Below, piece by piece: positions 1 through 64,000 of a stretch of DNA of 64,000 nucleotides. Below the pieces are notes generated by a model. It was not told the origin of the DNA and ran no database searches. It saw only the letters and a list, made by a program, of their open reading frames with translations. Where the stretch lies: positions 1 to 64,000 of the forward strand of contig JAJRTR010000111.1 in the NCBI GenBank assembly GCA_024278215.1. Direction: 5' to 3'. The position numbers were made by a program, and so were the translations under genes. Source of the DNA: a bacterium. GTDB taxonomy: Bacteria; UBP15; UBA6099; JAJRTR01. Each line of letters starts with the position of its first letter. The first letter of the stretch is position 1.

Positions 1-1166
1 AGATTGAGTAGAGAGAAGCCTTTTAACGTGTCGCCCATAAGCGACATGAGGCGACCAGCTTCGTAATTGGCCTCGATATTTTTCGGGTCCATCATGAGCG
101 CCACGAGAAAAGCCGCTACAGCGTCGCTGTATTCGCCGTACTTGATATGCTGTCGCGCGAGGTCGATCTGCGTGCGTGGGTGCATCAACAGCTTGTCGCG
201 CTGGATTGTTTCCAGCGCACGCGCGATAGCCAGCACATAGAAACGTTCGCTGCGTGCCGTCTGATTATCGGCTTCGAATGAAGAAAGGCAGAGTTTGCCG
301 TAGGTGAACGCGCTTGACCAGTTGTGTTCGAACACGCCTATTTCCATCATGTTGCAAAGCGAATAGGGAGTCGGCTCGGTTTTGTTCAATTTCTGAAATA
401 TGCCGCGCGCTCTGTCGACTTTGCCCTGCATAAAAAGCGTGTACGCGTAATTATTTGCCGTAAAGCCTTTGTTCGCGTCGAGTTCGACAGCTCTTTCGTA
501 ATGCTTGAAGGCTTTTTTAAACCTGCCGGACATCACGAGCGAGTCGGCGAGTTCCGAGTGTATCCCGGGGTTGTCCGGGGCGAGCTTGAGAGCTTCGGTG
601 TAGAATGCAGTTGCAACGGCGGGATAGCCGAGCAGTGTATAGGCGAACCCGCAATAGCCGAGAGAATCAAGTTTATCGGCACCGCCCGCGAGTCCTTTGT
701 ACAGCAGGCGAATAGCGTTGAGCGTGTCGCCTTCCTGGAGATAGAGTTTGCCTCTCAGGGTGTATATCTCCGGTTCGCTGCAACCGGTTTCCATCGCCCT
801 GTCCACGTCCATAGCGGCCATTCCGGGCTCCGACAGGTTGTTGAACATCCGGGCGCGTCGCATGTAGACGCAAGGATCGCCGTCCCCGTATTTGACGGCT
901 GTATCCATATCGTCCAGGGCCGCGTGGATGTCGCCCGACATAAGTTTTATCCAGCTGAGGGCATCGTAGACGCGAACTTTTTCGCTGTCCGGAATATCGA
1001 TCAGCGTAACCGTAAGTTCTTCGACAGCTTCCTCGTACCGGCCTGCCTTCGTCAACTGGTCGGCTTTTTTCAGCGCGTTTTCGACATCGTAAAGCGAAGC
1101 GTTCGCGGATGCCGTCGCGAGTACCGCAATAATAAGTGATGCCGTCAGAAACATCGTTAGTTTCAT
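1..1166 (-). CDS. TPR-repeat exported protein (3' end beyond window)
   Basis: Reading leftward from an ATG at 1164-1166, preceded by GGAG, the frame stays open to position 1 (about 388 codons), so the C-terminus is outside the window. The first ~24 residues (MKLTMFLTASLIIAVLATAS) form a signal peptide, so the protein is probably periplasmic or envelope-associated. The rest reads as successive helical tetratricopeptide units with typical spacing (for example around GRYEEAVEEL, PGIHSELADSLVMSGRFKKA and YGEYSDAVAAFLVALMMDP). TPR arrays are protein-binding scaffolds; the partner cannot be told. It is divergent from the phosphatase-superfamily gene at 1503. The TPR call is firm, the function unknown. 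Confidence 0.8.
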   Translation of the reverse strand, partial: MKLTMFLTASLIIAVLATASANASLYDVENALKKADQLTKAGRYEEAVEELTVTLIDIPDSEKVRVYDALSWIKLMSGDIHAALDDMDTAVKYGDGDPCVYMRRARMFNNLSEPGMAAMDVDRAMETGCSEPEIYTLRGKLYLQEGDTLNAIRLLYKGLAGGADKLDSLGYCGFAYTLLGYPAVATAFYTEALKLAPDNPGIHSELADSLVMSGRFKKAFKHYERAVELDANKGFTANNYAYTLFMQGKVDRARGIFQKLNKTEPTPYSLCNMMEIGVFEHNWSSAFTYGKLCLSSFEADNQTARSERFYVLAIARALETIQRDKLLMHPRTQIDLARQHIKYGEYSDAVAAFLVALMMDPKNIEANYEAGRLMSLMGDTLKGFSLLN

Positions 1167-1502
1167 ATAATCTCCATGATGCCGGCTCAGGGTGCGTCCC
1201 AACAATTTCACCAACGTTTCCAGGGTCCACCCCGAGAACGCCGAAGACCGGATGCTCCAACTTCCACCAATCTCATTATCAGCATTTCTTTGCCGTTCTG
1301 CACTGTATTCCGATTGTAAGATATTTTAACGGCAATGTTGTCTGTTTACAATGAGTTTCCGGGGTGAACCCATGGAACGAGCAGTAAAATACAGACTGAC
1401 AAACAGAAAAAAACGACAGTAAAAAGTGTAATCTCCATCCGATATGATAGAATTTATGTGCGGGATGTTGTTGATCCTGTCTCTTCTATATGGAAACAGA
1501 AA
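1167..1502. other. Intergenic region between divergent genes, with a diverged repeat
   Basis: This 336-bp stretch holds the leaders of two divergent genes. It contains one copy of a diverged repeat (1214-1330) and a -10-like TATGAT at about 1443-1448 in front of the rightward gene. No convincing small gene is visible; the short open frames here lack a ribosome site. Confidence 0.5.
1214..1330 (+). repeat. Dispersed repeat, copy 1 (partner at 14821-14940)
   Basis: By eye this segment aligns with 14821-14940 in the same orientation. Both start near CGTTTCCAG, share TCCACC-ATCTC, then CAGCATTTCTTT, and end in GTAAGAT-TTA. Identity is roughly three quarters over the right-hand 65 bp and lower to the left. 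Both copies are intergenic. No coding potential is visible. Confidence 0.5.
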
Positions 1503-3350
1503 ATGAAATCGAAATTTGTAATTGTAAGCCTTCTGGTTATAGCGGTTGTCGTCGCTTGTAATTTCATCCTGATCGTGCGCGGCGGGCGTACATCCGAGGA
1601 GTACGAGCTTATGCTCGAAACATCCGACAGGATGAATGCGCAACTGGGCGAATGCCAGAACATGCTGTTGAAAACATTTGAAAAGCTCGAAGGCGACGAC
1701 AGCCGTTACTATGCCGCACAATATAAAAAAATCTACGATTCATGCCATGATATTTATTCCGGGATCGAGGCGGAGATCGCGGGGATGGAGCCACTCCGCG
1801 AGTTGAGCGCGGAGCTGAAGGATGTCCTGTGGCAATCGCTGGCGACAAATGTTTCTTTCTCCGATACTGTGGCGCATTGCGCCTATTCCATCCTTTATTC
1901 CAAGGGCACACCTCTCGAGATGTCCTGCTATGAAAATGCGCTCGCGGAGCTATTCGGAGACATGCGAAAGACCGAGGCACGATATAAAGACATCTCGACA
2001 AAGATGATCGAAGCGAGCCGGTACGACTGCATTTTCGCGGCGAATAACAAGCAGAAGAAACGTGCGCGCAACTCCGGCTCCGCGCTGAATGTCGGGATAA
2101 TACTGATCGACGCGCTCAGGGCGGATATGCTGCGAGTGAACGGCGCTGAAACGACGGTGATGCCGTTTCTCGATCAGCTTGCGCGCGAGGGGGTGGCGTA
2201 CACAGACGCGACATCGCCGTCGAGCACAACGATCACGAGCGTGACGTCGATTTTTTCAGGGACCGACCCCTATGAGGCGAACTCGATGGGCTCAAGGCAG
2301 TGGAATAGCGACTTGTCGCTGGTCCGTGAGTTCAGCAGGGCAGGCCGCCACACGGCGGCGTTTACGGCTAATTCTCTCATCACGCCACGCACGGAATTCG
2401 ACAAAGGTTTCGATTCCTTCTATGCCCGCTACTGGCCTTCTGCCAATATTATCTACAACGAATTCAGGTTCCACTGGTACCGGCACAGGAGCGAAAAACC
2501 TTTTTTCTTTTATGTGCATATCATCGATCCGCACGACCCCTATTTTTCGCCCGACAGCGTGGAAAAACTCGCGACCGAAGGAAGACCCGCGGGATTCATC
2601 GTCGATCCGAACGACATCCGCGCGCGGTATATATCGAAAGGCATCGACCCGCTCGACCACCTGAAACCGGGCAATATCGCGTACCTGCGGGAGCTTTACG
2701 CGCAAGAAGCACGCTACGCCGACCGCTGGGTGAAAAACATTGTCGATCTTATGCGGGAATACGGTATGCTCGACAACACACTTCTGGTAATCACTGCTGA
2801 CCATGGGGAAGAGTTTCTCGAACACGGCGACATAAAACATTCACGCCAGCTTTACCAGGAACTCGTGCATGTGCCGCTTGTCGTGTGGGGAAAGCTTCCG
2901 GAAAAGCTCTCTCCCGGCACAATAATCGGCGCGCCGCACTCGACGCTGGAAATATTCCCTTCACTGCTGGCGGCTGCCGGTATCGACGTGCCTGAAAGAG
3001 TCGCCGGCAGAGTGGGGCTCTTCGCGCCCGGCGCGCCTGTGATAACAGCGACAAAAAACGGGCTCGACCTCGACGACAAATCCATTTCCGGGCACGAACT
3101 GGCGGCGTTGAGAAACGGCAACTATAAGATTATTGTGGATTTCGATACCGGCAAATTCAGGCTATACAATCTTGTGCGTGATCCGATGGAAAAGAATGAT
3201 CTGAGCGGCATCGAACCGGAGAAGGCGGCGGCGATGAAAAAAGAGTTGATAGGGGTAAGAAGAGAGTCGCTGAAAAAAAATATGAAACGCGGTGACGCAC
3301 CGTCCGAAGAAATTAAGGGTATGCTCAAATCGCTGGGTTATTTGAAATAA
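1503..3350 (+). CDS. Membrane-anchored sulfatase-like / alkaline phosphatase superfamily protein
   Basis: The 615-residue protein has one N-terminal membrane segment (about residues 5-25), a coiled, polar region to about 190, then a sulfatase-type catalytic domain. Visible motifs are NVGIILIDALRAD (metal-binding Asp), HIIDPHDPYF and ITADHGEEFLEHGD near residues 430-443, with family-typical spacing. At the nucleophile position, where sulfatases carry C/S-x-P-x-R, the sequence is TITSVTSIFSG. It therefore has Thr and lacks Pro and Arg, so a formylglycine sulfatase is unlikely; Thr is the nucleophile in LtaS-type phosphoglycerol transferases. I chose the ATG at 1503 because the membrane segment starts just after it; a GTG at 1458 in the same frame is possible. 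The substrate is unknown, probably an envelope glycan or lipid headgroup. Confidence 0.75.
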   Translation: MKSKFVIVSLLVIAVVVACNFILIVRGGRTSEEYELMLETSDRMNAQLGECQNMLLKTFEKLEGDDSRYYAAQYKKIYDSCHDIYSGIEAEIAGMEPLRELSAELKDVLWQSLATNVSFSDTVAHCAYSILYSKGTPLEMSCYENALAELFGDMRKTEARYKDISTKMIEASRYDCIFAANNKQKKRARNSGSALNVGIILIDALRADMLRVNGAETTVMPFLDQLAREGVAYTDATSPSSTTITSVTSIFSGTDPYEANSMGSRQWNSDLSLVREFSRAGRHTAAFTANSLITPRTEFDKGFDSFYARYWPSANIIYNEFRFHWYRHRSEKPFFFYVHIIDPHDPYFSPDSVEKLATEGRPAGFIVDPNDIRARYISKGIDPLDHLKPGNIAYLRELYAQEARYADRWVKNIVDLMREYGMLDNTLLVITADHGEEFLEHGDIKHSRQLYQELVHVPLVVWGKLPEKLSPGTIIGAPHSTLEIFPSLLAAAGIDVPERVAGRVGLFAPGAPVITATKNGLDLDDKSISGHELAALRNGNYKIIVDFDTGKFRLYNLVRDPMEKNDLSGIEPEKAAAMKKELIGVRRESLKKNMKRGDAPSEEIKGMLKSLGYLK

Positions 3351-3356
3351 GGCCGA

Positions 3357-5363
3357 CTACTTCAGCGGCAGCGTGAAGTGGAAAGCGCTGCCCTTATCTT
3401 TTTCACTTTCGACCCATATCCTGCCGCCGTGCAGTTCGATAAGTTCCTTGCAAATAGCGAGTCCAAGCCCGGTGCCGCCGTAGCCGCGTGTATCGTGTTT
3501 GTCCACCTGGTAGAATCGTTCAAAAATCCTTTTTTGCTCGTCCCGTGGAATGCCGATGCCTGTATCGGACACGGAAAAACGGACGGCGTTTTCAGATTCA
3601 TCCCGGACCGCCTGCACAGAGATGCGGCCGCCGCGGGGCGTAAACTTTATGGCGTTTCCAATTAGATTGAACAGTACCTGGTTGATGCGGTCACGGTCCG
3701 CGTAGACATGCGGCGTCTCGGGATCGACGTATATCTGCAACTCGATCTGCGATTCCTTGAGCCGCTCGCTGAAGACCTCTTCTACGCCGCGCAGTTCCTT
3801 GCCGGGATCAATGTATCTTTCTTTCAACTCGATTCGCCTGGCGTCGATCCTGGAGATGCTCAACAGGTCGGCTATGAGATTCTGCAGATTGCGTCCCCTG
3901 CGCAGAACCACCTCGAGACATTCGCGCTGATCGTCCGATATCTCTCCGGTCACACCCTCGAGCATCATCGAAACATTGCCGATAATCGATGTCAGCGGTG
4001 TGCGCAGTTCGTGGGAAACCGTGGAAAGGAATGTGTCTTTCACCTCGTTGGCTTTCTGGAGACTTATGTTGCTGTCCAGGAGTTGCTGATTGACTTTCTC
4101 GAGTTCTTTCGAGTACATCTCCAGATTTTCGTGTGCCGATTTCAAGCGGCGGGAGTACTCTTCCACCTGTTGTTTCGACAATCGCATTTCTTCCATCGAG
4201 TTGTTGAGCCTGACACTCATTTCGTTGAAAGCGGCGGCCAGTTCCGCTATCTCGTCGCTTCCCTCGATATCTATCCTGTGCAGCAGGTTTCCCCTGCCGA
4301 TCTCTTCCGCCCCGACCGTCAGTTTCATAATCGGACCGGTTATCCTTCTGGTGATCAACATGCCCAGAATCACCGATACACATATGCCGAGCAGTACGAG
4401 CAGAAAACTCGTGGTCAGCGATTTGATTTTAAATCTGTTGATGGATTCCGTTGACGAGAGCAGTTCGAAAACGCCGATGGGTTTATTTTCATAATCGAGG
4501 AGAGCAATGTAGCCGGTGATCTCGCTGATTCGGCGGCGGTCTTCCACCTTCTCGGATTCTTCCCAGTTTTCGGATGTCCGGAACATGCCCGAAGGTGGCG
4601 GCCTGTTCCACGAGGGGTCGGAACTGTTCACCAGTGAATGCGGGAGATAGACACTGGCGACGCCTCGTGTTCGATCATGAATCTCGCGTAGTAGCGTCCT
4701 GTCTCTGTTCAGCAAGTAGCCGACCGTTACCGTGCCGACGACCCCCTGCGCGTCGGTGCGCGGTCTGAAGGTGGTATAGCCTTCTCCGCGCTCGAGTCGA
4801 AACACCGGCACCGTCGCTTCGATAGCAAGCCCCGTGTCGCTCACCTCGTTGTGAGACGGCTCCGCTATCATTCCATTGCGCCACATATCTTCGGGGTCCA
4901 GGCGTGCGAAAGACACCACCTCGCCGCCGTTGAGCGCAATTCTCACCGAAGCCCGGTCGCTCATGTCGTCGCCGGTCGAGTTGAACTCGGGATACCTGCA
5001 CAAAACGATACCCACCGAATCTGTAACCGTTAGGTAAGCCAGGTCGTAGTCTTCATAAGCGATAAGAAAATCTTTAACTTTGATCCGTATCGAGTTGCCG
5101 ACGCGGCTTGTCACCATCTTGCTGAAATATATATCACTTGCAAGGCCGCGTCCTATCCGCCTCAGGTTCTGTTTCTTATTCGCCAGCAGCAGTGTCGCTA
5201 CCTCGAGGTCGGACTCCATCTTGTACTGCGCTTCTTTATATATATACTGCGAAAGAAAGACGAGGTTGTAGAGCGAGGGTATCACCATTGCAGAAGCGAC
5301 GACAACAAGAAACGCCAGTACAAGTCTTCTGCCGAGTCCCCACCTTGTTCGTTTGAATTCCAT
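3357..5363 (-). CDS. Sensor histidine kinase (Cache-like sensor, HAMP, HisKA, HATPase)
   Basis: The 668-residue protein has a membrane segment at about 13-35, a ~275-residue periplasmic sensor region resembling a double Cache domain, a second membrane segment at about 317-338, HAMP to about 390 and a coiled coil. HisKA has the H-box STVSHELRTPLTS (phospho-His about residue 451). The ATPase domain shows the N-box (NLIGNAIKFTPRGG), G1 (DTGIGIP) and G2 (GTGLGLAI). It should autophosphorylate in response to a periplasmic signal and pass phosphate to a receiver. The divergently transcribed receiver-GGDEF protein is the obvious partner, but this is an inference from position only. Its stop is 6 bp from the stop of the convergent upstream gene. 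Confidence 0.92.
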   Translation of the reverse strand: MEFKRTRWGLGRRLVLAFLVVVASAMVIPSLYNLVFLSQYIYKEAQYKMESDLEVATLLLANKKQNLRRIGRGLASDIYFSKMVTSRVGNSIRIKVKDFLIAYEDYDLAYLTVTDSVGIVLCRYPEFNSTGDDMSDRASVRIALNGGEVVSFARLDPEDMWRNGMIAEPSHNEVSDTGLAIEATVPVFRLERGEGYTTFRPRTDAQGVVGTVTVGYLLNRDRTLLREIHDRTRGVASVYLPHSLVNSSDPSWNRPPPSGMFRTSENWEESEKVEDRRRISEITGYIALLDYENKPIGVFELLSSTESINRFKIKSLTTSFLLVLLGICVSVILGMLITRRITGPIMKLTVGAEEIGRGNLLHRIDIEGSDEIAELAAAFNEMSVRLNNSMEEMRLSKQQVEEYSRRLKSAHENLEMYSKELEKVNQQLLDSNISLQKANEVKDTFLSTVSHELRTPLTSIIGNVSMMLEGVTGEISDDQRECLEVVLRRGRNLQNLIADLLSISRIDARRIELKERYIDPGKELRGVEEVFSERLKESQIELQIYVDPETPHVYADRDRINQVLFNLIGNAIKFTPRGGRISVQAVRDESENAVRFSVSDTGIGIPRDEQKRIFERFYQVDKHDTRGYGGTGLGLAICKELIELHGGRIWVESEKDKGSAFHFTLPLK

Positions 5364-5648
5364 ATTATTTATGTTCGATCTGTTTATTCTCGTACCGGCA
5401 ACGCATGCTGCCGTCTGTCGACTGAACGCGCCGCGCTCATCCGGAAATCACCGGTGTTGTGGTGTCCCTGTGCGGACAGGATTACATTTAACACATGCTT
5501 TCCAATAGTTTACTTGAAAACCTCAGTTTATTATACGACAGAAAATCGAAATGGAAAACCATCGGCGATGAAGACAGGGCCTCTTGTGAAAATATGTTCC
5601 TGCACAGTCGGTTGCGGTCTGAATAAAAATCCGATAGGATGATGGTTG
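5364..5648. promoter_or_regulatory. Divergent control region between kinase and diguanylate cyclase genes
   Basis: About 285 bp separate the two divergent starts, so both promoters must lie here. A TTTATTATAC stretch near 5527-5536 resembles a rightward -10 region, but no clean -35 box is seen. AGGA at 5636-5639 is the ribosome site for the rightward gene. Confidence 0.35.
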
Positions 5649-6530
5649 ATGGAGAAAAAAACGATAAAGATACTACTCGTCGAGGACAGCCCCACAGATT
5701 ATCATGTAATAAAAGAAATGCTGTCCGAGTTCGACAACATCAATTACAGGGTGTCCTGGGCGCGCCTTCTTTCCGAAGGGCACGAACAGCTCAAGGAGGA
5801 CGACTTCGATGTTGTACTGCTTGATCTTGCGCTGCCCGACAGCCGGGGTTTCGACACATTCGGCGCGGTGCGCCACGTTGTGCCGCACATACCGATAATT
5901 CTCCTGACCGCCACCGACGACGATGAACTGGCTCTCGATCTCGTCCGCCGCGGCGCGCAGGATTACCTGGTAAAGGGCCAGATCAACAGCAACATACTCG
6001 TGCGTTCGATCAGGTACTCGATCGAGCGGCACCAGATGCACTCGATACTGCGGAATCTCGCTCTTATCGACGAACTTACCGGACTCTACAACAGGCGCGG
6101 CCTCAACGCTATCGCAAAACAACATCTCAAACTTGCACAGAGGACAAAACGCAACATAATAGTTATATGCACGGATATGGACGGTCTCAAGGAAATCAAC
6201 GACACCTGCGGACACCTCGAGGGCGACCGTGCGATTGTCGAGACGGCAAAGATACTCAAGGCGACATTCAGGGAGTCCGATATTGTCGCCCGCTACGGGG
6301 GCGACGAGTTCGTCGTGCTCGCAATCGAGGCGCACGCGGAAAGCAACGATATTCTTGTCAACCGCCTGCGGAGCAATGCCGCCGCCTTCAACTGGGAGTC
6401 CGATTTCGATTTCACTATTTCGCTCAGCATCGGAACGGCTGTTTATAATCCTGAAACCGCCGCCGAACTCGAGGACCTGCTGAGGGAGGCGGACGCGGCG
6501 ATGTATGAGGACAAAAGAAACAAAATCTGA
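5649..6530 (+). CDS. Response regulator diguanylate cyclase (REC-GGDEF)
   Basis: The ~293-residue protein starts with a receiver domain (LLVEDSPTDYH acidic pair, phosphoacceptor Asp in VVLLDLALPDS, conserved LLTAT). It is followed by a GGDEF domain with an intact active-site loop YGGDEFVV. An RxxD inhibitory site (RESD) sits exactly five residues before GGDEF, so product inhibition by c-di-GMP is expected. It should make c-di-GMP from two GTP when phosphorylated. I use the ATG at 5649, nine bases after AGGA; a TTG one codon earlier is possible. It is divergent from the histidine kinase, suggesting a two-component c-di-GMP switch. An HD-GYP protein that could degrade c-di-GMP lies far away at 57565. 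Confidence 0.93.
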   Translation: MEKKTIKILLVEDSPTDYHVIKEMLSEFDNINYRVSWARLLSEGHEQLKEDDFDVVLLDLALPDSRGFDTFGAVRHVVPHIPIILLTATDDDELALDLVRRGAQDYLVKGQINSNILVRSIRYSIERHQMHSILRNLALIDELTGLYNRRGLNAIAKQHLKLAQRTKRNIIVICTDMDGLKEINDTCGHLEGDRAIVETAKILKATFRESDIVARYGGDEFVVLAIEAHAESNDILVNRLRSNAAAFNWESDFDFTISLSIGTAVYNPETAAELEDLLREADAAMYEDKRNKI

Positions 6531-6558
6531 CACCATATCTATATTACGCGCGAAACGC

Positions 6559-6564
6559 TATAAT
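6559..6564 (+). promoter_or_regulatory. TATAAT -10 box directly in front of the RNA methyltransferase start
   Basis: TATAAT lies only 8 bases before the ATG at 6573, and no Shine-Dalgarno sequence precedes that ATG. If the box is used, transcription would start within about two bases of the start codon, giving a leaderless mRNA. Confidence 0.4.
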
Positions 6565-6572
6565 TCTGCCCT

Positions 6573-7376
6573 ATGGAAAACATAACGAGTTTACAGAATA
6601 AACAGGTGAAGGAACTTGCCGCCCTGTTCACGAAGAAGGGGCGCAGGGCTTCGGGATGCTTTGCGGCAGAGGGACAACGGACACTGATCGAGGCGCTCAA
6701 CGCGGATGCTCTTGCGCTGCGGCTCGCAGTTGTCGAAAAACTGCTCGAAAAACCGGAAATCAGTACGCTTGTAAAGAAATTCGAAGCAAAAGGGACTTCC
6801 ATACTCACCGTGTCTGCACAAATCATGAAGAAAATCAGCGGGATGGATACGCCCCAGGGCATCATCGCCGAAGTGAAGCGTCCGGACACAACGCCGCTCG
6901 CATCCGTGAATTTTACCGGCGGTGTGAGTGTGTTGCCGTGGGGACTTAGCGACCCACGCAATATGGGGCTACTGGTGAGAACGGTAGAGGCCGCCGGTGG
7001 AAACTATATCTTGTTGCCGCCGGGAGTTACCGACCCCTTTCATCCGCAGGCGGTGCAGACATCTATGGGCGCTGTGTTCCACAGCAGGTTTGTCGAGGAT
7101 GCGCGCGCCGCGGTCATGATAAATGAAGCGAAACAACAGGGTGTCCCGGTTGTCGCTACAAATGCCTGGAAGGGCCGGGACGCAACAGATTGGCTCAAAC
7201 ACGCGCCCGCGAATTTTCTACTCCTGCTGGGCAATGAAGGCGCGGGCCTTGCGCCCGAAATCGAGGATATGGCGGACGTCTCTATTTCTCTGCCCATTTC
7301 GGGTAACGCGGAATCTCTGAATGTCGCCGTGTCGGCTGGAATCATCCTTTATCTTCACAGAGCTTTTTCGAGCTGA
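6573..7376 (+). CDS. TrmH/SpoU-family RNA 2'-O-methyltransferase
   Basis: The 267-residue protein has an N-terminal RNA-binding subdomain (starting MENITSLQNKQVKELAALF, typical of RlmB-like enzymes) and a C-terminal SPOUT domain. The three SpoU motifs are visible: DPRNMGLLVRTVEAAG near 127-140, LLLGNEGAGLAPEI near 215-230, and LPISGNAESLNVAVSAGI near 241-258. The family transfers methyl from SAM to a ribose 2'-OH in 23S rRNA or tRNA through a trefoil knot. The exact target base cannot be read from sequence. The gene is followed by the AT-rich HEPN/ATPase cassette. Confidence 0.9.
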   Translation: MENITSLQNKQVKELAALFTKKGRRASGCFAAEGQRTLIEALNADALALRLAVVEKLLEKPEISTLVKKFEAKGTSILTVSAQIMKKISGMDTPQGIIAEVKRPDTTPLASVNFTGGVSVLPWGLSDPRNMGLLVRTVEAAGGNYILLPPGVTDPFHPQAVQTSMGAVFHSRFVEDARAAVMINEAKQQGVPVVATNAWKGRDATDWLKHAPANFLLLLGNEGAGLAPEIEDMADVSISLPISGNAESLNVAVSAGIILYLHRAFSS

Positions 7377-7597
7377 GCGCCGACCGGAACCGAAAACGGC
7401 CCGCTCGATGTGAGTACTTGCTCGATTCAAAAACGATCCTCCTTCACATTTCTTCTCGACACTATTTCATCCCCTCTTCTCTGGTTCAACCCCTCCGGTC
7501 CCTATTGTCTCCACCCATGTGAACAGTTACCATCCGTTGATATTAGCATTTCCCATATATACATGTTAGAATTAAAAAAAATTGCAAGCAGGAAAAT
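7377..7597. other. Leader of the AT-rich cassette
   Basis: Base composition changes here from the GC-rich methyltransferase gene to the AT-rich cassette, with a pyrimidine-rich stretch at about 7440-7510. AGGA at about 7588-7592 serves the HEPN gene. No attachment-site repeat was found when compared by eye with the right flank (10618-10732). Confidence 0.3.
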
Positions 7598-8011
7598 ATG
7601 GTACCATCAAATCCGCAAGAATGGATAGCGATAGCCAGTGAACGAGCTTCGGATGCTGAAGAGATATTTAAAGGTAAACCGAATTCTGTAGGGTCTGTTT
7701 ATATGGCGGGATATGCAATTGAATGCAGTCTTAAAGCTTATTATAAGAAGCAAGGGAAGCAACCACCCACATCAGGCAGAAGAGGGCATAATTTAAAGAC
7801 CATGCTAAAAGATTGCGGCCACAGACTTAGCGATTTGCGAGACGGTGATGGATATAAGTCCTTTTATCTTGATTCCTGGTCAACTGATTTGCGTTATGAG
7901 ACAAAGCTTCCTGTAGGGTTCGAGGACAAAGCTGAAGAACTGCTGAAGGCAGCCAGAAAATTAACCGGCAATATACAGACTTGGTTGCGAAGGGAAAGAA
8001 AACAAAAATGA
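7598..8011 (+). CDS. HEPN domain protein
   Basis: The 137-residue all-helical protein has the layout of small HEPN proteins: an N-terminal WIAIASERASDAEEIF helix, the core YMAGYAIECSLKAYYKK helix, then GHNLKTML (the H-x-L turn seen in many HEPN members) and a C-terminal AEELLKAARKL helix. HEPN proteins are often ribonuclease effectors or adaptors in toxin-antitoxin and antiphage systems. The canonical catalytic Rx4-6H motif is not obvious (only an RRGH is present), so nuclease activity is uncertain. Its stop overlaps the ATG of the next gene in ATGA, so the two are translationally coupled. The region is AT-richer than its neighbours, suggesting horizontal acquisition. Confidence 0.72.
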   Translation: MVPSNPQEWIAIASERASDAEEIFKGKPNSVGSVYMAGYAIECSLKAYYKKQGKQPPTSGRRGHNLKTMLKDCGHRLSDLRDGDGYKSFYLDSWSTDLRYETKLPVGFEDKAEELLKAARKLTGNIQTWLRRERKQK

Positions 8012-10617
8012 CACAAAAAGAGATCAAAGAACTAATTTCCTCAAATCTGGAAAATGCTGGTTACAATTATGAAGAAGTTCGCGTGCAGTCTGATCGTTAT
8101 GGGGGCTGGAACATAGCAGTTATATCAGATGATCTGAATAAAGTTCCTTATGCTGAAAGGAAAAGAATTGCTATTGGAGATTTGGATAACAGAATAAAAA
8201 TAGAATGGCTGGACTTAATTACGACTGAAGAAAAAGAGTGGTCAGGAACATTACCCAACGACACACCACAACTTGAGCTACCCCTTTGGTCGGAAGCTCT
8301 GTCCCGAGAAGACACTACCGAAACGATTTTATTTCCTTCAGACCTTGATGATGATTTGCCGCCGCCGATTATTGGGACATTCTATTCATTGAAGGGAGGT
8401 GTTGGCCGCACGACGGCTCTCGCATACACCGCAAGTATACTCGCTTCCCTTAATAAAACAGTATTATGTGTCGATATGGACTTAGAAGCTCCCGGATTGA
8501 CTTCGATATTTGGGAAAGACAATGAATTGCGGGAAAATCAAGGCCTTGTTCATTTGTTATATGATATGGATAATGGAGAGAAACCTGACGTCAATAAGCA
8601 TATTATACGAATATCGGAAATGGACGAGCTTTACTGTTTGCCTTCAGGAATTCCCAATGCCGACTATGCAAGGAAACTCAGGTATATTGATCCCGAACAA
8701 TGGTATCGTGAAGACAGAAATCCAATGAGGGACCTTAAAACGATTCTTGCAGAGGAATTATCATTTAGACCCGATGTGATTCTTTTCGACGCGAGAACCG
8801 GAATCTCTTCGATCAATGCTCCCCTGCTTTTCGATCTTGCCGATATAGCATTTATTGTTTTTTATCCTCATCCACAATCAGAAACTGGATCAAAGGAATT
8901 GGTAAAAGCGCTTCTTAAGACAAAAACAATACGTGAATATGAAAAAAGATTAACTCCGGAACTTCGTTTTATTATTTCTCCATTGCCGGCCGGGTTGCCG
9001 AAAGAAGTCAACCAGAGATACCGAAATCGTACTTCGGCATGGATTTCAGATTGGCTGGCAACAACAGAAAAAACCGGAATAGCCTTGATTGATAATGAAG
9101 AAATCACACACTTCATCAATTACAATCAAGCTGTTGCAACAAGTGACAACATGCTGAACGACAACAGTGTGATAAACTGTTACGAGCCGGTTGCCGAATG
9201 GATCGAACGTTTCCTGCCTACAAAACGTGAGAAACAAATAAATAGTAGTCTTACCAACAAAGAGAACATCCTCAATGAACTTAAGTTTACATCAGGTATC
9301 GCAGAAGATCTCGAGAACCTTGAAGATGTATTCGTTGAAACTGAACTGGTCAATAAAGCTCTTATTCCCTCAAACTATCTCATCCTTGGCAGAAAAGGAA
9401 CCGGGAAGACAACTATCTTCAGATACATAAAGGAACACAAGAATAAAGAATCGATAGTTGTGCAATCACCCGCCAAACTCCGCGATGATTTAAAATGGAT
9501 ATTCAGCGCGGAGGAGTTTAAGAATATAGATAAAATCTTACAGGATAGTAATGAGAGCTGGCGTTCTTTCTGGGCAATATACACTGTACTGGCTTGTTAT
9601 TTGAACAGTGACAATTCAGCCGCATACGACACTGTCCCGAATGATTTCCGTAAAGTAATTCACGGAAAGATTAACAGCCGATTAACAATGTTCAAATGCA
9701 TCGAGGCTGTTCTCCGTATAAAACACACTGCTTTATCTGCTTCAGATTGGCTCGACAGAGTTGATTCCGGCACGACGAAAGAAACATACATTTTATATGA
9801 TGGGCTGGACAGCAGTTTTGGACATTCTGCTGATGAAAGGGAAAGGCGGCGTGCTGCTGTCGAGGGGCTTTTCTCCTTTGTTACAGATCGTGCGGCTTAC
9901 TTTAAAAATCTAAAATTCAAGGTTTTGTTAAGAGAAGATATATGGAGGAATCTTCAATTCGAGAATAAGAGCCATGTATATGGTAGTTCTGTGACAATTG
10001 CGTGGAAAGCAAAATATATATATCTGAAAGTATTAATAAAACAGGCACTCTTGTCTGAAGGATTCAGAGAAAGTGTTTACAAGATAATCAGCGAAAACAT
10101 TAATGATGATATTAACGAATGGGACGAAAGGAAAGTCTTCGATGCGTGGCATCTGCTTGTTGGTGAAAGAATGAGAGGAGGAAAAACCGCGTTTACTCAA
10201 AACTGGGTATGGAAAAGGTTGGCTGATGCAAACAATGATCATACTCCACGATCTTTGCTGCAACTTTTCAATCAAGCTAAAGGGACTGAGGTGGAAATGC
10301 AAAAAGAAACACCTTATACTAAAACAATTATTCGCCCCCGCGCTCTTATTGATTCTTTAGCTGAAGTGTCAAGTGAAGCAGTAAATGCAATCTCTGAAGA
10401 ATTTCCCGAACTACATGATTTTATTGAAAAACTGAAAAGAATAGCTCGGTCCCCTGTGGCCGCTGGTGAGTTAAAAGATTTTGACAACGAACTCAAGCTG
10501 GCACAGGAAGTCGGATTGATAGGCGCTTATGAAAAGATAGATGGCGAAACGACAAGATATAAAGTTCCCGATATCTACCTCTATGGTATAGAAATGACTC
10601 GCAAGGGACAGGCGTAA
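8008..10617 (+). CDS. Double-ATPase protein: KGGVGR ParA/MinD-like domain plus second P-loop ATPase
   Basis: The 869-residue protein has a ~100-residue unassigned N-terminus. It is followed by a SIMIBI ParA/MinD-like ATPase with Walker A KGGVGRTT (129-136; Arg where the family normally has Lys), CVDMDLEAPG, and VILFDARTGI near 258. A second P-loop domain follows, with GRKGTGKTT at 461-469, a Walker B-like YILYDGLD near 594-601 and a sensor-like FKVLLREDIW. The end looks like a winged helix (about 820-869). The second domain resembles Sll1717-type ATPases. KGGVGR-variant ATPases occur in bacterial conflict islands. The ATG at 8008 overlaps the HEPN stop by four bases. I infer a sensor/activator of the HEPN partner; this is untested. 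Confidence 0.75.
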   Translation: MTQKEIKELISSNLENAGYNYEEVRVQSDRYGGWNIAVISDDLNKVPYAERKRIAIGDLDNRIKIEWLDLITTEEKEWSGTLPNDTPQLELPLWSEALSREDTTETILFPSDLDDDLPPPIIGTFYSLKGGVGRTTALAYTASILASLNKTVLCVDMDLEAPGLTSIFGKDNELRENQGLVHLLYDMDNGEKPDVNKHIIRISEMDELYCLPSGIPNADYARKLRYIDPEQWYREDRNPMRDLKTILAEELSFRPDVILFDARTGISSINAPLLFDLADIAFIVFYPHPQSETGSKELVKALLKTKTIREYEKRLTPELRFIISPLPAGLPKEVNQRYRNRTSAWISDWLATTEKTGIALIDNEEITHFINYNQAVATSDNMLNDNSVINCYEPVAEWIERFLPTKREKQINSSLTNKENILNELKFTSGIAEDLENLEDVFVETELVNKALIPSNYLILGRKGTGKTTIFRYIKEHKNKESIVVQSPAKLRDDLKWIFSAEEFKNIDKILQDSNESWRSFWAIYTVLACYLNSDNSAAYDTVPNDFRKVIHGKINSRLTMFKCIEAVLRIKHTALSASDWLDRVDSGTTKETYILYDGLDSSFGHSADERERRRAAVEGLFSFVTDRAAYFKNLKFKVLLREDIWRNLQFENKSHVYGSSVTIAWKAKYIYLKVLIKQALLSEGFRESVYKIISENINDDINEWDERKVFDAWHLLVGERMRGGKTAFTQNWVWKRLADANNDHTPRSLLQLFNQAKGTEVEMQKETPYTKTIIRPRALIDSLAEVSSEAVNAISEEFPELHDFIEKLKRIARSPVAAGELKDFDNELKLAQEVGLIGAYEKIDGETTRYKVPDIYLYGIEMTRKGQA

Positions 10618-10732
10618 AGTTATACCGATTTACCTCTGGTGGTGGGTAGATATGGGCGAGTTTGCCATCTCTCCGCACAGCAGAAAAACACTGTCTTGCG
10701 ATCCAGACGTTCAAATATGCTTTTATGGTAAG

Positions 10733-11107
10733 TTAATCTTTGACCCAGTCGAGCGCGCCGCGTCGCCACACGTATATCAGGCCGACGAACAGTACGCCGA
10801 TGAAAACGAGTCCTTCAAGAAATATGAACGCGCCGAACATCTTGACGAATGTTTTGAACACTATCGCCCAGGGATAGAGGAAAATCGCCTCGATATCGAA
10901 TAACACAAACAGCATTGCCACGAGGTAGAACTTGACGGAAAACCGGGCCGGGACACCGGTATACGGGTCGACGCCGCATTCGTATACGGACAGCTTGACA
11001 TCGTCCGGTTTCTTCGGGCCGATCATGTGTGTCATCATCACAAGAACTACGGCAAAACCGATCACAAAGAGCAACTGCATCAGGATCGGAATATAATCTA
11101 CAGGCAT
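10733..11107 (-). CDS. nuoA: NADH-quinone oxidoreductase subunit A
   Basis: The 124-residue protein has the three membrane helices of NuoA and its signature loop KLSVYECGVDP, followed by RFSVKFYLVAMLFVLFDIEA with the conserved Cys and acidic residues. NuoA lies in the membrane arm of complex I beside the quinone site. It normally heads a nuoA-N operon, but no nuoB or other nuo gene is near. Transcribed leftward, it is followed by the convergent AT-rich cassette. It is either a detached subunit gene of a split complex I locus or a relic; the reading frame is intact. Confidence 0.95.
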   Translation of the reverse strand: MPVDYIPILMQLLFVIGFAVVLVMMTHMIGPKKPDDVKLSVYECGVDPYTGVPARFSVKFYLVAMLFVLFDIEAIFLYPWAIVFKTFVKMFGAFIFLEGLVFIGVLFVGLIYVWRRGALDWVKD

Positions 11108-11287
11108 GACTATTCCTCCAGTCGAATAATGTTGCTGTCAACCTGTATATCTTAGCATAATCATGCTGTAAATCAAGGGCGGAAATGCGGGAGTCTGTTT
11201 TTTCCGAAATTCAGTTACACGAACGAGCCGGTCGGCCTGACGCCAACTATGCTCCAGGTGAGTGCGGCTCTGTGCCTGGCACACAAA

Positions 11288-11326
11288 TAAAAACCCCCGG
11301 AGAGAAAAAATACTCCGGGGGTAGAT
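11288..11326 (-). terminator. Rho-independent terminator of the SLH porin gene
   Basis: On the leftward strand a 10-bp stem ACCCCCGGAG / CTCCGGGGGT encloses an 8-base loop and is followed by TTTTT. It lies about 22 bp past the porin stop. Confidence 0.88.
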
Positions 11327-11347
11327 ATTCCGACAAAAAACTGCCGA

Positions 11348-12997
11348 TCAGAAATTGATCAGGAGTTCGCCCCGTACTCTGTTGAGGAGAATGGGGTCTT
11401 TGCCCTGCTGCGCATATTCGACACGTACGGAAGAATTGTCGTTGATGGGCTTGGTGATCGAAAGAGCGCCGAAGCCGGGATAATCTTCACCGTCGAGATT
11501 TGCAATTGTGCTTGAGCTGCCGCCGGCGAAGTTGCCGATGAAGCCCTTGGCGGCGAGTTCCACGTCGCCCAGGACAATGTAGCTGGCTTCAACACCGAGA
11601 CCTTCGAAGCCTGCCGGGAAAAGCATACGACCGGATTCGTAGGAATAGCAGTTTGTGGGTTTGACATCCAGACCGATGGGGCATGTGTTGTCATATTCCG
11701 TGAAGGGATTGACATCCATGCTGCTCAACGAGACTGCCGCGGGAAGGTCCGCGTAGGACAGTGTCAGACCAGCCCTGCTGTTCTTGTAAACATCCAGACC
11801 GATGATGAAGCTGTAGTCGTCTTCTGTGCCGGTGGGTGACGAACCGTCGATCTTGTCTGTGACCGTCATGTATTCGCCTCTTACCTCTGTGAGGAAGGGT
11901 GATTCTGTCAGCAGCGGGGCGACAATGTCCGCACCCCAGCCTTTTTCCGCTTCAATACCGTTTATGAGGTAATTGAAACCGAGGTCGATCCACGGAAGAT
12001 CGATGTCGACCCTCGCCGCGCCGTAGGGATCTTTTCCTGCGGACCCGAGGCCCTGTGAACCATTGGTAAACAGTGAGTCCATGCGGGCGAGTCCGCCGAT
12101 ACCTGTTATTGTTACGAGGTCCTTTGAAACAACGCCCATGACGGCGGGAATGGAAGTTACGCCTGTGTTGTCGACGAGCATGCCATAGGGACCGAATGCG
12201 AAGGCCTGGTATCCTGTGCGGAGATTCAGGTTGTCGAGTTCGCGCACCATCGACGAGAAGTCCGTATCAACGTATGCATGGTTGATAACCAGTTCACCTG
12301 TGTCGTCTCCCGGTGTCTGATCATAGCCGAGGGGCGAGGTGCGGATACTCTTGTCGAACCCGATCGAGAAATCGACATCCATACCGGCCTGGCCGGTGAT
12401 TGTGATCGAAGGCAGCATTTCATAGCCTGCCGCGAGATTACCTGATGTGGCTGTCGAGCCGAAAATGTTCAGATAATCGTTTACAAACGATGTCGATGAA
12501 AGGTCCGTGTTGGGGATATCAAGTCTCTGTCTTACGCTACCCGAAATCTGGATGTTGCCGAAGCGGTTTGCCCGGACATCTTCTTCGAGTGCTGCTATCT
12601 TTGTCGAGTTTTCGTCGATCTTGACCTTCAGCGCCGCGATTTCATCCTTAAATTCCGCCGCGAGCTTCTTGATGATGGTCTTCACTTCTTCAAGGTCTTC
12701 CGGAGCCAGACTGACCGTCTGTCCGCTTGCATCTTTGCATTCGCTTTTTGTGCAATACGTCTTGTCGATGAGATTCATCATTCTCTCGACCACGAGTGCA
12801 TATTCATAGCGGCTTAGATTCCGGTCGCCTTTGAATGTTCCGTCGGGATAGCCTTTGATCATGCCGGAGTCAACGAGTTTCTGAACTGCGTCTTCCGCCC
12901 AGTGTCCGCTCGGGACATCTACCAGCGCTGCCGAGTACGACATCTGCGCCAGGCCAAATACCATTCCGATTACTACCAGAAAGAAAATTTTCTTCAT
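11348..12997 (-). CDS. SLH-domain outer-membrane porin
   Basis: The 549-residue protein has a signal peptide (MKKIFFLVVIGMVFGLAQ..., cleaved near SYSA) and one S-layer homology domain (about 22-70: VPSGHWAEDAVQKLVDSG, GYPDGTFKGDRNLSRYEYA). A coiled coil follows (about 90-140: EEVKTIIKKLAAEFKDEIAA), then a long beta-rich region ending in LLINF. A terminal Phe after alternating residues is a typical outer-membrane barrel signature. In SLH porins the SLH domain holds peptidoglycan and the barrel spans the outer membrane. The ATG at 12995-12997 is chosen because GGGAGGTTG stands just before it and the signal peptide follows; the frame stays open 60 codons further upstream, but that part looks non-coding. 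The OmpM-like family call is firm; cargo is unknown. Confidence 0.88.
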   Translation of the reverse strand: MKKIFFLVVIGMVFGLAQMSYSAALVDVPSGHWAEDAVQKLVDSGMIKGYPDGTFKGDRNLSRYEYALVVERMMNLIDKTYCTKSECKDASGQTVSLAPEDLEEVKTIIKKLAAEFKDEIAALKVKIDENSTKIAALEEDVRANRFGNIQISGSVRQRLDIPNTDLSSTSFVNDYLNIFGSTATSGNLAAGYEMLPSITITGQAGMDVDFSIGFDKSIRTSPLGYDQTPGDDTGELVINHAYVDTDFSSMVRELDNLNLRTGYQAFAFGPYGMLVDNTGVTSIPAVMGVVSKDLVTITGIGGLARMDSLFTNGSQGLGSAGKDPYGAARVDIDLPWIDLGFNYLINGIEAEKGWGADIVAPLLTESPFLTEVRGEYMTVTDKIDGSSPTGTEDDYSFIIGLDVYKNSRAGLTLSYADLPAAVSLSSMDVNPFTEYDNTCPIGLDVKPTNCYSYESGRMLFPAGFEGLGVEASYIVLGDVELAAKGFIGNFAGGSSSTIANLDGEDYPGFGALSITKPINDNSSVRVEYAQQGKDPILLNRVRGELLINF

Positions 12998-13483
12998 GTA
13001 CAACCTCCCTGGAAAATCTGTGCTTTTTGGGAACTCTGCGAGTCTTCGCTTGTGAAAGTATCCAAGTTTCCTTTCCCTGCTCCAACTCGCTTCGTTCACT
13101 TTTACTGAGTTCTTTATCGGCTCCCGTTCCAAGGATTTACACCTCCTCCCGTGGGCTATTGCCGTTTTATTCAGCAAAAGAAATTCTTTAAATATTTTTA
13201 ATCATAATATTATATACATTTTATCTTCTTTTTGTACTCCAGCCTTTTCTTGTATCCTTGCGATTTTCTTATATATTAGGCCAAATACAAAAAATAAGCG
13301 CATAGTTCGGCTCTAAACGTGTTTTTTCTTCTATTATCGCTATATTTCGCAACATATATATATAAATACTTCTGTGCTATTATTATATTATCCAGTGTAT
13401 TGCCTGTTTTTTGCTCTTTTGCTCAAAACATTTAAGTAAAATCACTGCACAAAATAATTGCTGTTATTCACGGAGGTCGCGCG
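12998..13483. other. Divergent leader: long SLH-porin 5' leader plus AT-rich promoter zone
   Basis: About 180 bp next to the porin start are GC-balanced, purine-rich on the leftward strand, and open in the porin frame, but lack protein-like composition. The following ~270 bp (13190-13460) are strongly AT-rich and should hold the promoters for both divergent genes. GGAGG at 13472-13476 serves the HdrD-like gene. No known riboswitch could be recognised by eye. Confidence 0.4.
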
Positions 13484-14713
13484 ATGTCCACAAGAAATTC
13501 CGACAATGACAACCCATTCTTCGCCCCCTTCGACCCGTCCAGATGCGTTTCATGCGGGCACTGCCTCAATGAGTGCCCCGTTATGAAACTTCCGCTTCCT
13601 CTGGCGAAGAGGGAAATGAAGGCTCTCAAATCCGGCAAAAAAGGTTCTTTCGTCCTATCCTGGTGCGAGACCTGTATGGCCTGTAATCTTATCTGTCCCG
13701 AAAGTGCAAACCCGGCTATGCTGTTTATCGAAAAATTCTACGAATTCCACAAAGAACGTGCTTTCCCTGAATGGTCACTCTATTTTCAACCGCATAACAC
13801 GCCGAATTTCAGGACAAAAGTTATCGAAAAGCTTCCGACCGATGAAAAAACGATGCTCGACGACTGGAGCGATATGTCCGCTTGCGACGAATTCACTTAT
13901 CCGGGCTGCAATATGTGTGCTACCCCGTATCTGACCCGTAATAATTTCATGGAAGACCTGAACATTCGCGGCGGAATCGAGTATTGTTGCGGAGAGATGT
14001 ATTTCAGGACGGGACAACTCGATAAGCTCAGGCAATCTGCCGCAAGGCTGAACCGGTTTCTCGAAACACTCGGCGCATCGAAGATGATGGTGCTTTGCAC
14101 GGCAGGCTACAACCTTTTCACCAATGTTCTGCCCCGTTACGGACTCGTTTCAGATGTCGAAATAACATCATATCTGCCCTGGCTGCTGGCGAAGATCGAA
14201 GCAGAAGAAATAAAGGTCAAAAGACCGCTGGAAATGAGCGTAACAATACAGGATTCATGCCATTCCAAGGCGCTTGGCGACGAATATGTGGAAATACCGC
14301 GCAGGATTCTCGAAAAAATCGGTGGCGAAGTCAAAGAAATGAAGCACTCGAAAGAAATGAATTACTGTTGCGGCATCGGCGGTGGTTTTCCGGCTCGAAA
14401 ATCGTTCCATCCGCTTGCGATAACCGCCTCTACAGGCAGAGTGATGCTCGAAGCGAATCTGACACAGGCCGACGCGATAATGGCATATTGCTCGGGCTGT
14501 CTCCAGACGCTTTCCACAATGGCAGCTATCTTGCCCGTTTCTAAACCGATATATCACATACTCGAACTCGTCCAGATTGCTGCTGGAGAAAAGCCTCTCA
14601 GACGGAATATTGAACGGGGAAAACAACTACTCAAAGGTATGATAGTAAACCAGGTGCCGAAGATATTCAGTCTGAATCGTGTGTCTGTCCCCGATATTCC
14701 CGAAGAGGTATAA
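13484..14713 (+). CDS. HdrD/GlpC-like Fe-S oxidoreductase (two 4Fe-4S plus two CCG domains)
   Basis: The 409-residue protein starts with two ferredoxin-type clusters (CVSCGHCLNECP and CETCMACNLICP). It continues with two cysteine-rich CCG domains (YPGCNMC...YCCGEMYF and DSCHS...NYCCGIGGGF...YCSGC). This layout is shared by HdrD, GlpC and the lactate-utilisation LutA family: cytoplasmic proteins that pass electrons between ferredoxin-like clusters and a non-cubane cluster or a dehydrogenase partner. No partner dehydrogenase or cytochrome b is next to it, so the donor and acceptor are unknown. GGAGG lies 7 bases before the ATG. Confidence 0.88.
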   Translation: MSTRNSDNDNPFFAPFDPSRCVSCGHCLNECPVMKLPLPLAKREMKALKSGKKGSFVLSWCETCMACNLICPESANPAMLFIEKFYEFHKERAFPEWSLYFQPHNTPNFRTKVIEKLPTDEKTMLDDWSDMSACDEFTYPGCNMCATPYLTRNNFMEDLNIRGGIEYCCGEMYFRTGQLDKLRQSAARLNRFLETLGASKMMVLCTAGYNLFTNVLPRYGLVSDVEITSYLPWLLAKIEAEEIKVKRPLEMSVTIQDSCHSKALGDEYVEIPRRILEKIGGEVKEMKHSKEMNYCCGIGGGFPARKSFHPLAITASTGRVMLEANLTQADAIMAYCSGCLQTLSTMAAILPVSKPIYHILELVQIAAGEKPLRRNIERGKQLLKGMIVNQVPKIFSLNRVSVPDIPEEV

Positions 14714-15012
14714 AATAGATAGTGCCTGAATGGAAACCCCAATCCAGTGAAGCCGGAACCAAAAAGGTTGTGTTTTCGTGCCCAAACAAATACGGTTTGA
14801 GCACGGCACACAGAGTTTCTTCGTTTCCAGTGTATAGTAACACCTGGAACGGAAAAGCTCCTGCGTCCACCGATCTCTTTTCAGCATTTCTTTACCAGTC
14901 TGCGTAGCATTTCAGTCGTAAGATGTTAAAAGGACTATATCATTTAATAATGCGCCATATTCGTAATAGCATTTTGAAAAGTGGTTGAGCAAAAAACTGC
15001 TCCGTTAAGCCA
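14714..15012. other. Intergenic region between convergent genes, containing a repeat
   Basis: The ~300 bp between the convergent HdrD-like and CoA-transferase genes are largely taken up by the second copy of the 1214-1330 repeat. No terminator hairpin with a T-run was identified. Confidence 0.4.
14821..14940 (+). repeat. Dispersed repeat, copy 2 (partner at 1214-1330)
   Basis: This is the second copy of the repeat described at 1214-1330, in the same orientation. The best-conserved part is 14875-14940, sharing TCCACC, CAGCATTTCTTT and GTAAGAT in order with small gaps. Confidence 0.5.
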
Positions 15013-16221
15013 CTATATCACCTTTTTGGAGCGCAGGGCGGCTATCCGGTCGTCGGGGAGTCCGAGCCATTCGCGGAGCACTTCGTCCGTGTGTTCGCCC
15101 AGGTGCGGACATGCGCTGTTTATCCCGCCCGGCGCCGCACTGTGCCTGATCGGGTCGCCCGGCACGGCGATTGTTCCAAACTCGCTGTCCTCGACTTCCG
15201 TTATCATTCCGCGCTCTTTAAGATGCTCCGATTCGTTTACCATATCGAAATCGGCAACCGGTGCGCAGGGCACTTTTTTCTTCTCGAGTATCGCGGCGAC
15301 TTCTTCCACCGTGTGAGCTTTCACCCACGGTGCGATGATGTCGAGCCCCGCCGCCGCGTTCTGGACGCGTGTGAGGAAATTGAAGTAGCGGGCGTCGTCG
15401 AGCGTGTCCTCCCGCCCGACCGCTTCCATGAGATGTTTCCACTCGCGGTCCGTTAGTGCCACGATCACAATGTATCCGTCTTTCGCCTCGTAGCTGTTCC
15501 AGAACGGCAACGGTTTGTCGTCGTCTGTGAGGAGGTTGCTTAGTGAGGCCCCGAGCAGCTTCTCGACTTCCTCCTTCACCGGCGCTATGGCGTTGTCGCT
15601 GAAACACGAGAAGTTCTGGAAATACATTACATCCTGCATGGATATGTCGACGAGCTGGCCCCTGCCCGTGCGCTCGCGGTAGAAGAGCGCCTCGACAGCG
15701 CCGAGGGCGGCATACGCGCCGCTGACGAGGTCGCCGAAGTACACTTTCGGCGTGCGCCACGGCTGCCTGTATGCGTGCATGATGCCCGCGCTTGCCTGGG
15801 CGACGATGTCGAAAGCCGTGCGACCGCTCAGCGGGCCGGTGCGGCCGTAGCCGGAGATGGTCACATACACCAGCCCTGGATTCGACTCCTTGAGTGTGTC
15901 GTAGTCGAGGCCGAGATTATTCATGAGGCCGGGAGCGAAGTTCTCGACAAGCACGTCACATTCGGCGGCGAGTTTTTTCAGCAGATCGATCCCTTCGGGC
16001 TTTTTGAAGTCGATGGTGATGCCGCGTTTGTTCTGGTGTATCGTGCTCATCATCCGCTCGGAGCGCATCAGGCGGCAGAGCACACGCATCGTTTCGCCGA
16101 TGGGCGGCTCGATTTTCACGACATCCGCGCCCTTGAGCGCAAGCAGTTGCGAGCAGCGCGGCCCGCTCAGGAACTGCGACAGGTCCAGCACTTTTATTCC
16201 TTCGAGTATCTTCTGCGTCAT
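15013..16221 (-). CDS. CaiB/BaiF family (class III) CoA transferase
   Basis: The 402-residue protein matches the usual length and order of class III CoA transferases: LEGIKVLDLSQFLSGPRCSQLLALKGADVVKIEPP at the N-terminus, KRGITIDFKKPEG, VENFAPGLMNNLG, and LVDISMQDVM, whose Asp (about 197) is the likely catalytic aspartate that carries the CoA thioester intermediate. These enzymes move CoA between carboxylic acids (formyl/oxalate, carnitine, benzylsuccinate or fatty acids). The acid cannot be told here. It lies 30 bp downstream of a phosphoesterase gene on the same strand, which gives no metabolic clue. Confidence 0.9.
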   Translation of the reverse strand: MTQKILEGIKVLDLSQFLSGPRCSQLLALKGADVVKIEPPIGETMRVLCRLMRSERMMSTIHQNKRGITIDFKKPEGIDLLKKLAAECDVLVENFAPGLMNNLGLDYDTLKESNPGLVYVTISGYGRTGPLSGRTAFDIVAQASAGIMHAYRQPWRTPKVYFGDLVSGAYAALGAVEALFYRERTGRGQLVDISMQDVMYFQNFSCFSDNAIAPVKEEVEKLLGASLSNLLTDDDKPLPFWNSYEAKDGYIVIVALTDREWKHLMEAVGREDTLDDARYFNFLTRVQNAAAGLDIIAPWVKAHTVEEVAAILEKKKVPCAPVADFDMVNESEHLKERGMITEVEDSEFGTIAVPGDPIRHSAAPGGINSACPHLGEHTDEVLREWLGLPDDRIAALRSKKVI

Positions 16222-16251
16222 GATGTTGAAGTCCTCCGTGAATTCCGGCAG

Positions 16252-16953
16252 TCACTTTCCCGTTTTCAGCACTTGCGCGAGCCTGTCTATTACATGCTGT
16301 TCGAGGTCGCGCCTGCGGAGCGCGTCGACTGTCGCGTCGATGTCGTATTCGATGCGGTGGAAGGTGATCTCGCCGTCGTCCCATAGCGCGAAACCCGCGC
16401 GCGGGTCGCCGTCACGGGGCTGGCCAACGCTGCCCGGGTTGACAAAACGCACCCCGGCGACCGTTCTGTCCATCTGAAAATGAGTGTGCCCCAGCAGCAC
16501 AAGTTCCGTGTCGACTTTCTCCGCCTCCGCGGCGAGTACATCCGCGGGCGTGTCCGGCCTGATGTACTTGAACAGCGTGTCCGACGGTGCCGCGTGCGCC
16601 GCGTAAGCCGGTCGACCGCCCAGGTCGATTTCCTCTTCAGGCCTGAACGCGCGCAGGTACTCGTAATCCGACTCGTCGAGTATCTTCCACATCAGTTCCC
16701 GCGTCGCCACGGAAAACGGGTGAAACGCCTGTCCGCACCGGCAGTCGACACGTGTCAGCACAGCGTTGTCGTGGTTGCCGCGCAGCGACATCCGGCCATG
16801 CCCGCGCAGCCACTCGATGCACTCGCGCGGCTGCGGGCCGTAGTCCACCACATCGCCGAGAAACAGGACGGTATCCACATCGCCCGCCGCCTTTTCGACA
16901 GCCCGCAGTGCTTCGATATTTCCATGTATGTCGGATACGATAAGAGCCTTCAT
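16252..16953 (-). CDS. YfcE/MJ0936-type metallophosphoesterase
   Basis: The 233-residue protein carries all calcineurin-like metal motifs: SDIHGN (7-12), GDVVDYG, GNHD and GHTH, plus the small-family hallmark FVNPGSVGQPRDGDPRAGFA. These are cytoplasmic di-metal phosphodiesterases with broad activity on artificial substrates and poorly known natural ones. The ATG at 16951-16953 is preceded by GGAGGCG, which makes the 23 extra in-frame codons upstream unnecessary. It precedes the CoA transferase in the same direction. Confidence 0.9.
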   Translation of the reverse strand: MKALIVSDIHGNIEALRAVEKAAGDVDTVLFLGDVVDYGPQPRECIEWLRGHGRMSLRGNHDNAVLTRVDCRCGQAFHPFSVATRELMWKILDESDYEYLRAFRPEEEIDLGGRPAYAAHAAPSDTLFKYIRPDTPADVLAAEAEKVDTELVLLGHTHFQMDRTVAGVRFVNPGSVGQPRDGDPRAGFALWDDGEITFHRIEYDIDATVDALRRRDLEQHVIDRLAQVLKTGK

Positions 16954-16997
16954 AAAACGCCTCCGCTGTTGCTGAAATTGAAATTGTGGGTTTATGC

Positions 16998-17003
16998 TAT
17001 AAT
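16998..17003 (+). promoter_or_regulatory. Extended -10 promoter of fabG
   Basis: TATAAT preceded by TGC forms an extended -10 box about 40 bases before the fabG start. A weak TTGAAA lies too close (14 bp) to be a proper -35, so the extended -10 may suffice. Confidence 0.45.
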
Positions 17004-17042
17004 GAAACACGGAATAACGCAAGAAAAAGTGGGGGTCCGCAG

Positions 17043-17783
17043 ATGAGATTCGAGGGAAAAACAGCAGTCGTCACAGGTGCCGGACGCGGCATCGGCAGAG
17101 CCGTAGCACTCGCGCTGGCGGCGGAAGGCGCGGAGCTGGCGATATGCGCCCGGCACGATGCAACTATAACACCTGTTGCTGAAGAGATCGCAAAAAACGG
17201 CGGCGCGGCGGTTCCTTTTGTTTATGATGTTTCAGACAAAGATCAGGTAAATGAATTCGTCCGGAAAGTATATGAGCATTACGACCGTGTCGACATAGTC
17301 GTAAATAACGCGGGCATCACGAGAGACAACTTTTTTCTCCGAATGACGGCTGAAGACTGGGACCCTGTCATGGCGGTTAATCTGCGCGGCACATTTCTAT
17401 GCACGCGCTATTTCGCCCGGAAAATGGTGCGTCAGAAGTGGGGTCGAATAATAAACATGGCATCGGTAGCGGGCGAAGCGGGCAATGTGGGACAGGCGAA
17501 TTACGCGGCGTCGAAAGCGGGCGTGATCGCGATGACAAAATCCGCCGCCCGCGAACTCGCCCGTTACGGCATAACCGTGAACGCCGTTTCACCCGGACTC
17601 ATCGACACCGACATGATAGCCGACATGGAAGATGAAGTGCGCGAAAGAATGAAGGAAACGATACCGGTGGGCAGAATCGGCAGCGTGGACGACATCGCGG
17701 CCGCTGTCCTTTTCCTCGCGTCCGGGGAGGCGTCCTACATCACCGGCCAGACGATGCGTGTCGACGGCGGGTTATATATTTAG
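17043..17783 (+). CDS. fabG: 3-oxoacyl-ACP reductase (SDR family)
   Basis: The 246-residue short-chain dehydrogenase has TGAGRGIG at 11-18 for NADP(H), NNAG near 86-89, catalytic Ser in NMASVAG, and YAASK with Tyr154 and Lys158. The C-terminus GQTMRVDGGLYI is typical of FabG. It reduces 3-ketoacyl-ACP in fatty acid elongation. As no other fab gene is adjacent, it could instead be a 3-hydroxyacyl-CoA dehydrogenase; the sequence alone fits FabG best. The start at 17043 gives a normal FabG N-terminus, MRFEGKTAVVTG. Confidence 0.85.
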   Translation: MRFEGKTAVVTGAGRGIGRAVALALAAEGAELAICARHDATITPVAEEIAKNGGAAVPFVYDVSDKDQVNEFVRKVYEHYDRVDIVVNNAGITRDNFFLRMTAEDWDPVMAVNLRGTFLCTRYFARKMVRQKWGRIINMASVAGEAGNVGQANYAASKAGVIAMTKSAARELARYGITVNAVSPGLIDTDMIADMEDEVRERMKETIPVGRIGSVDDIAAAVLFLASGEASYITGQTMRVDGGLYI

Positions 17784-17818
17784 CGGCTGAACGAAAAGCT
17801 GCTTCTGCCGGGAATAAG

Positions 17819-17853
17819 AAAAATCCCCGCTGCTTGCGGCGGGGATTTTTTTC
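17819..17853. terminator. Bidirectional terminator between fabG and murA
   Basis: ATCCCCGC / GCGGGGAT forms an 8-bp stem, with AAAAA on its left and TTTTTTT on its right, so it can end transcription of fabG (rightward) and murA (leftward, 95 bp past its stop). Confidence 0.9.
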
Positions 17854-17947
17854 CTGTTTTGGGCCCACACCGGTAAAATATGCGGGTTGGGCTTACGACT
17901 GTGAACGGTTGTGAAAAATGATGTAGAACCCATTGGGCGATGAATTC

Positions 17948-19222
17948 TTATTCCGAGTCGATGCGTGTTACGTCGGCGCCGAGGGCGTTGAGTTTGGCGG
18001 CGAAGTTTTCGTAGCCGCGGTCGATGTGATAGATGTCGTAGACGGTGGTGGTGTTTTCGGCGGCGATGCCTGCAAGGACGAGCGCCGCGCCGGCGCGCAG
18101 GTCGGGCGCGACGACTTTCGAGCCTGTCAATTGATCGACACCGGTGATGATGCAGGTGTGTCCCTGGACGTCGAGGTTTGCGCCCATGCGTATCATTTCC
18201 GCGACGTGCATGAATCTGTTTTCCCAGACTGCTTCTTTTATCACGCTGACGCCGCTGCATGTCGAGAGAAGCGCCATCATCTGGGGCTGCATGTCAGTGG
18301 GGAAACCCGGATGCGGCATTGTGGTGATCTTCGCCGGCTTCAGATTTTTCTTTGCCGAGACGCGAATAGCGTTTTTGAGTTCCCGGACGTTGACGCCTGC
18401 TTCCTGGAGCTTGACGATGATAGGTTTGAGGTCGGCGGCGCGTGCGCTTTCGAGTGTGACGTTTCCGCGGGTGATGGCGGCGGCAACCATGAATGTGCCT
18501 GCCTCGATCTGGTCGGGGATCATCGTGTGTTCCGCGCCGTGGAGTTTCGAGACGCCGTCGATTGTTATTGTTCTGGAGCCTGCGCCTTTGATGCGGGCGC
18601 CGATCGATTTGAGGAACCATTCGAGGTCGACGATATGCGGTTCGGCGGCGGCGTTGTCGATGACTGTCGTGCCTCTGGCAAGCACAGCGGCCATCATGAT
18701 ATTGGCTGTCGCGCCGACAGAGGGGAAGTCGAGGTAAATCTTCGCGCCTTTGAGTTTTTCGACGCGTGCGTCGACATAGCCGTGTTTTGTCTGTATCTGC
18801 ACGCCCATCTGCCGGAGGCCGTTGAGGTGGTAGTCGATAGGACGCGAGCCGATGGCGCAGCCGCCGGGCATGGCGACTTTTACACGTCCGAATCTCGCCA
18901 GCATCGGGCCCATCACATAGATCGAGGCCCGCATTTTATTCATCAGCTCGAAGCTTGTCTCGAAGTTCGCCACATCTTTTGTATTGACGGTCATGACGCC
19001 GTTTTCATAGTTGGCACGCGCGCCAAGTTCTTTCAGCACGTCCGTCATGTTCCGGACATCTTTGAGCCACGGCACATTTTTCAGTGTTACTTCTCTATCT
19101 GTCAGCAGTGTCGCCGCCAGCACGGGCAGAGTGGCGTTCTTGCTGCCGCTTATTCTTACGGCGCCTTTGAGTTTCGTATTACCCTGTACTTTATAGCAGG
19201 AGTCTTTTAATTCTTCCTTCAT
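17948..19222 (-). CDS. murA: UDP-N-acetylglucosamine 1-carboxyvinyltransferase
   Basis: The 424-residue protein has the EPT fold and length of MurA. It shows GSKNATLPVLAATLL at the N-terminus and the active-site loop MPGGCAIGSRPID with Cys122, the residue alkylated by fosfomycin. It transfers enolpyruvate from PEP to UDP-GlcNAc, the first committed step of peptidoglycan synthesis. It lies downstream of murC on the same strand, but a strong terminator between them makes it a separate unit. The start is set by the conserved N-terminus; the ribosome site is weak. Confidence 0.96.
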   Translation of the reverse strand: MKEELKDSCYKVQGNTKLKGAVRISGSKNATLPVLAATLLTDREVTLKNVPWLKDVRNMTDVLKELGARANYENGVMTVNTKDVANFETSFELMNKMRASIYVMGPMLARFGRVKVAMPGGCAIGSRPIDYHLNGLRQMGVQIQTKHGYVDARVEKLKGAKIYLDFPSVGATANIMMAAVLARGTTVIDNAAAEPHIVDLEWFLKSIGARIKGAGSRTITIDGVSKLHGAEHTMIPDQIEAGTFMVAAAITRGNVTLESARAADLKPIIVKLQEAGVNVRELKNAIRVSAKKNLKPAKITTMPHPGFPTDMQPQMMALLSTCSGVSVIKEAVWENRFMHVAEMIRMGANLDVQGHTCIITGVDQLTGSKVVAPDLRAGAALVLAGIAAENTTTVYDIYHIDRGYENFAAKLNALGADVTRIDSE

Positions 19223-19388
19223 TTTCCGGAACTCGTGTTTAGTATTTCCTCAAATTATGTGTAAGGAATTTTCATTCTATCAGAGGGGTATTAAAAAAGC
19301 AACGGGAGAAAAACTAAAGTGTGCGCGGCGTGAAACGGGTTGATAGTAAGCCGCATTTATTGTGAAAAGGAATCTCTGTCGTCCCCAA

Positions 19389-19421
19389 AGAAAAAACCCC
19401 GCTCGTTTCAGCGGCGGGGTG
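19389..19421 (-). terminator. Rho-independent terminator of murC
   Basis: On the leftward strand CCCCGC / GCGGGG flanks an 11-base loop and is followed by TTTTTT. It lies about 65 bp past the murC stop. Confidence 0.88.
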
Positions 19422-19486
19422 AATGGGGGAATGATTTGATAACCGAGTTCAGGTGTTAACTCCGGTTAATCACAAAGTAAGTTGGG

Positions 19487-20860
19487 TCATGCGGTTTTTA
19501 CCCTTTCGGAAAGATTGTGGGCGACTTTCCATACGTCGCCCGCGCCGAGGGTAATCACGAAATCGTCGTTTGTAGCTGTATCAAGAATGTGGTTCGGAAT
19601 TTCATTTATGTCGGGGATGTAGACGACATCCTGGTGTCCATATTTTTTCAGGCTGTCGGCGATAAGCGCGCCGTTGATCTTCGGGATCGGTTTCTCGCCG
19701 GCCGAGTATATGTCGGTGACTATTACCTGGTCGGAGTTAAAGAAACTCTGGCCGTAGAGTTCGAAGAAGTACTTCGTCCTCGAGTAGCGGTGCGGCTGGA
19801 AGATCGAGATAATGCGGCCTTTTCCGCCATGTATCTTGCGTGCCGCGCTCAGTGTCGCCATGATTTCCGTCGGGTGGTGCGCATAGTCGTCGACGACTGT
19901 CATACGGCCCGAGTTGGACAGCACTTCGAAGCGGCGTTTCGCGCCCTTGAATTCGTTGAACGAATTGTTGATGATGTCCATGTCGATTCCGAGTTCCCTG
20001 CCGACCGCGATGGTCGCAAGGCAGTTATATACGTTGTGCATTCCGGGCACCCGGAGACTGAATCTGCCAATCTCGAGCCCCTTGTGAATTACAGTGAACG
20101 CGGAGCCGGTTTCGGTGTATTCCATCTCGATAGCTTTCAGATGCGCGCCGTTGCTCAGGCCGTAGGTTGTTTTTCGCCCGTCGAACTGCTGTCCGAGCGC
20201 TTTCACATTCTGGTCGTCTGTGCACAGAACACACAGTCCGTCCTCGGGTAGTTTCGCGAGGAATTTGTTGAATGTTCCTTTTATTTCGTTTATGTCAGAG
20301 TAAAAATCCATGTGATCGGCTTCGATATTGGTGACGACCGCGATGTGTGGAGAAAGGCGCACGAGCGAGCCGTCGCTCTCGTCAGCTTCTGCTATGAGAT
20401 AATCGCCTGTGCCGAGTTTCGAGTTGCTGTGGAACTGTTCGAGTTCGCCGCCGATGAGAACCGTCGGGTCAAGCCCGGCTCGCTCGACCATCAGCGATAT
20501 CATCGAGGTGGTTGTCGTTTTGCCGTGTGTTCCGGAAACAGCGATTCCCTTGTGCTCCTGCATCAGCATCGCCAGCATTTCGGAGCGATGCAGGATCGGT
20601 ATGCCGCGCTTAATGGCCGATTTGACTTCAGAATTATTTATAGATATTGCAGAAGAGACAACCACTACTTCCGAACCGTTTATATTCGAAGGTTTATGTC
20701 CGAGCTTGATGTCGGCACCCAGTTCTTCCATCGCCTGCACCTGGTGCGATCTTGCCACGTCCGAACCGCTGACCTCAAGGCCCATCTGGAGAAGCACCCT
20801 GGCTATGGCGCTCATTCCTATTCCGCCTATCCCTACAAAGTGGTAACTGTTGAACTTCAT
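19487..20860 (-). CDS. murC: UDP-N-acetylmuramate--L-alanine ligase
   Basis: The 457-residue Mur ligase has the N-terminal Rossmann motif GIGGIGMSAIARVLL, the ATP-binding GTHGKTTTTSM (about 110-120), and the central VVDDYAHHPTEI that distinguishes MurC. It adds L-Ala to UDP-MurNAc in the cytoplasm. Length and motifs are complete. A GAGAGG-type ribosome site precedes the ATG. The gene sits alone rather than in a dcw cluster. Confidence 0.97.
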   Translation of the reverse strand: MKFNSYHFVGIGGIGMSAIARVLLQMGLEVSGSDVARSHQVQAMEELGADIKLGHKPSNINGSEVVVVSSAISINNSEVKSAIKRGIPILHRSEMLAMLMQEHKGIAVSGTHGKTTTTSMISLMVERAGLDPTVLIGGELEQFHSNSKLGTGDYLIAEADESDGSLVRLSPHIAVVTNIEADHMDFYSDINEIKGTFNKFLAKLPEDGLCVLCTDDQNVKALGQQFDGRKTTYGLSNGAHLKAIEMEYTETGSAFTVIHKGLEIGRFSLRVPGMHNVYNCLATIAVGRELGIDMDIINNSFNEFKGAKRRFEVLSNSGRMTVVDDYAHHPTEIMATLSAARKIHGGKGRIISIFQPHRYSRTKYFFELYGQSFFNSDQVIVTDIYSAGEKPIPKINGALIADSLKKYGHQDVVYIPDINEIPNHILDTATNDDFVITLGAGDVWKVAHNLSERVKTA

Positions 20861-21249
20861 TTCCTTGACCTCTCGATTTGCAACAGGAGCTATCTTCCTA
20901 TAGGGTTTACAATAGTATCAAATACTATGCCAGAACCGCATATTTATGATAAATTATTGTTTTTTTCTTTATTTAAGCTGTTTTTTTTGCTGTCAACTCT
21001 CAATAACGCACTTTTGCGTACTTTTGTATCCGGCATTTTATCGGCCCAAAGATTTTGTAGTTTTTATTGCATATATCTTAATATTTCGGGTGATTTCTCT
21101 GTTTATCTTCCGTTTTTACCGTTTTTGCGATGTGTTGTGTTTGAGATCGTTTGCAGTATTGTGTCAAAAGGGACACAAATGAGGAAATATTGACACAATA
21201 TGTGAAAGGTATTTATCCCGCATACTTTACACCAATACAGGGCGAAATA
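20861..21249. other. AT-rich murC upstream region with GACACAA operator-like cluster
   Basis: No gene is visible in this stretch. It is strongly AT-rich around 20940-21120. At 21159-21165 TTGTGTC faces GACACAA at 21172-21178, and a second GACACAA follows at 21192-21198 inside the palindrome ATATTG-ACA-CAATAT (21187-21201). This looks like a cluster of protein binding sites. Confidence 0.4.
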
Positions 21250-21286
21250 AAAAACGGGCCCGGTGTGTGAACCGGACCCGTTTTGT
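21250..21286 (-). terminator. Rho-independent terminator of hppA
   Basis: On the leftward strand ACGGGTCCGGT / ACCGGGCCCGT forms an 11-bp stem (one G-U pair) with a short loop, followed by TTTTTT. It starts about 27 bp past the hppA stop. Confidence 0.9.
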
Positions 21287-21312
21287 CGACATGTTTCGTT
21301 AATTGCGCGCGA

Positions 21313-23556
<2,244 letters not shown>

Positions 23557-23931
23557 AACCTTTTCGTCCCCTCCTTCAAGGTGGATTTGTTGCGCGGAGC
23601 GGGGGCGGATAACAATTGTCGACTGTTATTACTTCCGGTACATCCGGCGCTTGCTGTTTCCCGCTGTATTTTCCTGCTCCGCTAACCTTGTAGTTCCTAA
23701 TCCTGCTATATCTAAAAAGACCCCAAAACATAATACACGCCTAATGTTTGAGGCCTCTTATGATAAGAAATCCATTACAGCACCTGTTACAAATTTCACA
23801 AGCTCATCTAATATACATAATATCAGGCTTAATTGCAACATGTTGAACAAAAATATGGAAGTCCTTTTTTTTGCAACCGGCACCGCTTAGTTTTTATGTA
23901 TCCGAATGGTTCGCTGACATATCGACTGTGA
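23557..23931. other. Intergenic region upstream of hppA, no gene seen
   Basis: This region between divergent genes must contain the hppA promoter. A 79-codon open frame (23651-23890) has no ribosome site and no protein-like composition, so I do not call it. No hairpin or repeat stands out before 23949. Confidence 0.4.
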
Positions 23932-23937
23932 TATAAT
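23932..23937 (+). promoter_or_regulatory. -10 box (TGATATAAT) before the lipocalin-like gene
   Basis: TATAAT preceded by TG(A) lies 48 bases before the ATG at 23985. No good -35 box is visible. The repeat fragment at 23949 falls between this box and the start codon, so it would be in the mRNA leader. Confidence 0.4.
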
Positions 23938-23948
23938 TACTTCAACAG

Positions 23949-23967
23949 AACCAATTGCAAAATTATA
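23949..23967 (+). repeat. TIR-family fragment (left end)
   Basis: GAACCAATTGCAAAATTAT matches the left terminal repeat of the complete element at 27925-28102 with one change (GAACC for GAGCC). It sits in the leader of the gene at 23985. Confidence 0.6.
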
Positions 23968-23984
23968 TTCGAGAGGTGAGAGCG

Positions 23985-25016
23985 ATGGTAGTGTCACAGG
24001 AAGTGGACGCGGCGAACAGGCTGCGCTGGGAGCAGGGCCGCAGCGGCCACTATGAAGTCTATTACCTGACGTTCAACCACAGGGCGAGCGGCAGCGGGTT
24101 CTGGATCAGGTACACGATGACCGCGCCCGACAAAGGCAAGGGCGACGCCTACGCGCAGATATGGTTCTCCTATTTCAACAGGGCGAACCCGGCGAAGAAT
24201 TTCGCGCTCAAGCAGAAATACCCGATAGGTCAACTCAAGGCGGAAACCACGCCGTTCCGCCTGCAGATAGGCGGCAACACGCTCGAGAACGGACATGCCG
24301 ACGGCGCTATCTCCGGTAACGGTCACGAGGCGCAGTGGGATGTGTCTTTCGATCCTTCAAATACTGTACACCTGATGATGCCGAGGATTTTTGTCGAGAA
24401 GGAACTGGCCGATACTACCGCTCTCGTGCCGCACCTGGATGTCTGCTTTGAAGGAAAGATCTCCGTGGACGGCGAAGCGCTCGAGTTCGGCGGCGACCCC
24501 GGCTGTCAGACTCATCTGTGGGGCGACGAACACGCCCGCCGCTGGGCATGGGCGCACTGCAACTCATATAATGAAGACCCTTCCGCTGTTTTCGAGGGGC
24601 TCTCCGTGCAGATAAAACGCGCCGGTATCATGTTGCCGCCGATCAACTTGCTGTTTATAAGATATATGGGCAAAGACTATCGTTTTACCGAACTGCACAG
24701 ATTCCTCAGCGCGGGCGGCAGCTTCGATGTCGGACACTGGAAGTTCAATGCCGCGCTCGGCAATGTGAAATTTAAGGGCGAGATGAAATGCCGCGACGAG
24801 GATATGGTATCCGCGGGCTATTTCGACCCCGATGGCGAACCGGCATACTGCAACAACACCGAGGTCGGCGACTCGAAGATCGAAGTCTACAAGCGCCGCA
24901 ACCTTCTGAGCTCGTGGAAACTCGTGGACACCCTCACCGCCGACGGAACCGCACACATGGAGTTCGCAAGCAGAAAACGCGAAGCACGTGTCGAAAAAGA
25001 AATCGAGGAAGTCTGA
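23985..25016 (+). CDS. Tocopherol cyclase / CrtC / AttH-like lipocalin-fold protein
   Basis: The 343-residue protein has no signal peptide and is beta-rich. The clearest motif is HLWGDEHARRWAWAHCN (about 176-192), like the WG...W.W motif of the tocopherol cyclase, hydroxyneurosporene synthase (CrtC) and AttH lipocalin-like families. The second half repeats a similar beta pattern (VGHWKFNAALGNVKFKGEM), as expected for two stacked lipocalin domains. These families act on hydrophobic isoprenoid-type molecules; no substrate can be named here. The start at 23985 follows GAGAGGTGAG. No neighbour suggests a pathway. Confidence 0.6.
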   Translation: MVVSQEVDAANRLRWEQGRSGHYEVYYLTFNHRASGSGFWIRYTMTAPDKGKGDAYAQIWFSYFNRANPAKNFALKQKYPIGQLKAETTPFRLQIGGNTLENGHADGAISGNGHEAQWDVSFDPSNTVHLMMPRIFVEKELADTTALVPHLDVCFEGKISVDGEALEFGGDPGCQTHLWGDEHARRWAWAHCNSYNEDPSAVFEGLSVQIKRAGIMLPPINLLFIRYMGKDYRFTELHRFLSAGGSFDVGHWKFNAALGNVKFKGEMKCRDEDMVSAGYFDPDGEPAYCNNTEVGDSKIEVYKRRNLLSSWKLVDTLTADGTAHMEFASRKREARVEKEIEEV

Positions 25017-25095
25017 GCCGGTTGCAATGCTTAACTACCCATAACTTCAGATTCTTCTTTAAAATTCAAACAACGGCAGTTATATTTATTGTATA

Positions 25096-25144
25096 GAGCC
25101 GATTGCAGCCGACCGCGGCAGAATCAGAATTTTGCAATTGGCTC
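25096..25144 (+). repeat. 49-bp miniature TIR-family element
   Basis: It begins GAGCCGATTGCA and ends TGCAATTGGCTC, so its ends are inverted repeats with one mismatch. Its interior GCAGCCGACCGCGGCAGAAT corresponds to the left internal part of the full element, in reverse, and to the element at 61793. Confidence 0.75.
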
Positions 25145-25203
25145 TACATACGAATCAATACGTCAATACAAAGTTGACACGACACTACAGCGTAATAACG
25201 CGT

Positions 25204-25248
25204 TTCGTGTTTTCACAACACGAATTTCGAAAAACGTGAAACGTTTCA
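25204..25248. promoter_or_regulatory. Two palindromic operator candidates before ccdA
   Basis: TTCGTGTT-TTCAC-AACACGAA (25204-25224) is an 8-bp inverted repeat. TGAAACGTTTCA (25237-25248) is a perfect 12-bp palindrome of the kind bound by LacI/GalR-type regulators. Both end about 60-85 bases before the ccdA start. No regulator gene is adjacent. Confidence 0.5.
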
Positions 25249-25309
25249 TCATCCGTATGTGTCTATACTTGAAAGATCATACATAATGCGGAGAAAGCAA
25301 TAACGAACG

Positions 25310-26017
25310 ATGCAGGAATTTGTTCAGGGATTCGAGCACTATCTGACGGGCGCGCCGCTCCTGGCGTTTGTAGCGGCATTTCTGGGCGGAGTGCTGGCAA
25401 GCCTCACACCATGTGTGTACCCGATGATACCCGTGACGGCGGCGTTTATCGGCAGTAACTCGGCGGGCCAGCCGCCTCTGCGCAGTTTCATGCTGTCTCT
25501 CAGCTATGTAATGGGTATTGCGGTGATGTACTCCGCGCTCGGCGCGGTGGCGGCGCTCACCGGTCGCATGTTCGGAAGCTGGGCCGCCAGCCCCATCGTT
25601 TACCTTATTCTGGCGAATCTGTTCATATTGATGGGGCTTAGTATGCTGGATGTGTTCATGCTGCCGATACCCGCGTTCATGCAGGGCGGCACGGCAAAAA
25701 AGAAGGGCGGCTTCATCGGCGCTTTTCTTGTAGGCGTTGCCGCCGCATTTGTCGCAAGTCCATGCACAGCGCCAGTGTTGTTCAGTATTCTGGCGATAGT
25801 GGCGGCTCAGAAAAATGTCCTGTATGGAACCGCGTTGCTGTTTACCTATGCTCTGGGGCTCGGGCTTCTGCTTGTAGTTGTCGGCACATTCGCGGGCGCG
25901 ATGGCGTCTTTGCCGAAATCGGGCCTGTGGATGGAAAAGGTCAAAAAAGGGTTCGGATGGCTGATGATAGTTGTCGCCGAATACTTCCTGATACAAGCAG
26001 GCAGGATGTGGTTATAA
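25310..26017 (+). CDS. CcdA/DsbD-type transmembrane thiol-electron carrier
   Basis: The 235-residue protein has about six membrane helices and the two conserved cysteine turns of the DsbD core: TPCVYP (Cys35) and SPCTAP (Cys152). It carries reducing equivalents from cytoplasmic thioredoxin across the inner membrane. Full DsbD has extra periplasmic domains; here they are replaced by two separate thioredoxin-fold proteins encoded immediately downstream. ATG at 25310 follows GGAG at distance. It is the first gene of a three-gene redox cassette. Confidence 0.9.
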   Translation: MQEFVQGFEHYLTGAPLLAFVAAFLGGVLASLTPCVYPMIPVTAAFIGSNSAGQPPLRSFMLSLSYVMGIAVMYSALGAVAALTGRMFGSWAASPIVYLILANLFILMGLSMLDVFMLPIPAFMQGGTAKKKGGFIGAFLVGVAAAFVASPCTAPVLFSILAIVAAQKNVLYGTALLFTYALGLGLLLVVVGTFAGAMASLPKSGLWMEKVKKGFGWLMIVVAEYFLIQAGRMWL

Positions 26018-26021
26018 TGAT

Positions 26022-26040
26022 GAGACAATTGCAAAATTAT
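26022..26040 (+). repeat. TIR-family fragment between ccdA and the TlpA-like gene
   Basis: GAGACAATTGCAAAATTAT matches the left terminal repeat with one change. It fills the 34-bp gap between the two genes, right before the GGAGGCGG ribosome site. Confidence 0.6.
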
Positions 26041-26051
26041 CTGGAGGCGGA

Positions 26052-26585
26052 ATGAAAAAAATAATTATGCGTTCGCTGTCGGTAATTGTTATGACAGCAG
26101 CGGTATGTTTTATGGCGGGATGCCCGAGAATGGACAAGGGCGGTGGAAGCAGCGCCGCGCTTGGAGCCCTTACGGCCGACGATATGGTGTTTCAGGGGCT
26201 CGACGGCAAAGAAGTGAATCTGAAAGAACTCGCGGACGGCCGACCGATCTATGCGTCGTTTTTTGCGAGTTGGTGCAGGATCTGTGTTGATGAAATACCT
26301 CGCAACAACGAGATATTTAAAAAATATGCCGACCGGGGCCTGCTGGTATACGGCATAAATGTAAATGAATCACTGGGTACCGTGCAATCCGTTATTAAAA
26401 AGAAAGGCATCGAGTATCCTGTTGTGAGGTTTGAAAAAAGCGCGGACAGTGCGGCATTCTCAGTGACAGCGCTGCCGCTTATTATGCTTTTCGACAGCGA
26501 CGGCAAGCAGGTCTATATGGGGCCGGCCCCGCCGGGCAATGATGTCATCGAAAACTTGATCGCATCCGTATCAAAATCAAAGTGA
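26052..26585 (+). CDS. TlpA-like thioredoxin lipoprotein
   Basis: The 177-residue protein has a lipoprotein signal peptide with lipobox FMAGC (Cys24), so it is probably membrane-anchored on the outer face. Its thioredoxin fold has an active site CRIC (Cys75, Cys78) in FASWCRICVDEIPR and a cis-Pro in VTALPLIMLF. Such proteins reduce periplasmic disulfides or serve cytochrome c maturation, with electrons from CcdA. GGAGGCGG precedes the ATG. It overlaps nothing and ends directly against the next gene. Confidence 0.88.
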   Translation: MKKIIMRSLSVIVMTAAVCFMAGCPRMDKGGGSSAALGALTADDMVFQGLDGKEVNLKELADGRPIYASFFASWCRICVDEIPRNNEIFKKYADRGLLVYGINVNESLGTVQSVIKKKGIEYPVVRFEKSADSAAFSVTALPLIMLFDSDGKQVYMGPAPPGNDVIENLIASVSKSK

Positions 26586-27074
26586 ATGGACAGGACCGCA
26601 GACAAAATGGCAATTCAAAACAAAATCATTATCTTTATCGTGTTCATCGGTTTCACTGCCCTGATGTGGTTCAGTCCGCGGTTCGCAGGCCTCGCGTCCG
26701 GGGAAGACAACCACGATACACACACTCAAATGCCCGAGCAGCAAACGCTTCCCGAAACCGACAGGCCGATCTTCGTCGAGTTCTATTCCGACGAATGCGG
26801 AATATGCGAGAGGCTCAAACCCGGCATCGCGCAGCTGGAACTTGATTTTAACGGGCGGATCGAGTTTTTCCGTGTCGACGCCAACGCGATGGAAAACAGG
26901 GCACTTGCCGAAAACTTCAATGTCTACAGCCTGCCTTCGTTTTTTATCGTTTCTCCCGACAGTGAAATAGTTTTTTCACACGAAGGTCTTATTTCTATCG
27001 AATCTCTGAGGGATACCCTGCAATCCGCGGTGGAAAAATATACGGTTCAGGAAAGCACGAATTCCGACTCCTGA
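26586..27074 (+). CDS. Membrane-anchored thioredoxin-fold protein
   Basis: The 162-residue protein has an N-terminal membrane helix (about 12-32) and a thioredoxin domain with active site CGIC (Cys71, Cys74) in YSDECGICERLKP and cis-Pro in VYSLPSFFIV. Its ATG follows the stop of the TlpA-like gene without a gap, so the two are co-translated; an internal ATG at 26607 is also possible. With CcdA it forms a two-armed periplasmic thiol relay. Which arm serves which substrates is unknown. Confidence 0.85.
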   Translation: MDRTADKMAIQNKIIIFIVFIGFTALMWFSPRFAGLASGEDNHDTHTQMPEQQTLPETDRPIFVEFYSDECGICERLKPGIAQLELDFNGRIEFFRVDANAMENRALAENFNVYSLPSFFIVSPDSEIVFSHEGLISIESLRDTLQSAVEKYTVQESTNSDS

Positions 27075-27083
27075 TCTTCTATG

Positions 27084-27185
27084 GAGCCAATTGCAAAATT
27101 CTGATTCTGCTGCGGTCGGCTGCTATTGTCCATAGCTGCGTTGTCGGCACAAAATCGTCCTCGACGTACTCTGCAAGTACGCCTG
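27084..27185 (+). repeat. TIR-family element, left half
   Basis: It starts with an exact left terminal repeat GAGCCAATTGCAAAATT and matches the full element at 27925 almost base for base to about CAAGTACGCCTGC. It then diverges, so the right half and right terminal repeat are lost. Confidence 0.8.
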
Positions 27186-27270
27186 CCGACGAACCGGCAT
27201 AGCTCACGCCGAGTGTGGCGGATATTGGTGAGAAATCCGGGTTAGGCCTCGGAGCTTGCTCCGGGATAGT

Positions 27271-27900
27271 TCATTCCGGCATTTCAGGCAGGTCGATGCT
27301 TCTGCCGAATCTTTCACCGTACACAAATTCATTGAGCTCCTTTTTTTCTTTTTGGGGTGGCCACTTGCCTTTCGGATAGCCGACCGGCAATAGTAACGTC
27401 ACACGATAATCCGAGGGCACATGCAGAAGCCGCTTGACACGCCGCTCGTCGAACCAGCCGATCCAGCATGTGCCGAGCCCCAGCCCGCGTGCCGCCAGCA
27501 CTATGTGTTCCACCGATATCGCAACGTCCATCCTGAAGTAATCCATATCCAGAAGCCGGCCCGGCGCGCTGTGGTAAAGAAGATTCTTTCTTCCGCAACA
27601 CACGATCAACACAGGCGCATGCCGCAACCATTTATTGGATGCCGCGCCCATCGGGGCCGCCGTCGCGAGCTTGTCTCGCATCTTCTTGTCTTTTATTATG
27701 ATATAATGCCAGGGTTGTGTGTTGTTCGAGGAAGGCGCAAGCCGCGCAGCCTCCAGTATGACACGCAGCTTCCAGTCTTCGACAGGTTTCTTCGAGTTGT
27801 AGTTGCGCACACTACTACGCTCACTGATGATCTTCATCAGTTCCCCTGTGTTTCCCATATCACGTTTTTCCATTTCATTTCCAACATCATTTTCAGTCAT
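27271..27900 (-). CDS. Nitroreductase-family FMN oxidoreductase
   Basis: The 209-residue protein shows the nitroreductase opening SERSSVRNYNSKKPVED, the FMN-contacting APSSNNTQPWHYIII, and GLGLGTCWIGWFDE near the middle. Family members use FMN and NAD(P)H to reduce nitro groups, quinones, flavins or other substrates, and the real substrate is rarely clear. I start at the ATG at 27898-27900 because AGGAGGAAAT stands directly before it; an ATG seven codons earlier is less likely. It lies between two copies of the TIR repeat. Confidence 0.88.
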   Translation of the reverse strand: MTENDVGNEMEKRDMGNTGELMKIISERSSVRNYNSKKPVEDWKLRVILEAARLAPSSNNTQPWHYIIIKDKKMRDKLATAAPMGAASNKWLRHAPVLIVCCGRKNLLYHSAPGRLLDMDYFRMDVAISVEHIVLAARGLGLGTCWIGWFDERRVKRLLHVPSDYRVTLLLPVGYPKGKWPPQKEKKELNEFVYGERFGRSIDLPEMPE

Positions 27901-27924
27901 ATTTCCTCCTGTGATATTCATACT

Positions 27925-28102
27925 GAGCCAATTGCAAAATTCTGATTCTGCTGCGGTCGGTTGCTATTGTCCATAGCTGCGTTGTCGGCGCAAAATCGTC
28001 CTCGACGTACTCTGCAAGTATGCCTGCGAGGATTTTACACCTCCGCCTTGTTCCGAACAATTTCGCTCGACCTCGCTACAAACATAATTTTGCAATTGGC
28101 TC
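27925..28102 (+). repeat. Complete 178-bp element with 17-bp perfect terminal inverted repeats
   Basis: GAGCCAATTGCAAAATT at 27925-27941 is the exact reverse complement of AATTTTGCAATTGGCTC at 28086-28102. The interior is itself an imperfect palindrome: AAAATC-CCTCG left of centre pairs with CGAGGATTTT right of centre around GTACT-CTGCA-AGTA. There is no open frame. No clear target-site duplication flanks it. It is the reference copy for the fragments listed elsewhere in the window. Confidence 0.9.
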
Positions 28103-28289
28103 TGATATTAAATCATATTTTAGTTTATGCAACAAATATTGCCGGACAACGTTTCATATACTTTACTTGGAATATCGCCTCTGATAAAATCGTAATGCAC
28201 GAAAGAACAAAAAAACCACTTTCGCTCGGTGGCGGCAACCTGTCGGCATTGCGGCGCCGAACGCGATGACATGAAGAGGAGCGCAACAA

Positions 28290-29057
28290 ATGGGATATGA
28301 AACACTGATCGTTGAAAAGGAAGAAAAACACCTGATTATTCGGCTCAACAGGCCTCCGGTAAACGCGCTGAGTAAACAACTGATTGAAGAGCTCAACCAG
28401 GTGCTCGACAACGAGGACAGCGACGATATTCTATCGGTGATCATCACGGGAGCGGGTGAAAAAGCGTTCTGCGCGGGCGCTGACCTCAAAGACGGGTTCG
28501 GACCCGACCCGAAAGAACTGAGCAGGAAAGGACAGGCCACTTTCATGAGGCTCGAGCGGCTCGGCAAACCCGTGATCGCCGCGATAAACGGCATCACGCT
28601 CGGCGGTGGTTGCGAACTGGCGATGGCTTGCACATTCCGTCTCATCGACGAGAAGGCGATCATCGGGCTGCCCGAGTCCAACCTCGGCATCTTGCCCGGA
28701 TACGGCGGCACACAGCGCATGCCGCGCCTAATCGGCAAATCGAAAGCACTCGAACTCATGCTCTACGGCAATTTCATCAAAGCTGACGAAGCTGTCAGGA
28801 TCGGCCTCGCCGACAAACTTTGTGATGCAGGCACAACGCTCGAAAAAGCCGGGGAACTCGCCCGCCTCACTGCAACTCGCGCACCGATTACTACAAAACT
28901 GATTCTCGACTGTGTTAACAGGGGCATTGACATAGACATCGATTCGGGCCTGAAGATCGAACAGGAAAACTTCGGCAGGGTCACGGCAACCGAAGATTCA
29001 AAAGAAGGTGTGGCGGCGTTCCTGGAAAAACGCAAACCGGATTTCAAGGGCGAATAG
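28290..29057 (+). CDS. Enoyl-CoA hydratase/isomerase family protein
   Basis: The 255-residue crotonase-fold protein has the oxyanion-hole segments FCAGADLKDGF and GITLGGGCELAMAC, and the PESNLGILPGYGGTQRM region that carries the usual catalytic Glu in hydratases. It probably hydrates or isomerises an unsaturated acyl-CoA. AGAGGAG lies upstream of the ATG. Together with the CoA transferase at 15013 it hints at acyl-CoA metabolism, but no acyl-CoA dehydrogenase or thiolase is in the window. Confidence 0.9.
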   Translation: MGYETLIVEKEEKHLIIRLNRPPVNALSKQLIEELNQVLDNEDSDDILSVIITGAGEKAFCAGADLKDGFGPDPKELSRKGQATFMRLERLGKPVIAAINGITLGGGCELAMACTFRLIDEKAIIGLPESNLGILPGYGGTQRMPRLIGKSKALELMLYGNFIKADEAVRIGLADKLCDAGTTLEKAGELARLTATRAPITTKLILDCVNRGIDIDIDSGLKIEQENFGRVTATEDSKEGVAAFLEKRKPDFKGE

Positions 29058-29096
29058 TCGTTTTGACTTGTTTTGTGTTCGTAGTGTGAACCCTTT

Positions 29097-29135
29097 CTCT
29101 CGACCTCGCTTCGAACATAATTTTTCAACTGGCTC
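29097..29135 (+). repeat. TIR-family fragment (right end)
   Basis: CTCGACCTCGCTTCGAACAT and the following AATTTTTCAACTGGCTC match the right end of the complete element with a few changes. The left part is missing. The next 150 bp contain several small hairpins (for example GCACAGC-TCCT-GCTGTGC near 29193) of unknown meaning. Confidence 0.7.
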
Positions 29136-29321
29136 TTTATCGTTGTGAAGTACCTGCTTCGTAACGTAGCTTACACTGATCGAAGTGTATAAATAAGGTG
29201 CACAGCTCCTGCTGTGCTGATAGCATAAATAAAGACATATAATGTGAAAGCCGGGGTTTTCAGTTTCTGCATTCCCGGGTTTCTCCCCGGGGACGAGTAA
29301 AAACTTCAATTGATTCGAACA

Positions 29322-29921
29322 TCAGAAATAGCGACGCTCTCTGCCGATGGTCGAGTGGAGACCGTGGCCTGGATAAATAGTCGTATCATCGGGCAGCGTA
29401 AGCAGTTTAGATTGTATGCTGCTCAGCAACTTGCCGGCGTCTCCGCCCTCGAAATCCGTGCGGCCCACCCCGTCGCAGAAAAGCGTGTCGCCCGTAAAGC
29501 AGACATCTCCGGAAAGGTAGCACACACCGCCGGGCGTGTGTCCGGGCGTAAACAGCACTCTCAAGCTGACTGACCCCTGAACGACTTCATCACCGTCCTC
29601 GACAACTTGAAATACGCCCGGGCCTTCACTTGTATACCGTTTTGTTTCACTTGCCGGTATGTTGATAAAATCCGCTTCCGCCGCGCTCAGCAGCACAGGG
29701 ATATTCCATCGGGAGCGTACATCGTTCATCGCGCCCGTGTGGTCGTGGTGTCCGTGGGTGAGAAGTATTTTTTTTACTTCTATTTTCTCCTCTTTAACCG
29801 CGGCAAGTATCTTCTCCGCTTCCGCGCCCGGGTCTATCAGCAACGCTGCCGATGTTTCCTCACAAGCGACGAGGTAGCAGTTGGTTTCGAGGTATCCTAC
29901 AACGACCGGCACTATTCTCAT
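29322..29921 (-). CDS. MBL-fold hydrolase (glyoxalase II-like)
   Basis: The 199-residue protein carries the metallo-beta-lactamase metal motif THGHHDHTGA, FTPGHTPGG with a further His, a metal-bridging Asp in CFTGDTLF, and YPGHG. The N-terminus RIVPVVVGYLETNCYLVACE is typical of the short hydroxyacylglutathione-hydrolase-like group. It probably hydrolyses a thioester or a related substrate with two metals. Many such short proteins are annotated GloB without proof. Confidence 0.88.
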   Translation of the reverse strand: MRIVPVVVGYLETNCYLVACEETSAALLIDPGAEAEKILAAVKEEKIEVKKILLTHGHHDHTGAMNDVRSRWNIPVLLSAAEADFINIPASETKRYTSEGPGVFQVVEDGDEVVQGSVSLRVLFTPGHTPGGVCYLSGDVCFTGDTLFCDGVGRTDFEGGDAGKLLSSIQSKLLTLPDDTTIYPGHGLHSTIGRERRYF

Positions 29922-30091
29922 TTTGTTTTATTCTCCCGGCTTATAATTCTTACATCCCCAAATTGTAGCGACCTGTAATCCTCTTTTCAAGAATATCTTA
30001 TCTTGTTTCCGTTTGTCATATAGAATGACAAACAGCAACCCTGAGATTCCGTGCCGGCATATATTGAATGGGGGCGGGTGGTCGAAGTGTC

Positions 30092-30120
30092 TTGACAAGA
30101 AAACCATAAATTTATATTAT
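30092..30120 (+). promoter_or_regulatory. Sigma-70-type promoter of ppdK
   Basis: TTGACA (30092-30097), a 17-base spacer and TATTAT (30115-30120) form a near-consensus promoter. The predicted start is near 30127, about 75 bases before the ppdK ATG, and GGGGG precedes that ATG. Confidence 0.8.
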
Positions 30121-30200
30121 GACAATTCAGGAAAGTTATAAAGAATCAGCTTTAACGCAACGATCTTTTCGCAAAAATATTTGATTCAAGGGGGGAATGT

Positions 30201-32993
30201 ATGGCAAAGAAATTTGTATATTTTTTTGGTGAAGGCAAAGCGGACGGCGCGTCTGAAATGAAAAATCTGCTCGGTGGGAAAGGAGCAAATCTTGCCGAGA
30301 TGACCAACCTGAAAATGCCCGTGCCGCCGGGATTTACGCTCACGACTGAAGTGTGCACGTATTTCAGTAAAAACAAAGGCAAGTATCCGCAGGGTTGCAA
30401 AAGCGCGGTGGACAAAGCCGTCGCCAGAGTCGAGAAAATCATGGGCGCGAAGTTCGGTGATCCGAAGAACCCGCTTCTTTTCTCAGTGCGCTCCGGTGCG
30501 CGCATGTCTATGCCCGGTATGATGGAAACCGTTCTTAACGTGGGGCTCACGTCAAAAACGATACCCGGCATGATCGAAAAGACAGGCGACGAACGTTTCG
30601 TGCTCGACGCATACAGGCGTCTCATCTCGATGTACTCGGACGTCGTCATGGAAAAAGCCGCGGGCATCGAACCTGAAGAGGGCAAAGGCATCCGCGAACA
30701 ACTCGAAGCGGAACTGGCGAAAGTCAAGAAGAAAAACGGCTACGAAAACGACATTGATCTGACCGCCGACGACCTCAGGAGCCTGATCGAAGTCTATAAG
30801 AAAAAGGTCAAGAAAGTTCTTAAGAAGGATTTTCCGGACGATCCGCAAAAACAGCTCTGGGGCGGCATCGGCGCGGTGTTTGCATCATGGGACGGCAAAC
30901 GCGCGATCTCTTATCGGCAAATAGAAAATATTCCCGAACACTGGGGCACTGCCGTCAACGTGCAGACAATGGTCTTCGGCAACATGGGTTTCGACAGCGC
31001 TACAGGCGTTGCCTTCACTCGCAACCCCGCTACCGGCGACTCCAACTTCTATGGCGAATGGCTTCCCAACGCGCAGGGTGAGGACGTTGTAGCGGGCATA
31101 CGCACACCCAACCCGCTCAGCAAAAAGAACAAGACCGCCGACACAAAACACCTGCCCAGCCTCGAAGAAGAAATGCCGAAAATCTACAAGCAACTCCACG
31201 CGATCCGTGACAGGCTCGAAGCACATTACCACGATATGCAGGACCTGGAATTCACGATACAATCCGGGCGCCTGTGGATGCTCCAGACAAGAACCGGCAA
31301 GCGAAACGGCGTGGCGGCAGTCCGCATGGCCGTCGATATGTGCAATGAAAAACTCATCGACAAGAATACAGCCGTCATGCGGGTGAGACCCGATCAGATA
31401 GACGAACTTCTGCATCCCATGCTGGACCCTGCGGCGGAAAAGAAAGCGGTGTACATCACCAAGGGGCTTCCGGCCGGTCCGGGCGGCGCGTCCGGGCAGA
31501 TAGCTTTCACCGCCGATCGTGCCGAAGAACTCAACGGGAAGGGCATGAGAGTCATTCTCGTACGCAACGAGACCTCGCCGGAAGACGTTCACGGCATGCA
31601 CGCCGCGCAGGCTGTTCTCACGGCGAAAGGCGGCATGACCAGCCACGCCGCGCTCGTGGCGCGTGGCTGGGGAAAATGTTGTATCGTCGGTGCGGGCGCG
31701 CTTGAGATAAGCGCCGAAAAAAAAGAAATGAAAGTCAACGGCAAGACATACCGGGAAGGCGACTGGATCACACTCAACGGAACAAAAGGCCGTGTCTACG
31801 AGGGGCAAATCACTCTGTTGCCCGCCCAACCCGGCAAAAACAAATATTACAAGCAACTTATGACATGGGCGGACGATGTGAGAACAATGAATGTACGCAC
31901 GAACGCAGACAGCCCGGTCGACGCGAAACAGGCAATAAAATTCGGCGCGGAAGGCATCGGACTCTGTCGCACGGAACACATGTTCTTCGGCGATGACCGC
32001 ATCGCAGCGATGCGCGAGATGATCCTCGCGGACAGCGAAAGCGCGCGCCGCAAAGCGCTTGCGACACTGCTGCCGCTCCAGCGCAAAGACTTCTACCAGA
32101 TATTTATCGCGATGAACGGGCGCCCTGTTACCATCCGGCTGCTGGACCCGCCGCTCCACGAGTTCCTTCCCAACCGTGAGGAACTTATGGTCGAGATCGC
32201 GAGACTCGAGATCAAAAAACCGAAATCCCCGAAATTGAAAAAACTAAGGTCGCTGCTCGAGCGGGTGGAGGAACTGCATGAGTTCAACCCGATGCTGGGG
32301 CTCCGCGGATGCAGGCTCGGCCTCACACTTCCGGAAATCAGCGAGATGCAGGTGCGCGCGATTATGGAAGCCGCCTGCGATGTCGTAAAGAAGAAAAAAC
32401 CTTGCAAACCGGAGATCATGATACCGCTCACCGGTCACCTCAACGAGATGAAGACGGCCCGCGCGCAGGCACTTGCCATCTGCGAGGAAGTCATCAAGCA
32501 GAAAAAAGTTAAAGTCAAATACCAGATAGGAACGATGATAGAAATACCGCGCGCGGCGATCACAGCCGACGAGATAGCTGCCGAAGCGGAGTTCTTCTCC
32601 TTCGGCACAAACGACCTGACACAGATGACATTCGGCTACAGCCGCGACGACGCCGGCAAGTTCATCAAGTATTATATCGAGAACAACATTCTACCCCAAG
32701 ACCCGTTCCAGACACTGGACCAGAGTGGTGTGGGACAACTCATCGAGCTGGCAGTCGCCAAAGGGCGCAAGACACGACCGGGCATCAAGATCGGCATCTG
32801 CGGCGAGCACGGCGGCGACCCGGAATCAGTGGAATTCTGCCACCGGACGGGCTTCAACTATGTTTCATGTTCACCCTTCCGTGTACCCATTGCAAGAATG
32901 GCAGCGGCGCAAGCAGCTATCAGGGATATCGAAGCTGCAAAAGCTAAGAAACCCAAAAAGAAGGCAAAGAAGAAGACAAAGAAGAAAAAGTAA
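30201..32993 (+). CDS. ppdK: Pyruvate phosphate dikinase
   Basis: The 930-residue protein has the three parts of PPDK: an N-terminal ATP-grasp domain (starting FVYFFGEGKADGASEMKNLLGGKGANLAEM), the phosphohistidine domain with GGMTSHAALVARGWGKCC (His482), and the C-terminal PEP-binding barrel ending near GICGEHGGDP. It interconverts pyruvate, ATP and Pi with PEP, AMP and PPi. With the membrane pyrophosphatase in this window it suggests PPi-linked glycolysis or gluconeogenesis. An unusual tail of almost pure Lys (AKKPKKKAKKKTKKKK) follows the family's normal end. A strong promoter precedes it. Confidence 0.97.
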   Translation: MAKKFVYFFGEGKADGASEMKNLLGGKGANLAEMTNLKMPVPPGFTLTTEVCTYFSKNKGKYPQGCKSAVDKAVARVEKIMGAKFGDPKNPLLFSVRSGARMSMPGMMETVLNVGLTSKTIPGMIEKTGDERFVLDAYRRLISMYSDVVMEKAAGIEPEEGKGIREQLEAELAKVKKKNGYENDIDLTADDLRSLIEVYKKKVKKVLKKDFPDDPQKQLWGGIGAVFASWDGKRAISYRQIENIPEHWGTAVNVQTMVFGNMGFDSATGVAFTRNPATGDSNFYGEWLPNAQGEDVVAGIRTPNPLSKKNKTADTKHLPSLEEEMPKIYKQLHAIRDRLEAHYHDMQDLEFTIQSGRLWMLQTRTGKRNGVAAVRMAVDMCNEKLIDKNTAVMRVRPDQIDELLHPMLDPAAEKKAVYITKGLPAGPGGASGQIAFTADRAEELNGKGMRVILVRNETSPEDVHGMHAAQAVLTAKGGMTSHAALVARGWGKCCIVGAGALEISAEKKEMKVNGKTYREGDWITLNGTKGRVYEGQITLLPAQPGKNKYYKQLMTWADDVRTMNVRTNADSPVDAKQAIKFGAEGIGLCRTEHMFFGDDRIAAMREMILADSESARRKALATLLPLQRKDFYQIFIAMNGRPVTIRLLDPPLHEFLPNREELMVEIARLEIKKPKSPKLKKLRSLLERVEELHEFNPMLGLRGCRLGLTLPEISEMQVRAIMEAACDVVKKKKPCKPEIMIPLTGHLNEMKTARAQALAICEEVIKQKKVKVKYQIGTMIEIPRAAITADEIAAEAEFFSFGTNDLTQMTFGYSRDDAGKFIKYYIENNILPQDPFQTLDQSGVGQLIELAVAKGRKTRPGIKIGICGEHGGDPESVEFCHRTGFNYVSCSPFRVPIARMAAAQAAIRDIEAAKAKKPKKKAKKKTKKKK

Positions 32994-33455
32994 TGAAGAT
33001 ATTATATCCGGTCTGCTGAGCAGCAATCGACAAGCTCAGCCGGCCGGCATTTAACCCGGATTTCTCACAAAGAAATCCGGAAAATCGTGATAACACCTAT
33101 TCTACTGCGTTGCTGCGGCGATTCGGGACTGGTCGCATACCGGTATTTTGTGCAAGAGGCCGACCGGTCGGCTGCACCCTCACCGCTCCCTTGCCGCGCC
33201 TTATTACAGGCATTCTCCCGATTTCTGGCCCGCATTGGTGAAATATGCGGGATAGCTGCGTTGTCGGCGCAAAAGCATCCTCATCGCAACTCCACGAGTA
33301 CGCCTGCGGGGATTTTGCACATCCGCCTTGCTTCTGAATAATTTCGTTCGACCTCGCTTCGAACATAATTTTTCAATTGGCTCAACGGAATATATTCTCA
33401 GCATAAAAACACCCGGGAACATGTCCCTCATGCTTCTTCGCGAACGTAAAAAACA
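32994..33455. other. Intergenic region after ppdK: hairpin plus repeat
   Basis: At about 33056-33080 CCGGATTTCT / AGAAATCCGG forms a perfect 10-bp hairpin with a 5-base loop but only AAAA after it, so it is at best a weak terminator. From 33229 the region carries repeat sequence. No gene is seen. Confidence 0.5.
33252..33383 (+). repeat. TIR-family element lacking its left end
   Basis: ATAGCTGCGTTGTCGGCGCA through AATTTTTCAATTGGCTC aligns with the right three quarters of the complete element (27974-28102). The left terminal repeat is replaced by a short CCCGCATTGGTGAAATATGC module (33229 onward) that recurs at 39281 and, diverged, at 17863. Confidence 0.8.
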
Positions 33456-34004
33456 TCAAGGATGGAAATCTTTATATTTGAGCTTTTCCCTGTATAAACT
33501 TCTAAGTTCATTAAAGTATTCGATGTATTCTTCCGTGCGGTAATCGGGATATGTCCAGGGAAGCGGTCGGAACTTTTTCTTTTCGAACTTGAGCGTTACC
33601 TCCGCGAATATACCTTTGCCAAGATAAATCCTGTGGAAATTATCTTTCGTTGTAGCCAGTGTCATTTTCGCAAGCGAGAGATAGCCGGGGTCGAGATTCA
33701 CCAGCCGCCCGCTTCCGTCTTCGTTTCTCGGGTATTCATGCTCGATCCTGTTGGTCACAAGCTTAATGTCGGCGATCGTCCCGGGGGAAATCAGCGTCTC
33801 GAACGAAAAGAAAATCTTCCGGAGCCCCGGCCCCATCTCTTTCTCGTAGTAATCCGTTTCATTGAAATCAAAGACACCGCTCGTGAAATCAATCGTACCG
33901 AATTCCTTTTCCAGACCGGCTTTCACATCGTCCACAGGCGCAGCCCTGCTGAAGATCACACCGCAGAAAAGCTGCACAGGTTCTGGTCTTCCCACTTCGC
34001 CCAT
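33456..34004 (-). CDS. DUF4416 family protein
   Basis: The 182-residue protein begins MGEVGRPEPVQLFCGVIF and contains FDFNETDYYEKEMGPGLRK, the conserved core of the DUF4416 family, plus NLDPGYLSLAKMTLAT. No function is established for this family. The ATG at 34002-34004 is preceded by GGGGAG about 12 bases upstream and lies 7 bp past the argB stop, so the two are one operon. Association with argB is positional and does not establish a role in arginine synthesis. Confidence 0.85.
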   Translation of the reverse strand: MGEVGRPEPVQLFCGVIFSRAAPVDDVKAGLEKEFGTIDFTSGVFDFNETDYYEKEMGPGLRKIFFSFETLISPGTIADIKLVTNRIEHEYPRNEDGSGRLVNLDPGYLSLAKMTLATTKDNFHRIYLGKGIFAEVTLKFEKKKFRPLPWTYPDYRTEEYIEYFNELRSLYREKLKYKDFHP

Positions 34005-34011
34005 ATATCGA

Positions 34012-34869
34012 TCACTCCCCGACAATCTGTGTGCCCACACCGCCGTCGGTGAGCGTTTCGAGCAACAGTGAATGCGGTTTACGGCCATTGATTATATGTA
34101 TCTTATCAAGTCCCTGTTCGATAGTGCGGACAGCCGACTCGATTTTGGGAATCATGCCGCCTGCAATTATGCCTTCGTCGATCAGCGTCATAGCTCGTCC
34201 AACCGTCAATGTGGAAATAAGCGTCGACGTGTCGCCCGGGACGACCATCACACCGTCGACATCCGTCATAAGGATAAGTTTCCGAGCCCTGACGCGCAGG
34301 GCGAGTTGCGTCGCTACATAATCGGCATTGATGTTGAGTGTCCTGCCGCCCTCGCTCACGCCGAGCGAAGCCACGACGGGCACTTCGTCTTCTTTTACAG
34401 AGTCCCATACATCACGCGCTATACCTGTCATATCGCCGACCCAGCCCAGGTCGACACCGTCGCCCAAGTCCATCTTTTCGCCCCTCACGAGTGCGCCGCG
34501 CGGGCCGGAGAACCCCACTGCTTCCACTCCCTTTTCCCGTAGCCTGTCCACAAGAGCCAGGTTCAAATCTCCGAAACATTTCTCGAGTATCCCGATCGTT
34601 TTGTCGCAGGTGATCCGCAGCCCCCTGTGGCGGCGCGGGCAGATGCCGGCTTCCTCCATATCATGGTCCGCCTGCACCGAACCGCCGTGGACAAGCACTG
34701 TCCTTACACCATTCTTCTTAAGAAAAGCGATATCCTCGAGGATATGGTCGCCCGCCACCCTGTCCTCGACGAGCGCTCCTCCGCACTTGACAACAAATAT
34801 CGAGCCTTCGAACTCGGCCAGGTACTTCCCGGCCTGATCTATTCCCAGACTGCATAATAAATCTTCCAT
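34012..34869 (-). CDS. argB: Acetylglutamate kinase
   Basis: The 285-residue amino-acid-kinase protein has VVKCGGALVED and VLVHGG at the N-terminus, GFSGPRGALVRG, NINADYVATQLAL, LMTDVDGVM and GGMIPKIESA in the order seen in ArgB. It phosphorylates N-acetylglutamate, the second step of arginine synthesis. The N-terminal VHGGSVQADHDMEEAGI differs from the usual VHGGGPQI..., a moderately divergent substrate loop. The DUF4416 gene follows 7 bp later. No other arg gene is visible. Confidence 0.92.
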   Translation of the reverse strand: MEDLLCSLGIDQAGKYLAEFEGSIFVVKCGGALVEDRVAGDHILEDIAFLKKNGVRTVLVHGGSVQADHDMEEAGICPRRHRGLRITCDKTIGILEKCFGDLNLALVDRLREKGVEAVGFSGPRGALVRGEKMDLGDGVDLGWVGDMTGIARDVWDSVKEDEVPVVASLGVSEGGRTLNINADYVATQLALRVRARKLILMTDVDGVMVVPGDTSTLISTLTVGRAMTLIDEGIIAGGMIPKIESAVRTIEQGLDKIHIINGRKPHSLLLETLTDGGVGTQIVGE

Positions 34870-35056
34870 ATTCTCCTTCGTTATTCACGCCGTTTTGTTT
34901 TCTTGAAAGCTGTGTTCATTACAACCCGACATTATTGCGATTGCCATTTATTATTATTGCGAGCCGCCGATTTGTACAGGCATCACTTTCAAATTGACAT
35001 CTGTTGTATTAGAATATCAGCAACTTTTTGCTCGATTCTTTCAAGGAGAGAGAACT

Positions 35057-35611
35057 ATGAGTTCCGCGAAATCCGGTTCGTACAACTTCTGCAATCATTG
35101 CGGATATCAGAACAGATCGGAAAACAAATTCTGCTCGAAATGCGGACAGCGAATCCAGATGTTTTCTCTCGACAGCAAGCGCCCCCCGGAAACAGTCAAT
35201 TGCCCGAATTGCGGACAGCCGAACTCGACCGGGGCTCGATTCTGCTCGGGATGCAGCGAACCGCTTGTCGACGACTTCAAAGTTGTCGATGACGGCGATT
35301 ATGTTCTGGTCGTCATAAATCTCTCACAGATCGACTTTGAAAACCACCGCGACCTCAACACTCTTTCCAAAAGGCTGCACAACCAGCGCATACTCATCGA
35401 CATGAACAAGGTGAAATGGATAGACAGCACCGGCATCGGCGCACTCGTGACACTATCGAACAGGTTCGCGCGTTCACAGCAGGAAATAAAATTTTTCGGC
35501 ATGTCGCCGAAAGTGCTCGATGCGTTCAAAGCGCTTCAGGTTGATAATATACTGGAACTTTACAAAACAGAAAACGAGGCGCGGATCAGCTGGGGTATGC
35601 CGTCGCGATAG
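35057..35611 (+). CDS. Double zinc-ribbon STAS-domain protein
   Basis: The 184-residue protein has two zinc ribbons (CNHC/CSKC at 12-29 and CPNC/CSGC at 49-66) joined to a STAS domain (about 75-184). The STAS motif is WIDSTGIGALV, with the Ser after Asp that is phosphorylated in anti-sigma factor antagonists. It is probably a cytoplasmic switch protein whose phosphorylation state is set by a serine kinase, not seen here. Zinc ribbons fused to STAS are unusual. CAAGGAGAGAG precedes the ATG at 35057. Two smaller STAS genes lie at 51694 and 52303. Confidence 0.85.
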   Translation: MSSAKSGSYNFCNHCGYQNRSENKFCSKCGQRIQMFSLDSKRPPETVNCPNCGQPNSTGARFCSGCSEPLVDDFKVVDDGDYVLVVINLSQIDFENHRDLNTLSKRLHNQRILIDMNKVKWIDSTGIGALVTLSNRFARSQQEIKFFGMSPKVLDAFKALQVDNILELYKTENEARISWGMPSR

Positions 35612-35618
35612 CAGCGCG

Positions 35619-36872
35619 TCACCTTCGTGCCGTCGCCGCGCCGCCGGTCGCCTGAACCCGCGAAACAATATCCACGATATAACTTTGCAGCATGATCTCG
35701 TCGGAGCCGTGTCCGGGTTTTTCTATACCTTTCAGACGCCGGTCCACATCGCTCGCCCGCTCGATCATTTCCTCGATGTCGGTCAGTGAGCATTTCCGGG
35801 CGTGTTTCAGTATCCCCGCAATCATAAAAGGCGTTTTTCCCAGGATGGAATCTTTGGGAACCGCCGCGAGCACAGCTGCATCGGCTGGGGAAACGCGCCT
35901 GACTTCATTTGAAATTGCAGTCTTTGCCGAACTGCCGTATTTTTGCGGCACTTTCTTAAAATAACCCTTATTTATGAGGTGTCTCGCCTGCCACATCAGC
36001 CTCAGCCGCATCGAGATGAGCGTCATGATATGTACTGGCGACGAACCATACGTAAGTGACCTGTTCAGGGCGCTTACAGCCGCCTTGCCGCGCCCATCGA
36101 ACATAAAGTCGATCAGCATGTAAAGGAAAAAGTCTTCACTGTTACTGACAAGCCGCCGGATTTCTTTTTCCGACATCACGCCGTCGCTGCCGGAAAAGTA
36201 GTTGCTCAGTTTTTCTATCTCGTTCGACAGGTGCCGCAGGTCTTTTCCGCCCCATTCCACAAGCTTTTCGGGCATGTCGCGGCTCCACATCACGCCCGCC
36301 CTGCGCGCTCTCGCACTCACCCACGATATTATGTTGTCTTCGTACATACGGGGGAAACGCACCACCGCGCCATATTTGTCGAACACGCTGAACGCGCGCT
36401 GCACCACTTTTTCAGAAGTGCTTTTCCGCGCGTTCGCCGACGGCGCGCGCAGTTCGTCATTGACGATAAAAACGATATTCACAATGCCGCCGTCCCTGCC
36501 GACCGAGTCCAGTATCTTCTGATACAGTTTGAAATCAGTGAACTTCTCCTCGTCGGGAACATTCCGCTTCCCTTTTTTTGATTCATCCCTGGTCAGAGTC
36601 AGTTTCTCGGCACTGTCGACCACCACCACCTGGCTGTCGGCGAAAAGCGATCTTTCGCCCACAGCGTCCGCGATTCTGTCCAGCGCCCCGTCCTCGGAGG
36701 CGTCGATCCGCTGGAAACCCGCGTCGAACTCATCGTCGGCGCACAGGAACTTGATCAACTTTTTCTCGACCTCTTTCAGCAAAAATTCCTGTTGGCCGTG
36801 CAGCACGTACACAGGCAGCTTTTTCGCACGCGGCCCGAAGAGTTTTCTTTCCTGTCCGTATTCCAGTCTCAC
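35619..36872 (-). CDS. holA: DNA polymerase III delta subunit
   Basis: The 417-residue protein fits HolA in length and layout: VYVLHGQQEFLLKEVEKKLIKF at the N-terminus, the degenerate AAA+ core, and a helical C-terminal collar domain (LIDFMFDGRGKAAVSALNRSL, RHLINKGYFKK). Delta is the clamp-loader wrench that opens the beta clamp. I start at a GTG (36870-36872) that has GGAG nine bases upstream. The frame stays open 58 codons further upstream, but that stretch is the 125-bp repeat at 36946-37070 and is not coding. It is convergent with the zinc-ribbon STAS gene, 7 bp apart. Confidence 0.88.
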   Translation of the reverse strand: MRLEYGQERKLFGPRAKKLPVYVLHGQQEFLLKEVEKKLIKFLCADDEFDAGFQRIDASEDGALDRIADAVGERSLFADSQVVVVDSAEKLTLTRDESKKGKRNVPDEEKFTDFKLYQKILDSVGRDGGIVNIVFIVNDELRAPSANARKSTSEKVVQRAFSVFDKYGAVVRFPRMYEDNIISWVSARARRAGVMWSRDMPEKLVEWGGKDLRHLSNEIEKLSNYFSGSDGVMSEKEIRRLVSNSEDFFLYMLIDFMFDGRGKAAVSALNRSLTYGSSPVHIMTLISMRLRLMWQARHLINKGYFKKVPQKYGSSAKTAISNEVRRVSPADAAVLAAVPKDSILGKTPFMIAGILKHARKCSLTDIEEMIERASDVDRRLKGIEKPGHGSDEIMLQSYIVDIVSRVQATGGAATARR

Positions 36873-37254
36873 TCGTGTGTTCTCCAATAATGAAATTCTA
36901 TCATAAATAAAACATATTCCAATATCAGCGTTGATTAAAAAGTAAGGTAACTGTTTGAATGGAACATCTGAAATTCCTGGAATGCAACGACTATGTCGTT
37001 GCAACTGTGAAGAAGTCGCATTTCGCAAAAACTGACGTTTTTGCATTCCAAAGTTTTCCGATAGTGCCGGTCAAGGACAAGAAGTGATTCTGTAATTCTG
37101 AGCTGATCGAAAAATCACCAGTTGCATAAGTCTGTCTTAGCGAACACACAACACTGTGAACGGTTGAAAAAAGTTTTCAGAGAAATGGATTTCCACAACA
37201 CTTAATTTATGTCGCAGTCAGCGGTTACAATAAGAGATAAAGAGTGAGGCGGTG
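36873..37254. other. Divergent holA/rmuC region carrying the three-hairpin repeat
   Basis: Besides the 125-bp repeat (36946-37070), the region has CTGTGAACGGTTG at about 37155, a short string also found near 17900. Promoters for holA and rmuC must lie here, but I could not identify clear boxes. Confidence 0.4.
36946..37070 (+). repeat. 125-bp three-hairpin repeat, copy 1
   Basis: Its reverse complement recurs at 51516-51640 with only about a dozen differences. The 73-bp core (36978-37050) begins TGGAATGC and ends GCATTCCA. Inside are two perfect 8-bp hairpins, GCAACGAC-TAT-GTCGTTGC (36984-37002) and GCAAAAAC-TGAC-GTTTTTGC (37025-37044). A single strand could fold as a multi-branch structure. 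No transposase or RAYT gene is visible in the window. Confidence 0.9.
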
Positions 37255-38637
37255 ATGGACATGACAAATATCGTATATGCGGCGGCAGGCGCGTCAATCG
37301 GATTTATTGTCGCATGGCTGATATTCGCGCAACGTGCGAAACCCGCCGGCACGGATATAGAAGCGCAAGCGCGGATTTCATCGCTCGAGAACCTTCTCGA
37401 CGACCACAGAGCGCGCCTGGCGAAACAGGAGTCGGCGCTCTGCGAAGCAGCAGAAAGAATCTCACACGAAAAAACCGCTCGCGCAAGGGCCGAGACACGG
37501 CTTGAAGAGTCGCGCCGCAACATCGCCGAGCAAAAGAAAATACTCGACGAAGCCGCCGATAAACTGTCCGACACTTTCAGGGCTCTTTCCGCCGATGCGC
37601 TCAAAAACAACAACCGCTCGTTCCTCGAACTTTCCGGAAAAACGCTCGAAACGATTGCCGCTGAGATGAAGGGCGACCTGGGTAAACGCCAGGAAGCTAT
37701 ATCGGGCCTCATAAAACCTATCGGCGACGCGCTCGAAAAATTCGACCGGCAGGTGCGCAATGTCGAACTGACCAGAAAACAGACGTATACCAGCCTCGAA
37801 GAACACATCAAGTCCCTCGCCGAATCCAACATGTCGCTGCGCCGGGAAACGGATAATCTTGTGCGCGCACTTCGCGAACCGCACACAAGGGGTAGCTGGG
37901 GTGAGTTGACATTGCGCAATACTGTGGAACTCGCGGGCATGGAACCCCACTGCGATTTCGTCGAGCAGGAGAGCGTGACGACGGAATCCGGGCGCCTGAG
38001 GCCGGACATGATAATAAACATGCCCGCGGGCAGGCGCGTCATTGTCGACGCGAAAACACCCATGGACGCTTATCTCGACATGCTCGACGCAAAGGACGAG
38101 CAGGAAAGGAAACAACATATCGCCCGCCACGCCCGCCACATTCGCGAGCATATAAAAAGCCTCGCGATGAAAGAATACTGGCGGCAGTTCGATGAATCGC
38201 CCGAGTTCGTGATACTTTTCATACCCGGCGAATCGTTCCTCAGCGCGGCCCTGAGCGAAGACCGCGACCTCATCGAAGACGGTTTCAGGCAGAAGATCGT
38301 GCTGGCCACTCCCACTACGCTTGTCGCCCTGCTCAGGGCCGTCGCTTATGGCTGGAAGCAGGAAAGTGTCGCCGCAAACACCCGTGCCATCAGCCGGCTC
38401 GGCAAAGAACTCTACGACCGCATCAGCACTTTCGCCGCCCACTTCGAAGACATCAGAACCGGTATCATGAGAACAACGGAAGCATACAACCGTGCGGTGG
38501 GTTCACTCGAGCGCAGGGTGCTGCCCTCGGCTCGAAAATTCAAAGAACTCGACACCACGGACGGCAAAGAGATCACGCCGCTCGAAACCATCGACGCGCC
38601 GTTGCGAAAACCAGACCTGCCCGATAATGATTCCTGA
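37255..38637 (+). CDS. rmuC: DNA recombination protein RmuC
   Basis: The 460-residue protein has an N-terminal membrane helix (about 4-24), a long coiled coil (about 35-190) and the RmuC domain with the hallmarks RGSWGELTLRNTVELAGM, RPDMIINMPAGRRVIVDAK and FIPGESFLSAALSED. RmuC limits inversions and short-repeat recombination and has a restriction-endonuclease-like fold. ATG at 37255 is preceded by GAGG; GTG one codon earlier is possible. The nearby long inverted-repeat pair is the sort of substrate such a protein might affect, but that is only inference. Confidence 0.92.
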   Translation: MDMTNIVYAAAGASIGFIVAWLIFAQRAKPAGTDIEAQARISSLENLLDDHRARLAKQESALCEAAERISHEKTARARAETRLEESRRNIAEQKKILDEAADKLSDTFRALSADALKNNNRSFLELSGKTLETIAAEMKGDLGKRQEAISGLIKPIGDALEKFDRQVRNVELTRKQTYTSLEEHIKSLAESNMSLRRETDNLVRALREPHTRGSWGELTLRNTVELAGMEPHCDFVEQESVTTESGRLRPDMIINMPAGRRVIVDAKTPMDAYLDMLDAKDEQERKQHIARHARHIREHIKSLAMKEYWRQFDESPEFVILFIPGESFLSAALSEDRDLIEDGFRQKIVLATPTTLVALLRAVAYGWKQESVAANTRAISRLGKELYDRISTFAAHFEDIRTGIMRTTEAYNRAVGSLERRVLPSARKFKELDTTDGKEITPLETIDAPLRKPDLPDNDS

Positions 38638-38684
38638 GGCGCTGTTTATCGGCGCGGGCCCTGTAACTCGGATATTTCCTGTTA

Positions 38685-38690
38685 TATAAT
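38685..38690 (+). promoter_or_regulatory. -10 box before pyrE
   Basis: TATAAT lies 24 bases before the pyrE ATG. No clear -35 box accompanies it, so support is moderate. Confidence 0.4.
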
Positions 38691-38713
38691 CACTTAAAAC
38701 GGAACGGACGGTT

Positions 38714-39280
38714 ATGGAAGACATAAAAGAAATGACTGCAAAGCTCGCCCGCCTGATCATCGACAGCGGTGCCCTCAAGTTTGGCGATTTCACTCTGGCA
38801 TCAGGCAAAAAGAGCGACTACTACATCGACGGCAGGATCATAGCGCTGCAACCGGAAGGCACATACCTGATCGGCGCGATTATAGAGAAAATAATGCGTG
38901 ACGAATTTCCCGAAGCCGAAGCTATCGGCGGGATGATCGCCGGGGCTGTGCCTGTAGCCACGGCGGCGGCGCGCGCAAGCTATGATGCAGGCAGGCCGTT
39001 CAATGCGTTTATGGTGCGCAAAGAGATAAAAAAACACGGCACGCAAAAGGCCGTCGAAGGGCCGCTCGAGCCGGGGCGGAAGGTCGTCGTCGTCGATGAC
39101 GTGATTACGACCGGCGGCTCGACCGTGCAGGCTATCGAGCGAGTCGAGGAGTTCGGCTGTGATGTCCGCGGCATTATCTGCGTCGTAGACCGCGAAGAAG
39201 GCAAAGTTGAAAAAATGAGCAACTATAAGTTCAAATCGATCCTGACCATAACCGGGTTGAGAAGTTTTAGAGGGAAATAG
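38714..39280 (+). CDS. pyrE: Orotate phosphoribosyltransferase
   Basis: The 188-residue type I phosphoribosyltransferase has the PRPP-binding motif VVVVDDVITTGGSTVQAIE, and FGDFTLASGKKSDYYIDGR at the N-terminus, which is typical of PyrE. It makes OMP from orotate and PRPP in pyrimidine synthesis. Lys residues in MVRKEIKKHGTQK correspond to the flexible catalytic loop. It stands alone; no other pyr gene is seen. Confidence 0.95.
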   Translation: MEDIKEMTAKLARLIIDSGALKFGDFTLASGKKSDYYIDGRIIALQPEGTYLIGAIIEKIMRDEFPEAEAIGGMIAGAVPVATAAARASYDAGRPFNAFMVRKEIKKHGTQKAVEGPLEPGRKVVVVDDVITTGGSTVQAIERVEEFGCDVRGIICVVDREEGKVEKMSNYKFKSILTITGLRSFRGK

Positions 39281-39721
39281 CCCGCATTGGTGAAATATTC
39301 GGGATAGCGGGCAATTTGTACACATTCCGGCAGGAGCAGGTTTTTATTCAGCAATTATGTAGCAATTCGTATACAACTGCAAGCATCTTTCTTATATTGA
39401 TAAAATCGCCTTTGTTTTCTATTGTTTTTATTGTTTTTCACATAAGTTGAACGATTGTTGTGTCTTCACCTGTATACAATTTTCATAAAAAACGGGAATT
39501 CTCTATAAAGCCCGAAAAATATAATTATGGCAGTAAACAAAAGCGTTTTGATATATTCAAAAGTGATTTCTGAGATGTGGCATTGGATTTGCACGTTAAT
39601 AAAGCGTAATTGCCCCTAATTCCCCAATTCCCCTGGTGTCAATTACGACACTTTACGGTGACTCTGAAGAGTCGCCTTTTTTTTTGCAATCAAATCCCGT
39701 TGCAGAGAAGCCCGTGGGCAC
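39281..39721. other. AT-rich intergenic region with an orphan terminator
   Basis: It starts with a 28-bp repeat module (CCCGCATTGGTGAAATATTC) directly after the pyrE stop. A TATACAAT lies near 39472. The middle is AT-rich, and a rightward terminator ends it. No protein-coding frame is visible. Confidence 0.4.
39656..39685 (+). terminator. Rho-independent terminator facing right, about 375 bp past pyrE
   Basis: GGTGACTCT-GA-AGAGTCGCC followed by nine T residues is a strong terminator for rightward transcription. The nearest rightward gene, pyrE, ends 375 bp earlier, so it may end a long pyrE 3' region or an unannotated small RNA. Confidence 0.85.
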
Positions 39722-40873
39722 TTATGCCGGATTCTTGCGCCGTTTCACAGTTAATTCGGATATCAGACCGACAGGATTGTCGTAGAAGTATGAGCTGTCG
39801 ATCATTGTGGGAGACGAGCAAGAACAGCACTTCGCGGCGTTGCGGCGGAACTGCTCCATGCGCTCACTCGAAAGGATAGCCGCAATGGGCGTTTCGAGCA
39901 CATTGCCGATCGGGTTGTCGATCTGCATGCAGTCTTCGACATCGCCGTCGGGCATCACGCGCAGGAAAACATGCGGATACCTGCATTCGTAAGGCTGTTT
40001 ACCGCACTCGAAATGGTTCAGGTAGTGCTCGGAGTTGAAAACGACCGCGCCTCTCTTTTTTGCTTCGATGATTTTATGCAGCGCTTCGCCAACCCGCTCA
40101 TAAGAATCTATCAGATGGCTTTTTTTGTCTATTGTACCCTTGTCCGCCGTGTGCTGTACTGTTGTAATCACATCGAACGACACCGGCACGCCAAGTTCGT
40201 CGGCGAGCGCGATTATGTCTTCGACTTCGTCCACACTATTGTTGTCGAGACATGTGTTTATCACAGCGTGAATAAAGGGATATTCTTTTTTAATTTTTTT
40301 CAGACCGTTATATGCCCTTTCGAAAAGCCCGTCTATGCCGCGGATGCGGTCGTGTTTTTTCGGGTCGGCCGAGTCGAAACTGACAACGATTGTGTCAAGA
40401 TAGTCGCCGAATTCATCTATGCGTTTCTCGACGAAGAAGCCGTTTGTCGCAGTGCCGACTTTCCAGCCGCATTCTTCCTTCGCATGGCGGTATATCTCGC
40501 CGATGTCGGACCTTAGCTGGGGTTCCCCGCCGCCGATGAGTGTGCTGACGATACCGGCTTCAGCCGCCTCGGTATAAAACTTTTTTATTTCATCAGTTTT
40601 CATCTGCGGTCTCGAGTTGTCTTTCCACAGGCACTGCTCGCACGATGCGTTGCATCTGAGTGTTACCCAGTGGTGCAGCACAATCGGCGTTTTGTTGTTT
40701 CCGATTTTCGTTCTTGTGATGGATGGTGAAAGCGCGACGACCTTCAGAAGCATCCTTATGTCCGCAATGCTCTTCTTTCGCGCCTCTGTCTTCGCGGCCT
40801 CGTATGCTCTTTCGAACACGTGGTTGGCAAACTTCTCAAATGGAAGAATCATCCTGGCACGCCTTGTCTTCAT
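39722..40873 (-). CDS. Radical SAM protein with C-terminal Cys-rich (SPASM-like) region
   Basis: The 383-residue protein has the radical SAM cluster motif CNASCEQC (Cys74, Cys78, Cys81), then GGGEPQL, a barrel core and a C-terminal cysteine region (CGKQPYEC, CMQID, KCCSCSSP) that could hold an auxiliary cluster. The overall pattern resembles MoaA/NifB/PqqE-type enzymes that modify peptides or build cofactors. No peptide precursor is recognised nearby. The ATG at 40871-40873 is preceded by AGAGGTG; sixteen further in-frame codons upstream are not needed. Confidence 0.88.
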   Translation of the reverse strand: MKTRRARMILPFEKFANHVFERAYEAAKTEARKKSIADIRMLLKVVALSPSITRTKIGNNKTPIVLHHWVTLRCNASCEQCLWKDNSRPQMKTDEIKKFYTEAAEAGIVSTLIGGGEPQLRSDIGEIYRHAKEECGWKVGTATNGFFVEKRIDEFGDYLDTIVVSFDSADPKKHDRIRGIDGLFERAYNGLKKIKKEYPFIHAVINTCLDNNSVDEVEDIIALADELGVPVSFDVITTVQHTADKGTIDKKSHLIDSYERVGEALHKIIEAKKRGAVVFNSEHYLNHFECGKQPYECRYPHVFLRVMPDGDVEDCMQIDNPIGNVLETPIAAILSSERMEQFRRNAAKCCSCSSPTMIDSSYFYDNPVGLISELTVKRRKNPA

Positions 40874-41256
40874 TGTGACACCTCTTCCGGATACTGTTTT
40901 TCGGGACATAACGCCGGACATACGGCAGCTGATAAGAAACCGGCCCGCTAATATTTTCCGCGCCGTCCATAATTTTGATTATACTATATGAAACATCTGT
41001 AAACATGATATGTGTTACAGATTGATTTGTAAACCCGAGCGAGGGAATGCGGTGTCCATTGCAGAACCCACTCGAAGGTGGTGGAATACGACATGGAGGT
41101 CGAATTCCCGTTAATAAATTAAATGGATATTTATATAATTATATAGTTGTAATATACAGGCTGTTGTGATATTATAAACTTAGCAGAATAGCAAATTCAT
41201 AATAGGCAGGGTTCAACAACATAGCGAACTCAAGTTGATTTCTCCGGAGGGAAACG
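40874..41256. other. Upstream region of the giant secreted protein gene
   Basis: The 383 bp between divergent genes contain GGAATACGAC-ATGGAG-GTCGAATTCC (about 41083-41108), an inverted repeat, followed by a strongly AT-rich stretch (41110-41210) where a promoter is likely. CCGGAGGGAAACG just before 41257 is a strong ribosome site. No gene is seen. Confidence 0.45.
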
Positions 41257-44200
41257 ATGAGGCAGGGGCTTGGAAGAGAGATTTTACTTACGGTTGTAGT
41301 GGTTTTGTTAGCGGCAACAACAGCGAAGGCGAATTTCTTGTTGCCTGTGGAATCGATGTGCAACTACAGGTCGCTGATGGACGACGACTGCGTAATTTGC
41401 GAAAATGTGCAAAATTTTACGCGAGATTTTCCGATGGGAAAAGGTTTCGCGCCAAATATTTCCGATGTAACGATTCTGCGGGGAAGCCCGTATCCGAGCG
41501 AGGTTGTGTCGGTGCAGGTAACCGCCACGACCGACGGCGGCGCGACCGACCAGCTCCCCAAAAGCGCGCAGAGTATCCTGTGGGGGCAGATCGCGTTCTC
41601 GATGTCCGGCGGGAACAGCTGGTACACAAATAATTACGACAAGGGAACAAATCAGCATGGCGACGAGAGAATCGGAACCGGAATTCCAATGGATTTCTTC
41701 AAGCATGAAGTGCTGACGGTAAAGAATCAGGGTAATGTCAGATACAAGCAGTACATTTCGGTGCTCAAGCCCTGGGCGGTTTCTCCTGAAGATGACGCTT
41801 TCAAATATGGAGTCGAGCTGAGTGACCCAAAGGATACTCCAGCCCCCAACAGGTGGTGCGGTCTGGATGCTTCGAAATGTAATAAAGCTGCATATCCGGC
41901 CCCGTATGCTGTTGATTGTCCTTATGGTTTCACCTGCCCATTGTATGATATATACCCGCCCAACACCGGCGAAACTGCGGGTCCGTGGCCGACCCCTTAT
42001 TGCGATCAGGCCGACGGGAACTGTAATGTACCCGGTTTCCCGGAAGGCGGCGGAGATCTGCTGGACTACTTCCCGTCGCTCGACCCTGATCCTGATACGG
42101 ATTATCCCAGTATTCCCGGGGCGCCGCTTGTGAGAGTCAACGGTGTGCCGGCAATTGACTGCAGTTTGTATAACGGAGTAGTTAACGAATATCTTGAAGC
42201 GATGGGCGTGACGGCTTCGGACCTCATCAGTGGTGAAAAGCTGCACCCGCTGTGCGATTCTCCTGTGGACAAGGACATACAGGCGGTTTATGACAGATTC
42301 GGAATCTATGCATACAAGCTCGTCCCCGGACAGGGGATGGTAAGGTTCACGGAAGCGCTTGATATGCTTGATGTTGTCGACGCGACATTCTATTCGGCGG
42401 ACATGAAAGTGTGGACGGCTAAAATAGATATGAGCGAAGCGCCTTTCAACGCGCAGAACACTGTCGGCGGATCCTTCATACTGCACCCCACGTTCATGGA
42501 CACATGCGGGAACCTGGCATCAGGCGCGCAGTCGCCGCCTTATCCGCCTGCGATTCCCGGAGAAAGCAACGAAGCTTATGTCGGTGTGTTCGACTATTAC
42601 TATGACCAGATACCGACGGACCAGGATGCGATGAAACAGGTTATAGACGACGATCCTCTGACACAGTGCAGCGCGACGGACACATTGTGCCCGGCTGACG
42701 GGATTCCCAGGGACGAGCGTGTCGAGTGCGATGATCCCAACTGTGAATGCTGCTATAACGAGTGCAGCCCCACGTATTGCACATATAACGGCGCTACCAG
42801 GCCGGATGTCAGCGCACAATGCAACCCGATTGGAGACAATGCCAATCCGCCGGGCTGCGGCCCCGAACACTGGGGCGAACGCGGCATGGCAGAAATCCGT
42901 GAATTCAAGATCAGCCACTCGGCGTCCAATCTCTATGTGAAAATGTCGGTCCAGGGAAAAGTGCAGTTCGGCTGCTACGGCGGATGGTATCCGGTCATCG
43001 GTTGCAACCAATGGGCATTCGGCGGCGGCGAACAGGCAAGTAAATTTCACGGCTATTCATGGCAGTTCCTGAACCTCGAAACGCAGGGAACTTTTTATCT
43101 GATTGTTATTCCGGATATACCGGTATACGGCGCGATACCGCTCTTTATGGACCTCAACAAGCTTCTCGGAGAACTTATGGGAAGCAATTACGACGGAATG
43201 GAACTCGAGCAATATGCAGACGGCGGCGGTTGTAAAAAACCAGGCGAAGATGAGGAACCGCTCGACCCATGCGAGGAGATAGGCTGCACCCCCGAATCCA
43301 ACCCGACGGGTGATTGCGATGAGGACGGTTTTTTGAACTCGACGGATTCCTGTCCCTGCTCCGCCGGCGGCGACGACTCGGAAGACGGATGCCCGCCGCC
43401 CGACCCCGATCCGGGCGGAGACCCGCTGGGTCCCTATAAATGTCCCGCCTGCACCATTGAAAACACGGGCGGCGATCTTTATGTCGAGATGGGGCTCGAA
43501 GAAACACTCGGCCTTACCGACACTTACCACGCTATGGCGATGTTCCTGTCGGTTCACGATCTCGACGTCGACTGGATACTCTACTACGCCTGTCTCAAGG
43601 GCTACAACCTCACGGGACTCGCGCAGGACCAGTCGCCCAGGATACAGTACTACATGCTCGGCGATGTCGCGAAAACAACTGTTACTCTTTCTCAGGACTA
43701 CACCGCACCGAAGATGCCGATGTATGCGCAGGCCTGTCTCGGCAGGTGCGACGAACCTGAACCCGATCCCGACAATCCCGACGGCTACGACAACGACTGC
43801 GATCTCGATGTCGTCGAACCCGTGCATGATCTGGCAGTGGACGAAGGATATGATCCCACCGCAACGCAGATCGAGTTCTCTTTCCAGGAAGTCGTCTCTA
43901 ATAACGATCCTTTAAAAACAGACCTGACGGACCTCGGCGGATATGAAATACAGGTATCCAGGGATAGGGACGGACCGTACGAGACATATTATGTTATGTG
44001 CGCCGACGATGCGGGGGCGGACTGCTACGGCAGGACAACGACAAACGAAGAGTACCTGGCCGGTGTCGTGCATAACAGGGATATACCATCTCTCGACGAA
44101 CCTTATGACGGGACGAATATATGTTCATTCGCGGAACACAACACTCCGCGCGAAGTCCGCAACAGGTTCCCCGATCCGTTCGACTGGCAGGAACCGTACT

Positions 44201-47200
44201 CCGGGTATGGTTTCCCCGGGGAGCCTATTTCCTGCGTGATCGACACCGACTGCGACCCCGTGCATAACGGACGCGACGATGACCTCGACGGCACTGTCGA
44301 CGAAGGCTGCTGGGCGACAAATTGTATCGACGACACAACACAACTGGCGGCAGACGGACAGTCATACTGGTTCAGGGTCAGGGCCTTCGATCTGCCTAAA
44401 CCTATCGACGCCACCTCCACCGCCCTGGTGAACTACAGCGATTATACGGAACCTGTCGGCGCGACTATCCTGCGCAATACGCTTCCACCGGCGAAACCGG
44501 ACGAAGTCGCCGCTTATGCGATGGCGGACGGCGGCAAGGCGAAAGTCGTGTGGAATCCAAACGTGGAATATGACATGGGTGGTTATATGGTTTACAGGTG
44601 TCCGGCCAACCCGCTCGACGCTGTCAAAATGACTCTCGACGGCACACTCGATACCTACTGCGCGAACGACGACAACTACAGGCAGATCATCCCCGAGATC
44701 ATGGACGACCTGAACGGTTACCTCGTCGACGATGGTATGGGATACCGCGAAACGGGACTCGGGACCGGTGCTACGGCGACGGCCCTGCTGAGTTGCCCCA
44801 ACGGTACAGACCCGTCCACTTACGTCAACTCCGACGGTTTCTACATCAAGGACGACAACTGCAACTGGATCGAGTCTACCGACGATGTCGGCGTCGACGG
44901 CGAAGCCGGTACGGGCGACCTCGGCGAAGGCGACCATGTGCCCACTCCCGCCATTCCAGGGCTATACCCCGGCGAACCCCACGCTTATGAATGGATAGAC
45001 TGTTCCGATCTCACGAAGAACGGCATTACAAACGAAGACCTGAAACTTTGCGGAAACATCGAGACGCCCGGCGCATGGTTCGATAACAGCGATCCGCTGT
45101 TCTCGTCGGATGAAGTCGCCCTGCACCTCTTTGATGTGACCGCAGACCCGAACTACGACGAAGCCCTGCACGCACCGGTTATTTTCTATAACGGACTTGT
45201 GGACGGCTACAAATATTACTACAAAATAAAGGCGATTGACGCTCCGTATCTCGGAGATGGTTATAACGATATCAGCACAACGGACAACTGCGACGACGGT
45301 CTCACCGCATACGCTGAAGGTCCGCCACCCACAGGCTGTGTGAACCCCATCGAGGAGCGCACTTGTGATGACAAAGCTATAGCTTATGACTGGACAAGCG
45401 GCGGCAATTGCAGCGAAATATCCGATGTCATGGAAGTGATTCCGGCCGACACGCAGCCGCCGCAGAAACCTATGGCTGTTCAGGCACAGATCGCCAAAAG
45501 CGGCAAATCCGTCACCCTGACATGGGAAACTCCTGTTACGGACCGCACACAGGACCATTTCAACATCTACCGCGCTGTGGGCAACGAAAGACTCTACGCC
45601 TGCGTGCACGGCGGCTGCTCCACACCACCGTACACAGCCGGTTGCGCCTGCGACCCCAACTCGAGTACGCAGCAGTGCAATACCGGTTACATCTGTGATG
45701 TGCCATACAAGATTTGCACCAATCCACCTTATTACAGCGTCACCCCGCAATCCACAGGCTGCGACTCTGTGCCGTACAACGACGGCTGCATCTGCACAGA
45801 TGACTCAGACTGCAACACGGGCATGAGCTGCACTAACCAGTACTCGATATGCCGGCTTGAAAACGAACCCCCCGGCTACCCGTTGAAAAACGATCTGCTG
45901 GATAACGACGGAGACGGCGTCATCGACGAAGAGCAGGAAAACGGTATCGACGACGATGCCGACGGCCTGATAGATGAAGACACCGGCGAAAGAACTTCGA
46001 CCGAATGGAAAATCGGCGAATGCCCGACTCCGGATTATCCTTACTACAGCGCGGTTAACGAGTATCTCCAGGAGCGCATTATCACAAACAGCTTTGTCGA
46101 CAACTCCATCAAACGCGACACGACGTATTACTACAGAATATCAGGTGTGGACAACGCGAAGTACGACCCGCTGGACTTCCAGACGGAAATCACGGACGTG
46201 GACCCGCCGCCGCCCAACGAAGGCACAAGGTCCTTCTCCATCATTGTCAACACGGTGGACTCCGAGGCCCCGGCGCAGGTCGGCGGTGCCTGCACGCACC
46301 CCATTACCCATCTGCCGATGCCCTGCGCCGACAGGCTCGACGAGACTTTCGCCACAAGTGAAACGTCCCTGCCCGTCAGTTGCGCCAACGAAGCGACGAT
46401 GGCATCGACCGATACCGATATGTATGGCAACCAGATCACTGTATGGTGGTACAGAAGTTCGGATGAAGATATCCAGGGCTACTACATCTACCGGGCCGCC
46501 GATACTGCCGGCACAGGTGTCGAACCGCCCGCAGGCGCTTTCGAACAGATCAACCAGACGATGATCGCGCAAACTGCTTCGACAGGCTCGGCACAGACGC
46601 TCTGCTATAAGGATGTCGGGCTCGACAACAATACCGACTATTATTTCTCGGTAACAGCAATTGATACTCACGGCAACGAGAGTTATCTTTCAGAGGTAAC
46701 GGGTCCCATACAGGCCAAAGACACAACCCCCAACATTAAACCGATGTGGGGCACTTCAGTCGGTATCACTTCCGATGTCAACGGCTTGAAGTTGACGCTT
46801 GAATGGATGGCACACGTCACCAACTGCAGCGCATATTCAAGTCCGTCTTCCTGCAATGCCGTCCAGACCTGCTACTGGACAAGCTCGTGCGAGATGCTCG
46901 ATACGGAAAAAGACTTCTCTCATTTCCTCGTTTACAGGGATGAAGACGACAACGATATATGCGACGAAGATGAACTGCTCGGCAGCAGCGGCACTTGCAC
47001 AACAGACGCGCAGTGCGGCTCCGACACTTGTGTAAACGGATTCTGTTGCGACGGGTCGGACTCCTGCAACGGCGAACTTACCGAGTCCACATACGTCGAT
47101 GAAGCGGTGACAAAAGGCGTGGAGGAAATGTACTGCATCAGGGCTGTCGACGAAAACGGAAACCTCAGCGACCTCTCGGACAGCCTGGCCGCAACACCTA

Positions 47201-49725
47201 CGGACCTCGTTGCGCCGGATGCGCCCGAGGGCCTCGCGGCCACCCCGATGTCCAACGCTCAGGTCGGACTCGGCTGGAAGGTTTCCAGCGAAGACGACAT
47301 CGAATGCTACATACCTTATTACAGTACATCCTCGGCCGAGGGCAGTTTCACGGCGATTACTCTCGATCCTTCCGACGAAGGCTACCACACTGTGGTTAAT
47401 TTATATTCGGAAACAATCAAGTGTATCACGGAACCTTACTATATAGACGACGATAGAATTGCCGGCATCGGTTACTACTTCAAAGTCGCGGCTGTCGACA
47501 ACAACGGCAACGTCAGCACGAAATCAAGTTACGCATACATCACGCCCACAGTTACGGACACTACAGCGCCTGCTGTTCCCGACGATGTATACACCAGACC
47601 GGGATTCGACCGTGGCGAATCCGGGGGATCAGTCGTAGCAGGTGAGGACGACGACGGAGACGGATTCATAGACGACACAACCGTCGGCCTGGGCCAGGTG
47701 GAAATATACTGGACGAGAAGTGTCGAGCCGGATGTCGAAAACTACGAAATCTACAAGCTCTCACCGCCCGACACCGCCGACTGCACCTGCGACATAGAAA
47801 ACGACCCCAACGGCGACTGCGACAGCGACGAAACGCCCAACAAGCTGGACGACTGTCCCTGCACACCCACAAGCGCAAACACGAGTCAGTTCGGAAGTTA
47901 CAGCCTGCTCGTGACGCGCAGCGCCGCACAGTCCTGCCCCTCCACAAAGGGCTATCCAGTCAACACTCATGCTTCTGATATATGCTACTACAAAGATATT
48001 ACCGAAGAAGGTGTGTGCCAGGGTTCGCGCTACTGGTATGCAATTGTTCCTGTCGACGAAAACGGCAATTCCACTGCTCTGAACAAGAACAACGCGGTAG
48101 CTGTGACTCCACCGGTCGTGGAAGACACGACAGCGCCGGAAAAACCCGCAAAACCGACCATCGCGCAGAACGAAGCAGGCACGGCCCTGGTCGTCAAGTT
48201 CACAGAGAACGACATGACAGCCGACGACAACGTCGATATACAGGGTTATATGATCTATCGCGACAATCTGCCTAACGGCAGCTTCACTACCAAGGTAGCG
48301 ATAATGAACAACATCGACGAACTCAACTACTGCACTGCCGTGAATCAGCCGCCGTGCTACTGCGACGAAGTCGACGCGACAAAAGCTTGCTTCCTCGACA
48401 TCAGCGTCGTGCAGAACAAGCGGTACTACTACAAAGTATCCGCTTTCGACATGGTCGGAAACATAAGCGAACCGTCAGACTGGAACTTCGCTCTGGCTTC
48501 GCCCAGCGCCCCGGATGCCGTCGATACTTTCGTCGCCAACCCCATGGCGGGTGTGGACTATTCACTTACTCTCTTCTGGGACGGCACGGAACTGTTGAAC
48601 GACCCGAATGTAGCAGGATTCATGATATGGCGGGCCGCGGCCGAAGATGGTTCATACAGCATCATCGATCCGTATCCCGACACGACAGCCGTGGAAAAAT
48701 TCCGAACCACCACATATATTGATACTGGTCTCGTCCAGGGAAACACCTACTGGTACATGATAATAACCGAGTCGCAGGACGGCACGGAAAGCCCCTCTGT
48801 GAAGACGTGTGGCGTGCCCGGCGAAGACATGTTCCCGCCGCTCACACCCACCGGCCTCCTCACCACTCCCGGCAACGCACAGGTGTCATTGGCGTGGGCC
48901 GCGAACACAGAGACCGACCTTGCAGGCTACAATGTCTACAGGGCCACCACGAACGAGCCGAATGCATTCACAAAGATCAATTCCGCCACCGTGACGCAGC
49001 CTTTCTACAGCGACACCACTGTAACCAACAGTACGAGATATTACTATTGTGTGACGTCCTACGACAACTCACAATCGTTCGACACGCAGGGTTGCTACGA
49101 AGACACGATCAACGAGAGCGCCTGCTCGACCGTCAAGAGCGCCACACCGACACCTGTCGGCGTCGGCGGAAGCTCCTCCAGACAGGTCGTTCTGAATAGA
49201 GGCTGGAACATTCTCGCCGTGCCTGAGATTGACGGAACATCGGCCGGCAGAATTACCCCTGACGCTGCCAGAACGGATGCCATGAAGAACAGATTCTTCA
49301 AACTTTCAAGCAAAGCGGAAGGCTATAAAATGCAATCCTTCGACGATGCGTCGATATATGCGGGCGAAGCAATGTGGTATTACGCCGACACAGATGGTGA
49401 AGTGCTGGAATATGACGGCGAGTTGTTCTCCGGAACCTTCTTCGATGTGAATCTTGAAAAAGGCTGGAACATGGTCGGCAACCCGTTCCACTCGGCGATT
49501 CATTGGTTCAATGGCTACATCCAGGTGTCCACGGACGGAGGTAATACCTTCATGCCCCTCAAGGACGCTGTGGATTCCGGTATTGTCCTGTCCGCGAAGA
49601 AATATGTCCCGGATTCGGGATACAGGGAAATCCCCTATGGAGAAAGCAACATAGTATCCTACTTCAGGGGTTTCTGGGTAAATGTTTCGCAACCGGTTGT
49701 TATACGGGTTACAGGTTCAAACTGA
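41257..49725 (+). CDS. Giant secreted multi-domain protein (FN3 repeats, calcium-binding motifs)
   Basis: The 2822-residue protein has a signal peptide (about 1-26). Residues ~27-680 form a unique Cys-containing region. Thrombospondin-3-like acidic repeats lie near 680-720 and 2175-2195 (DCDEDGFLNSTDSCPC, DCDSDETPNKLDDCPC). A MopE-type motif NGRDDDLDGTVDEGC is near 1001, and DNDGDGVIDEEQENGIDDDA near 1548. From ~1070 on, about nine fibronectin type III modules alternate with short Cys-rich inserts; several open with TTAP-x-xP-like linkers (near 1398, 1668, 1986, 2100, 2287, 2522). The C-terminus (~2640-2822) holds two GWN motifs (GWNILAVP, GWNMVGNPF). It is probably a surface adhesin or matrix protein; no sorting signal is evident. 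Confidence 0.85.
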   Translation: MRQGLGREILLTVVVVLLAATTAKANFLLPVESMCNYRSLMDDDCVICENVQNFTRDFPMGKGFAPNISDVTILRGSPYPSEVVSVQVTATTDGGATDQLPKSAQSILWGQIAFSMSGGNSWYTNNYDKGTNQHGDERIGTGIPMDFFKHEVLTVKNQGNVRYKQYISVLKPWAVSPEDDAFKYGVELSDPKDTPAPNRWCGLDASKCNKAAYPAPYAVDCPYGFTCPLYDIYPPNTGETAGPWPTPYCDQADGNCNVPGFPEGGGDLLDYFPSLDPDPDTDYPSIPGAPLVRVNGVPAIDCSLYNGVVNEYLEAMGVTASDLISGEKLHPLCDSPVDKDIQAVYDRFGIYAYKLVPGQGMVRFTEALDMLDVVDATFYSADMKVWTAKIDMSEAPFNAQNTVGGSFILHPTFMDTCGNLASGAQSPPYPPAIPGESNEAYVGVFDYYYDQIPTDQDAMKQVIDDDPLTQCSATDTLCPADGIPRDERVECDDPNCECCYNECSPTYCTYNGATRPDVSAQCNPIGDNANPPGCGPEHWGERGMAEIREFKISHSASNLYVKMSVQGKVQFGCYGGWYPVIGCNQWAFGGGEQASKFHGYSWQFLNLETQGTFYLIVIPDIPVYGAIPLFMDLNKLLGELMGSNYDGMELEQYADGGGCKKPGEDEEPLDPCEEIGCTPESNPTGDCDEDGFLNSTDSCPCSAGGDDSEDGCPPPDPDPGGDPLGPYKCPACTIENTGGDLYVEMGLEETLGLTDTYHAMAMFLSVHDLDVDWILYYACLKGYNLTGLAQDQSPRIQYYMLGDVAKTTVTLSQDYTAPKMPMYAQACLGRCDEPEPDPDNPDGYDNDCDLDVVEPVHDLAVDEGYDPTATQIEFSFQEVVSNNDPLKTDLTDLGGYEIQVSRDRDGPYETYYVMCADDAGADCYGRTTTNEEYLAGVVHNRDIPSLDEPYDGTNICSFAEHNTPREVRNRFPDPFDWQEPYSGYGFPGEPISCVIDTDCDPVHNGRDDDLDGTVDEGCWATNCIDDTTQLAADGQSYWFRVRAFDLPKPIDATSTALVNYSDYTEPVGATILRNTLPPAKPDEVAAYAMADGGKAKVVWNPNVEYDMGGYMVYRCPANPLDAVKMTLDGTLDTYCANDDNYRQIIPEIMDDLNGYLVDDGMGYRETGLGTGATATALLSCPNGTDPSTYVNSDGFYIKDDNCNWIESTDDVGVDGEAGTGDLGEGDHVPTPAIPGLYPGEPHAYEWIDCSDLTKNGITNEDLKLCGNIETPGAWFDNSDPLFSSDEVALHLFDVTADPNYDEALHAPVIFYNGLVDGYKYYYKIKAIDAPYLGDGYNDISTTDNCDDGLTAYAEGPPPTGCVNPIEERTCDDKAIAYDWTSGGNCSEISDVMEVIPADTQPPQKPMAVQAQIAKSGKSVTLTWETPVTDRTQDHFNIYRAVGNERLYACVHGGCSTPPYTAGCACDPNSSTQQCNTGYICDVPYKICTNPPYYSVTPQSTGCDSVPYNDGCICTDDSDCNTGMSCTNQYSICRLENEPPGYPLKNDLLDNDGDGVIDEEQENGIDDDADGLIDEDTGERTSTEWKIGECPTPDYPYYSAVNEYLQERIITNSFVDNSIKRDTTYYYRISGVDNAKYDPLDFQTEITDVDPPPPNEGTRSFSIIVNTVDSEAPAQVGGACTHPITHLPMPCADRLDETFATSETSLPVSCANEATMASTDTDMYGNQITVWWYRSSDEDIQGYYIYRAADTAGTGVEPPAGAFEQINQTMIAQTASTGSAQTLCYKDVGLDNNTDYYFSVTAIDTHGNESYLSEVTGPIQAKDTTPNIKPMWGTSVGITSDVNGLKLTLEWMAHVTNCSAYSSPSSCNAVQTCYWTSSCEMLDTEKDFSHFLVYRDEDDNDICDEDELLGSSGTCTTDAQCGSDTCVNGFCCDGSDSCNGELTESTYVDEAVTKGVEEMYCIRAVDENGNLSDLSDSLAATPTDLVAPDAPEGLAATPMSNAQVGLGWKVSSEDDIECYIPYYSTSSAEGSFTAITLDPSDEGYHTVVNLYSETIKCITEPYYIDDDRIAGIGYYFKVAAVDNNGNVSTKSSYAYITPTVTDTTAPAVPDDVYTRPGFDRGESGGSVVAGEDDDGDGFIDDTTVGLGQVEIYWTRSVEPDVENYEIYKLSPPDTADCTCDIENDPNGDCDSDETPNKLDDCPCTPTSANTSQFGSYSLLVTRSAAQSCPSTKGYPVNTHASDICYYKDITEEGVCQGSRYWYAIVPVDENGNSTALNKNNAVAVTPPVVEDTTAPEKPAKPTIAQNEAGTALVVKFTENDMTADDNVDIQGYMIYRDNLPNGSFTTKVAIMNNIDELNYCTAVNQPPCYCDEVDATKACFLDISVVQNKRYYYKVSAFDMVGNISEPSDWNFALASPSAPDAVDTFVANPMAGVDYSLTLFWDGTELLNDPNVAGFMIWRAAAEDGSYSIIDPYPDTTAVEKFRTTTYIDTGLVQGNTYWYMIITESQDGTESPSVKTCGVPGEDMFPPLTPTGLLTTPGNAQVSLAWAANTETDLAGYNVYRATTNEPNAFTKINSATVTQPFYSDTTVTNSTRYYYCVTSYDNSQSFDTQGCYEDTINESACSTVKSATPTPVGVGGSSSRQVVLNRGWNILAVPEIDGTSAGRITPDAARTDAMKNRFFKLSSKAEGYKMQSFDDASIYAGEAMWYYADTDGEVLEYDGELFSGTFFDVNLEKGWNMVGNPFHSAIHWFNGYIQVSTDGGNTFMPLKDAVDSGIVLSAKKYVPDSGYREIPYGESNIVSYFRGFWVNVSQPVVIRVTGSN

Positions 49726-49762
49726 CACGGCAAACCGCCGGAATGACATATAAAGGAAACCA

Positions 49763-49800
49763 TAATCAGCAGCGGCGCGCGCCGTTGCTGATTTTTTATA
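49763..49800 (+). terminator. Rho-independent terminator of the giant protein gene
   Basis: AATCAGCAGCGGCG / CGCCGTTGCTGATT (with one G-U or mismatch) forms a long stem followed by TTTTTT, 40 bp past the stop. Confidence 0.9.
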
Positions 49801-49910
49801 ACTGCCGCTTTTTGGGGTTTCAGGCTCATAGTTCGACGTAAGCAGGAGCAGCTTTTCGTTCAACCACTATGTATTACAATAAAGTAACGCACGAAAGCAG
49901 GTAGCTCAAA

Positions 49911-51413
49911 ATGAAATGCCGGAAATGTGACCGCGAAGTTAAAGAAGGCGTGAAATTCTGTCCGGGATGCGGCAGTGAAATACCCTCGAAGCCGGAGAGC
50001 GCGCCGCCCCGGAAACGTCCGATAAAAAGGGCGACCGCACCGAAACCCAAAAGCGAATACCTTGAGAAAAAAAAGATCGAGCGGGCGAAAGCCGCCGCCA
50101 GGCAATTGTGGACGATTTTCATCATAGTCATAATCGGTGCCGTCGTTTTCTACTTCCTGATGATCGGGATAAACACCTACAGGATCGAGAAAGCTTTTAA
50201 AACCTGCGAACTCAACAGACGTACCGGAAACTATAGTGAAGGCATAGAGAGTTGCAAATATGTCGTAAGCAGAAAACCACGCCATAAAAAAGCATGGCTC
50301 GAACTCGCCCGCTGCCATCTGGGAACAGATACGATACTTCAGGACGAGGCGTACAAACGTGTGATAGAGGTAACGAAAGACGCGCTCGACTGGGTGAAAA
50401 CTTCCGATATCTACGCGATCCGAGGACAGGCGTTTTATTTCCTCGGGAATCTCGACAAGGCGTCGGAAGCCCTGGAAAAAGCGCTCGCCCTGGATTACGG
50501 CAACAGGCTCGCCCATCAGTATCTCGGCTACATTCTAAGCGAGCAGGACAAGCGGGAGGCGGCCATCAAGCACCTCGCAATCAGTCTGAAAGGCGCGTCG
50601 AGAGTCGAATCGATAGAGATAAACGAGGAGATCGGGGACCTCTACTACCGGTCCGCGCAATTCAAGGATGCCATTGATTACTATCTTGCTGTTCAGAAAG
50701 CTGATTACAACGAATTGAATGTTTGCATCAAGTTGTCAAAGGCTTATGTCGGCATAAAAGAGCTCGGAAAAGCTATCCAGGAAGCCTCGCGTTGCAGCCA
50801 GATCGCGCCCGAGAACAAGAACGCCGTCAGACTCAAACAGAAAATATCTTCATACAAGGACCGGCTCGACACAATTTTCTTCATTTCCAAAAGAAAATCG
50901 GTAGACGATTCGTTCGTCCTCATATACAGCGCTTTGCTGTCGCACATCGAAAAGATAAACGACGACCCTTCCGCTTTCGTCGGCCAGGAAGACCACGCTC
51001 TCGACGAGATGATCCGTGACGCAAAAGAATTGTACAACAACTACAGCACCCTCAAACCGCCTGCCGAGTATTACCATATTCATACATTCACACTTACTGC
51101 CTCCATGACTCTGATCGACACGATGAACTACCTTAAGAAGTACCTTGCGCGGGCCGAACCCGAGACGCTCCGGGGGCTTACACGTCAACTCGACAACCTC
51201 AACAAAACGTATGAAAAACTCGTGGAAATGTGGGATAACGAGTCAAGGCAGCTTAATATCGATGACATGATGGCCGAGGCTGAGAAAATCAGGAACGCCA
51301 CCGGCACGAAAGCCATTCCATTCCCCATAGATATAAAAATACCGAAAGCGGCGACCGGAACGGAAGCTATACCGGAAAATAAAACTGTCGAAGAAAACGA
51401 TAAAAAAGAGTGA
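49911..51413 (+). CDS. Zinc-ribbon, single-pass membrane TPR protein
   Basis: The 500-residue protein has an N-terminal zinc ribbon (CRKC and CPGC, Cys3/6/17/20), a basic linker, one membrane helix (about 64-86: IFIIVIIGAVVFYFLM) and then TPR units (about 95-310, for example AIRGQAFYFLGNLDKASEALEKALAL). A helical C-terminal region of unknown type follows. The zinc ribbon should face the cytoplasm and the TPR part the periplasm if the positive-inside rule holds, since the linker KKRIERAK-like segment is basic. Function is unknown. It follows the giant secreted protein gene after a terminator. Confidence 0.78.
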   Translation: MKCRKCDREVKEGVKFCPGCGSEIPSKPESAPPRKRPIKRATAPKPKSEYLEKKKIERAKAAARQLWTIFIIVIIGAVVFYFLMIGINTYRIEKAFKTCELNRRTGNYSEGIESCKYVVSRKPRHKKAWLELARCHLGTDTILQDEAYKRVIEVTKDALDWVKTSDIYAIRGQAFYFLGNLDKASEALEKALALDYGNRLAHQYLGYILSEQDKREAAIKHLAISLKGASRVESIEINEEIGDLYYRSAQFKDAIDYYLAVQKADYNELNVCIKLSKAYVGIKELGKAIQEASRCSQIAPENKNAVRLKQKISSYKDRLDTIFFISKRKSVDDSFVLIYSALLSHIEKINDDPSAFVGQEDHALDEMIRDAKELYNNYSTLKPPAEYYHIHTFTLTASMTLIDTMNYLKKYLARAEPETLRGLTRQLDNLNKTYEKLVEMWDNESRQLNIDDMMAEAEKIRNATGTKAIPFPIDIKIPKAATGTEAIPENKTVEENDKKE

Positions 51414-51515
51414 GGCGATTGTAACCGTTCATGGGGGGCATTGGAAATAATGCGTTAAACACCTGGAGATTCATCGCTTCGCTCAGAATGACATACACAC
51501 GGATTTTGAGTTTAA

Positions 51516-51640
51516 CGGTACTGTCAGAAAATCCTGGAATGCAAAAACATCAGTTTTTGCGAAATGCGACTTCTTCACAGTTGCAACGACATAGTCGTTG
51601 CATTCCAGAAATTTCAGATGTTCCATTGCGAACAGTTACC
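51516..51640 (-). repeat. 125-bp three-hairpin repeat, copy 2
   Basis: This is the reverse complement of 36946-37070. The core hairpins are preserved: GCAACGAC-ATA-GTCGTTGC (on this strand) and GCAAAAAC-ATCA-GTTTTTGC. Differences fall in loops and flanks, while both 8-bp stems and the TGGAATGC / GCATTCCA ends are kept. Confidence 0.9.
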
Positions 51641-51693
51641 TGTGAATGGAAACCACTTTTATATGGGGATGTATCCGTGAACGGTTCGACAGT

Positions 51694-52071
51694 TCAGCTT
51701 TTATCCGGGGCCGCCGCTTCATTCAGCGCGTCGTCTACCGTATCGAATATCTTGAAAACGCTGTAGAAATTCAGAAGCCTGAAGAGTTCTTTTATCGGTT
51801 GCGAAAGTCCCGTGATCACAACGTCGCATCCCTGTGATTTTACATATTTCTTTATCGCGACGAGAGTACCGAGGCTCACGCTGTCTATGAGTTCTACATT
51901 CGACAGGTCGAGAATAATGTTGCATGATTGCTTATCTATATGAAGCTTGACTTCCTGCAGGAATCTTTTTGAAGTCCTGAAAGTGATTTCGCTGAGCAGA
52001 ACACGTATTACGAGACAGTCCTTTTTACGTTCTATATCGAGTTTGATTTCATCAGTAGCGTTGTCCGGCAT
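51694..52071 (-). CDS. STAS-domain anti-sigma antagonist-like protein
   Basis: The 125-residue protein is a single STAS domain with the switch motif NVELIDSVSLGTLVA: Ser follows Asp as in SpoIIAA and RsbV, where that Ser is phosphorylated. The usual Gly two residues later is Ser. The family works by partner switching with a serine kinase/anti-sigma factor; no such kinase is adjacent. It is the last gene of a leftward STAS / small protein / STAS cluster, though a gap separates it from the other two. Confidence 0.88.
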   Translation of the reverse strand: MPDNATDEIKLDIERKKDCLVIRVLLSEITFRTSKRFLQEVKLHIDKQSCNIILDLSNVELIDSVSLGTLVAIKKYVKSQGCDVVITGLSQPIKELFRLLNFYSVFKIFDTVDDALNEAAAPDKS

Positions 52072-52112
52072 GTTGCTTCCCTTCTATTCACACTGCTGCG
52101 CTGGTGAAACTC

Positions 52113-52313
52113 TTACCAGTACATGTCGATAGTCATATATCGTTCCAGGCTGTCTGTGCGAGCAGTCCACGGGCCGTTGCTTGTGAGAGCGTCCCGCTCG
52201 ACATCGGCGGTTTCAAAGGCGACGGCCATCATCTGCGCCCATGTTTTAAGCTCATACATTGTGCCGGCAATGTATGCGGTCTGCACAGACATCGCTCCGA
52301 GACTATAAGCCAT
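52113..52313 (-). CDS. Small hypothetical protein between two STAS genes
   Basis: The 66-residue frame starts MAYSLGAMSVQTAYIAGTMY and ends MTIDMYW. Its ATG (52311-52313) overlaps the end of the upstream STAS gene by 11 bp and is preceded by GAGGGGGC, a good ribosome site, which is the main support for a real gene. I recognise no domain and no membrane segment. Its position between two STAS genes on the same strand suggests co-expression, perhaps as an accessory factor; that is inference. Confidence 0.5.
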   Translation of the reverse strand: MAYSLGAMSVQTAYIAGTMYELKTWAQMMAVAFETADVERDALTSNGPWTARTDSLERYMTIDMYW

Positions 52314-52668
52314 CTTCAGCCCCCTCTTTACTCATGTTTTCTATTGCCGCATCAATTGTATCATAAAGTTTCATTATCCGGTCCAGCCGCAGCACCCTGA
52401 AAAGTTCCTTCACCTTCTCGTCCGGTGCCACCAGCGTCATATCGCCGCCGAGCCGCCTCGTGTACAGCAGCAGCGGCACCAGCATCCCCAGGCTCAGGCT
52501 GTCCATAAACTTCACTTTCGACAGGTCCAGCACTATCAGGCTGTTCATGTCGCTGATCGAGCCTTTTATCTTGTTGAATACTTCTTCATAGTTGCTGAAT
52601 TGCACTACATCCACGAGTATCGTGATTATTCGAAACCCTTCCCTGTCCTGTACTCTTACATATATCAT
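52303..52668 (-). CDS. Second STAS-domain protein of the cluster
   Basis: The 121-residue STAS protein has the motif KVKFMDSLSLGMLVPLLL, again with Asp-Ser retained and Ser replacing the usual Gly. It shares with the protein at 51694 the C-terminal pattern KELFRxLxxxxxxKxxDTxDxA, so the two look like diverged paralogues. I start at the ATG at 52666-52668, with AGGA upstream; 29 more in-frame codons upstream are basic and cysteine-rich and look non-coding. It heads the leftward cluster. Confidence 0.85.
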   Translation of the reverse strand: MIYVRVQDREGFRIITILVDVVQFSNYEEVFNKIKGSISDMNSLIVLDLSKVKFMDSLSLGMLVPLLLYTRRLGGDMTLVAPDEKVKELFRVLRLDRIMKLYDTIDAAIENMSKEGAEDGL

Positions 52669-52898
52669 TACATATCCTAATCCATGTGTTCGGTGCGAAA
52701 ACACGCAGGAACAATGAAACAGGCTCAAACGCGGCCTTTTATATTTCTTCGGCACAAACGCGGTCCGACTTTAGCTTTTTTCATGTTTTCCGGCATGTTC
52801 TGTTTTTACAGGTACTATACAATTGCCCCGGCTGTATCCGTTTCTTTACCTTTTCATTTTAATGTATAATAATTCGGAAAGATGCGTAAAAAAGAAAA

Positions 52899-53207
52899 AT
52901 GCCGGACAAGAGGGAAATGGGACTCGAGAATTCTTTCCATATTAAATGCCTGGTCGTGAAAAAAGAGCGCGAATACCACGGTCGTGTCGAGGCGATTCTG
53001 CAAAATATTTCCGGCGTCGCAGTGCCTCCCGCCGTCCTGCTCCTGAATTTCTATGATCCCCAGGGTAGAATCCGCGACAGGGTGAATATCGCCCTGAAAG
53101 AGTTCCGTGCCGGGGAAGAAAGAACTGTCTCTGTGCTTTTCAGACTGAAAAACGATGAGTTTTTTGCATATAAGGCCACAATCCAGGCGGTCGGTGGGCC
53201 GCGGTAA
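52899..53207 (+). CDS. Small hypothetical beta-rich protein
   Basis: The 102-residue protein has the pattern of a single beta-sandwich domain (VVKKEREYHGRVEAILQNISG, VLLLNFYDPQGRIRD, FRAGEERTVSVLFRL), reminiscent of FxLYD or DUF3426-type domains that follow local non-covalent surface interactions. I do not recognise it with certainty. There is no signal peptide. The start may be the ATG at 52917 instead. A TATAAT lies at 52865-52870, about 30 bases upstream. It precedes hom by 80 bp in the same direction. Confidence 0.55.
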   Translation: MPDKREMGLENSFHIKCLVVKKEREYHGRVEAILQNISGVAVPPAVLLLNFYDPQGRIRDRVNIALKEFRAGEERTVSVLFRLKNDEFFAYKATIQAVGGPR

Positions 53208-53287
53208 TCCGGCCTGGCAAACCGGCCCCGCGGCGGCGGAACAACTGAAGGCCGAAATCGTTATATAAACACCGGAGGTTTTGTGCA

Positions 53288-54577
53288 GTGAAGGAGAATA
53301 TAGTAAATCTCGGACTTTTTGGGTTCGGTACTATCGGCGCGGGCGTTGTGCGGCTGCTCGATGCCAACGCCGATGTGATAGAGGAGAAAACCGGCTCGAA
53401 ACTCGCGCTGAAAAAAATCGTCGACATCGACACGGAAACCGACCGGGGCGTCGAATTGCCCGAAGGCGTTCTTTCGGCGGACGCGGCGGACATTATCGAC
53501 AACGACGATATTGGCATTGTGATAGAACTGATCGGCGGCGCGGGAGTCGCCCGGGAAATAGTTGCAAACGCGCTCCAAAAAGGCAAACATGTCGTGACTG
53601 CCAACAAAGAGCTTATCGCGAAACATGGACCGGAACTTGTGCGGCTTGCCGGGCAGAACGGTGTGCGCATCCTTTTCGAGGCCAGCGTGGGAGGCGGGAT
53701 ACCCGTGCTCACTCCGCTGCTCGGTTGTCTCCGCGGCAACCGCATCAACAGGGTGCTCGGCATCGTTAACGGAACCACCAATTATATACTTACGCAGATG
53801 GAAGCGACCGGCGCTGATTTCGATGTAATACTTAAGGAAGCGCAGGAACTCGGCTACGCGGAGGCTGATCCCACAAACGATATCGAGGGTTTCGACGCCG
53901 CGTATAAAGCCGTTATTCTCGCCTCGGCGGCTTTCGGCAAGAAGGTCGATGTCTCCTCGATCATGCGTGAAGGCATAACGAAAGTCGGCATGGCGGATAT
54001 GGAATATGCCCGCGAGCTGGGCTACACGATAAAGCTGCTCGCCGTGCTCGAGGACAACGGTGCCGCCGTGGACGTGCGAGTGCATCCATGCCTCCTGCCG
54101 TGCTCGCATCCGCTTGCTTCGATTAATGGTGTGCTGAACGCGGTGTATCTCGAAGGCGACCCCATCGGGCCGCTGATGTTTGTGGGGCAGGGCGCCGGTC
54201 CGTCCGCGACGAGCAGCGCCGTCATAGGCGATGTCCTCGAACTGCTGACATCCGGCACATCCGCCGCGGGCGGCACTGCGTGGAACATATTCGCCGACTC
54301 CGAACTTGCGCCGGTCACCAGCGTTTCAAACGCTTTTTATATGCGGCTCACCGTCTCGGATATGCCCGGCGTGCTCGCGGATGTGGGCGGTTGTCTTGGC
54401 AGACTCGATGTGAGCCTGGCTTCTGTGGTGCAGAAAAAGACCGACGGCAAAAGCGCCGAACTCGTAATGCTCACGCACTCTGTGAACGAAGGCAATATGG
54501 CGAAGGCGCTCGAGCAGCTTAAAGACCTTAAATGCGTGGAGACAATATCGACCGCCCTCAGGGTGTTCGATTCCTGA
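53288..54577 (+). CDS. hom: Homoserine dehydrogenase
   Basis: The 429-residue protein has the NAD(P)-binding GLFGFGTIGAGVV, the central KGKHVVTANKELIAKHG, GGGIPVLTPLL and GIVNGTTNYILTQM, and a C-terminal ACT domain (RLTVSDMPGVLADV). It reduces aspartate semialdehyde to homoserine; the ACT domain usually gives feedback control by threonine. It starts at a GTG (53288) with GGAGG upstream. The apgM-type gene follows after 28 bp, a pairing seen where an apgM-like enzyme is proposed to act as homoserine kinase. Confidence 0.96.
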   Translation: MKENIVNLGLFGFGTIGAGVVRLLDANADVIEEKTGSKLALKKIVDIDTETDRGVELPEGVLSADAADIIDNDDIGIVIELIGGAGVAREIVANALQKGKHVVTANKELIAKHGPELVRLAGQNGVRILFEASVGGGIPVLTPLLGCLRGNRINRVLGIVNGTTNYILTQMEATGADFDVILKEAQELGYAEADPTNDIEGFDAAYKAVILASAAFGKKVDVSSIMREGITKVGMADMEYARELGYTIKLLAVLEDNGAAVDVRVHPCLLPCSHPLASINGVLNAVYLEGDPIGPLMFVGQGAGPSATSSAVIGDVLELLTSGTSAAGGTAWNIFADSELAPVTSVSNAFYMRLTVSDMPGVLADVGGCLGRLDVSLASVVQKKTDGKSAELVMLTHSVNEGNMAKALEQLKDLKCVETISTALRVFDS

Positions 54578-54605
54578 AACAACACACCTGAACGGAATCC
54601 TGGAT

Positions 54606-55805
54606 ATGAAGAAAGTCCTTGTAATAATAGGCGATGGAATGGCGGACGAACCTGTGGCGGCTCTCGGTGGGAAAACCCCGATGGAAGTGGCCGAAACTCC
54701 GGTTATGGACGACCTCGCCCGCAGGGGCACTGTCGGCCTCACCAACAATGTGCCTGACGGAATGGAGCCGGGCAGCGATGTCGCTATCATGTCGATTCTC
54801 GGGTACGACCCGGCTGCTTATTACACGGGGCGCGGCCCTCTCGAAGCGGTCAGCATGGGTGTCGAAATCGACGCGGAAGAAACGGCTTTCCGCTGTAATC
54901 TCATTTCTCTTGACGGCGGCAAACTCCTCGATTACAGCGCGGGGCACATCACTACTGAAGAATCCGGGGAAATTATCGAAACACTCAAGCAACAACTCGA
55001 CAGTGATTCCTTTCAGTTTCATCACGGTGTGAGTTTCAGGAACCTGCTTGTCGGACGCGGCGATTTCTCGCGTGTGTCGACCAGTGCGCCCCACGACCAC
55101 ATGGACGAACGCTGGGCGGACTTCCTTCCCTGCGGCGGTGGTTCGGACAATCTGCGGGAGATAATGAGCAGGTCGAGGGCGATTCTGGCGGATCATCCAG
55201 TGAATAAAGCACGCCGTGAAAAGGGCAAAAGGTCCGCGAACTCGATATGGCCGTGGAGCGGCGGCGGCCTGCCGTAAATCACGCCGTTCAAAGAGAAATA
55301 CGGGCTCGGTGGCGGTGTTGTGTCGGCAGTCGATCTTGTACAGGGACTCGGCACTGTCGCCGGTCTGGACGCTGTCTCCGTCGAGGGCGCCACCGGGCTT
55401 GTGGACACAAATTACGAGGGGAAAGTCAGCGCGACGCTCGATATTCTCGAAAAAAATGATTTCGCGCTGATCCACCTCGAAGGGCCCGACGAAGCGGGCC
55501 ATATCGGTGATCCCGACCTGAAGATTGAAGGCATAAGGCGTCTGGACAGCCTTGTCGTCGCTCCGCTTGTGGAAGCGATAATGAAGTATCCCGAATATGT
55601 GTTGTTTATTCTCCCCGACCACCCCACGCCCCTGCGGTTGCGGACTCATACGACGAACCCGGTTCCATTTATCGCGCTTGCCGCAGGTGTGAGCCTGCCG
55701 GAAACACGCGCTGCCGCTTATTGCGAAAAGGAAGCTGCCGCGACGGGTATTTCCATACACGATGGGCACACGCTCCTCGGCAGGTTGCTCGGCGGCTGGC
55801 TGTAG
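54606..55805 (+). pseudogene. apgM-type phosphoglycerate mutase / proposed homoserine kinase, interrupted by an in-frame TAA
   Basis: The reading frame has 400 codons, the usual size, and runs from MKKVLVIIGDGMADEPVAAL (metal-binding Asp) to GRLLGGWL. It contains the typical NNVPDGMEPGSDVAIMSILG, FHHGVSFRNLLV and HLEGPDEAGHIGDPDLKIEG. A TAA at 55275-55277 interrupts it after WPWSGGGLP; the frame then continues ITPFKEKYGLGGG with no shift. Aligned with family members, exactly one sense codon is replaced. Both halves keep family motifs, so the mutation or read error is recent. The family covers cofactor-independent phosphoglycerate mutases and, next to hom, suspected homoserine kinases. As written it would give a 223-residue fragment. 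Confidence 0.85.
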
Positions 55806-55850
55806 CGTGGGTTTGGCGTTACATGTCCATATAAATCAGAATCAACCGAA

Positions 55851-57287
55851 ATGAACAATATAACAAGCACAGTGTTGCAACGAATACGCGAGGTCTGCGT
55901 GCGCTTCGAGCTGTTTGAGCGCGGCGAGTGTGTTGTGGCGGCCGTGTCGGGCGGTGCGGACTCGATATGTATGCTGCACGCGCTGGACGTGCTTAAAAAC
56001 GAGTTCGCGGGCGACATTATTGTCGCACATCTCAACCATGGCCTGCGCGGGCCTGCCGCCGATGCCGACGCGGAATTCACAAAGTGCAAAGCGCTGGAGA
56101 TGGGCCTCGATTACAGGATCGGGCGAATAGGCGTCGATGTGAAGATGCCGGACGGGGCGGTCGCGACCGAGGCGGCGCTCAGGTCGGCGCGTTATGAGTT
56201 TCTCAACAGGGTTGCACTCGAGACGAACGCTGCACGCATCGCCACGGCACATACGCTCGACGACCAGGCGGAAACTGTGCTTATGCGTTTTCTCAAAGGT
56301 GCGACTGTTACCGGCCTCGCCGGCATAAGGCCTGTGAATGGAAATATTGTCCGACCACTACTGTACGTTGCGAGAAATGAAGTCGAGGCATACTGCGCCG
56401 ACAATAAACTCGAATTTCGGACGGATGAAACAAATTGGGACGAGAAATATCTGCGCAACAGGATTCGACACAGGCTTATACCGGCGCTTGAAAAGGAATA
56501 CAACCCACAACTGCGCGGAACACTTGCGAAAATGGCCGCGAACTTCCGCAGAGACTGCGAATATCTTGACGGTGCGGCGGAGAAGATTTATTCCGATGCC
56601 GTGCTGAAGAAAACGGAAGGTGAGATCGAACTCGATACAGGCAAACTGCGCCGATTGCACAGCGCCGTATTGTCCCGTGTTATCCTTATAGCCTTGTACG
56701 ATCTGAGCGACGCCGTGGGCGGCGGAAGGCTCGAAAGCGTGCATGTCGATGAAATCTGTGAAATGATCGGCAGGAGCGACGCGGGTATTTCCGCCACACT
56801 GCCGGGTGGGATAACCGTAACGAAAAGATACCGCGAACTCGTGTTTTCGATGTCCGGCGGGAAACCACCGCCGATAAAAGGAGAATTCGTTATACCCTTG
56901 AAGGATGGCCGCTGCATGATTCCCGAAGCCGGGCTGAACCTTGATATTTGCACACTGCCTTTTTCTGTGGAAATGATGTCGAACGGCGACAGGATGACCG
57001 AATACTTCGACGCCGAACGCATCGGGGGCCGCGACCTTGCAATAAGATTTCCTCGCGAAGGCGACCGTTTCCGACCGCTTGGGATGGATCATGCGAAAAA
57101 ATTGTCGGATTTTTTTGTGGATGAAAAAGTCGACAGGAACCGGCGCGGGCAAGTGCCGCTACTGGTGTGCGGGGGCGATATTATGTGGATAATCGGTCGG
57201 CGCATCGACCAGAGATTCCGGCTCGAGCCGGGCAGGACAAAAGCTGTTTTGAAAGTGAGCGTAACAGCAAACCGGGAACTTCACTGA
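55851..57287 (+). CDS. tilS: tRNA(Ile)-lysidine synthase
   Basis: The 478-residue protein has the PP-loop VAAVSGGADSICMLHAL, AHLNHGLRG, ATAHTLDDQAETVLMRFLKG and WDEKYLRNRIRHRLIPAL, all typical of TilS, plus a C-terminal TilS-C domain (FPREGDRFRPLGM...KLSDFFVDEKV). It ligates lysine to C34 of tRNA-Ile(CAU), changing codon reading from AUG to AUA, and is essential. The start is the ATG at 55851. It follows the apgM-type gene by 45 bp. Confidence 0.95.
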   Translation: MNNITSTVLQRIREVCVRFELFERGECVVAAVSGGADSICMLHALDVLKNEFAGDIIVAHLNHGLRGPAADADAEFTKCKALEMGLDYRIGRIGVDVKMPDGAVATEAALRSARYEFLNRVALETNAARIATAHTLDDQAETVLMRFLKGATVTGLAGIRPVNGNIVRPLLYVARNEVEAYCADNKLEFRTDETNWDEKYLRNRIRHRLIPALEKEYNPQLRGTLAKMAANFRRDCEYLDGAAEKIYSDAVLKKTEGEIELDTGKLRRLHSAVLSRVILIALYDLSDAVGGGRLESVHVDEICEMIGRSDAGISATLPGGITVTKRYRELVFSMSGGKPPPIKGEFVIPLKDGRCMIPEAGLNLDICTLPFSVEMMSNGDRMTEYFDAERIGGRDLAIRFPREGDRFRPLGMDHAKKLSDFFVDEKVDRNRRGQVPLLVCGGDIMWIIGRRIDQRFRLEPGRTKAVLKVSVTANRELH

Positions 57288-57339
57288 AATGCAACAAAAA
57301 AATGATAAGTGATGGATATTATAATGGTAGCAGTGGGCA

Positions 57340-57378
57340 GATTGCAAAATTCCGGTTCCTTCGCGGTCGGTTGCGATC
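57340..57378 (+). repeat. TIR-family fragment (diverged left end)
   Basis: CAGATTGCAAAATTCCGGTT and the following TCGCGGTCGGTTGC align with the left end of the complete element (CCAATTGCAAAATTCTGATT, CTGCGGTCGGTTGC) with several changes. The rest of the element is absent. Confidence 0.6.
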
Positions 57379-57442
57379 GGTTCGGTAGTGCGGAAAATAA
57401 TTGTTTTGAACCCGAATTTCAGTCTGAAAAAAATCCGCATGA

Positions 57443-57472
57443 TTGTTGTAAGTGTGCAGTTTCGGGTATAAT
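57443..57472 (+). promoter_or_regulatory. Candidate promoter of the HD-GYP gene
   Basis: TTGTTG (57443-57448), an 18-base spacer and TATAAT (57467-57472) lie about 90 bases before the GTG at 57565. Confidence 0.5.
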
Positions 57473-57564
57473 CCGAATAATAAAGCAAATATCAGCACAA
57501 AAATGATGGGGGGATTCATGTAATCCCGGAGTTAACAAATTAAAGATTGTAATCGGAGGTTCGC

Positions 57565-59181
57565 GTGTCTGACTTAAGCGCTGAAAACTTTCTGCTTCAA
57601 AGAAAAAACGATCTTCTTAAACAGCTTATATCGGTGATGAATACAACACCGAAGCTGGACAACATCCTGAAGTATATACTCGATCTTATCAACATGGTGA
57701 CAACCGCCGAATCGAGTATCATGCTGACGAAGGAAGTGCTCGAGGGAGAGAACCTGACGGTGCGTGTGTTGTCGGGACTGAAGAAGACGCTCGTCGGCAA
57801 TGAGTGGCCTATGGCGAAGGGGATTTTGTCCGAGGTATACTGCTCGGGCGCTGAGAGGATCGTAAACTCGCCTTCCTCGGACCCCGGTTATTCGCCTGAC
57901 TTCGGGCCATTCTGCAATGTTGAAATAAGGAATATGATAGCAGTTCCGATGAATGCCGAGGGCAAGCTTATAGGTGTAATCGGGGTGCTGAACAAGAAAG
58001 ACGGGCTGAGCTTCACCGACGAAGATATGGAGTTGGCGCTGATAATGGCTGAGCAGGCGGCGAGTCTGGCGGGCGAAGCCGCCGCGCTCAGATCGACGGA
58101 GGCGAAGGTCAAACGCTTCAACACACTGCTCCAGGTGTCCAGGGAAATCACGCAGATCAACGACCTGCACGAACTGTTGCAGGTTATCATGGAAGCCGCG
58201 AAAAAGGTAATGCGCGCCGATGCCAGTTCCCTGTTTCTGCTGGACAGGAAAGCGAACGAACTGTACATCGAGACCGCCCAGGGCGAAGCCGGCGAGAAGA
58301 TAAAGACAATCAGGCTTCCTCTCGGTGTGGGCATCGCGGGGTGGGTAGCCCAGAAAGGGAAACCCCAACTTGTCAAGGACGCTTATGAGGACAGCCGCTT
58401 CAATTCCGACTATGACAAGAAAACCGGATACAGGACCAAATCCATCGTATGCGTCCCGCTTGAATATAAAAGGCAGACGACGGGCGTTATCCAGATTATC
58501 AACGCTCTCGATAAAGAATACTTCGAAGATGACGATGTCGATTACATGGTGGCGCTGGCGGGCCAGGCGGCTGTCGCTATCGAGAATGCCAGACTTCTGC
58601 AATCAAACAAAGAATTGTTCCTTAATGTCGTAATGGCGCTTGTTAAAGTTATCGACTCGCGCCACAAGTTCTTTATCGGCCATTCTGTGAGAGTGTCGAC
58701 ATATTCCGTAGCAATCGCGCGCGAACTGGGACTACCACCGGGCGAGATCGAAAAGATACAAATATCCGGCTTCCTCCACGACATCGGCAGGTTGCAGATT
58801 CCCGATGGCATAATCACCAAACCGGGTAAACTGGCCGAGCCGGAAATGAAAGCTATCAGGATGCAGCCGCTGTTCGGCGCGAAGATTCTGCAGGGCATAA
58901 AGATGCTCGACTACGCCGTGCCCGCGATCCTCTACCACATGGAATACTACAACGGGAAAGGATACCCGAAAGGCTTGAAGGGCGAGCAGATTCCGCTTAT
59001 CAGCAAGATACTCGGCATCAGCAACGCATTCGACGCCATGTGCTCGCCGAGACCCTACAGGAAACCGATGGACCCGAAATCGGCACGGGGCAAGGTTAAC
59101 ACGCTGGCAGGAAGCCAGTTCGACCCGCTTGTCGTCAAAGCGTTTACGAAAGCTTTCGACACCGGAAAGATCAAACGATGA
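57565..59181 (+). CDS. GAF-GAF-HD-GYP domain protein (putative c-di-GMP phosphodiesterase)
   Basis: The 538-residue protein has two GAF domains (about 20-175 and 190-345) and an HD-GYP domain (about 360-525). The metal motif FLHDIGRLQIPDGI, and YHMEYYNGKGYPKGL with the GYP signature, are intact, although HDIGK is HDIGR. Active family members degrade c-di-GMP to GMP; a replaced Lys may weaken activity. GAF domains bind cyclic nucleotides or haem, so input could be intracellular. It starts at a GTG with GGAGG upstream. It can be the counterpart of the diguanylate cyclase at 5649, though distant. Confidence 0.88.
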   Translation: MSDLSAENFLLQRKNDLLKQLISVMNTTPKLDNILKYILDLINMVTTAESSIMLTKEVLEGENLTVRVLSGLKKTLVGNEWPMAKGILSEVYCSGAERIVNSPSSDPGYSPDFGPFCNVEIRNMIAVPMNAEGKLIGVIGVLNKKDGLSFTDEDMELALIMAEQAASLAGEAAALRSTEAKVKRFNTLLQVSREITQINDLHELLQVIMEAAKKVMRADASSLFLLDRKANELYIETAQGEAGEKIKTIRLPLGVGIAGWVAQKGKPQLVKDAYEDSRFNSDYDKKTGYRTKSIVCVPLEYKRQTTGVIQIINALDKEYFEDDDVDYMVALAGQAAVAIENARLLQSNKELFLNVVMALVKVIDSRHKFFIGHSVRVSTYSVAIARELGLPPGEIEKIQISGFLHDIGRLQIPDGIITKPGKLAEPEMKAIRMQPLFGAKILQGIKMLDYAVPAILYHMEYYNGKGYPKGLKGEQIPLISKILGISNAFDAMCSPRPYRKPMDPKSARGKVNTLAGSQFDPLVVKAFTKAFDTGKIKR

Positions 59182-59220
59182 CGCCGCGCCGGTACTCCGA
59201 AATCTGTTCGAGACAATAGA

Positions 59221-60165
59221 ATGAGATTGAAATCCGAACCCAAACCGCATATAGCAGTGGTCGGGAGCGCGGACATCGAGTTGACGATGTCGCTACCGCG
59301 ATTGCCGACGCCCGGCGATACGCTATTCGCCGACCCGATAGAGAGCAGGCCGGGAGGCCGCGCCACGAATATCTGCTCGGCGCTCTCCAGGCTGGGATGC
59401 CGGGTTTTCCTTTTCACTAATGTCGGCCTCGATGCGCACGGGGCGGGCGTGCTCGCAGACCTCAGCAAGCAACGCATCAATGTGGATTACGTCGAGAGGT
59501 CGGACGACCCGACGGGGATTATCCACATCTTCCGGGACACGGCAGGCGCTAAGTTCCGTGTCGTGGCGCCCGGCGCGGGCCGCAACATGTCGCGGAACCC
59601 CCTCATAAACGGCAAAGCCATGATTTCTTCATGCCAGCTGCTGGTTCTGCTGGCGGATGTGTCGGAAGACGTGTTTGGATTTTCAATAGATATTGCCCAC
59701 CATTTCGATGTGCCGGTACTCGCGATTCCCGCACCCGCGGACAGGGTGAGACCGAGCCTGCTTTCAAAAGCCGACATCGTTCTTGCCGGCGTGTCCGAGT
59801 CCGAAGCCCTGACGAAATCGCGGCCCGAGACGCTTTCGACAGCGGAGGAGGCACTGAACATTTTTCTCAAGCTGGGGCCCGGAGCGGCAATCATCTATCT
59901 TGGGCGTTTCGGCGCGGCCTGCTCGTCCAAACTCAACGAGTCGATGTTTTTCCCCGCGCCGCAAAGCAACTCGCCGATTGCGCCCGAGGCAGAGGAGATT
60001 TTTACGGCGGCGCTGTCTTACTGCCTTTGTGCGGAATACCCTCTTGCCGAAGCCTGCACATTTGCCGTGTCGGCGGTAAACCTTGTGAACAGCCGTGCCG
60101 CGGAGCCTTTCGCCTACCCGTCGCTCCAGCAGATATCCGCGTCGAACAACCTCCGTTTCTCATAA
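59221..60165 (+). CDS. PfkB-family protein with degenerate catalytic motif
   Basis: The 314-residue protein has the ribokinase fold: HIAVVGSADIELTMSLPRLPTPGDTLFA at the start, ESRPGGRATNICSALSRLG (PfkB signature 1) and GAKFRVVAPGAGRNMS. The C-terminal signature that should read D-T-x-G-A-G-D is here IAPEAEEIF. The Gly-rich anion hole and catalytic Asp are therefore lost, with Glu at the Asp position. It may not be an active kinase. The start ATG at 59221 lies 39 bp past the HD-GYP stop, so co-transcription is likely. I see no sugar pathway partner. Confidence 0.8.
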   Translation: MRLKSEPKPHIAVVGSADIELTMSLPRLPTPGDTLFADPIESRPGGRATNICSALSRLGCRVFLFTNVGLDAHGAGVLADLSKQRINVDYVERSDDPTGIIHIFRDTAGAKFRVVAPGAGRNMSRNPLINGKAMISSCQLLVLLADVSEDVFGFSIDIAHHFDVPVLAIPAPADRVRPSLLSKADIVLAGVSESEALTKSRPETLSTAEEALNIFLKLGPGAAIIYLGRFGAACSSKLNESMFFPAPQSNSPIAPEAEEIFTAALSYCLCAEYPLAEACTFAVSAVNLVNSRAAEPFAYPSLQQISASNNLRFS

Positions 60166-60265
60166 TATGTTTTTCCCACGCCGATGTGACACAGGCAGGA
60201 TTGCCGGATATACTTAATTGAATAGTTACATCACTTACAAAAACATAAACGGGAACAGTAGTAAA

Positions 60266-60925
60266 ATGTTTACAGGAATCATTACGGAAACAGGAAAACT
60301 TAAGGAGATCAGGCGCAAAGGGCAGTCGCTGGAATTGCGCATCGAAGGGCCTGAAACAGCGGCAGGCGCGGAGCCGGGAGACAGTGTCGCCGTCGACGGT
60401 GTGTGCCTCACGGTAACGTCCATTGAAGGCGCGTCGATGAAAATGGATGTGGGCGAGGAAACATTCCGGCTCACTACGCTGTCTAAAAGGAAAGTGTCGG
60501 ACAGTGTAAACCTCGAGCCGTCCCTGCGTCTTGGTGGAAAGATGGGCGGTCATATCGTCACCGGCCACGTGGATGCGGTCGGGCGCATAGCGGCCATCGA
60601 GAAGAAAACGACTGAAGTAACTGTGGCAATAAGTTTCCCCCGCGAACTCGCCGTTTTCATCGCGGCGAAAGGCTCTGTCACAGTCGACGGGATCAGCCTC
60701 ACAGTGGGGGAAGTCGAGAACGGTCGTTTCAAGCTCCACCTGATACCACACACGGTCGAGAACACGACACTGAGGAATCGCAGGGCCGGCGACGAAGTGA
60801 ATATCGAGGTGGACGTGCTTGCGAGATACGTTCAAAACGCACTCGACAACGGCCACGCGAAAGCGGGCGGGCTGTTCGACAAACTTCAGAAATTCGGATA
60901 CACGAAAGCGGAGGGAAATGTTTAG
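60266..60925 (+). CDS. ribE: Riboflavin synthase alpha chain
   Basis: The 219-residue protein has two tandem lumazine-binding repeats, each with its typical start: MFTGIITETGKL and GGHIVTGHVDAVGRI. It has DSVAVDGVCLTVT and GSVTVDGISLTVG at the ligand site and the C-terminal VDVLARYVQN oligomerisation helix. It dismutates two 6,7-dimethyl-8-ribityllumazine into riboflavin and pyrimidinedione. The start is the ATG at 60266. Its stop overlaps the start of rapZ by 8 bp. No other rib gene is near, and no FMN riboswitch could be seen. Confidence 0.96.
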   Translation: MFTGIITETGKLKEIRRKGQSLELRIEGPETAAGAEPGDSVAVDGVCLTVTSIEGASMKMDVGEETFRLTTLSKRKVSDSVNLEPSLRLGGKMGGHIVTGHVDAVGRIAAIEKKTTEVTVAISFPRELAVFIAAKGSVTVDGISLTVGEVENGRFKLHLIPHTVENTTLRNRRAGDEVNIEVDVLARYVQNALDNGHAKAGGLFDKLQKFGYTKAEGNV

Positions 60926-61784
60926 CATCAACATTATCACAGGCCTTTCCGGGGCGGGGAAAACATTCGCCAACAAGTGTATGGAGGACATGGGTTTCTA
61001 TTGTATGGACAATCTGCCGCCCGCACTGATTCCGCATTTCGCCGAGTTGTGCGCGAATTCGACGCGCAAGATCGACAAAGTATCGCTCGTGATCGATATT
61101 CGCGGAGGCGAGTTTTTCGACGATCTTTTCAAGGCTCTCGACGCCCTCGACCAGGCCGACTACAAATACTCCATCATTTTCCTCGACACTTCGGACGAAG
61201 TCCTTATCCGCAGGTATAAAGAGTCCAGGCGGCAGCACCCACTCGCGGGCGAAGCGGGCAGCACCCTCGACGGCATCCGCTCCGAACGGAAGAGACTGAA
61301 AAAACTCAGAGACCGCGCCGACCTGTATATCGACACAACAAAAATGAATCTGTGGGCACTGAAAAAGAAACTGAACTCGATTATTGCGGGCGGCGAAAAC
61401 GAGGGAAACATCACTGTCGCAGTCGTCTCTTTCGGCTACAAACACGGCGTTCCCATGGACGTCGATTTCGTCTTTGACGTTCGTTTCCTGCCCAACCCGT
61501 ATTACGAGGAAAAACTCAAGGGGCTGACCGGGGAAGACGACGAGGTGTCCACATTCGTCATGGCCAGTCCGACAGCGGTCGAGTTCCTCGACAAGGTTAA
61601 AGAGATGATGTTGTTTGTGCTCCCGCACACCATCGCGGAGGGCAAGAGCAACGTCGTGATCGCTATCGGCTGCACAGGCGGACACCACAGGTCTGTCGTG
61701 CTTTCCATCGAACTCGCGAGGTTCCTGACACAGAACGGCTACAACGTACATGTCAGGCACAGGGATATCGCGACCGGCGACTGA
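60918..61784 (+). CDS. rapZ: RapZ/YvcJ-family nucleotide-binding protein
   Basis: The 288-residue protein starts MFSINIITGLSGAGKTFANKCMEDMGF with a Walker A (GLSGAGKT), then YCMDNLPPALIPHF, DIRGGEFFDDLFKALD, LDTSDEVLIRRYKESRRQHPL and the C-terminal FSVIAIGCTGGHHRS-like segment. The family binds nucleotides; in E. coli RapZ controls GlmZ sRNA decay and so amino-sugar synthesis, and YvcJ affects competence in Bacillus. GCGGAGGGAA precedes the ATG inside the end of ribE. It is followed by yvcK, a common bacterial order. Confidence 0.92.
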   Translation: MFSINIITGLSGAGKTFANKCMEDMGFYCMDNLPPALIPHFAELCANSTRKIDKVSLVIDIRGGEFFDDLFKALDALDQADYKYSIIFLDTSDEVLIRRYKESRRQHPLAGEAGSTLDGIRSERKRLKKLRDRADLYIDTTKMNLWALKKKLNSIIAGGENEGNITVAVVSFGYKHGVPMDVDFVFDVRFLPNPYYEEKLKGLTGEDDEVSTFVMASPTAVEFLDKVKEMMLFVLPHTIAEGKSNVVIAIGCTGGHHRSVVLSIELARFLTQNGYNVHVRHRDIATGD

Positions 61785-61792
61785 AATATTCG

Positions 61793-61876
61793 AGCCGCTT
61801 GCAAAAGAAACGAGACCGCGCAGTTCGGGGCAATTGCAGCCGGTCACAGTAGAATCAGACTTTCACAAGCGGCTCA
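61793..61876 (+). repeat. 84-bp TIR-family element with variant ends
   Basis: Ends are GAGCCGCTTGCAAAAG and CTTTCACAAGCGGCTC, inverted repeats with two mismatches. The inner ends differ from the reference (GCTTG for AATTG) but the change is matched on both sides. The interior shares GCAGCCGGTCACAGTAGAAT with the 49-bp element at 25096. It fills the gap between rapZ and yvcK. Confidence 0.75.
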
Positions 61877-61911
61877 TAAGAGTATACAGTTCCAAAACGG
61901 GACGTGATTAT

Positions 61912-63243
61912 ATGAAACAGTGGAGATGGTTTCTACCCGGGCTGAACATAAAGCGCTGGGTAGCCATTATTATAGCTGGAGTGCTTATCTTCAGCCTCGG
62001 TATGGTTTTCGTCATCGGTAAAAACATCCCGCGCGGATTCTATTTTTTTATCACCTCTTATGTGCGCCAGGGTGTGTTCGGCATCTCTCTGTCGATCATC
62101 GGTATAGCATTGTTCATATACGGTCTCCGGCGCCTCAACAAGAGAATACTCAAGCTGTTCATGCCGGGAGACGATTCATTGCTTATCGACATGCTGTACC
62201 GCGATATGATACTGGGAAAGGGACTGAAGATAGTGGTGATCGGCGGCGGCACGGGTCTTCACTCGCTGTTGCGCGGACTGAAAAAATATTCATCGAACAT
62301 ATCGGCCATCGTGACAGTCAGCGACGACGGCGGCAGTTCGGGGCGCCTGCGCGACGAACTCAACATCCTGCCGCCCGGCGACGTGCGCCAGTGCATCGCG
62401 GCCCTTGCGGATTCGGAAACCGCGGTAGCCGAACTCTTTTCATGCAGGTTCGAGTCGACCGGCTCGCTCAAGGGGCACTCGGTAGGCAACCTGCTTCTGG
62501 CGGCTATGACGGAGCTCAAGGGCGGCGACTTCTACCAGGCGGTGAAGGAACTGAGCAAAGTTCTTGCCGTGCGCGGCAGGGTGCTTCCTTCCACGCTCGA
62601 GCGCGTGACGCTCTGCGCGGAGATGAAGGACGGTACGATAATACGGGGCGAATCGAGCATCACCAGCTCACCGGCGGCGGTCAGCAGGGTGTTCCTCTCT
62701 CCGGCCGACGGCCGGGCGCTCCCCGAGGCTGTCGAAGCGATTATGGATGCCGACCTTGTCGTCATCGGCCCGGGGTCGCTCTTCACCAGCATCATTCCCA
62801 ACCTGCTTGTGAAAGATTTGCTCCAGCCCCTGAGGCGCACGCCCGCGCCAAAAGTATATGTATGCAATGTCATGAGCCAGCCGGGCGAGACCGACGGATA
62901 TTCCGCTTCCGACCATGCGGCGCAGATCGTAAAACTGCTCGGCAAAAAATCCATAGACTACATCGTTCTCAATAATAAGTATCCTTCGCGCCTGCTGGCA
63001 AAGTACAGGGCCGAAGGCGCGGAACCGGTCGAAGTGGACCGGGAAAACCTCGAGCGGCTGGGAATCAGCCGCCTCGTTATGGAAGACCTTATCAGCGAAG
63101 AGCAACTCGTAAGGCACGATCCCGACAAACTCGCCGCCTGCATCATGAAGATAGCGAGGGAAACGTCGCCGGATTCCGTGCAGAACATTCTGCTCTATGA
63201 TGTGGAAAAATTTCGCGAAAGACTGATGCAGATAGGAATTTGA
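61912..63243 (+). CDS. yvcK: YvcK/CofD-like gluconeogenesis factor with N-terminal membrane domain
   Basis: The 443-residue protein carries the YvcK signature IVVIGGGTGLHSLLRGLKKY followed by IVTVSDDGGSSGRLRDELN and ILPPGDVRQCIAALAD. An extra N-terminal segment of about 100 residues holds two membrane helices (about 14-34 and 43-66), while soluble YvcK proteins are near 320 residues. YvcK is needed for growth on gluconeogenic carbon sources and cell shape in Bacillus, and binds UDP-sugars. The ATG at 61912 follows a weak GGGACG. It lies between rapZ and gap, fitting a role in central carbon control. Confidence 0.9.
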   Translation: MKQWRWFLPGLNIKRWVAIIIAGVLIFSLGMVFVIGKNIPRGFYFFITSYVRQGVFGISLSIIGIALFIYGLRRLNKRILKLFMPGDDSLLIDMLYRDMILGKGLKIVVIGGGTGLHSLLRGLKKYSSNISAIVTVSDDGGSSGRLRDELNILPPGDVRQCIAALADSETAVAELFSCRFESTGSLKGHSVGNLLLAAMTELKGGDFYQAVKELSKVLAVRGRVLPSTLERVTLCAEMKDGTIIRGESSITSSPAAVSRVFLSPADGRALPEAVEAIMDADLVVIGPGSLFTSIIPNLLVKDLLQPLRRTPAPKVYVCNVMSQPGETDGYSASDHAAQIVKLLGKKSIDYIVLNNKYPSRLLAKYRAEGAEPVEVDRENLERLGISRLVMEDLISEEQLVRHDPDKLAACIMKIARETSPDSVQNILLYDVEKFRERLMQIGI

Positions 63244-63270
63244 TGTATTATATTAGTTCAGGGAAAATAA

Positions 63271-64000
<730 letters not shown>

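Follow-up and report, generated by a model that had tools for sequence, protein, structure and literature searches.

We identified, in a window of bacterial DNA (the whole stretch analyzed, 64,000 nucleotides), a two-gene cassette that we assign, on the strength of sequence comparison, as a variant of the uncharacterized candidate system PDC-M28, itself a prediction, in which the B and C genes of that system are fused. The fused protein, BC, has an N-terminal BolA-like domain, and the same domain is found as a short stand-alone protein encoded directly behind HEPN genes elsewhere; the BolA-like domain and the stand-alone pairs are new here, and the PDC-M28 candidate was already listed. We suggest, with a probability of roughly 0.55, that the cassette is a two-gene conflict system, probably directed against phages or mobile elements, in which the HEPN protein, A, would be an RNase effector that the BolA-like domain restrains until the two ATPases of BC set it free. 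The features of the cassette are as follows.

7598..8011, + strand: gene A, HEPN protein of 137 aa (open reading frame and homology)
8008..8011, + strand: ATGA overlap, stop of A and start of BC (sequence)
8008..10617, + strand: gene BC, 869 aa, BolA-like plus ParA/MinD-like KGGVGR ATPase plus ORC/Cdc6-like Sll1717 ATPase
8008..8241, + strand: BolA-like domain, BC residues 1-78 (profile searches)
8365..9222, + strand: ParA/MinD-like ATPase, residues ~120-405 (NF047398, MinD/ParA folds)
8392-8415, + strand: variant Walker A, K/R-G-G-V-G-R, K129-T136 (sequence)
9298..10614, + strand: Sll1717-type AAA+ ATPase, ORC/Cdc6-like, residues 431-869 (NF047389, 2qby fold)
9388-9411, + strand: canonical Walker A GRKGTGKT, from G461 (sequence)
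~10462-10581, + strand: C-terminal winged helix (structure model)

The open reading frames at 7598-8011 and 8008-10617 are those of the original prediction, which had described a 137-residue HEPN protein and an 869-residue protein overlapping in ATGA. We took the ATG at 8008 as the start of BC because the homologues begin there; ORF finders had placed a TTG start at 7981. A similar short overlap of A and BC was found in many relatives when homologue loci were compared, and the two genes are likely to be translationally coupled through it. The GC content is 43% for A and 40% for BC against approximately 50 to 55% for the immediate flanking genes, in keeping with the earlier remark that the block is richer in AT than its flanks. 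The source genome (4.55 Mb, 207 contigs) carries a single copy each of A and BC, and a search of it returned no second copy of either and no BolA gene. Within the 64-kb window the cassette stands alone amid housekeeping genes, outside any defense island, and comparison with other genomes of the phylum revealed no shared flanking gene order on either side. Elsewhere in the window, positions 41257-49725 hold one open frame of 2822 aa with a signal-peptide-like start.

Sequence and structure prediction agree in assigning A to the HEPN fold, as originally proposed. Pfam HEPN (PF05168) matches it with an E value of 1.2e-8, which exceeds the curated cut-off, and is its sole match among HEPN models; the top Foldseek folds for an AF2 model built from 35 sequences (pLDDT 90) are all HEPN (1wol, 2hsb, 1ufb, human sacsin 3o10, and 1o3u; probability 1.00), with modest E values (best, 4e-3) and 2hsb ranked second. 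The lack of a visible Rx4-6H motif, conceded at the outset as a weak point, is real: no conserved His lies 4 to 6 residues after R99 in 43 aligned A proteins, nor in a separate alignment of 35, and since the catalytic His of that motif is absent A may not be an RNase. The residues that are conserved comprise E42-x3-K46, H64, W94, and R99-Y100; among the 43 relatives, E42 and K46 are invariant, R99-Y100 is invariant where present, and H64 is found in 42. The Ex3[KR] motif occurs in many HEPN families, and in AbiV and AF0298 (2hsb), among others, which lack the motif His and retain a basic residue, a conserved upstream His may form an alternative RNase site (PMC3710099). A has the same layout, with Ex3K/R, a basic residue replacing the motif Arg, and a conserved His N-terminal to that residue, so that E42, H64, and R99 would fit an alternative HEPN active site of the AbiV or HEPN-T/2hsb type, with catalysis predicted. 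The same protein could be a noncatalytic adaptor that binds RNA or protein, with BC as the effector, for instance an ATPase that acts on DNA and prevents invading DNA from being replicated or segregated. The absence of Rx4-6H would suit such a role, binding roles are known for inactive HEPN domains (PMC3710099), and the ParA/MinD-like and ORC/Cdc6-like families act on DNA or membranes; nevertheless, the retention of E42, K46, H64, R99, and Y100 in essentially all system members argues against an adaptor, which we consider unlikely although worth weighing.

In BC, the two ATPases and the winged-helix-like end that had been predicted were recovered, and the N-terminal BolA-like domain had been overlooked. 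NCBIfam AAA_KGGVGR (NF047398) matches residues 122-302 (E value, 2.5e-45; 155 bits against a cut-off of 90) and ATPase_Sll1717 (NF047389) matches residues 431-828 (E value, 2.7e-38; 132 bits against a cut-off of 75). The structural model resembles MinD/ParA, and its second half resembles Orc1/Cdc6 (2qby), both with a probability of 1.00; a C-terminal winged helix agrees with this model, which has a helix at 819-835 and a hairpin at 839-852. Both Walker A motifs lie where they were first reported, KGGVGRTT at 129-136 and GRKGTGKTT at 461-469. The first reads SLKGGVGRTT in full, and R134, which replaces the P-loop Lys, is invariant in 39/39 relatives; the other Lys of this loop, K129, is Arg in 24 of the 39. 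The same relatives all retain D156, D158, E160, D261, and R263 in the ParA-like part and K467 (of the second Walker A), D598, D601, and R642 in the Sll1717-type part.

The original prediction could not match this arrangement to a named system, which holds for the fused form found here and fails for the three-gene form, listed in PADLOC-DB 2.0 as the candidate phage-defense system PDC-M28. PDC-M28 comprises a HEPN protein (M28A), a KGGVGR ATPase (M28B), and a Sll1717 ATPase (M28C) in the same order, but as three separate genes, whereas B and C form one 869-aa chain in the window; we filed the cassette as a PDC-M28 variant because of this fusion. The PDC-M28A model (PDLC04558) matches 33/35 A relatives at an E value of ≤0.01 (best, 1e-10) and the A protein of the window weakly (0.006), and BC matches PDC-M28B (2e-29) and PDC-M28C (4e-19) in one chain. 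Separate A, B, and C genes were found on plasmids of Burkholderia glumae and Calothrix and in a Dolichospermum genome, where the fused form is present as well; the three-gene forms are L003, L004, and L122, other fused forms are L002, L005, and L118, and some of these loci are plasmid borne. On the Calothrix plasmid (L004:6487-8238), two further genes lie behind A-B-C, beside a type III restriction gene. The literature searched on PDC-M28, KGGVGR, and Sll1717 contained nothing relevant and no mechanism or test of PDC-M28; the candidate now gains a domain-level anatomy and candidate catalytic residues.

The assignment of BC residues 1-78 as a BolA-like domain is drawn from profile searches. A profile of 27 BC N-terminal stretches had BolA structures as all ten of its best PDB matches (E values, 6e-4 to 0.06), and it is this profile match, shared with the stand-alone partners, that relates these sequences to the BolA family (PF01722). 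They differ from that family in their linkage to HEPN genes, in the scores of single BC N-terminal or stand-alone partner sequences, which fall below the Pfam cut-off, and in the replacement, in nearly all of the BolA-like domains and partners aligned, of the His of the BolA R-H-R motif by K, R, or Q. That His is an Fe-S ligand, linked to glutaredoxin, and because it is mostly replaced, Fe-S binding by the BolA-like domains is unlikely. The assignment covers BC and the stand-alone partners and leaves aside the B proteins of the three-gene forms.

The stand-alone pairs came from a search of 27 carrier genomes with A, which returned extra HEPN genes, including further M28-type loci. Four of the extra HEPN genes had no ATPase and were followed directly by a short protein matching the BC N terminus or BolA. 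A short BolA-like protein was present in 10/291 genomes from the class to which one carrier belongs and, by profile search, in 35/199 genomes of the class of the Pirellulaceae carrier. With identical copies removed, 51 BolA-like stretches, one being a BC protein, had a HEPN gene right upstream and 16 did not; the latter include eight evidently true cyanobacterial BolA proteins, one stretch at a contig end, and one that is the second domain of a protein itself behind a HEPN gene. As a control, true BolA genes had a HEPN neighbor in 0/8 cases, and the retrieval of true cyanobacterial BolA by the partner profile indicates that this profile can detect BolA at the sequence level. Approximately 50 stand-alone pairs, with BolA-like proteins of 84 to 110 aa, were found, mainly in Planctomycetes and desulfobacterial genomes (L126-L192, for example L128:1073-1761 and L174). 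Their genes often overlap by 22 bp and are sometimes in tandem or frameshifted.

The profile of these stand-alone partners returned BolA structures as its top 14 PDB matches (best E value, 4e-5), matched the BC N-terminal profile with a probability of 97.4 and an E value of 9e-12, and recovered the N terminus of one BC protein (G025:C1178) with an E value of 9e-5; by these comparisons, the BolA-like domain of BC and the stand-alone HEPN-paired protein are the same. The HEPN proteins of the stand-alone pairs keep E42 (47/47), W94 (47/47), and R99 (45/46), and H64 is less well aligned, with 31/48 in the column. The retention of E42, W94, and R99 where the partner is BolA-like and any ATPase is absent bears on the adaptor explanation of A, being easier to reconcile with a catalytic site than with a surface on which BC docks. 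The searched literature, part of it represented by titles and the beginnings of abstracts, gave no description of a HEPN and BolA-like pair. We see about an even chance that HEPN and its small BolA-like protein constitute an undescribed, widespread toxin-antitoxin-like module and that PDC-M28-type systems originated through the attachment of two ATPases to the BolA-like partner, producing an invader-triggered switch; the stand-alone pairs would then be the minimal version, in two short genes. The BolA fold has so far been known mainly from iron-sulfur trafficking and transcription, and this would be a new role for it.

Bacterial and archaeal genomes were scanned with a two-sequence BC profile, giving 76 loci, near-duplicates included (three from Moorena and two from Mastigocoleus), of which 49 (L007-L055) match full BC or its whole first half and 27 match the KGGVGR part alone. 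The linkage of homologues, which the original prediction had put forward as a check, was borne out: a HEPN gene lies directly upstream on the same strand in 45 of the 48 testable BC or first-half relatives, across seven phyla, and upstream of 0/27 of the other KGGVGR ATPases. The other three loci are L014, L022, and L050; in L050 BC is fused to a HEPN remnant, and at L014 (269-1394), a band-7/SPFH-like gene occupies the place of the HEPN gene directly upstream. Distances between A proteins and between BC proteins correlate with an r value of 0.95 over 31 genomes, a value reached in 0/2000 permutations, and the two genes are evidently co-inherited. In the tree, phyla interleave, and the nearest well-supported group to the window contains Cyanobacteriota, Pseudomonadota, and Planctomycetota. 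BC relatives were absent from six other genomes of the cassette's own phylum, and none was found in viral contigs and phage records; plasmid records gave no match to the HEPN protein alone and 23 matches to BC, four of them covering at least 80%. The housekeeping surroundings in the window could be taken to mean that the cassette is a normal cellular switch for stress or regulation with no connection to invaders, but its absence from those six genomes, its patchy occurrence over at least seven phyla, its low GC content, and the defense neighbors of its relatives make this highly improbable.

Those neighbors were surveyed by scanning up to three genes per side of approximately 30 relatives, 158 proteins in all, against PADLOC. 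Strong matches included components of BREX (PglX, PglXI, PglZ, BrxL, BrxC, and BrxHI), type I restriction, Ssp, mads, and others; the 38 proteins of the window, scanned as a control, gave two cross-matches, and we give no enrichment value because PADLOC families overlap. The order at L019 is PglXI, A, BC, BrxHI, and at L034 the N-terminal part of PglX lies upstream of A-BC, with its C-terminal part and PglZ downstream. L015 and L031 encode a type I restriction enzyme upstream, L012 has mad3, and L017 has a PglX-like protein with an N-terminal part similar to that in L034. When ten further large neighbors were checked singly, seven had no match, indicating that the link to defense is frequent and not universal. 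Several relatives of the cassette sit in or beside known defense operons (BREX and type I restriction-modification), and these neighbors, the spread across phyla, and the PADLOC candidate listing support the original reading of a conflict or defense candidate. In the L034 interval 3361-14309, the PglX-like N-part occupies 3361-5643 and the C-part 9735-11717, a 360-aa ORF accompanies A-BC between them, and PglZ follows.

Insertion inside BREX operons points to defense and against an addiction or stability module of mobile DNA, in which HEPN would be the toxin, the BolA-like part the antitoxin, and the ParA- and ORC-like parts would serve plasmid partition or copy control. Such a module would accord with the plasmid-borne members, with the ParA and ORC likeness of BC, and with the resemblance of the HEPN-BolA-like pairs, some of them tandem or broken, to two-gene toxin-antitoxin loci. 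A HEPN gene of the MAE_18760 family adjoining a SIMIBI ParA-like ATPase gene, the HEPN plus ParA/Soj dyad, has moreover been proposed as a toxin-antitoxin system (Anantharaman 2013, PMC3710099); its HEPN protein keeps Rx4-6H, however, whereas A is PF05168/HEPN-T-like and lacks it, and the ATPase in our cassette adds BolA-like and ORC-like modules. We regard a stability module as quite unlikely, with most members in chromosome-type contigs between ordinary or defense genes, no ParB or centromere-like partner noted, and a P-loop Lys-to-Arg replacement unlike that of partition ParA.

We favor instead the conflict system, in which A would act as a metal-independent RNase through the alternative E42/H64/R99 site. 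The order of HEPN and then BolA-like sequence is constant, whether the latter is a small partner or the start of BC, and, read most simply, this would make the BolA-like part the direct partner of HEPN and the predicted contact of BC for the effector; it would bind and hold A in an antitoxin-like fashion, as the small partner would in a stand-alone pair. An ORC/Cdc6-like AAA+ module with a winged helix, together with a ParA-like ATPase, suggests DNA sensing, and these parts would respond to a state tied to the invader, with foreign or replicating DNA as the likeliest candidate, whereupon A would be released or activated, RNA cleaved, and the infected cell stopped in an abortive-infection-type response. 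HEPN RNases under NTPase control are exemplified by PrrC and RloC, for which the proposed principle is similar, an NTPase part keeping the RNase inactive until infection frees it (PMC3710099), but their NTPases are unrelated and fused with HEPN in one protein, and their HEPN motif is canonical. The HEPN-MNT toxin-antitoxin systems likewise join a HEPN fold to a small cognate partner gene, although there the partner is a nucleotidyltransferase and here it is BolA-like; A is without the Rx4H-Y motif, and Pfam and NCBIfam models detected no MNT domain in BC.

Some loci depart from the full architecture. Five, cyanobacterial and other (L035, L036, L037, L038, and L039), have A and a full-length B with no adjacent C, suggesting that C may be dispensable or that these are decaying copies or a reduced form; the P-loop at L037 reads RGGVGC. 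In two cyanobacteria, BC is interrupted by 1.2 to 1.4 kb of inserted DNA (L051:7724-8910 and L054:8525-9905).

Follow-up and report, generated by a model that had tools for sequence, protein, structure and literature searches.

The window, the whole stretch of 64,000 nucleotides that was analysed, carries an ApgM-type gene (hereafter apgM) with one stop codon inside its reading frame (Table 1). The frame comprises 400 codons, ends in a terminal TAG and contains exactly one internal stop without any frameshift, bearing out the first-pass annotation, which had described a single in-frame TAA in a frame of this length. Its upstream neighbour, hom, matches NF004976 with 516.7 bits (cut-off 205) together with PF00742, PF03447 and PF01842, and hom also lies directly upstream of apgM in the same-order genomes G001 and G004. 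An antisense open reading frame of 403 codons (54558-55769, minus strand) stays open over nearly the whole of apgM and is presumably an effect of composition. The largest open reading frame of the window is a single frame of 2822 codons at 41257-49725.

The translation of apgM, scored with X placed at the stop, exceeded the cut-offs of three profiles: TIGR02535, "proposed homoserine kinase" in NCBIfam (499.4 bits against 446.3), NF003242 (516.2 against 426) and TIGR00306 (480.3 against 320). Each match forms one unbroken stretch spanning the stop. GC3 is 0.646 before the stop and 0.646 after it. Among the candidates in the window, judged by eye, apgM holds the sole clear internal stop.

Table 1. 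Positions of the apgM locus, of related genes and of internal stops in the source genome (G000); C84 is the contig of the window, and positions without a contig name are those of the window.
Feature	Position	Strand	Remarks
hom, homoserine dehydrogenase with ACT domain	53288..54577	+	intact, directly upstream of apgM; NF004976, Pfam
ApgM-type gene (proposed homoserine kinase family TIGR02535)	54606..55805	+	one stop inside; profiles, alignment
Internal TAA, apgM	55275-55277 (C84:55275)	+	codon 224 of 399, highly variable family column
tilS-type gene	55851..57287	+	intact, directly downstream of apgM; PF01171, PF11734
thrB, classical homoserine kinase	C86:9889-10803 (L029:1501-2415)		one in-frame TAG
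Second ApgM-type gene	C22:3514-4791	-	uninterrupted; NF003160 561 bits, cut-off 468
TAA, aspartate dehydrogenase-like gene	C84:70037		
TAA, AMP-binding gene	C31:3365		
TAA, hrcA	C39:2846		
TAA, hsdM	C16:2344		
TAA, large protein	C112:27972		by eye, lacks profile confirmation
TAG, thrB	C86:10057 (L029:1669)		
TAG, glutamine synthetase-like gene	C86:11457		
TAG, PAS histidine kinase	C115:47598 (L051:7598)		adjoins response regulator
TAG, response regulator	C115:48632 (L051:8632)		adjoins PAS histidine kinase
TGA, phage-type HK97 major capsid gene (C29:10107-11444, L150)	C29:11145		prophage-like stretch

Conservation around the stop and related genes

The genomes compared were the source genome (G000) and 8 others, five of which, from the same order, hold uninterrupted apgM relatives that are 58-59% identical. 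A wider alignment of relatives took in the best 80 of 98 loci, and the nearest loci among the matches listed include bacterium UBP15_UBA6099 and three other bacterial metagenome-assembled genomes. None of the best 80 of 98 relatives carries an internal stop, the one displayed in the alignment at locus L228 being its own terminal stop. At columns conserved to at least 95% in this set, apgM keeps 36 of 38 upstream of the stop and 27 of 28 downstream (63 of 66 in total), in agreement with the family motifs that the earlier annotation had recognised on both sides of the TAA. That annotation had also aligned the stop to one ordinary residue of family members; a single codon position is indeed affected, but the residue there varies, with 14 types among the best 80 of 98 relatives (R 15, S 12, K 11, Q 11, A 10, E 6 and others). 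Ranked from most to least conserved in the same alignment, the column is number 376 of 399, and the five same-order relatives have A or S at this position. Conserved columns and GC3 give no sign of decay or relaxed constraint behind the stop, in which respect a very young pseudogene would look alike. The retained columns and equal GC3 indicate that selection on apgM either continues or ceased only very recently.

A real stop had been expected to cost the strain a proposed homoserine kinase or phosphoglycerate mutase, and another gene for either enzyme had been proposed as a thing to look for elsewhere in the genome. For phosphoglycerate mutase such a gene exists, the second ApgM-type gene on contig C22, and since it is intact the implied loss of this enzyme is unsupported. 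The C22 gene shares its superfamily with the window apgM at 28% identity but belongs to a different NCBIfam equivalog, reaches only 153.5 bits against TIGR02535 (cut-off 446.3) and does not adjoin hom. Among seven genomes gpmI (TIGR01307) is above its cut-off in none, and gpmA (TIGR01258) is below cut-off in the source genome and above it in G001, G003 and G006. For homoserine kinase the search found thrB on contig C86 (TIGR00191, 210.9 bits against 168.25), but this gene is itself interrupted by a TAG, at a position that is Lys in all four full relatives. A backup kinase of the thrB_alt type was rejected, TIGR00938 being found in 0 of 7 genomes. Three genes of the source genome exceed the thrC cut-off, all uninterrupted. 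With hom and the three thrC-family genes undamaged, each of the two homoserine kinase candidates is interrupted by a single stop; the glutamine synthetase-like gene 1.4 kb beyond thrB also has one in-frame stop.

Internal stops in the source and sister genomes

The survey of internal stops covered 55 stretches with 1,226,906 bases (27%) of the 4,548,219-base draft source genome. Each stop was scored for same-frame coding signal on both flanks, and internal stops were chosen by eye among all rows scoring at least 0.08, excluding those in which another gene begins right after the stop and those with an antisense-like reading. About 12 internal stops were found, comprising 6 TAA, 5 TAG and 1 TGA. 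Profiles support 11 of these, namely 10 that are spanned by at least one profile in a single stretch, and apgM. Every profile-confirmed case is a single stop in an otherwise intact frame. On simulated stops in this genome the scan had a sensitivity of 47% at a score of 0.1, implying a true number about double that observed, roughly 2-3% of genes. An intrinsic scan for frameshifts, whose sensitivity was only 12%, yielded 21 candidates that lack a nearby start; these were read by eye and are weak.

Uniform single-base changes acting on the codon usage of the source genome predict shares of 0.41 for TAG, 0.39 for TAA and 0.20 for TGA, with which the observed codons agree (P = 0.28 for at most one TGA among 12). 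Codon scores had raised the idea that TGA is avoided among the stops, an idea abandoned because one TGA occurs and no more than 20% were expected. Two pairs of stops each lie within 1.5 kb, one in thrB and the glutamine synthetase-like gene, the other in the PAS histidine kinase and response regulator, an arrangement with a probability of 0.009 under random placement.

In the sister genome G001 (554,429 bases, scan sensitivity 50%, rows read by eye) no clear ordinary internal stop was seen, the exceptions being a TAA that is unclear and a single TGA in a peroxiredoxin. At the rate of the source genome 5.9 stops would be expected there, giving P(0) = 0.003 and P(≤1) = 0.02. The peroxiredoxin-like TGA (G001:C138:33498) stands in frame at a cysteine position (FYPGDFTFV*PTE) and looks like selenocysteine, because a tRNA-Sec match in G001 lies above cut-off. 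Compared by tblastn with their G001 relatives, 2 of 41 source-genome genes proved broken, hrcA through a stop and a flippase-like gene on C22 through a frameshift; the reverse check found no convincing interruption in 41 G001 genes. The C22 case, near position 6130 (L048), is a membrane protein gene that seems frameshifted relative to its uninterrupted G001 relative. Rows dropped from the forward comparison were the antisense-like stop row of C6_-_19209_19986 and two frameshift rows, C121 representing two genes and C42 two copies. From the reverse comparison, three stop rows (antisense-like, at the very C-terminus, and upstream of the gene start) and possible-frameshift rows from multi-copy matches were dropped.

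Explanations for the stop

Similar single stops in other healthy-looking genes make the stop in apgM most likely an error or an ordinary recent mutation. The two-way choice between gene loss and assembly error posed in the first-pass annotation therefore stands, and the survey of stops tips it toward error. An assembly error or a strain mixture is accordingly the reading we favour, with moderate confidence. The TAA would then be one of many scattered single-base interruptions in a draft metagenome-type assembly of an uncultured bacterium belonging to the order of UBP15_UBA6099, arising from a consensus error or from collapsed mixed strains, and the living cell would possess an intact hom-linked enzyme of the ApgM family. 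Single lesions, a random mix of stop codons, unrelated affected genes, a clean sister genome, and stops in both homoserine kinase candidates beside undamaged hom and thrC genes all fit error, and we infer that most internal stops of the source genome are of this origin. A lineage now losing genes would give the same picture, and fits less well. The two close pairs could be co-decay of neighbouring genes or patches of error, either of which fits; an error patch with two stops per 1.4 kb should also contain odd residues, and none was noticed in passing. That both homoserine kinase candidates are struck would be a further coincidence; at the survey rate, the chance that any one named gene is hit comes to a few per cent.

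A true recent nonsense mutation, through which the strain would have lost its hom-linked ApgM protein, is the chief competing explanation, possible but more doubtful. The TAA is present in the assembled sequence, and premature stops are a common path to young bacterial pseudogenes, accounting for 131 of 346 in Salmonella according to PMC2916853. The TAG in thrB, the other homoserine kinase candidate, points in the same direction, and with it the strain could be auxotrophic for threonine, at an early stage of losing genes. Gene loss is also suggested by the neighbouring genes struck in two pairs and by the flippase-like gene on C22, whose frame seems shifted when compared with that of its G001 relative. 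Against mutation, hom and the three thrC-family genes are intact, and the confirmed cases are all single-stop and otherwise intact. Interruption of roughly 2-3% of genes would also need very many very young, simultaneous losses, of which G001 has almost none.

Read-through of UAA and UAG by a suppressor tRNA or codon reassignment, yielding a full-length apgM enzyme, is very unlikely. Its attraction lies in the 11 of about 12 internal stops that are UAA or UAG, and in the clear residue of relatives at the stop often being Glu (HrcA; the PaaK-type ligase, 3 of 3; the closest match of HsdM; and one response regulator among those aligned), a preference that is weak given the few clear cases in these alignments. 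Aligned residues differ by position among Glu, Lys and Gly, and apgM and the aspartate dehydrogenase, glutamine synthetase and AMP-binding genes have no clear aligned residue. The single UGA, in the capsid gene, aligns to Gly and the thrB stop to Lys, so that no single inserted residue fits. Release factor RF1 is intact and stop-free (473.6 bits against a cut-off of 423.25), and a second uninterrupted release factor match of 263 bits is presumably RF2. None of 46 tRNA matches reads UAA or UAG, all having ordinary anticodons, in a set that is incomplete, with tRNA-Asn unseen and genome completeness at about 95%, so that a further tRNA may have escaped notice. TAA (205) and TAG (147) end 352 of 695 long open reading frames, indicating that neither is avoided as a terminator.

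The first-pass annotation had held that a TAA is not explained by known recoding. Its rejection of selenocysteine and pyrrolysine stands: the codon is TAA and no tRNA-Sec match of the source genome reaches cut-off, and the best PylS match has 38.9 bits against 178.15. The codon by itself is insufficient for the wider claim; it is the intact RF1 and RF2, the ordinary anticodons, the sub-threshold PylS match, the use of TAA and TAG as terminators and the differing residues that make recoding unlikely. An unrecognised ochre-type suppressor, under which UAA and UAG would be tolerated in dozens of genes and apgM and thrB would still be made at full length, is exceedingly improbable. Read-through would be surprising if true, and the present tests speak against it. 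A split enzyme, formed by a 223-residue protein and a second protein starting at the GTG at 55320 (a listed frame of 161 amino acids, 55320-55805), is scarcely credible, given that none of the best 80 of 98 relatives is split, no ribosome-binding site is evident by eye ahead of 55320 and the metalloenzyme domain would be severed.

Predicted function and comparison with known systems

Judged by its family and its adjacency to hom, an intact apgM would more likely be a homoserine kinase of the ThrB2 type than a glycolytic phosphoglycerate mutase. In PMC9026213, ThrB2 is a predicted homoserine kinase that adjoins hom, asd or thrC and occurs mostly where thrB is missing; it shares about 35% identity with archaeal phosphoglycerate mutase, and many ThrB2 proteins are annotated as that enzyme. 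The window apgM resembles ThrB2 as described there in its family score class and in having hom as neighbour, and differs in the stop inside its frame. In the gut genomes of that study, thrB and thrB2 are mostly mutually exclusive, whereas G001, G003 and G004 have both, uninterrupted.

The consequences depend on the origin of the stop. If it is an error, the base-level error load of one draft genome can mimic losses of pathway steps, and with both homoserine kinase candidates struck the result would be an auxotrophy that does not exist. A real stop would mean that the strain has been caught early in the loss of threonine synthesis, with hom and the threonine synthase genes kept. Among the 10 of 182 papers listed by a literature search on premature stops in metagenome-assembled genomes, no title bears on the question of the apgM stop, and a search for UBP15 returned an unrelated protein name only.

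PMC2916853 warns that false pseudogenes arise from sequencing errors, homopolymer frameshifts above all. The stop in apgM is known from one draft assembly alone, in which it differs from the pseudogenes treated in that article. Like the young single-lesion pseudogenes described there, apgM is sound apart from a single premature stop. The interrupted apgM is an ordinary feature, and its value lies mainly in the warning that it gives for draft genomes.
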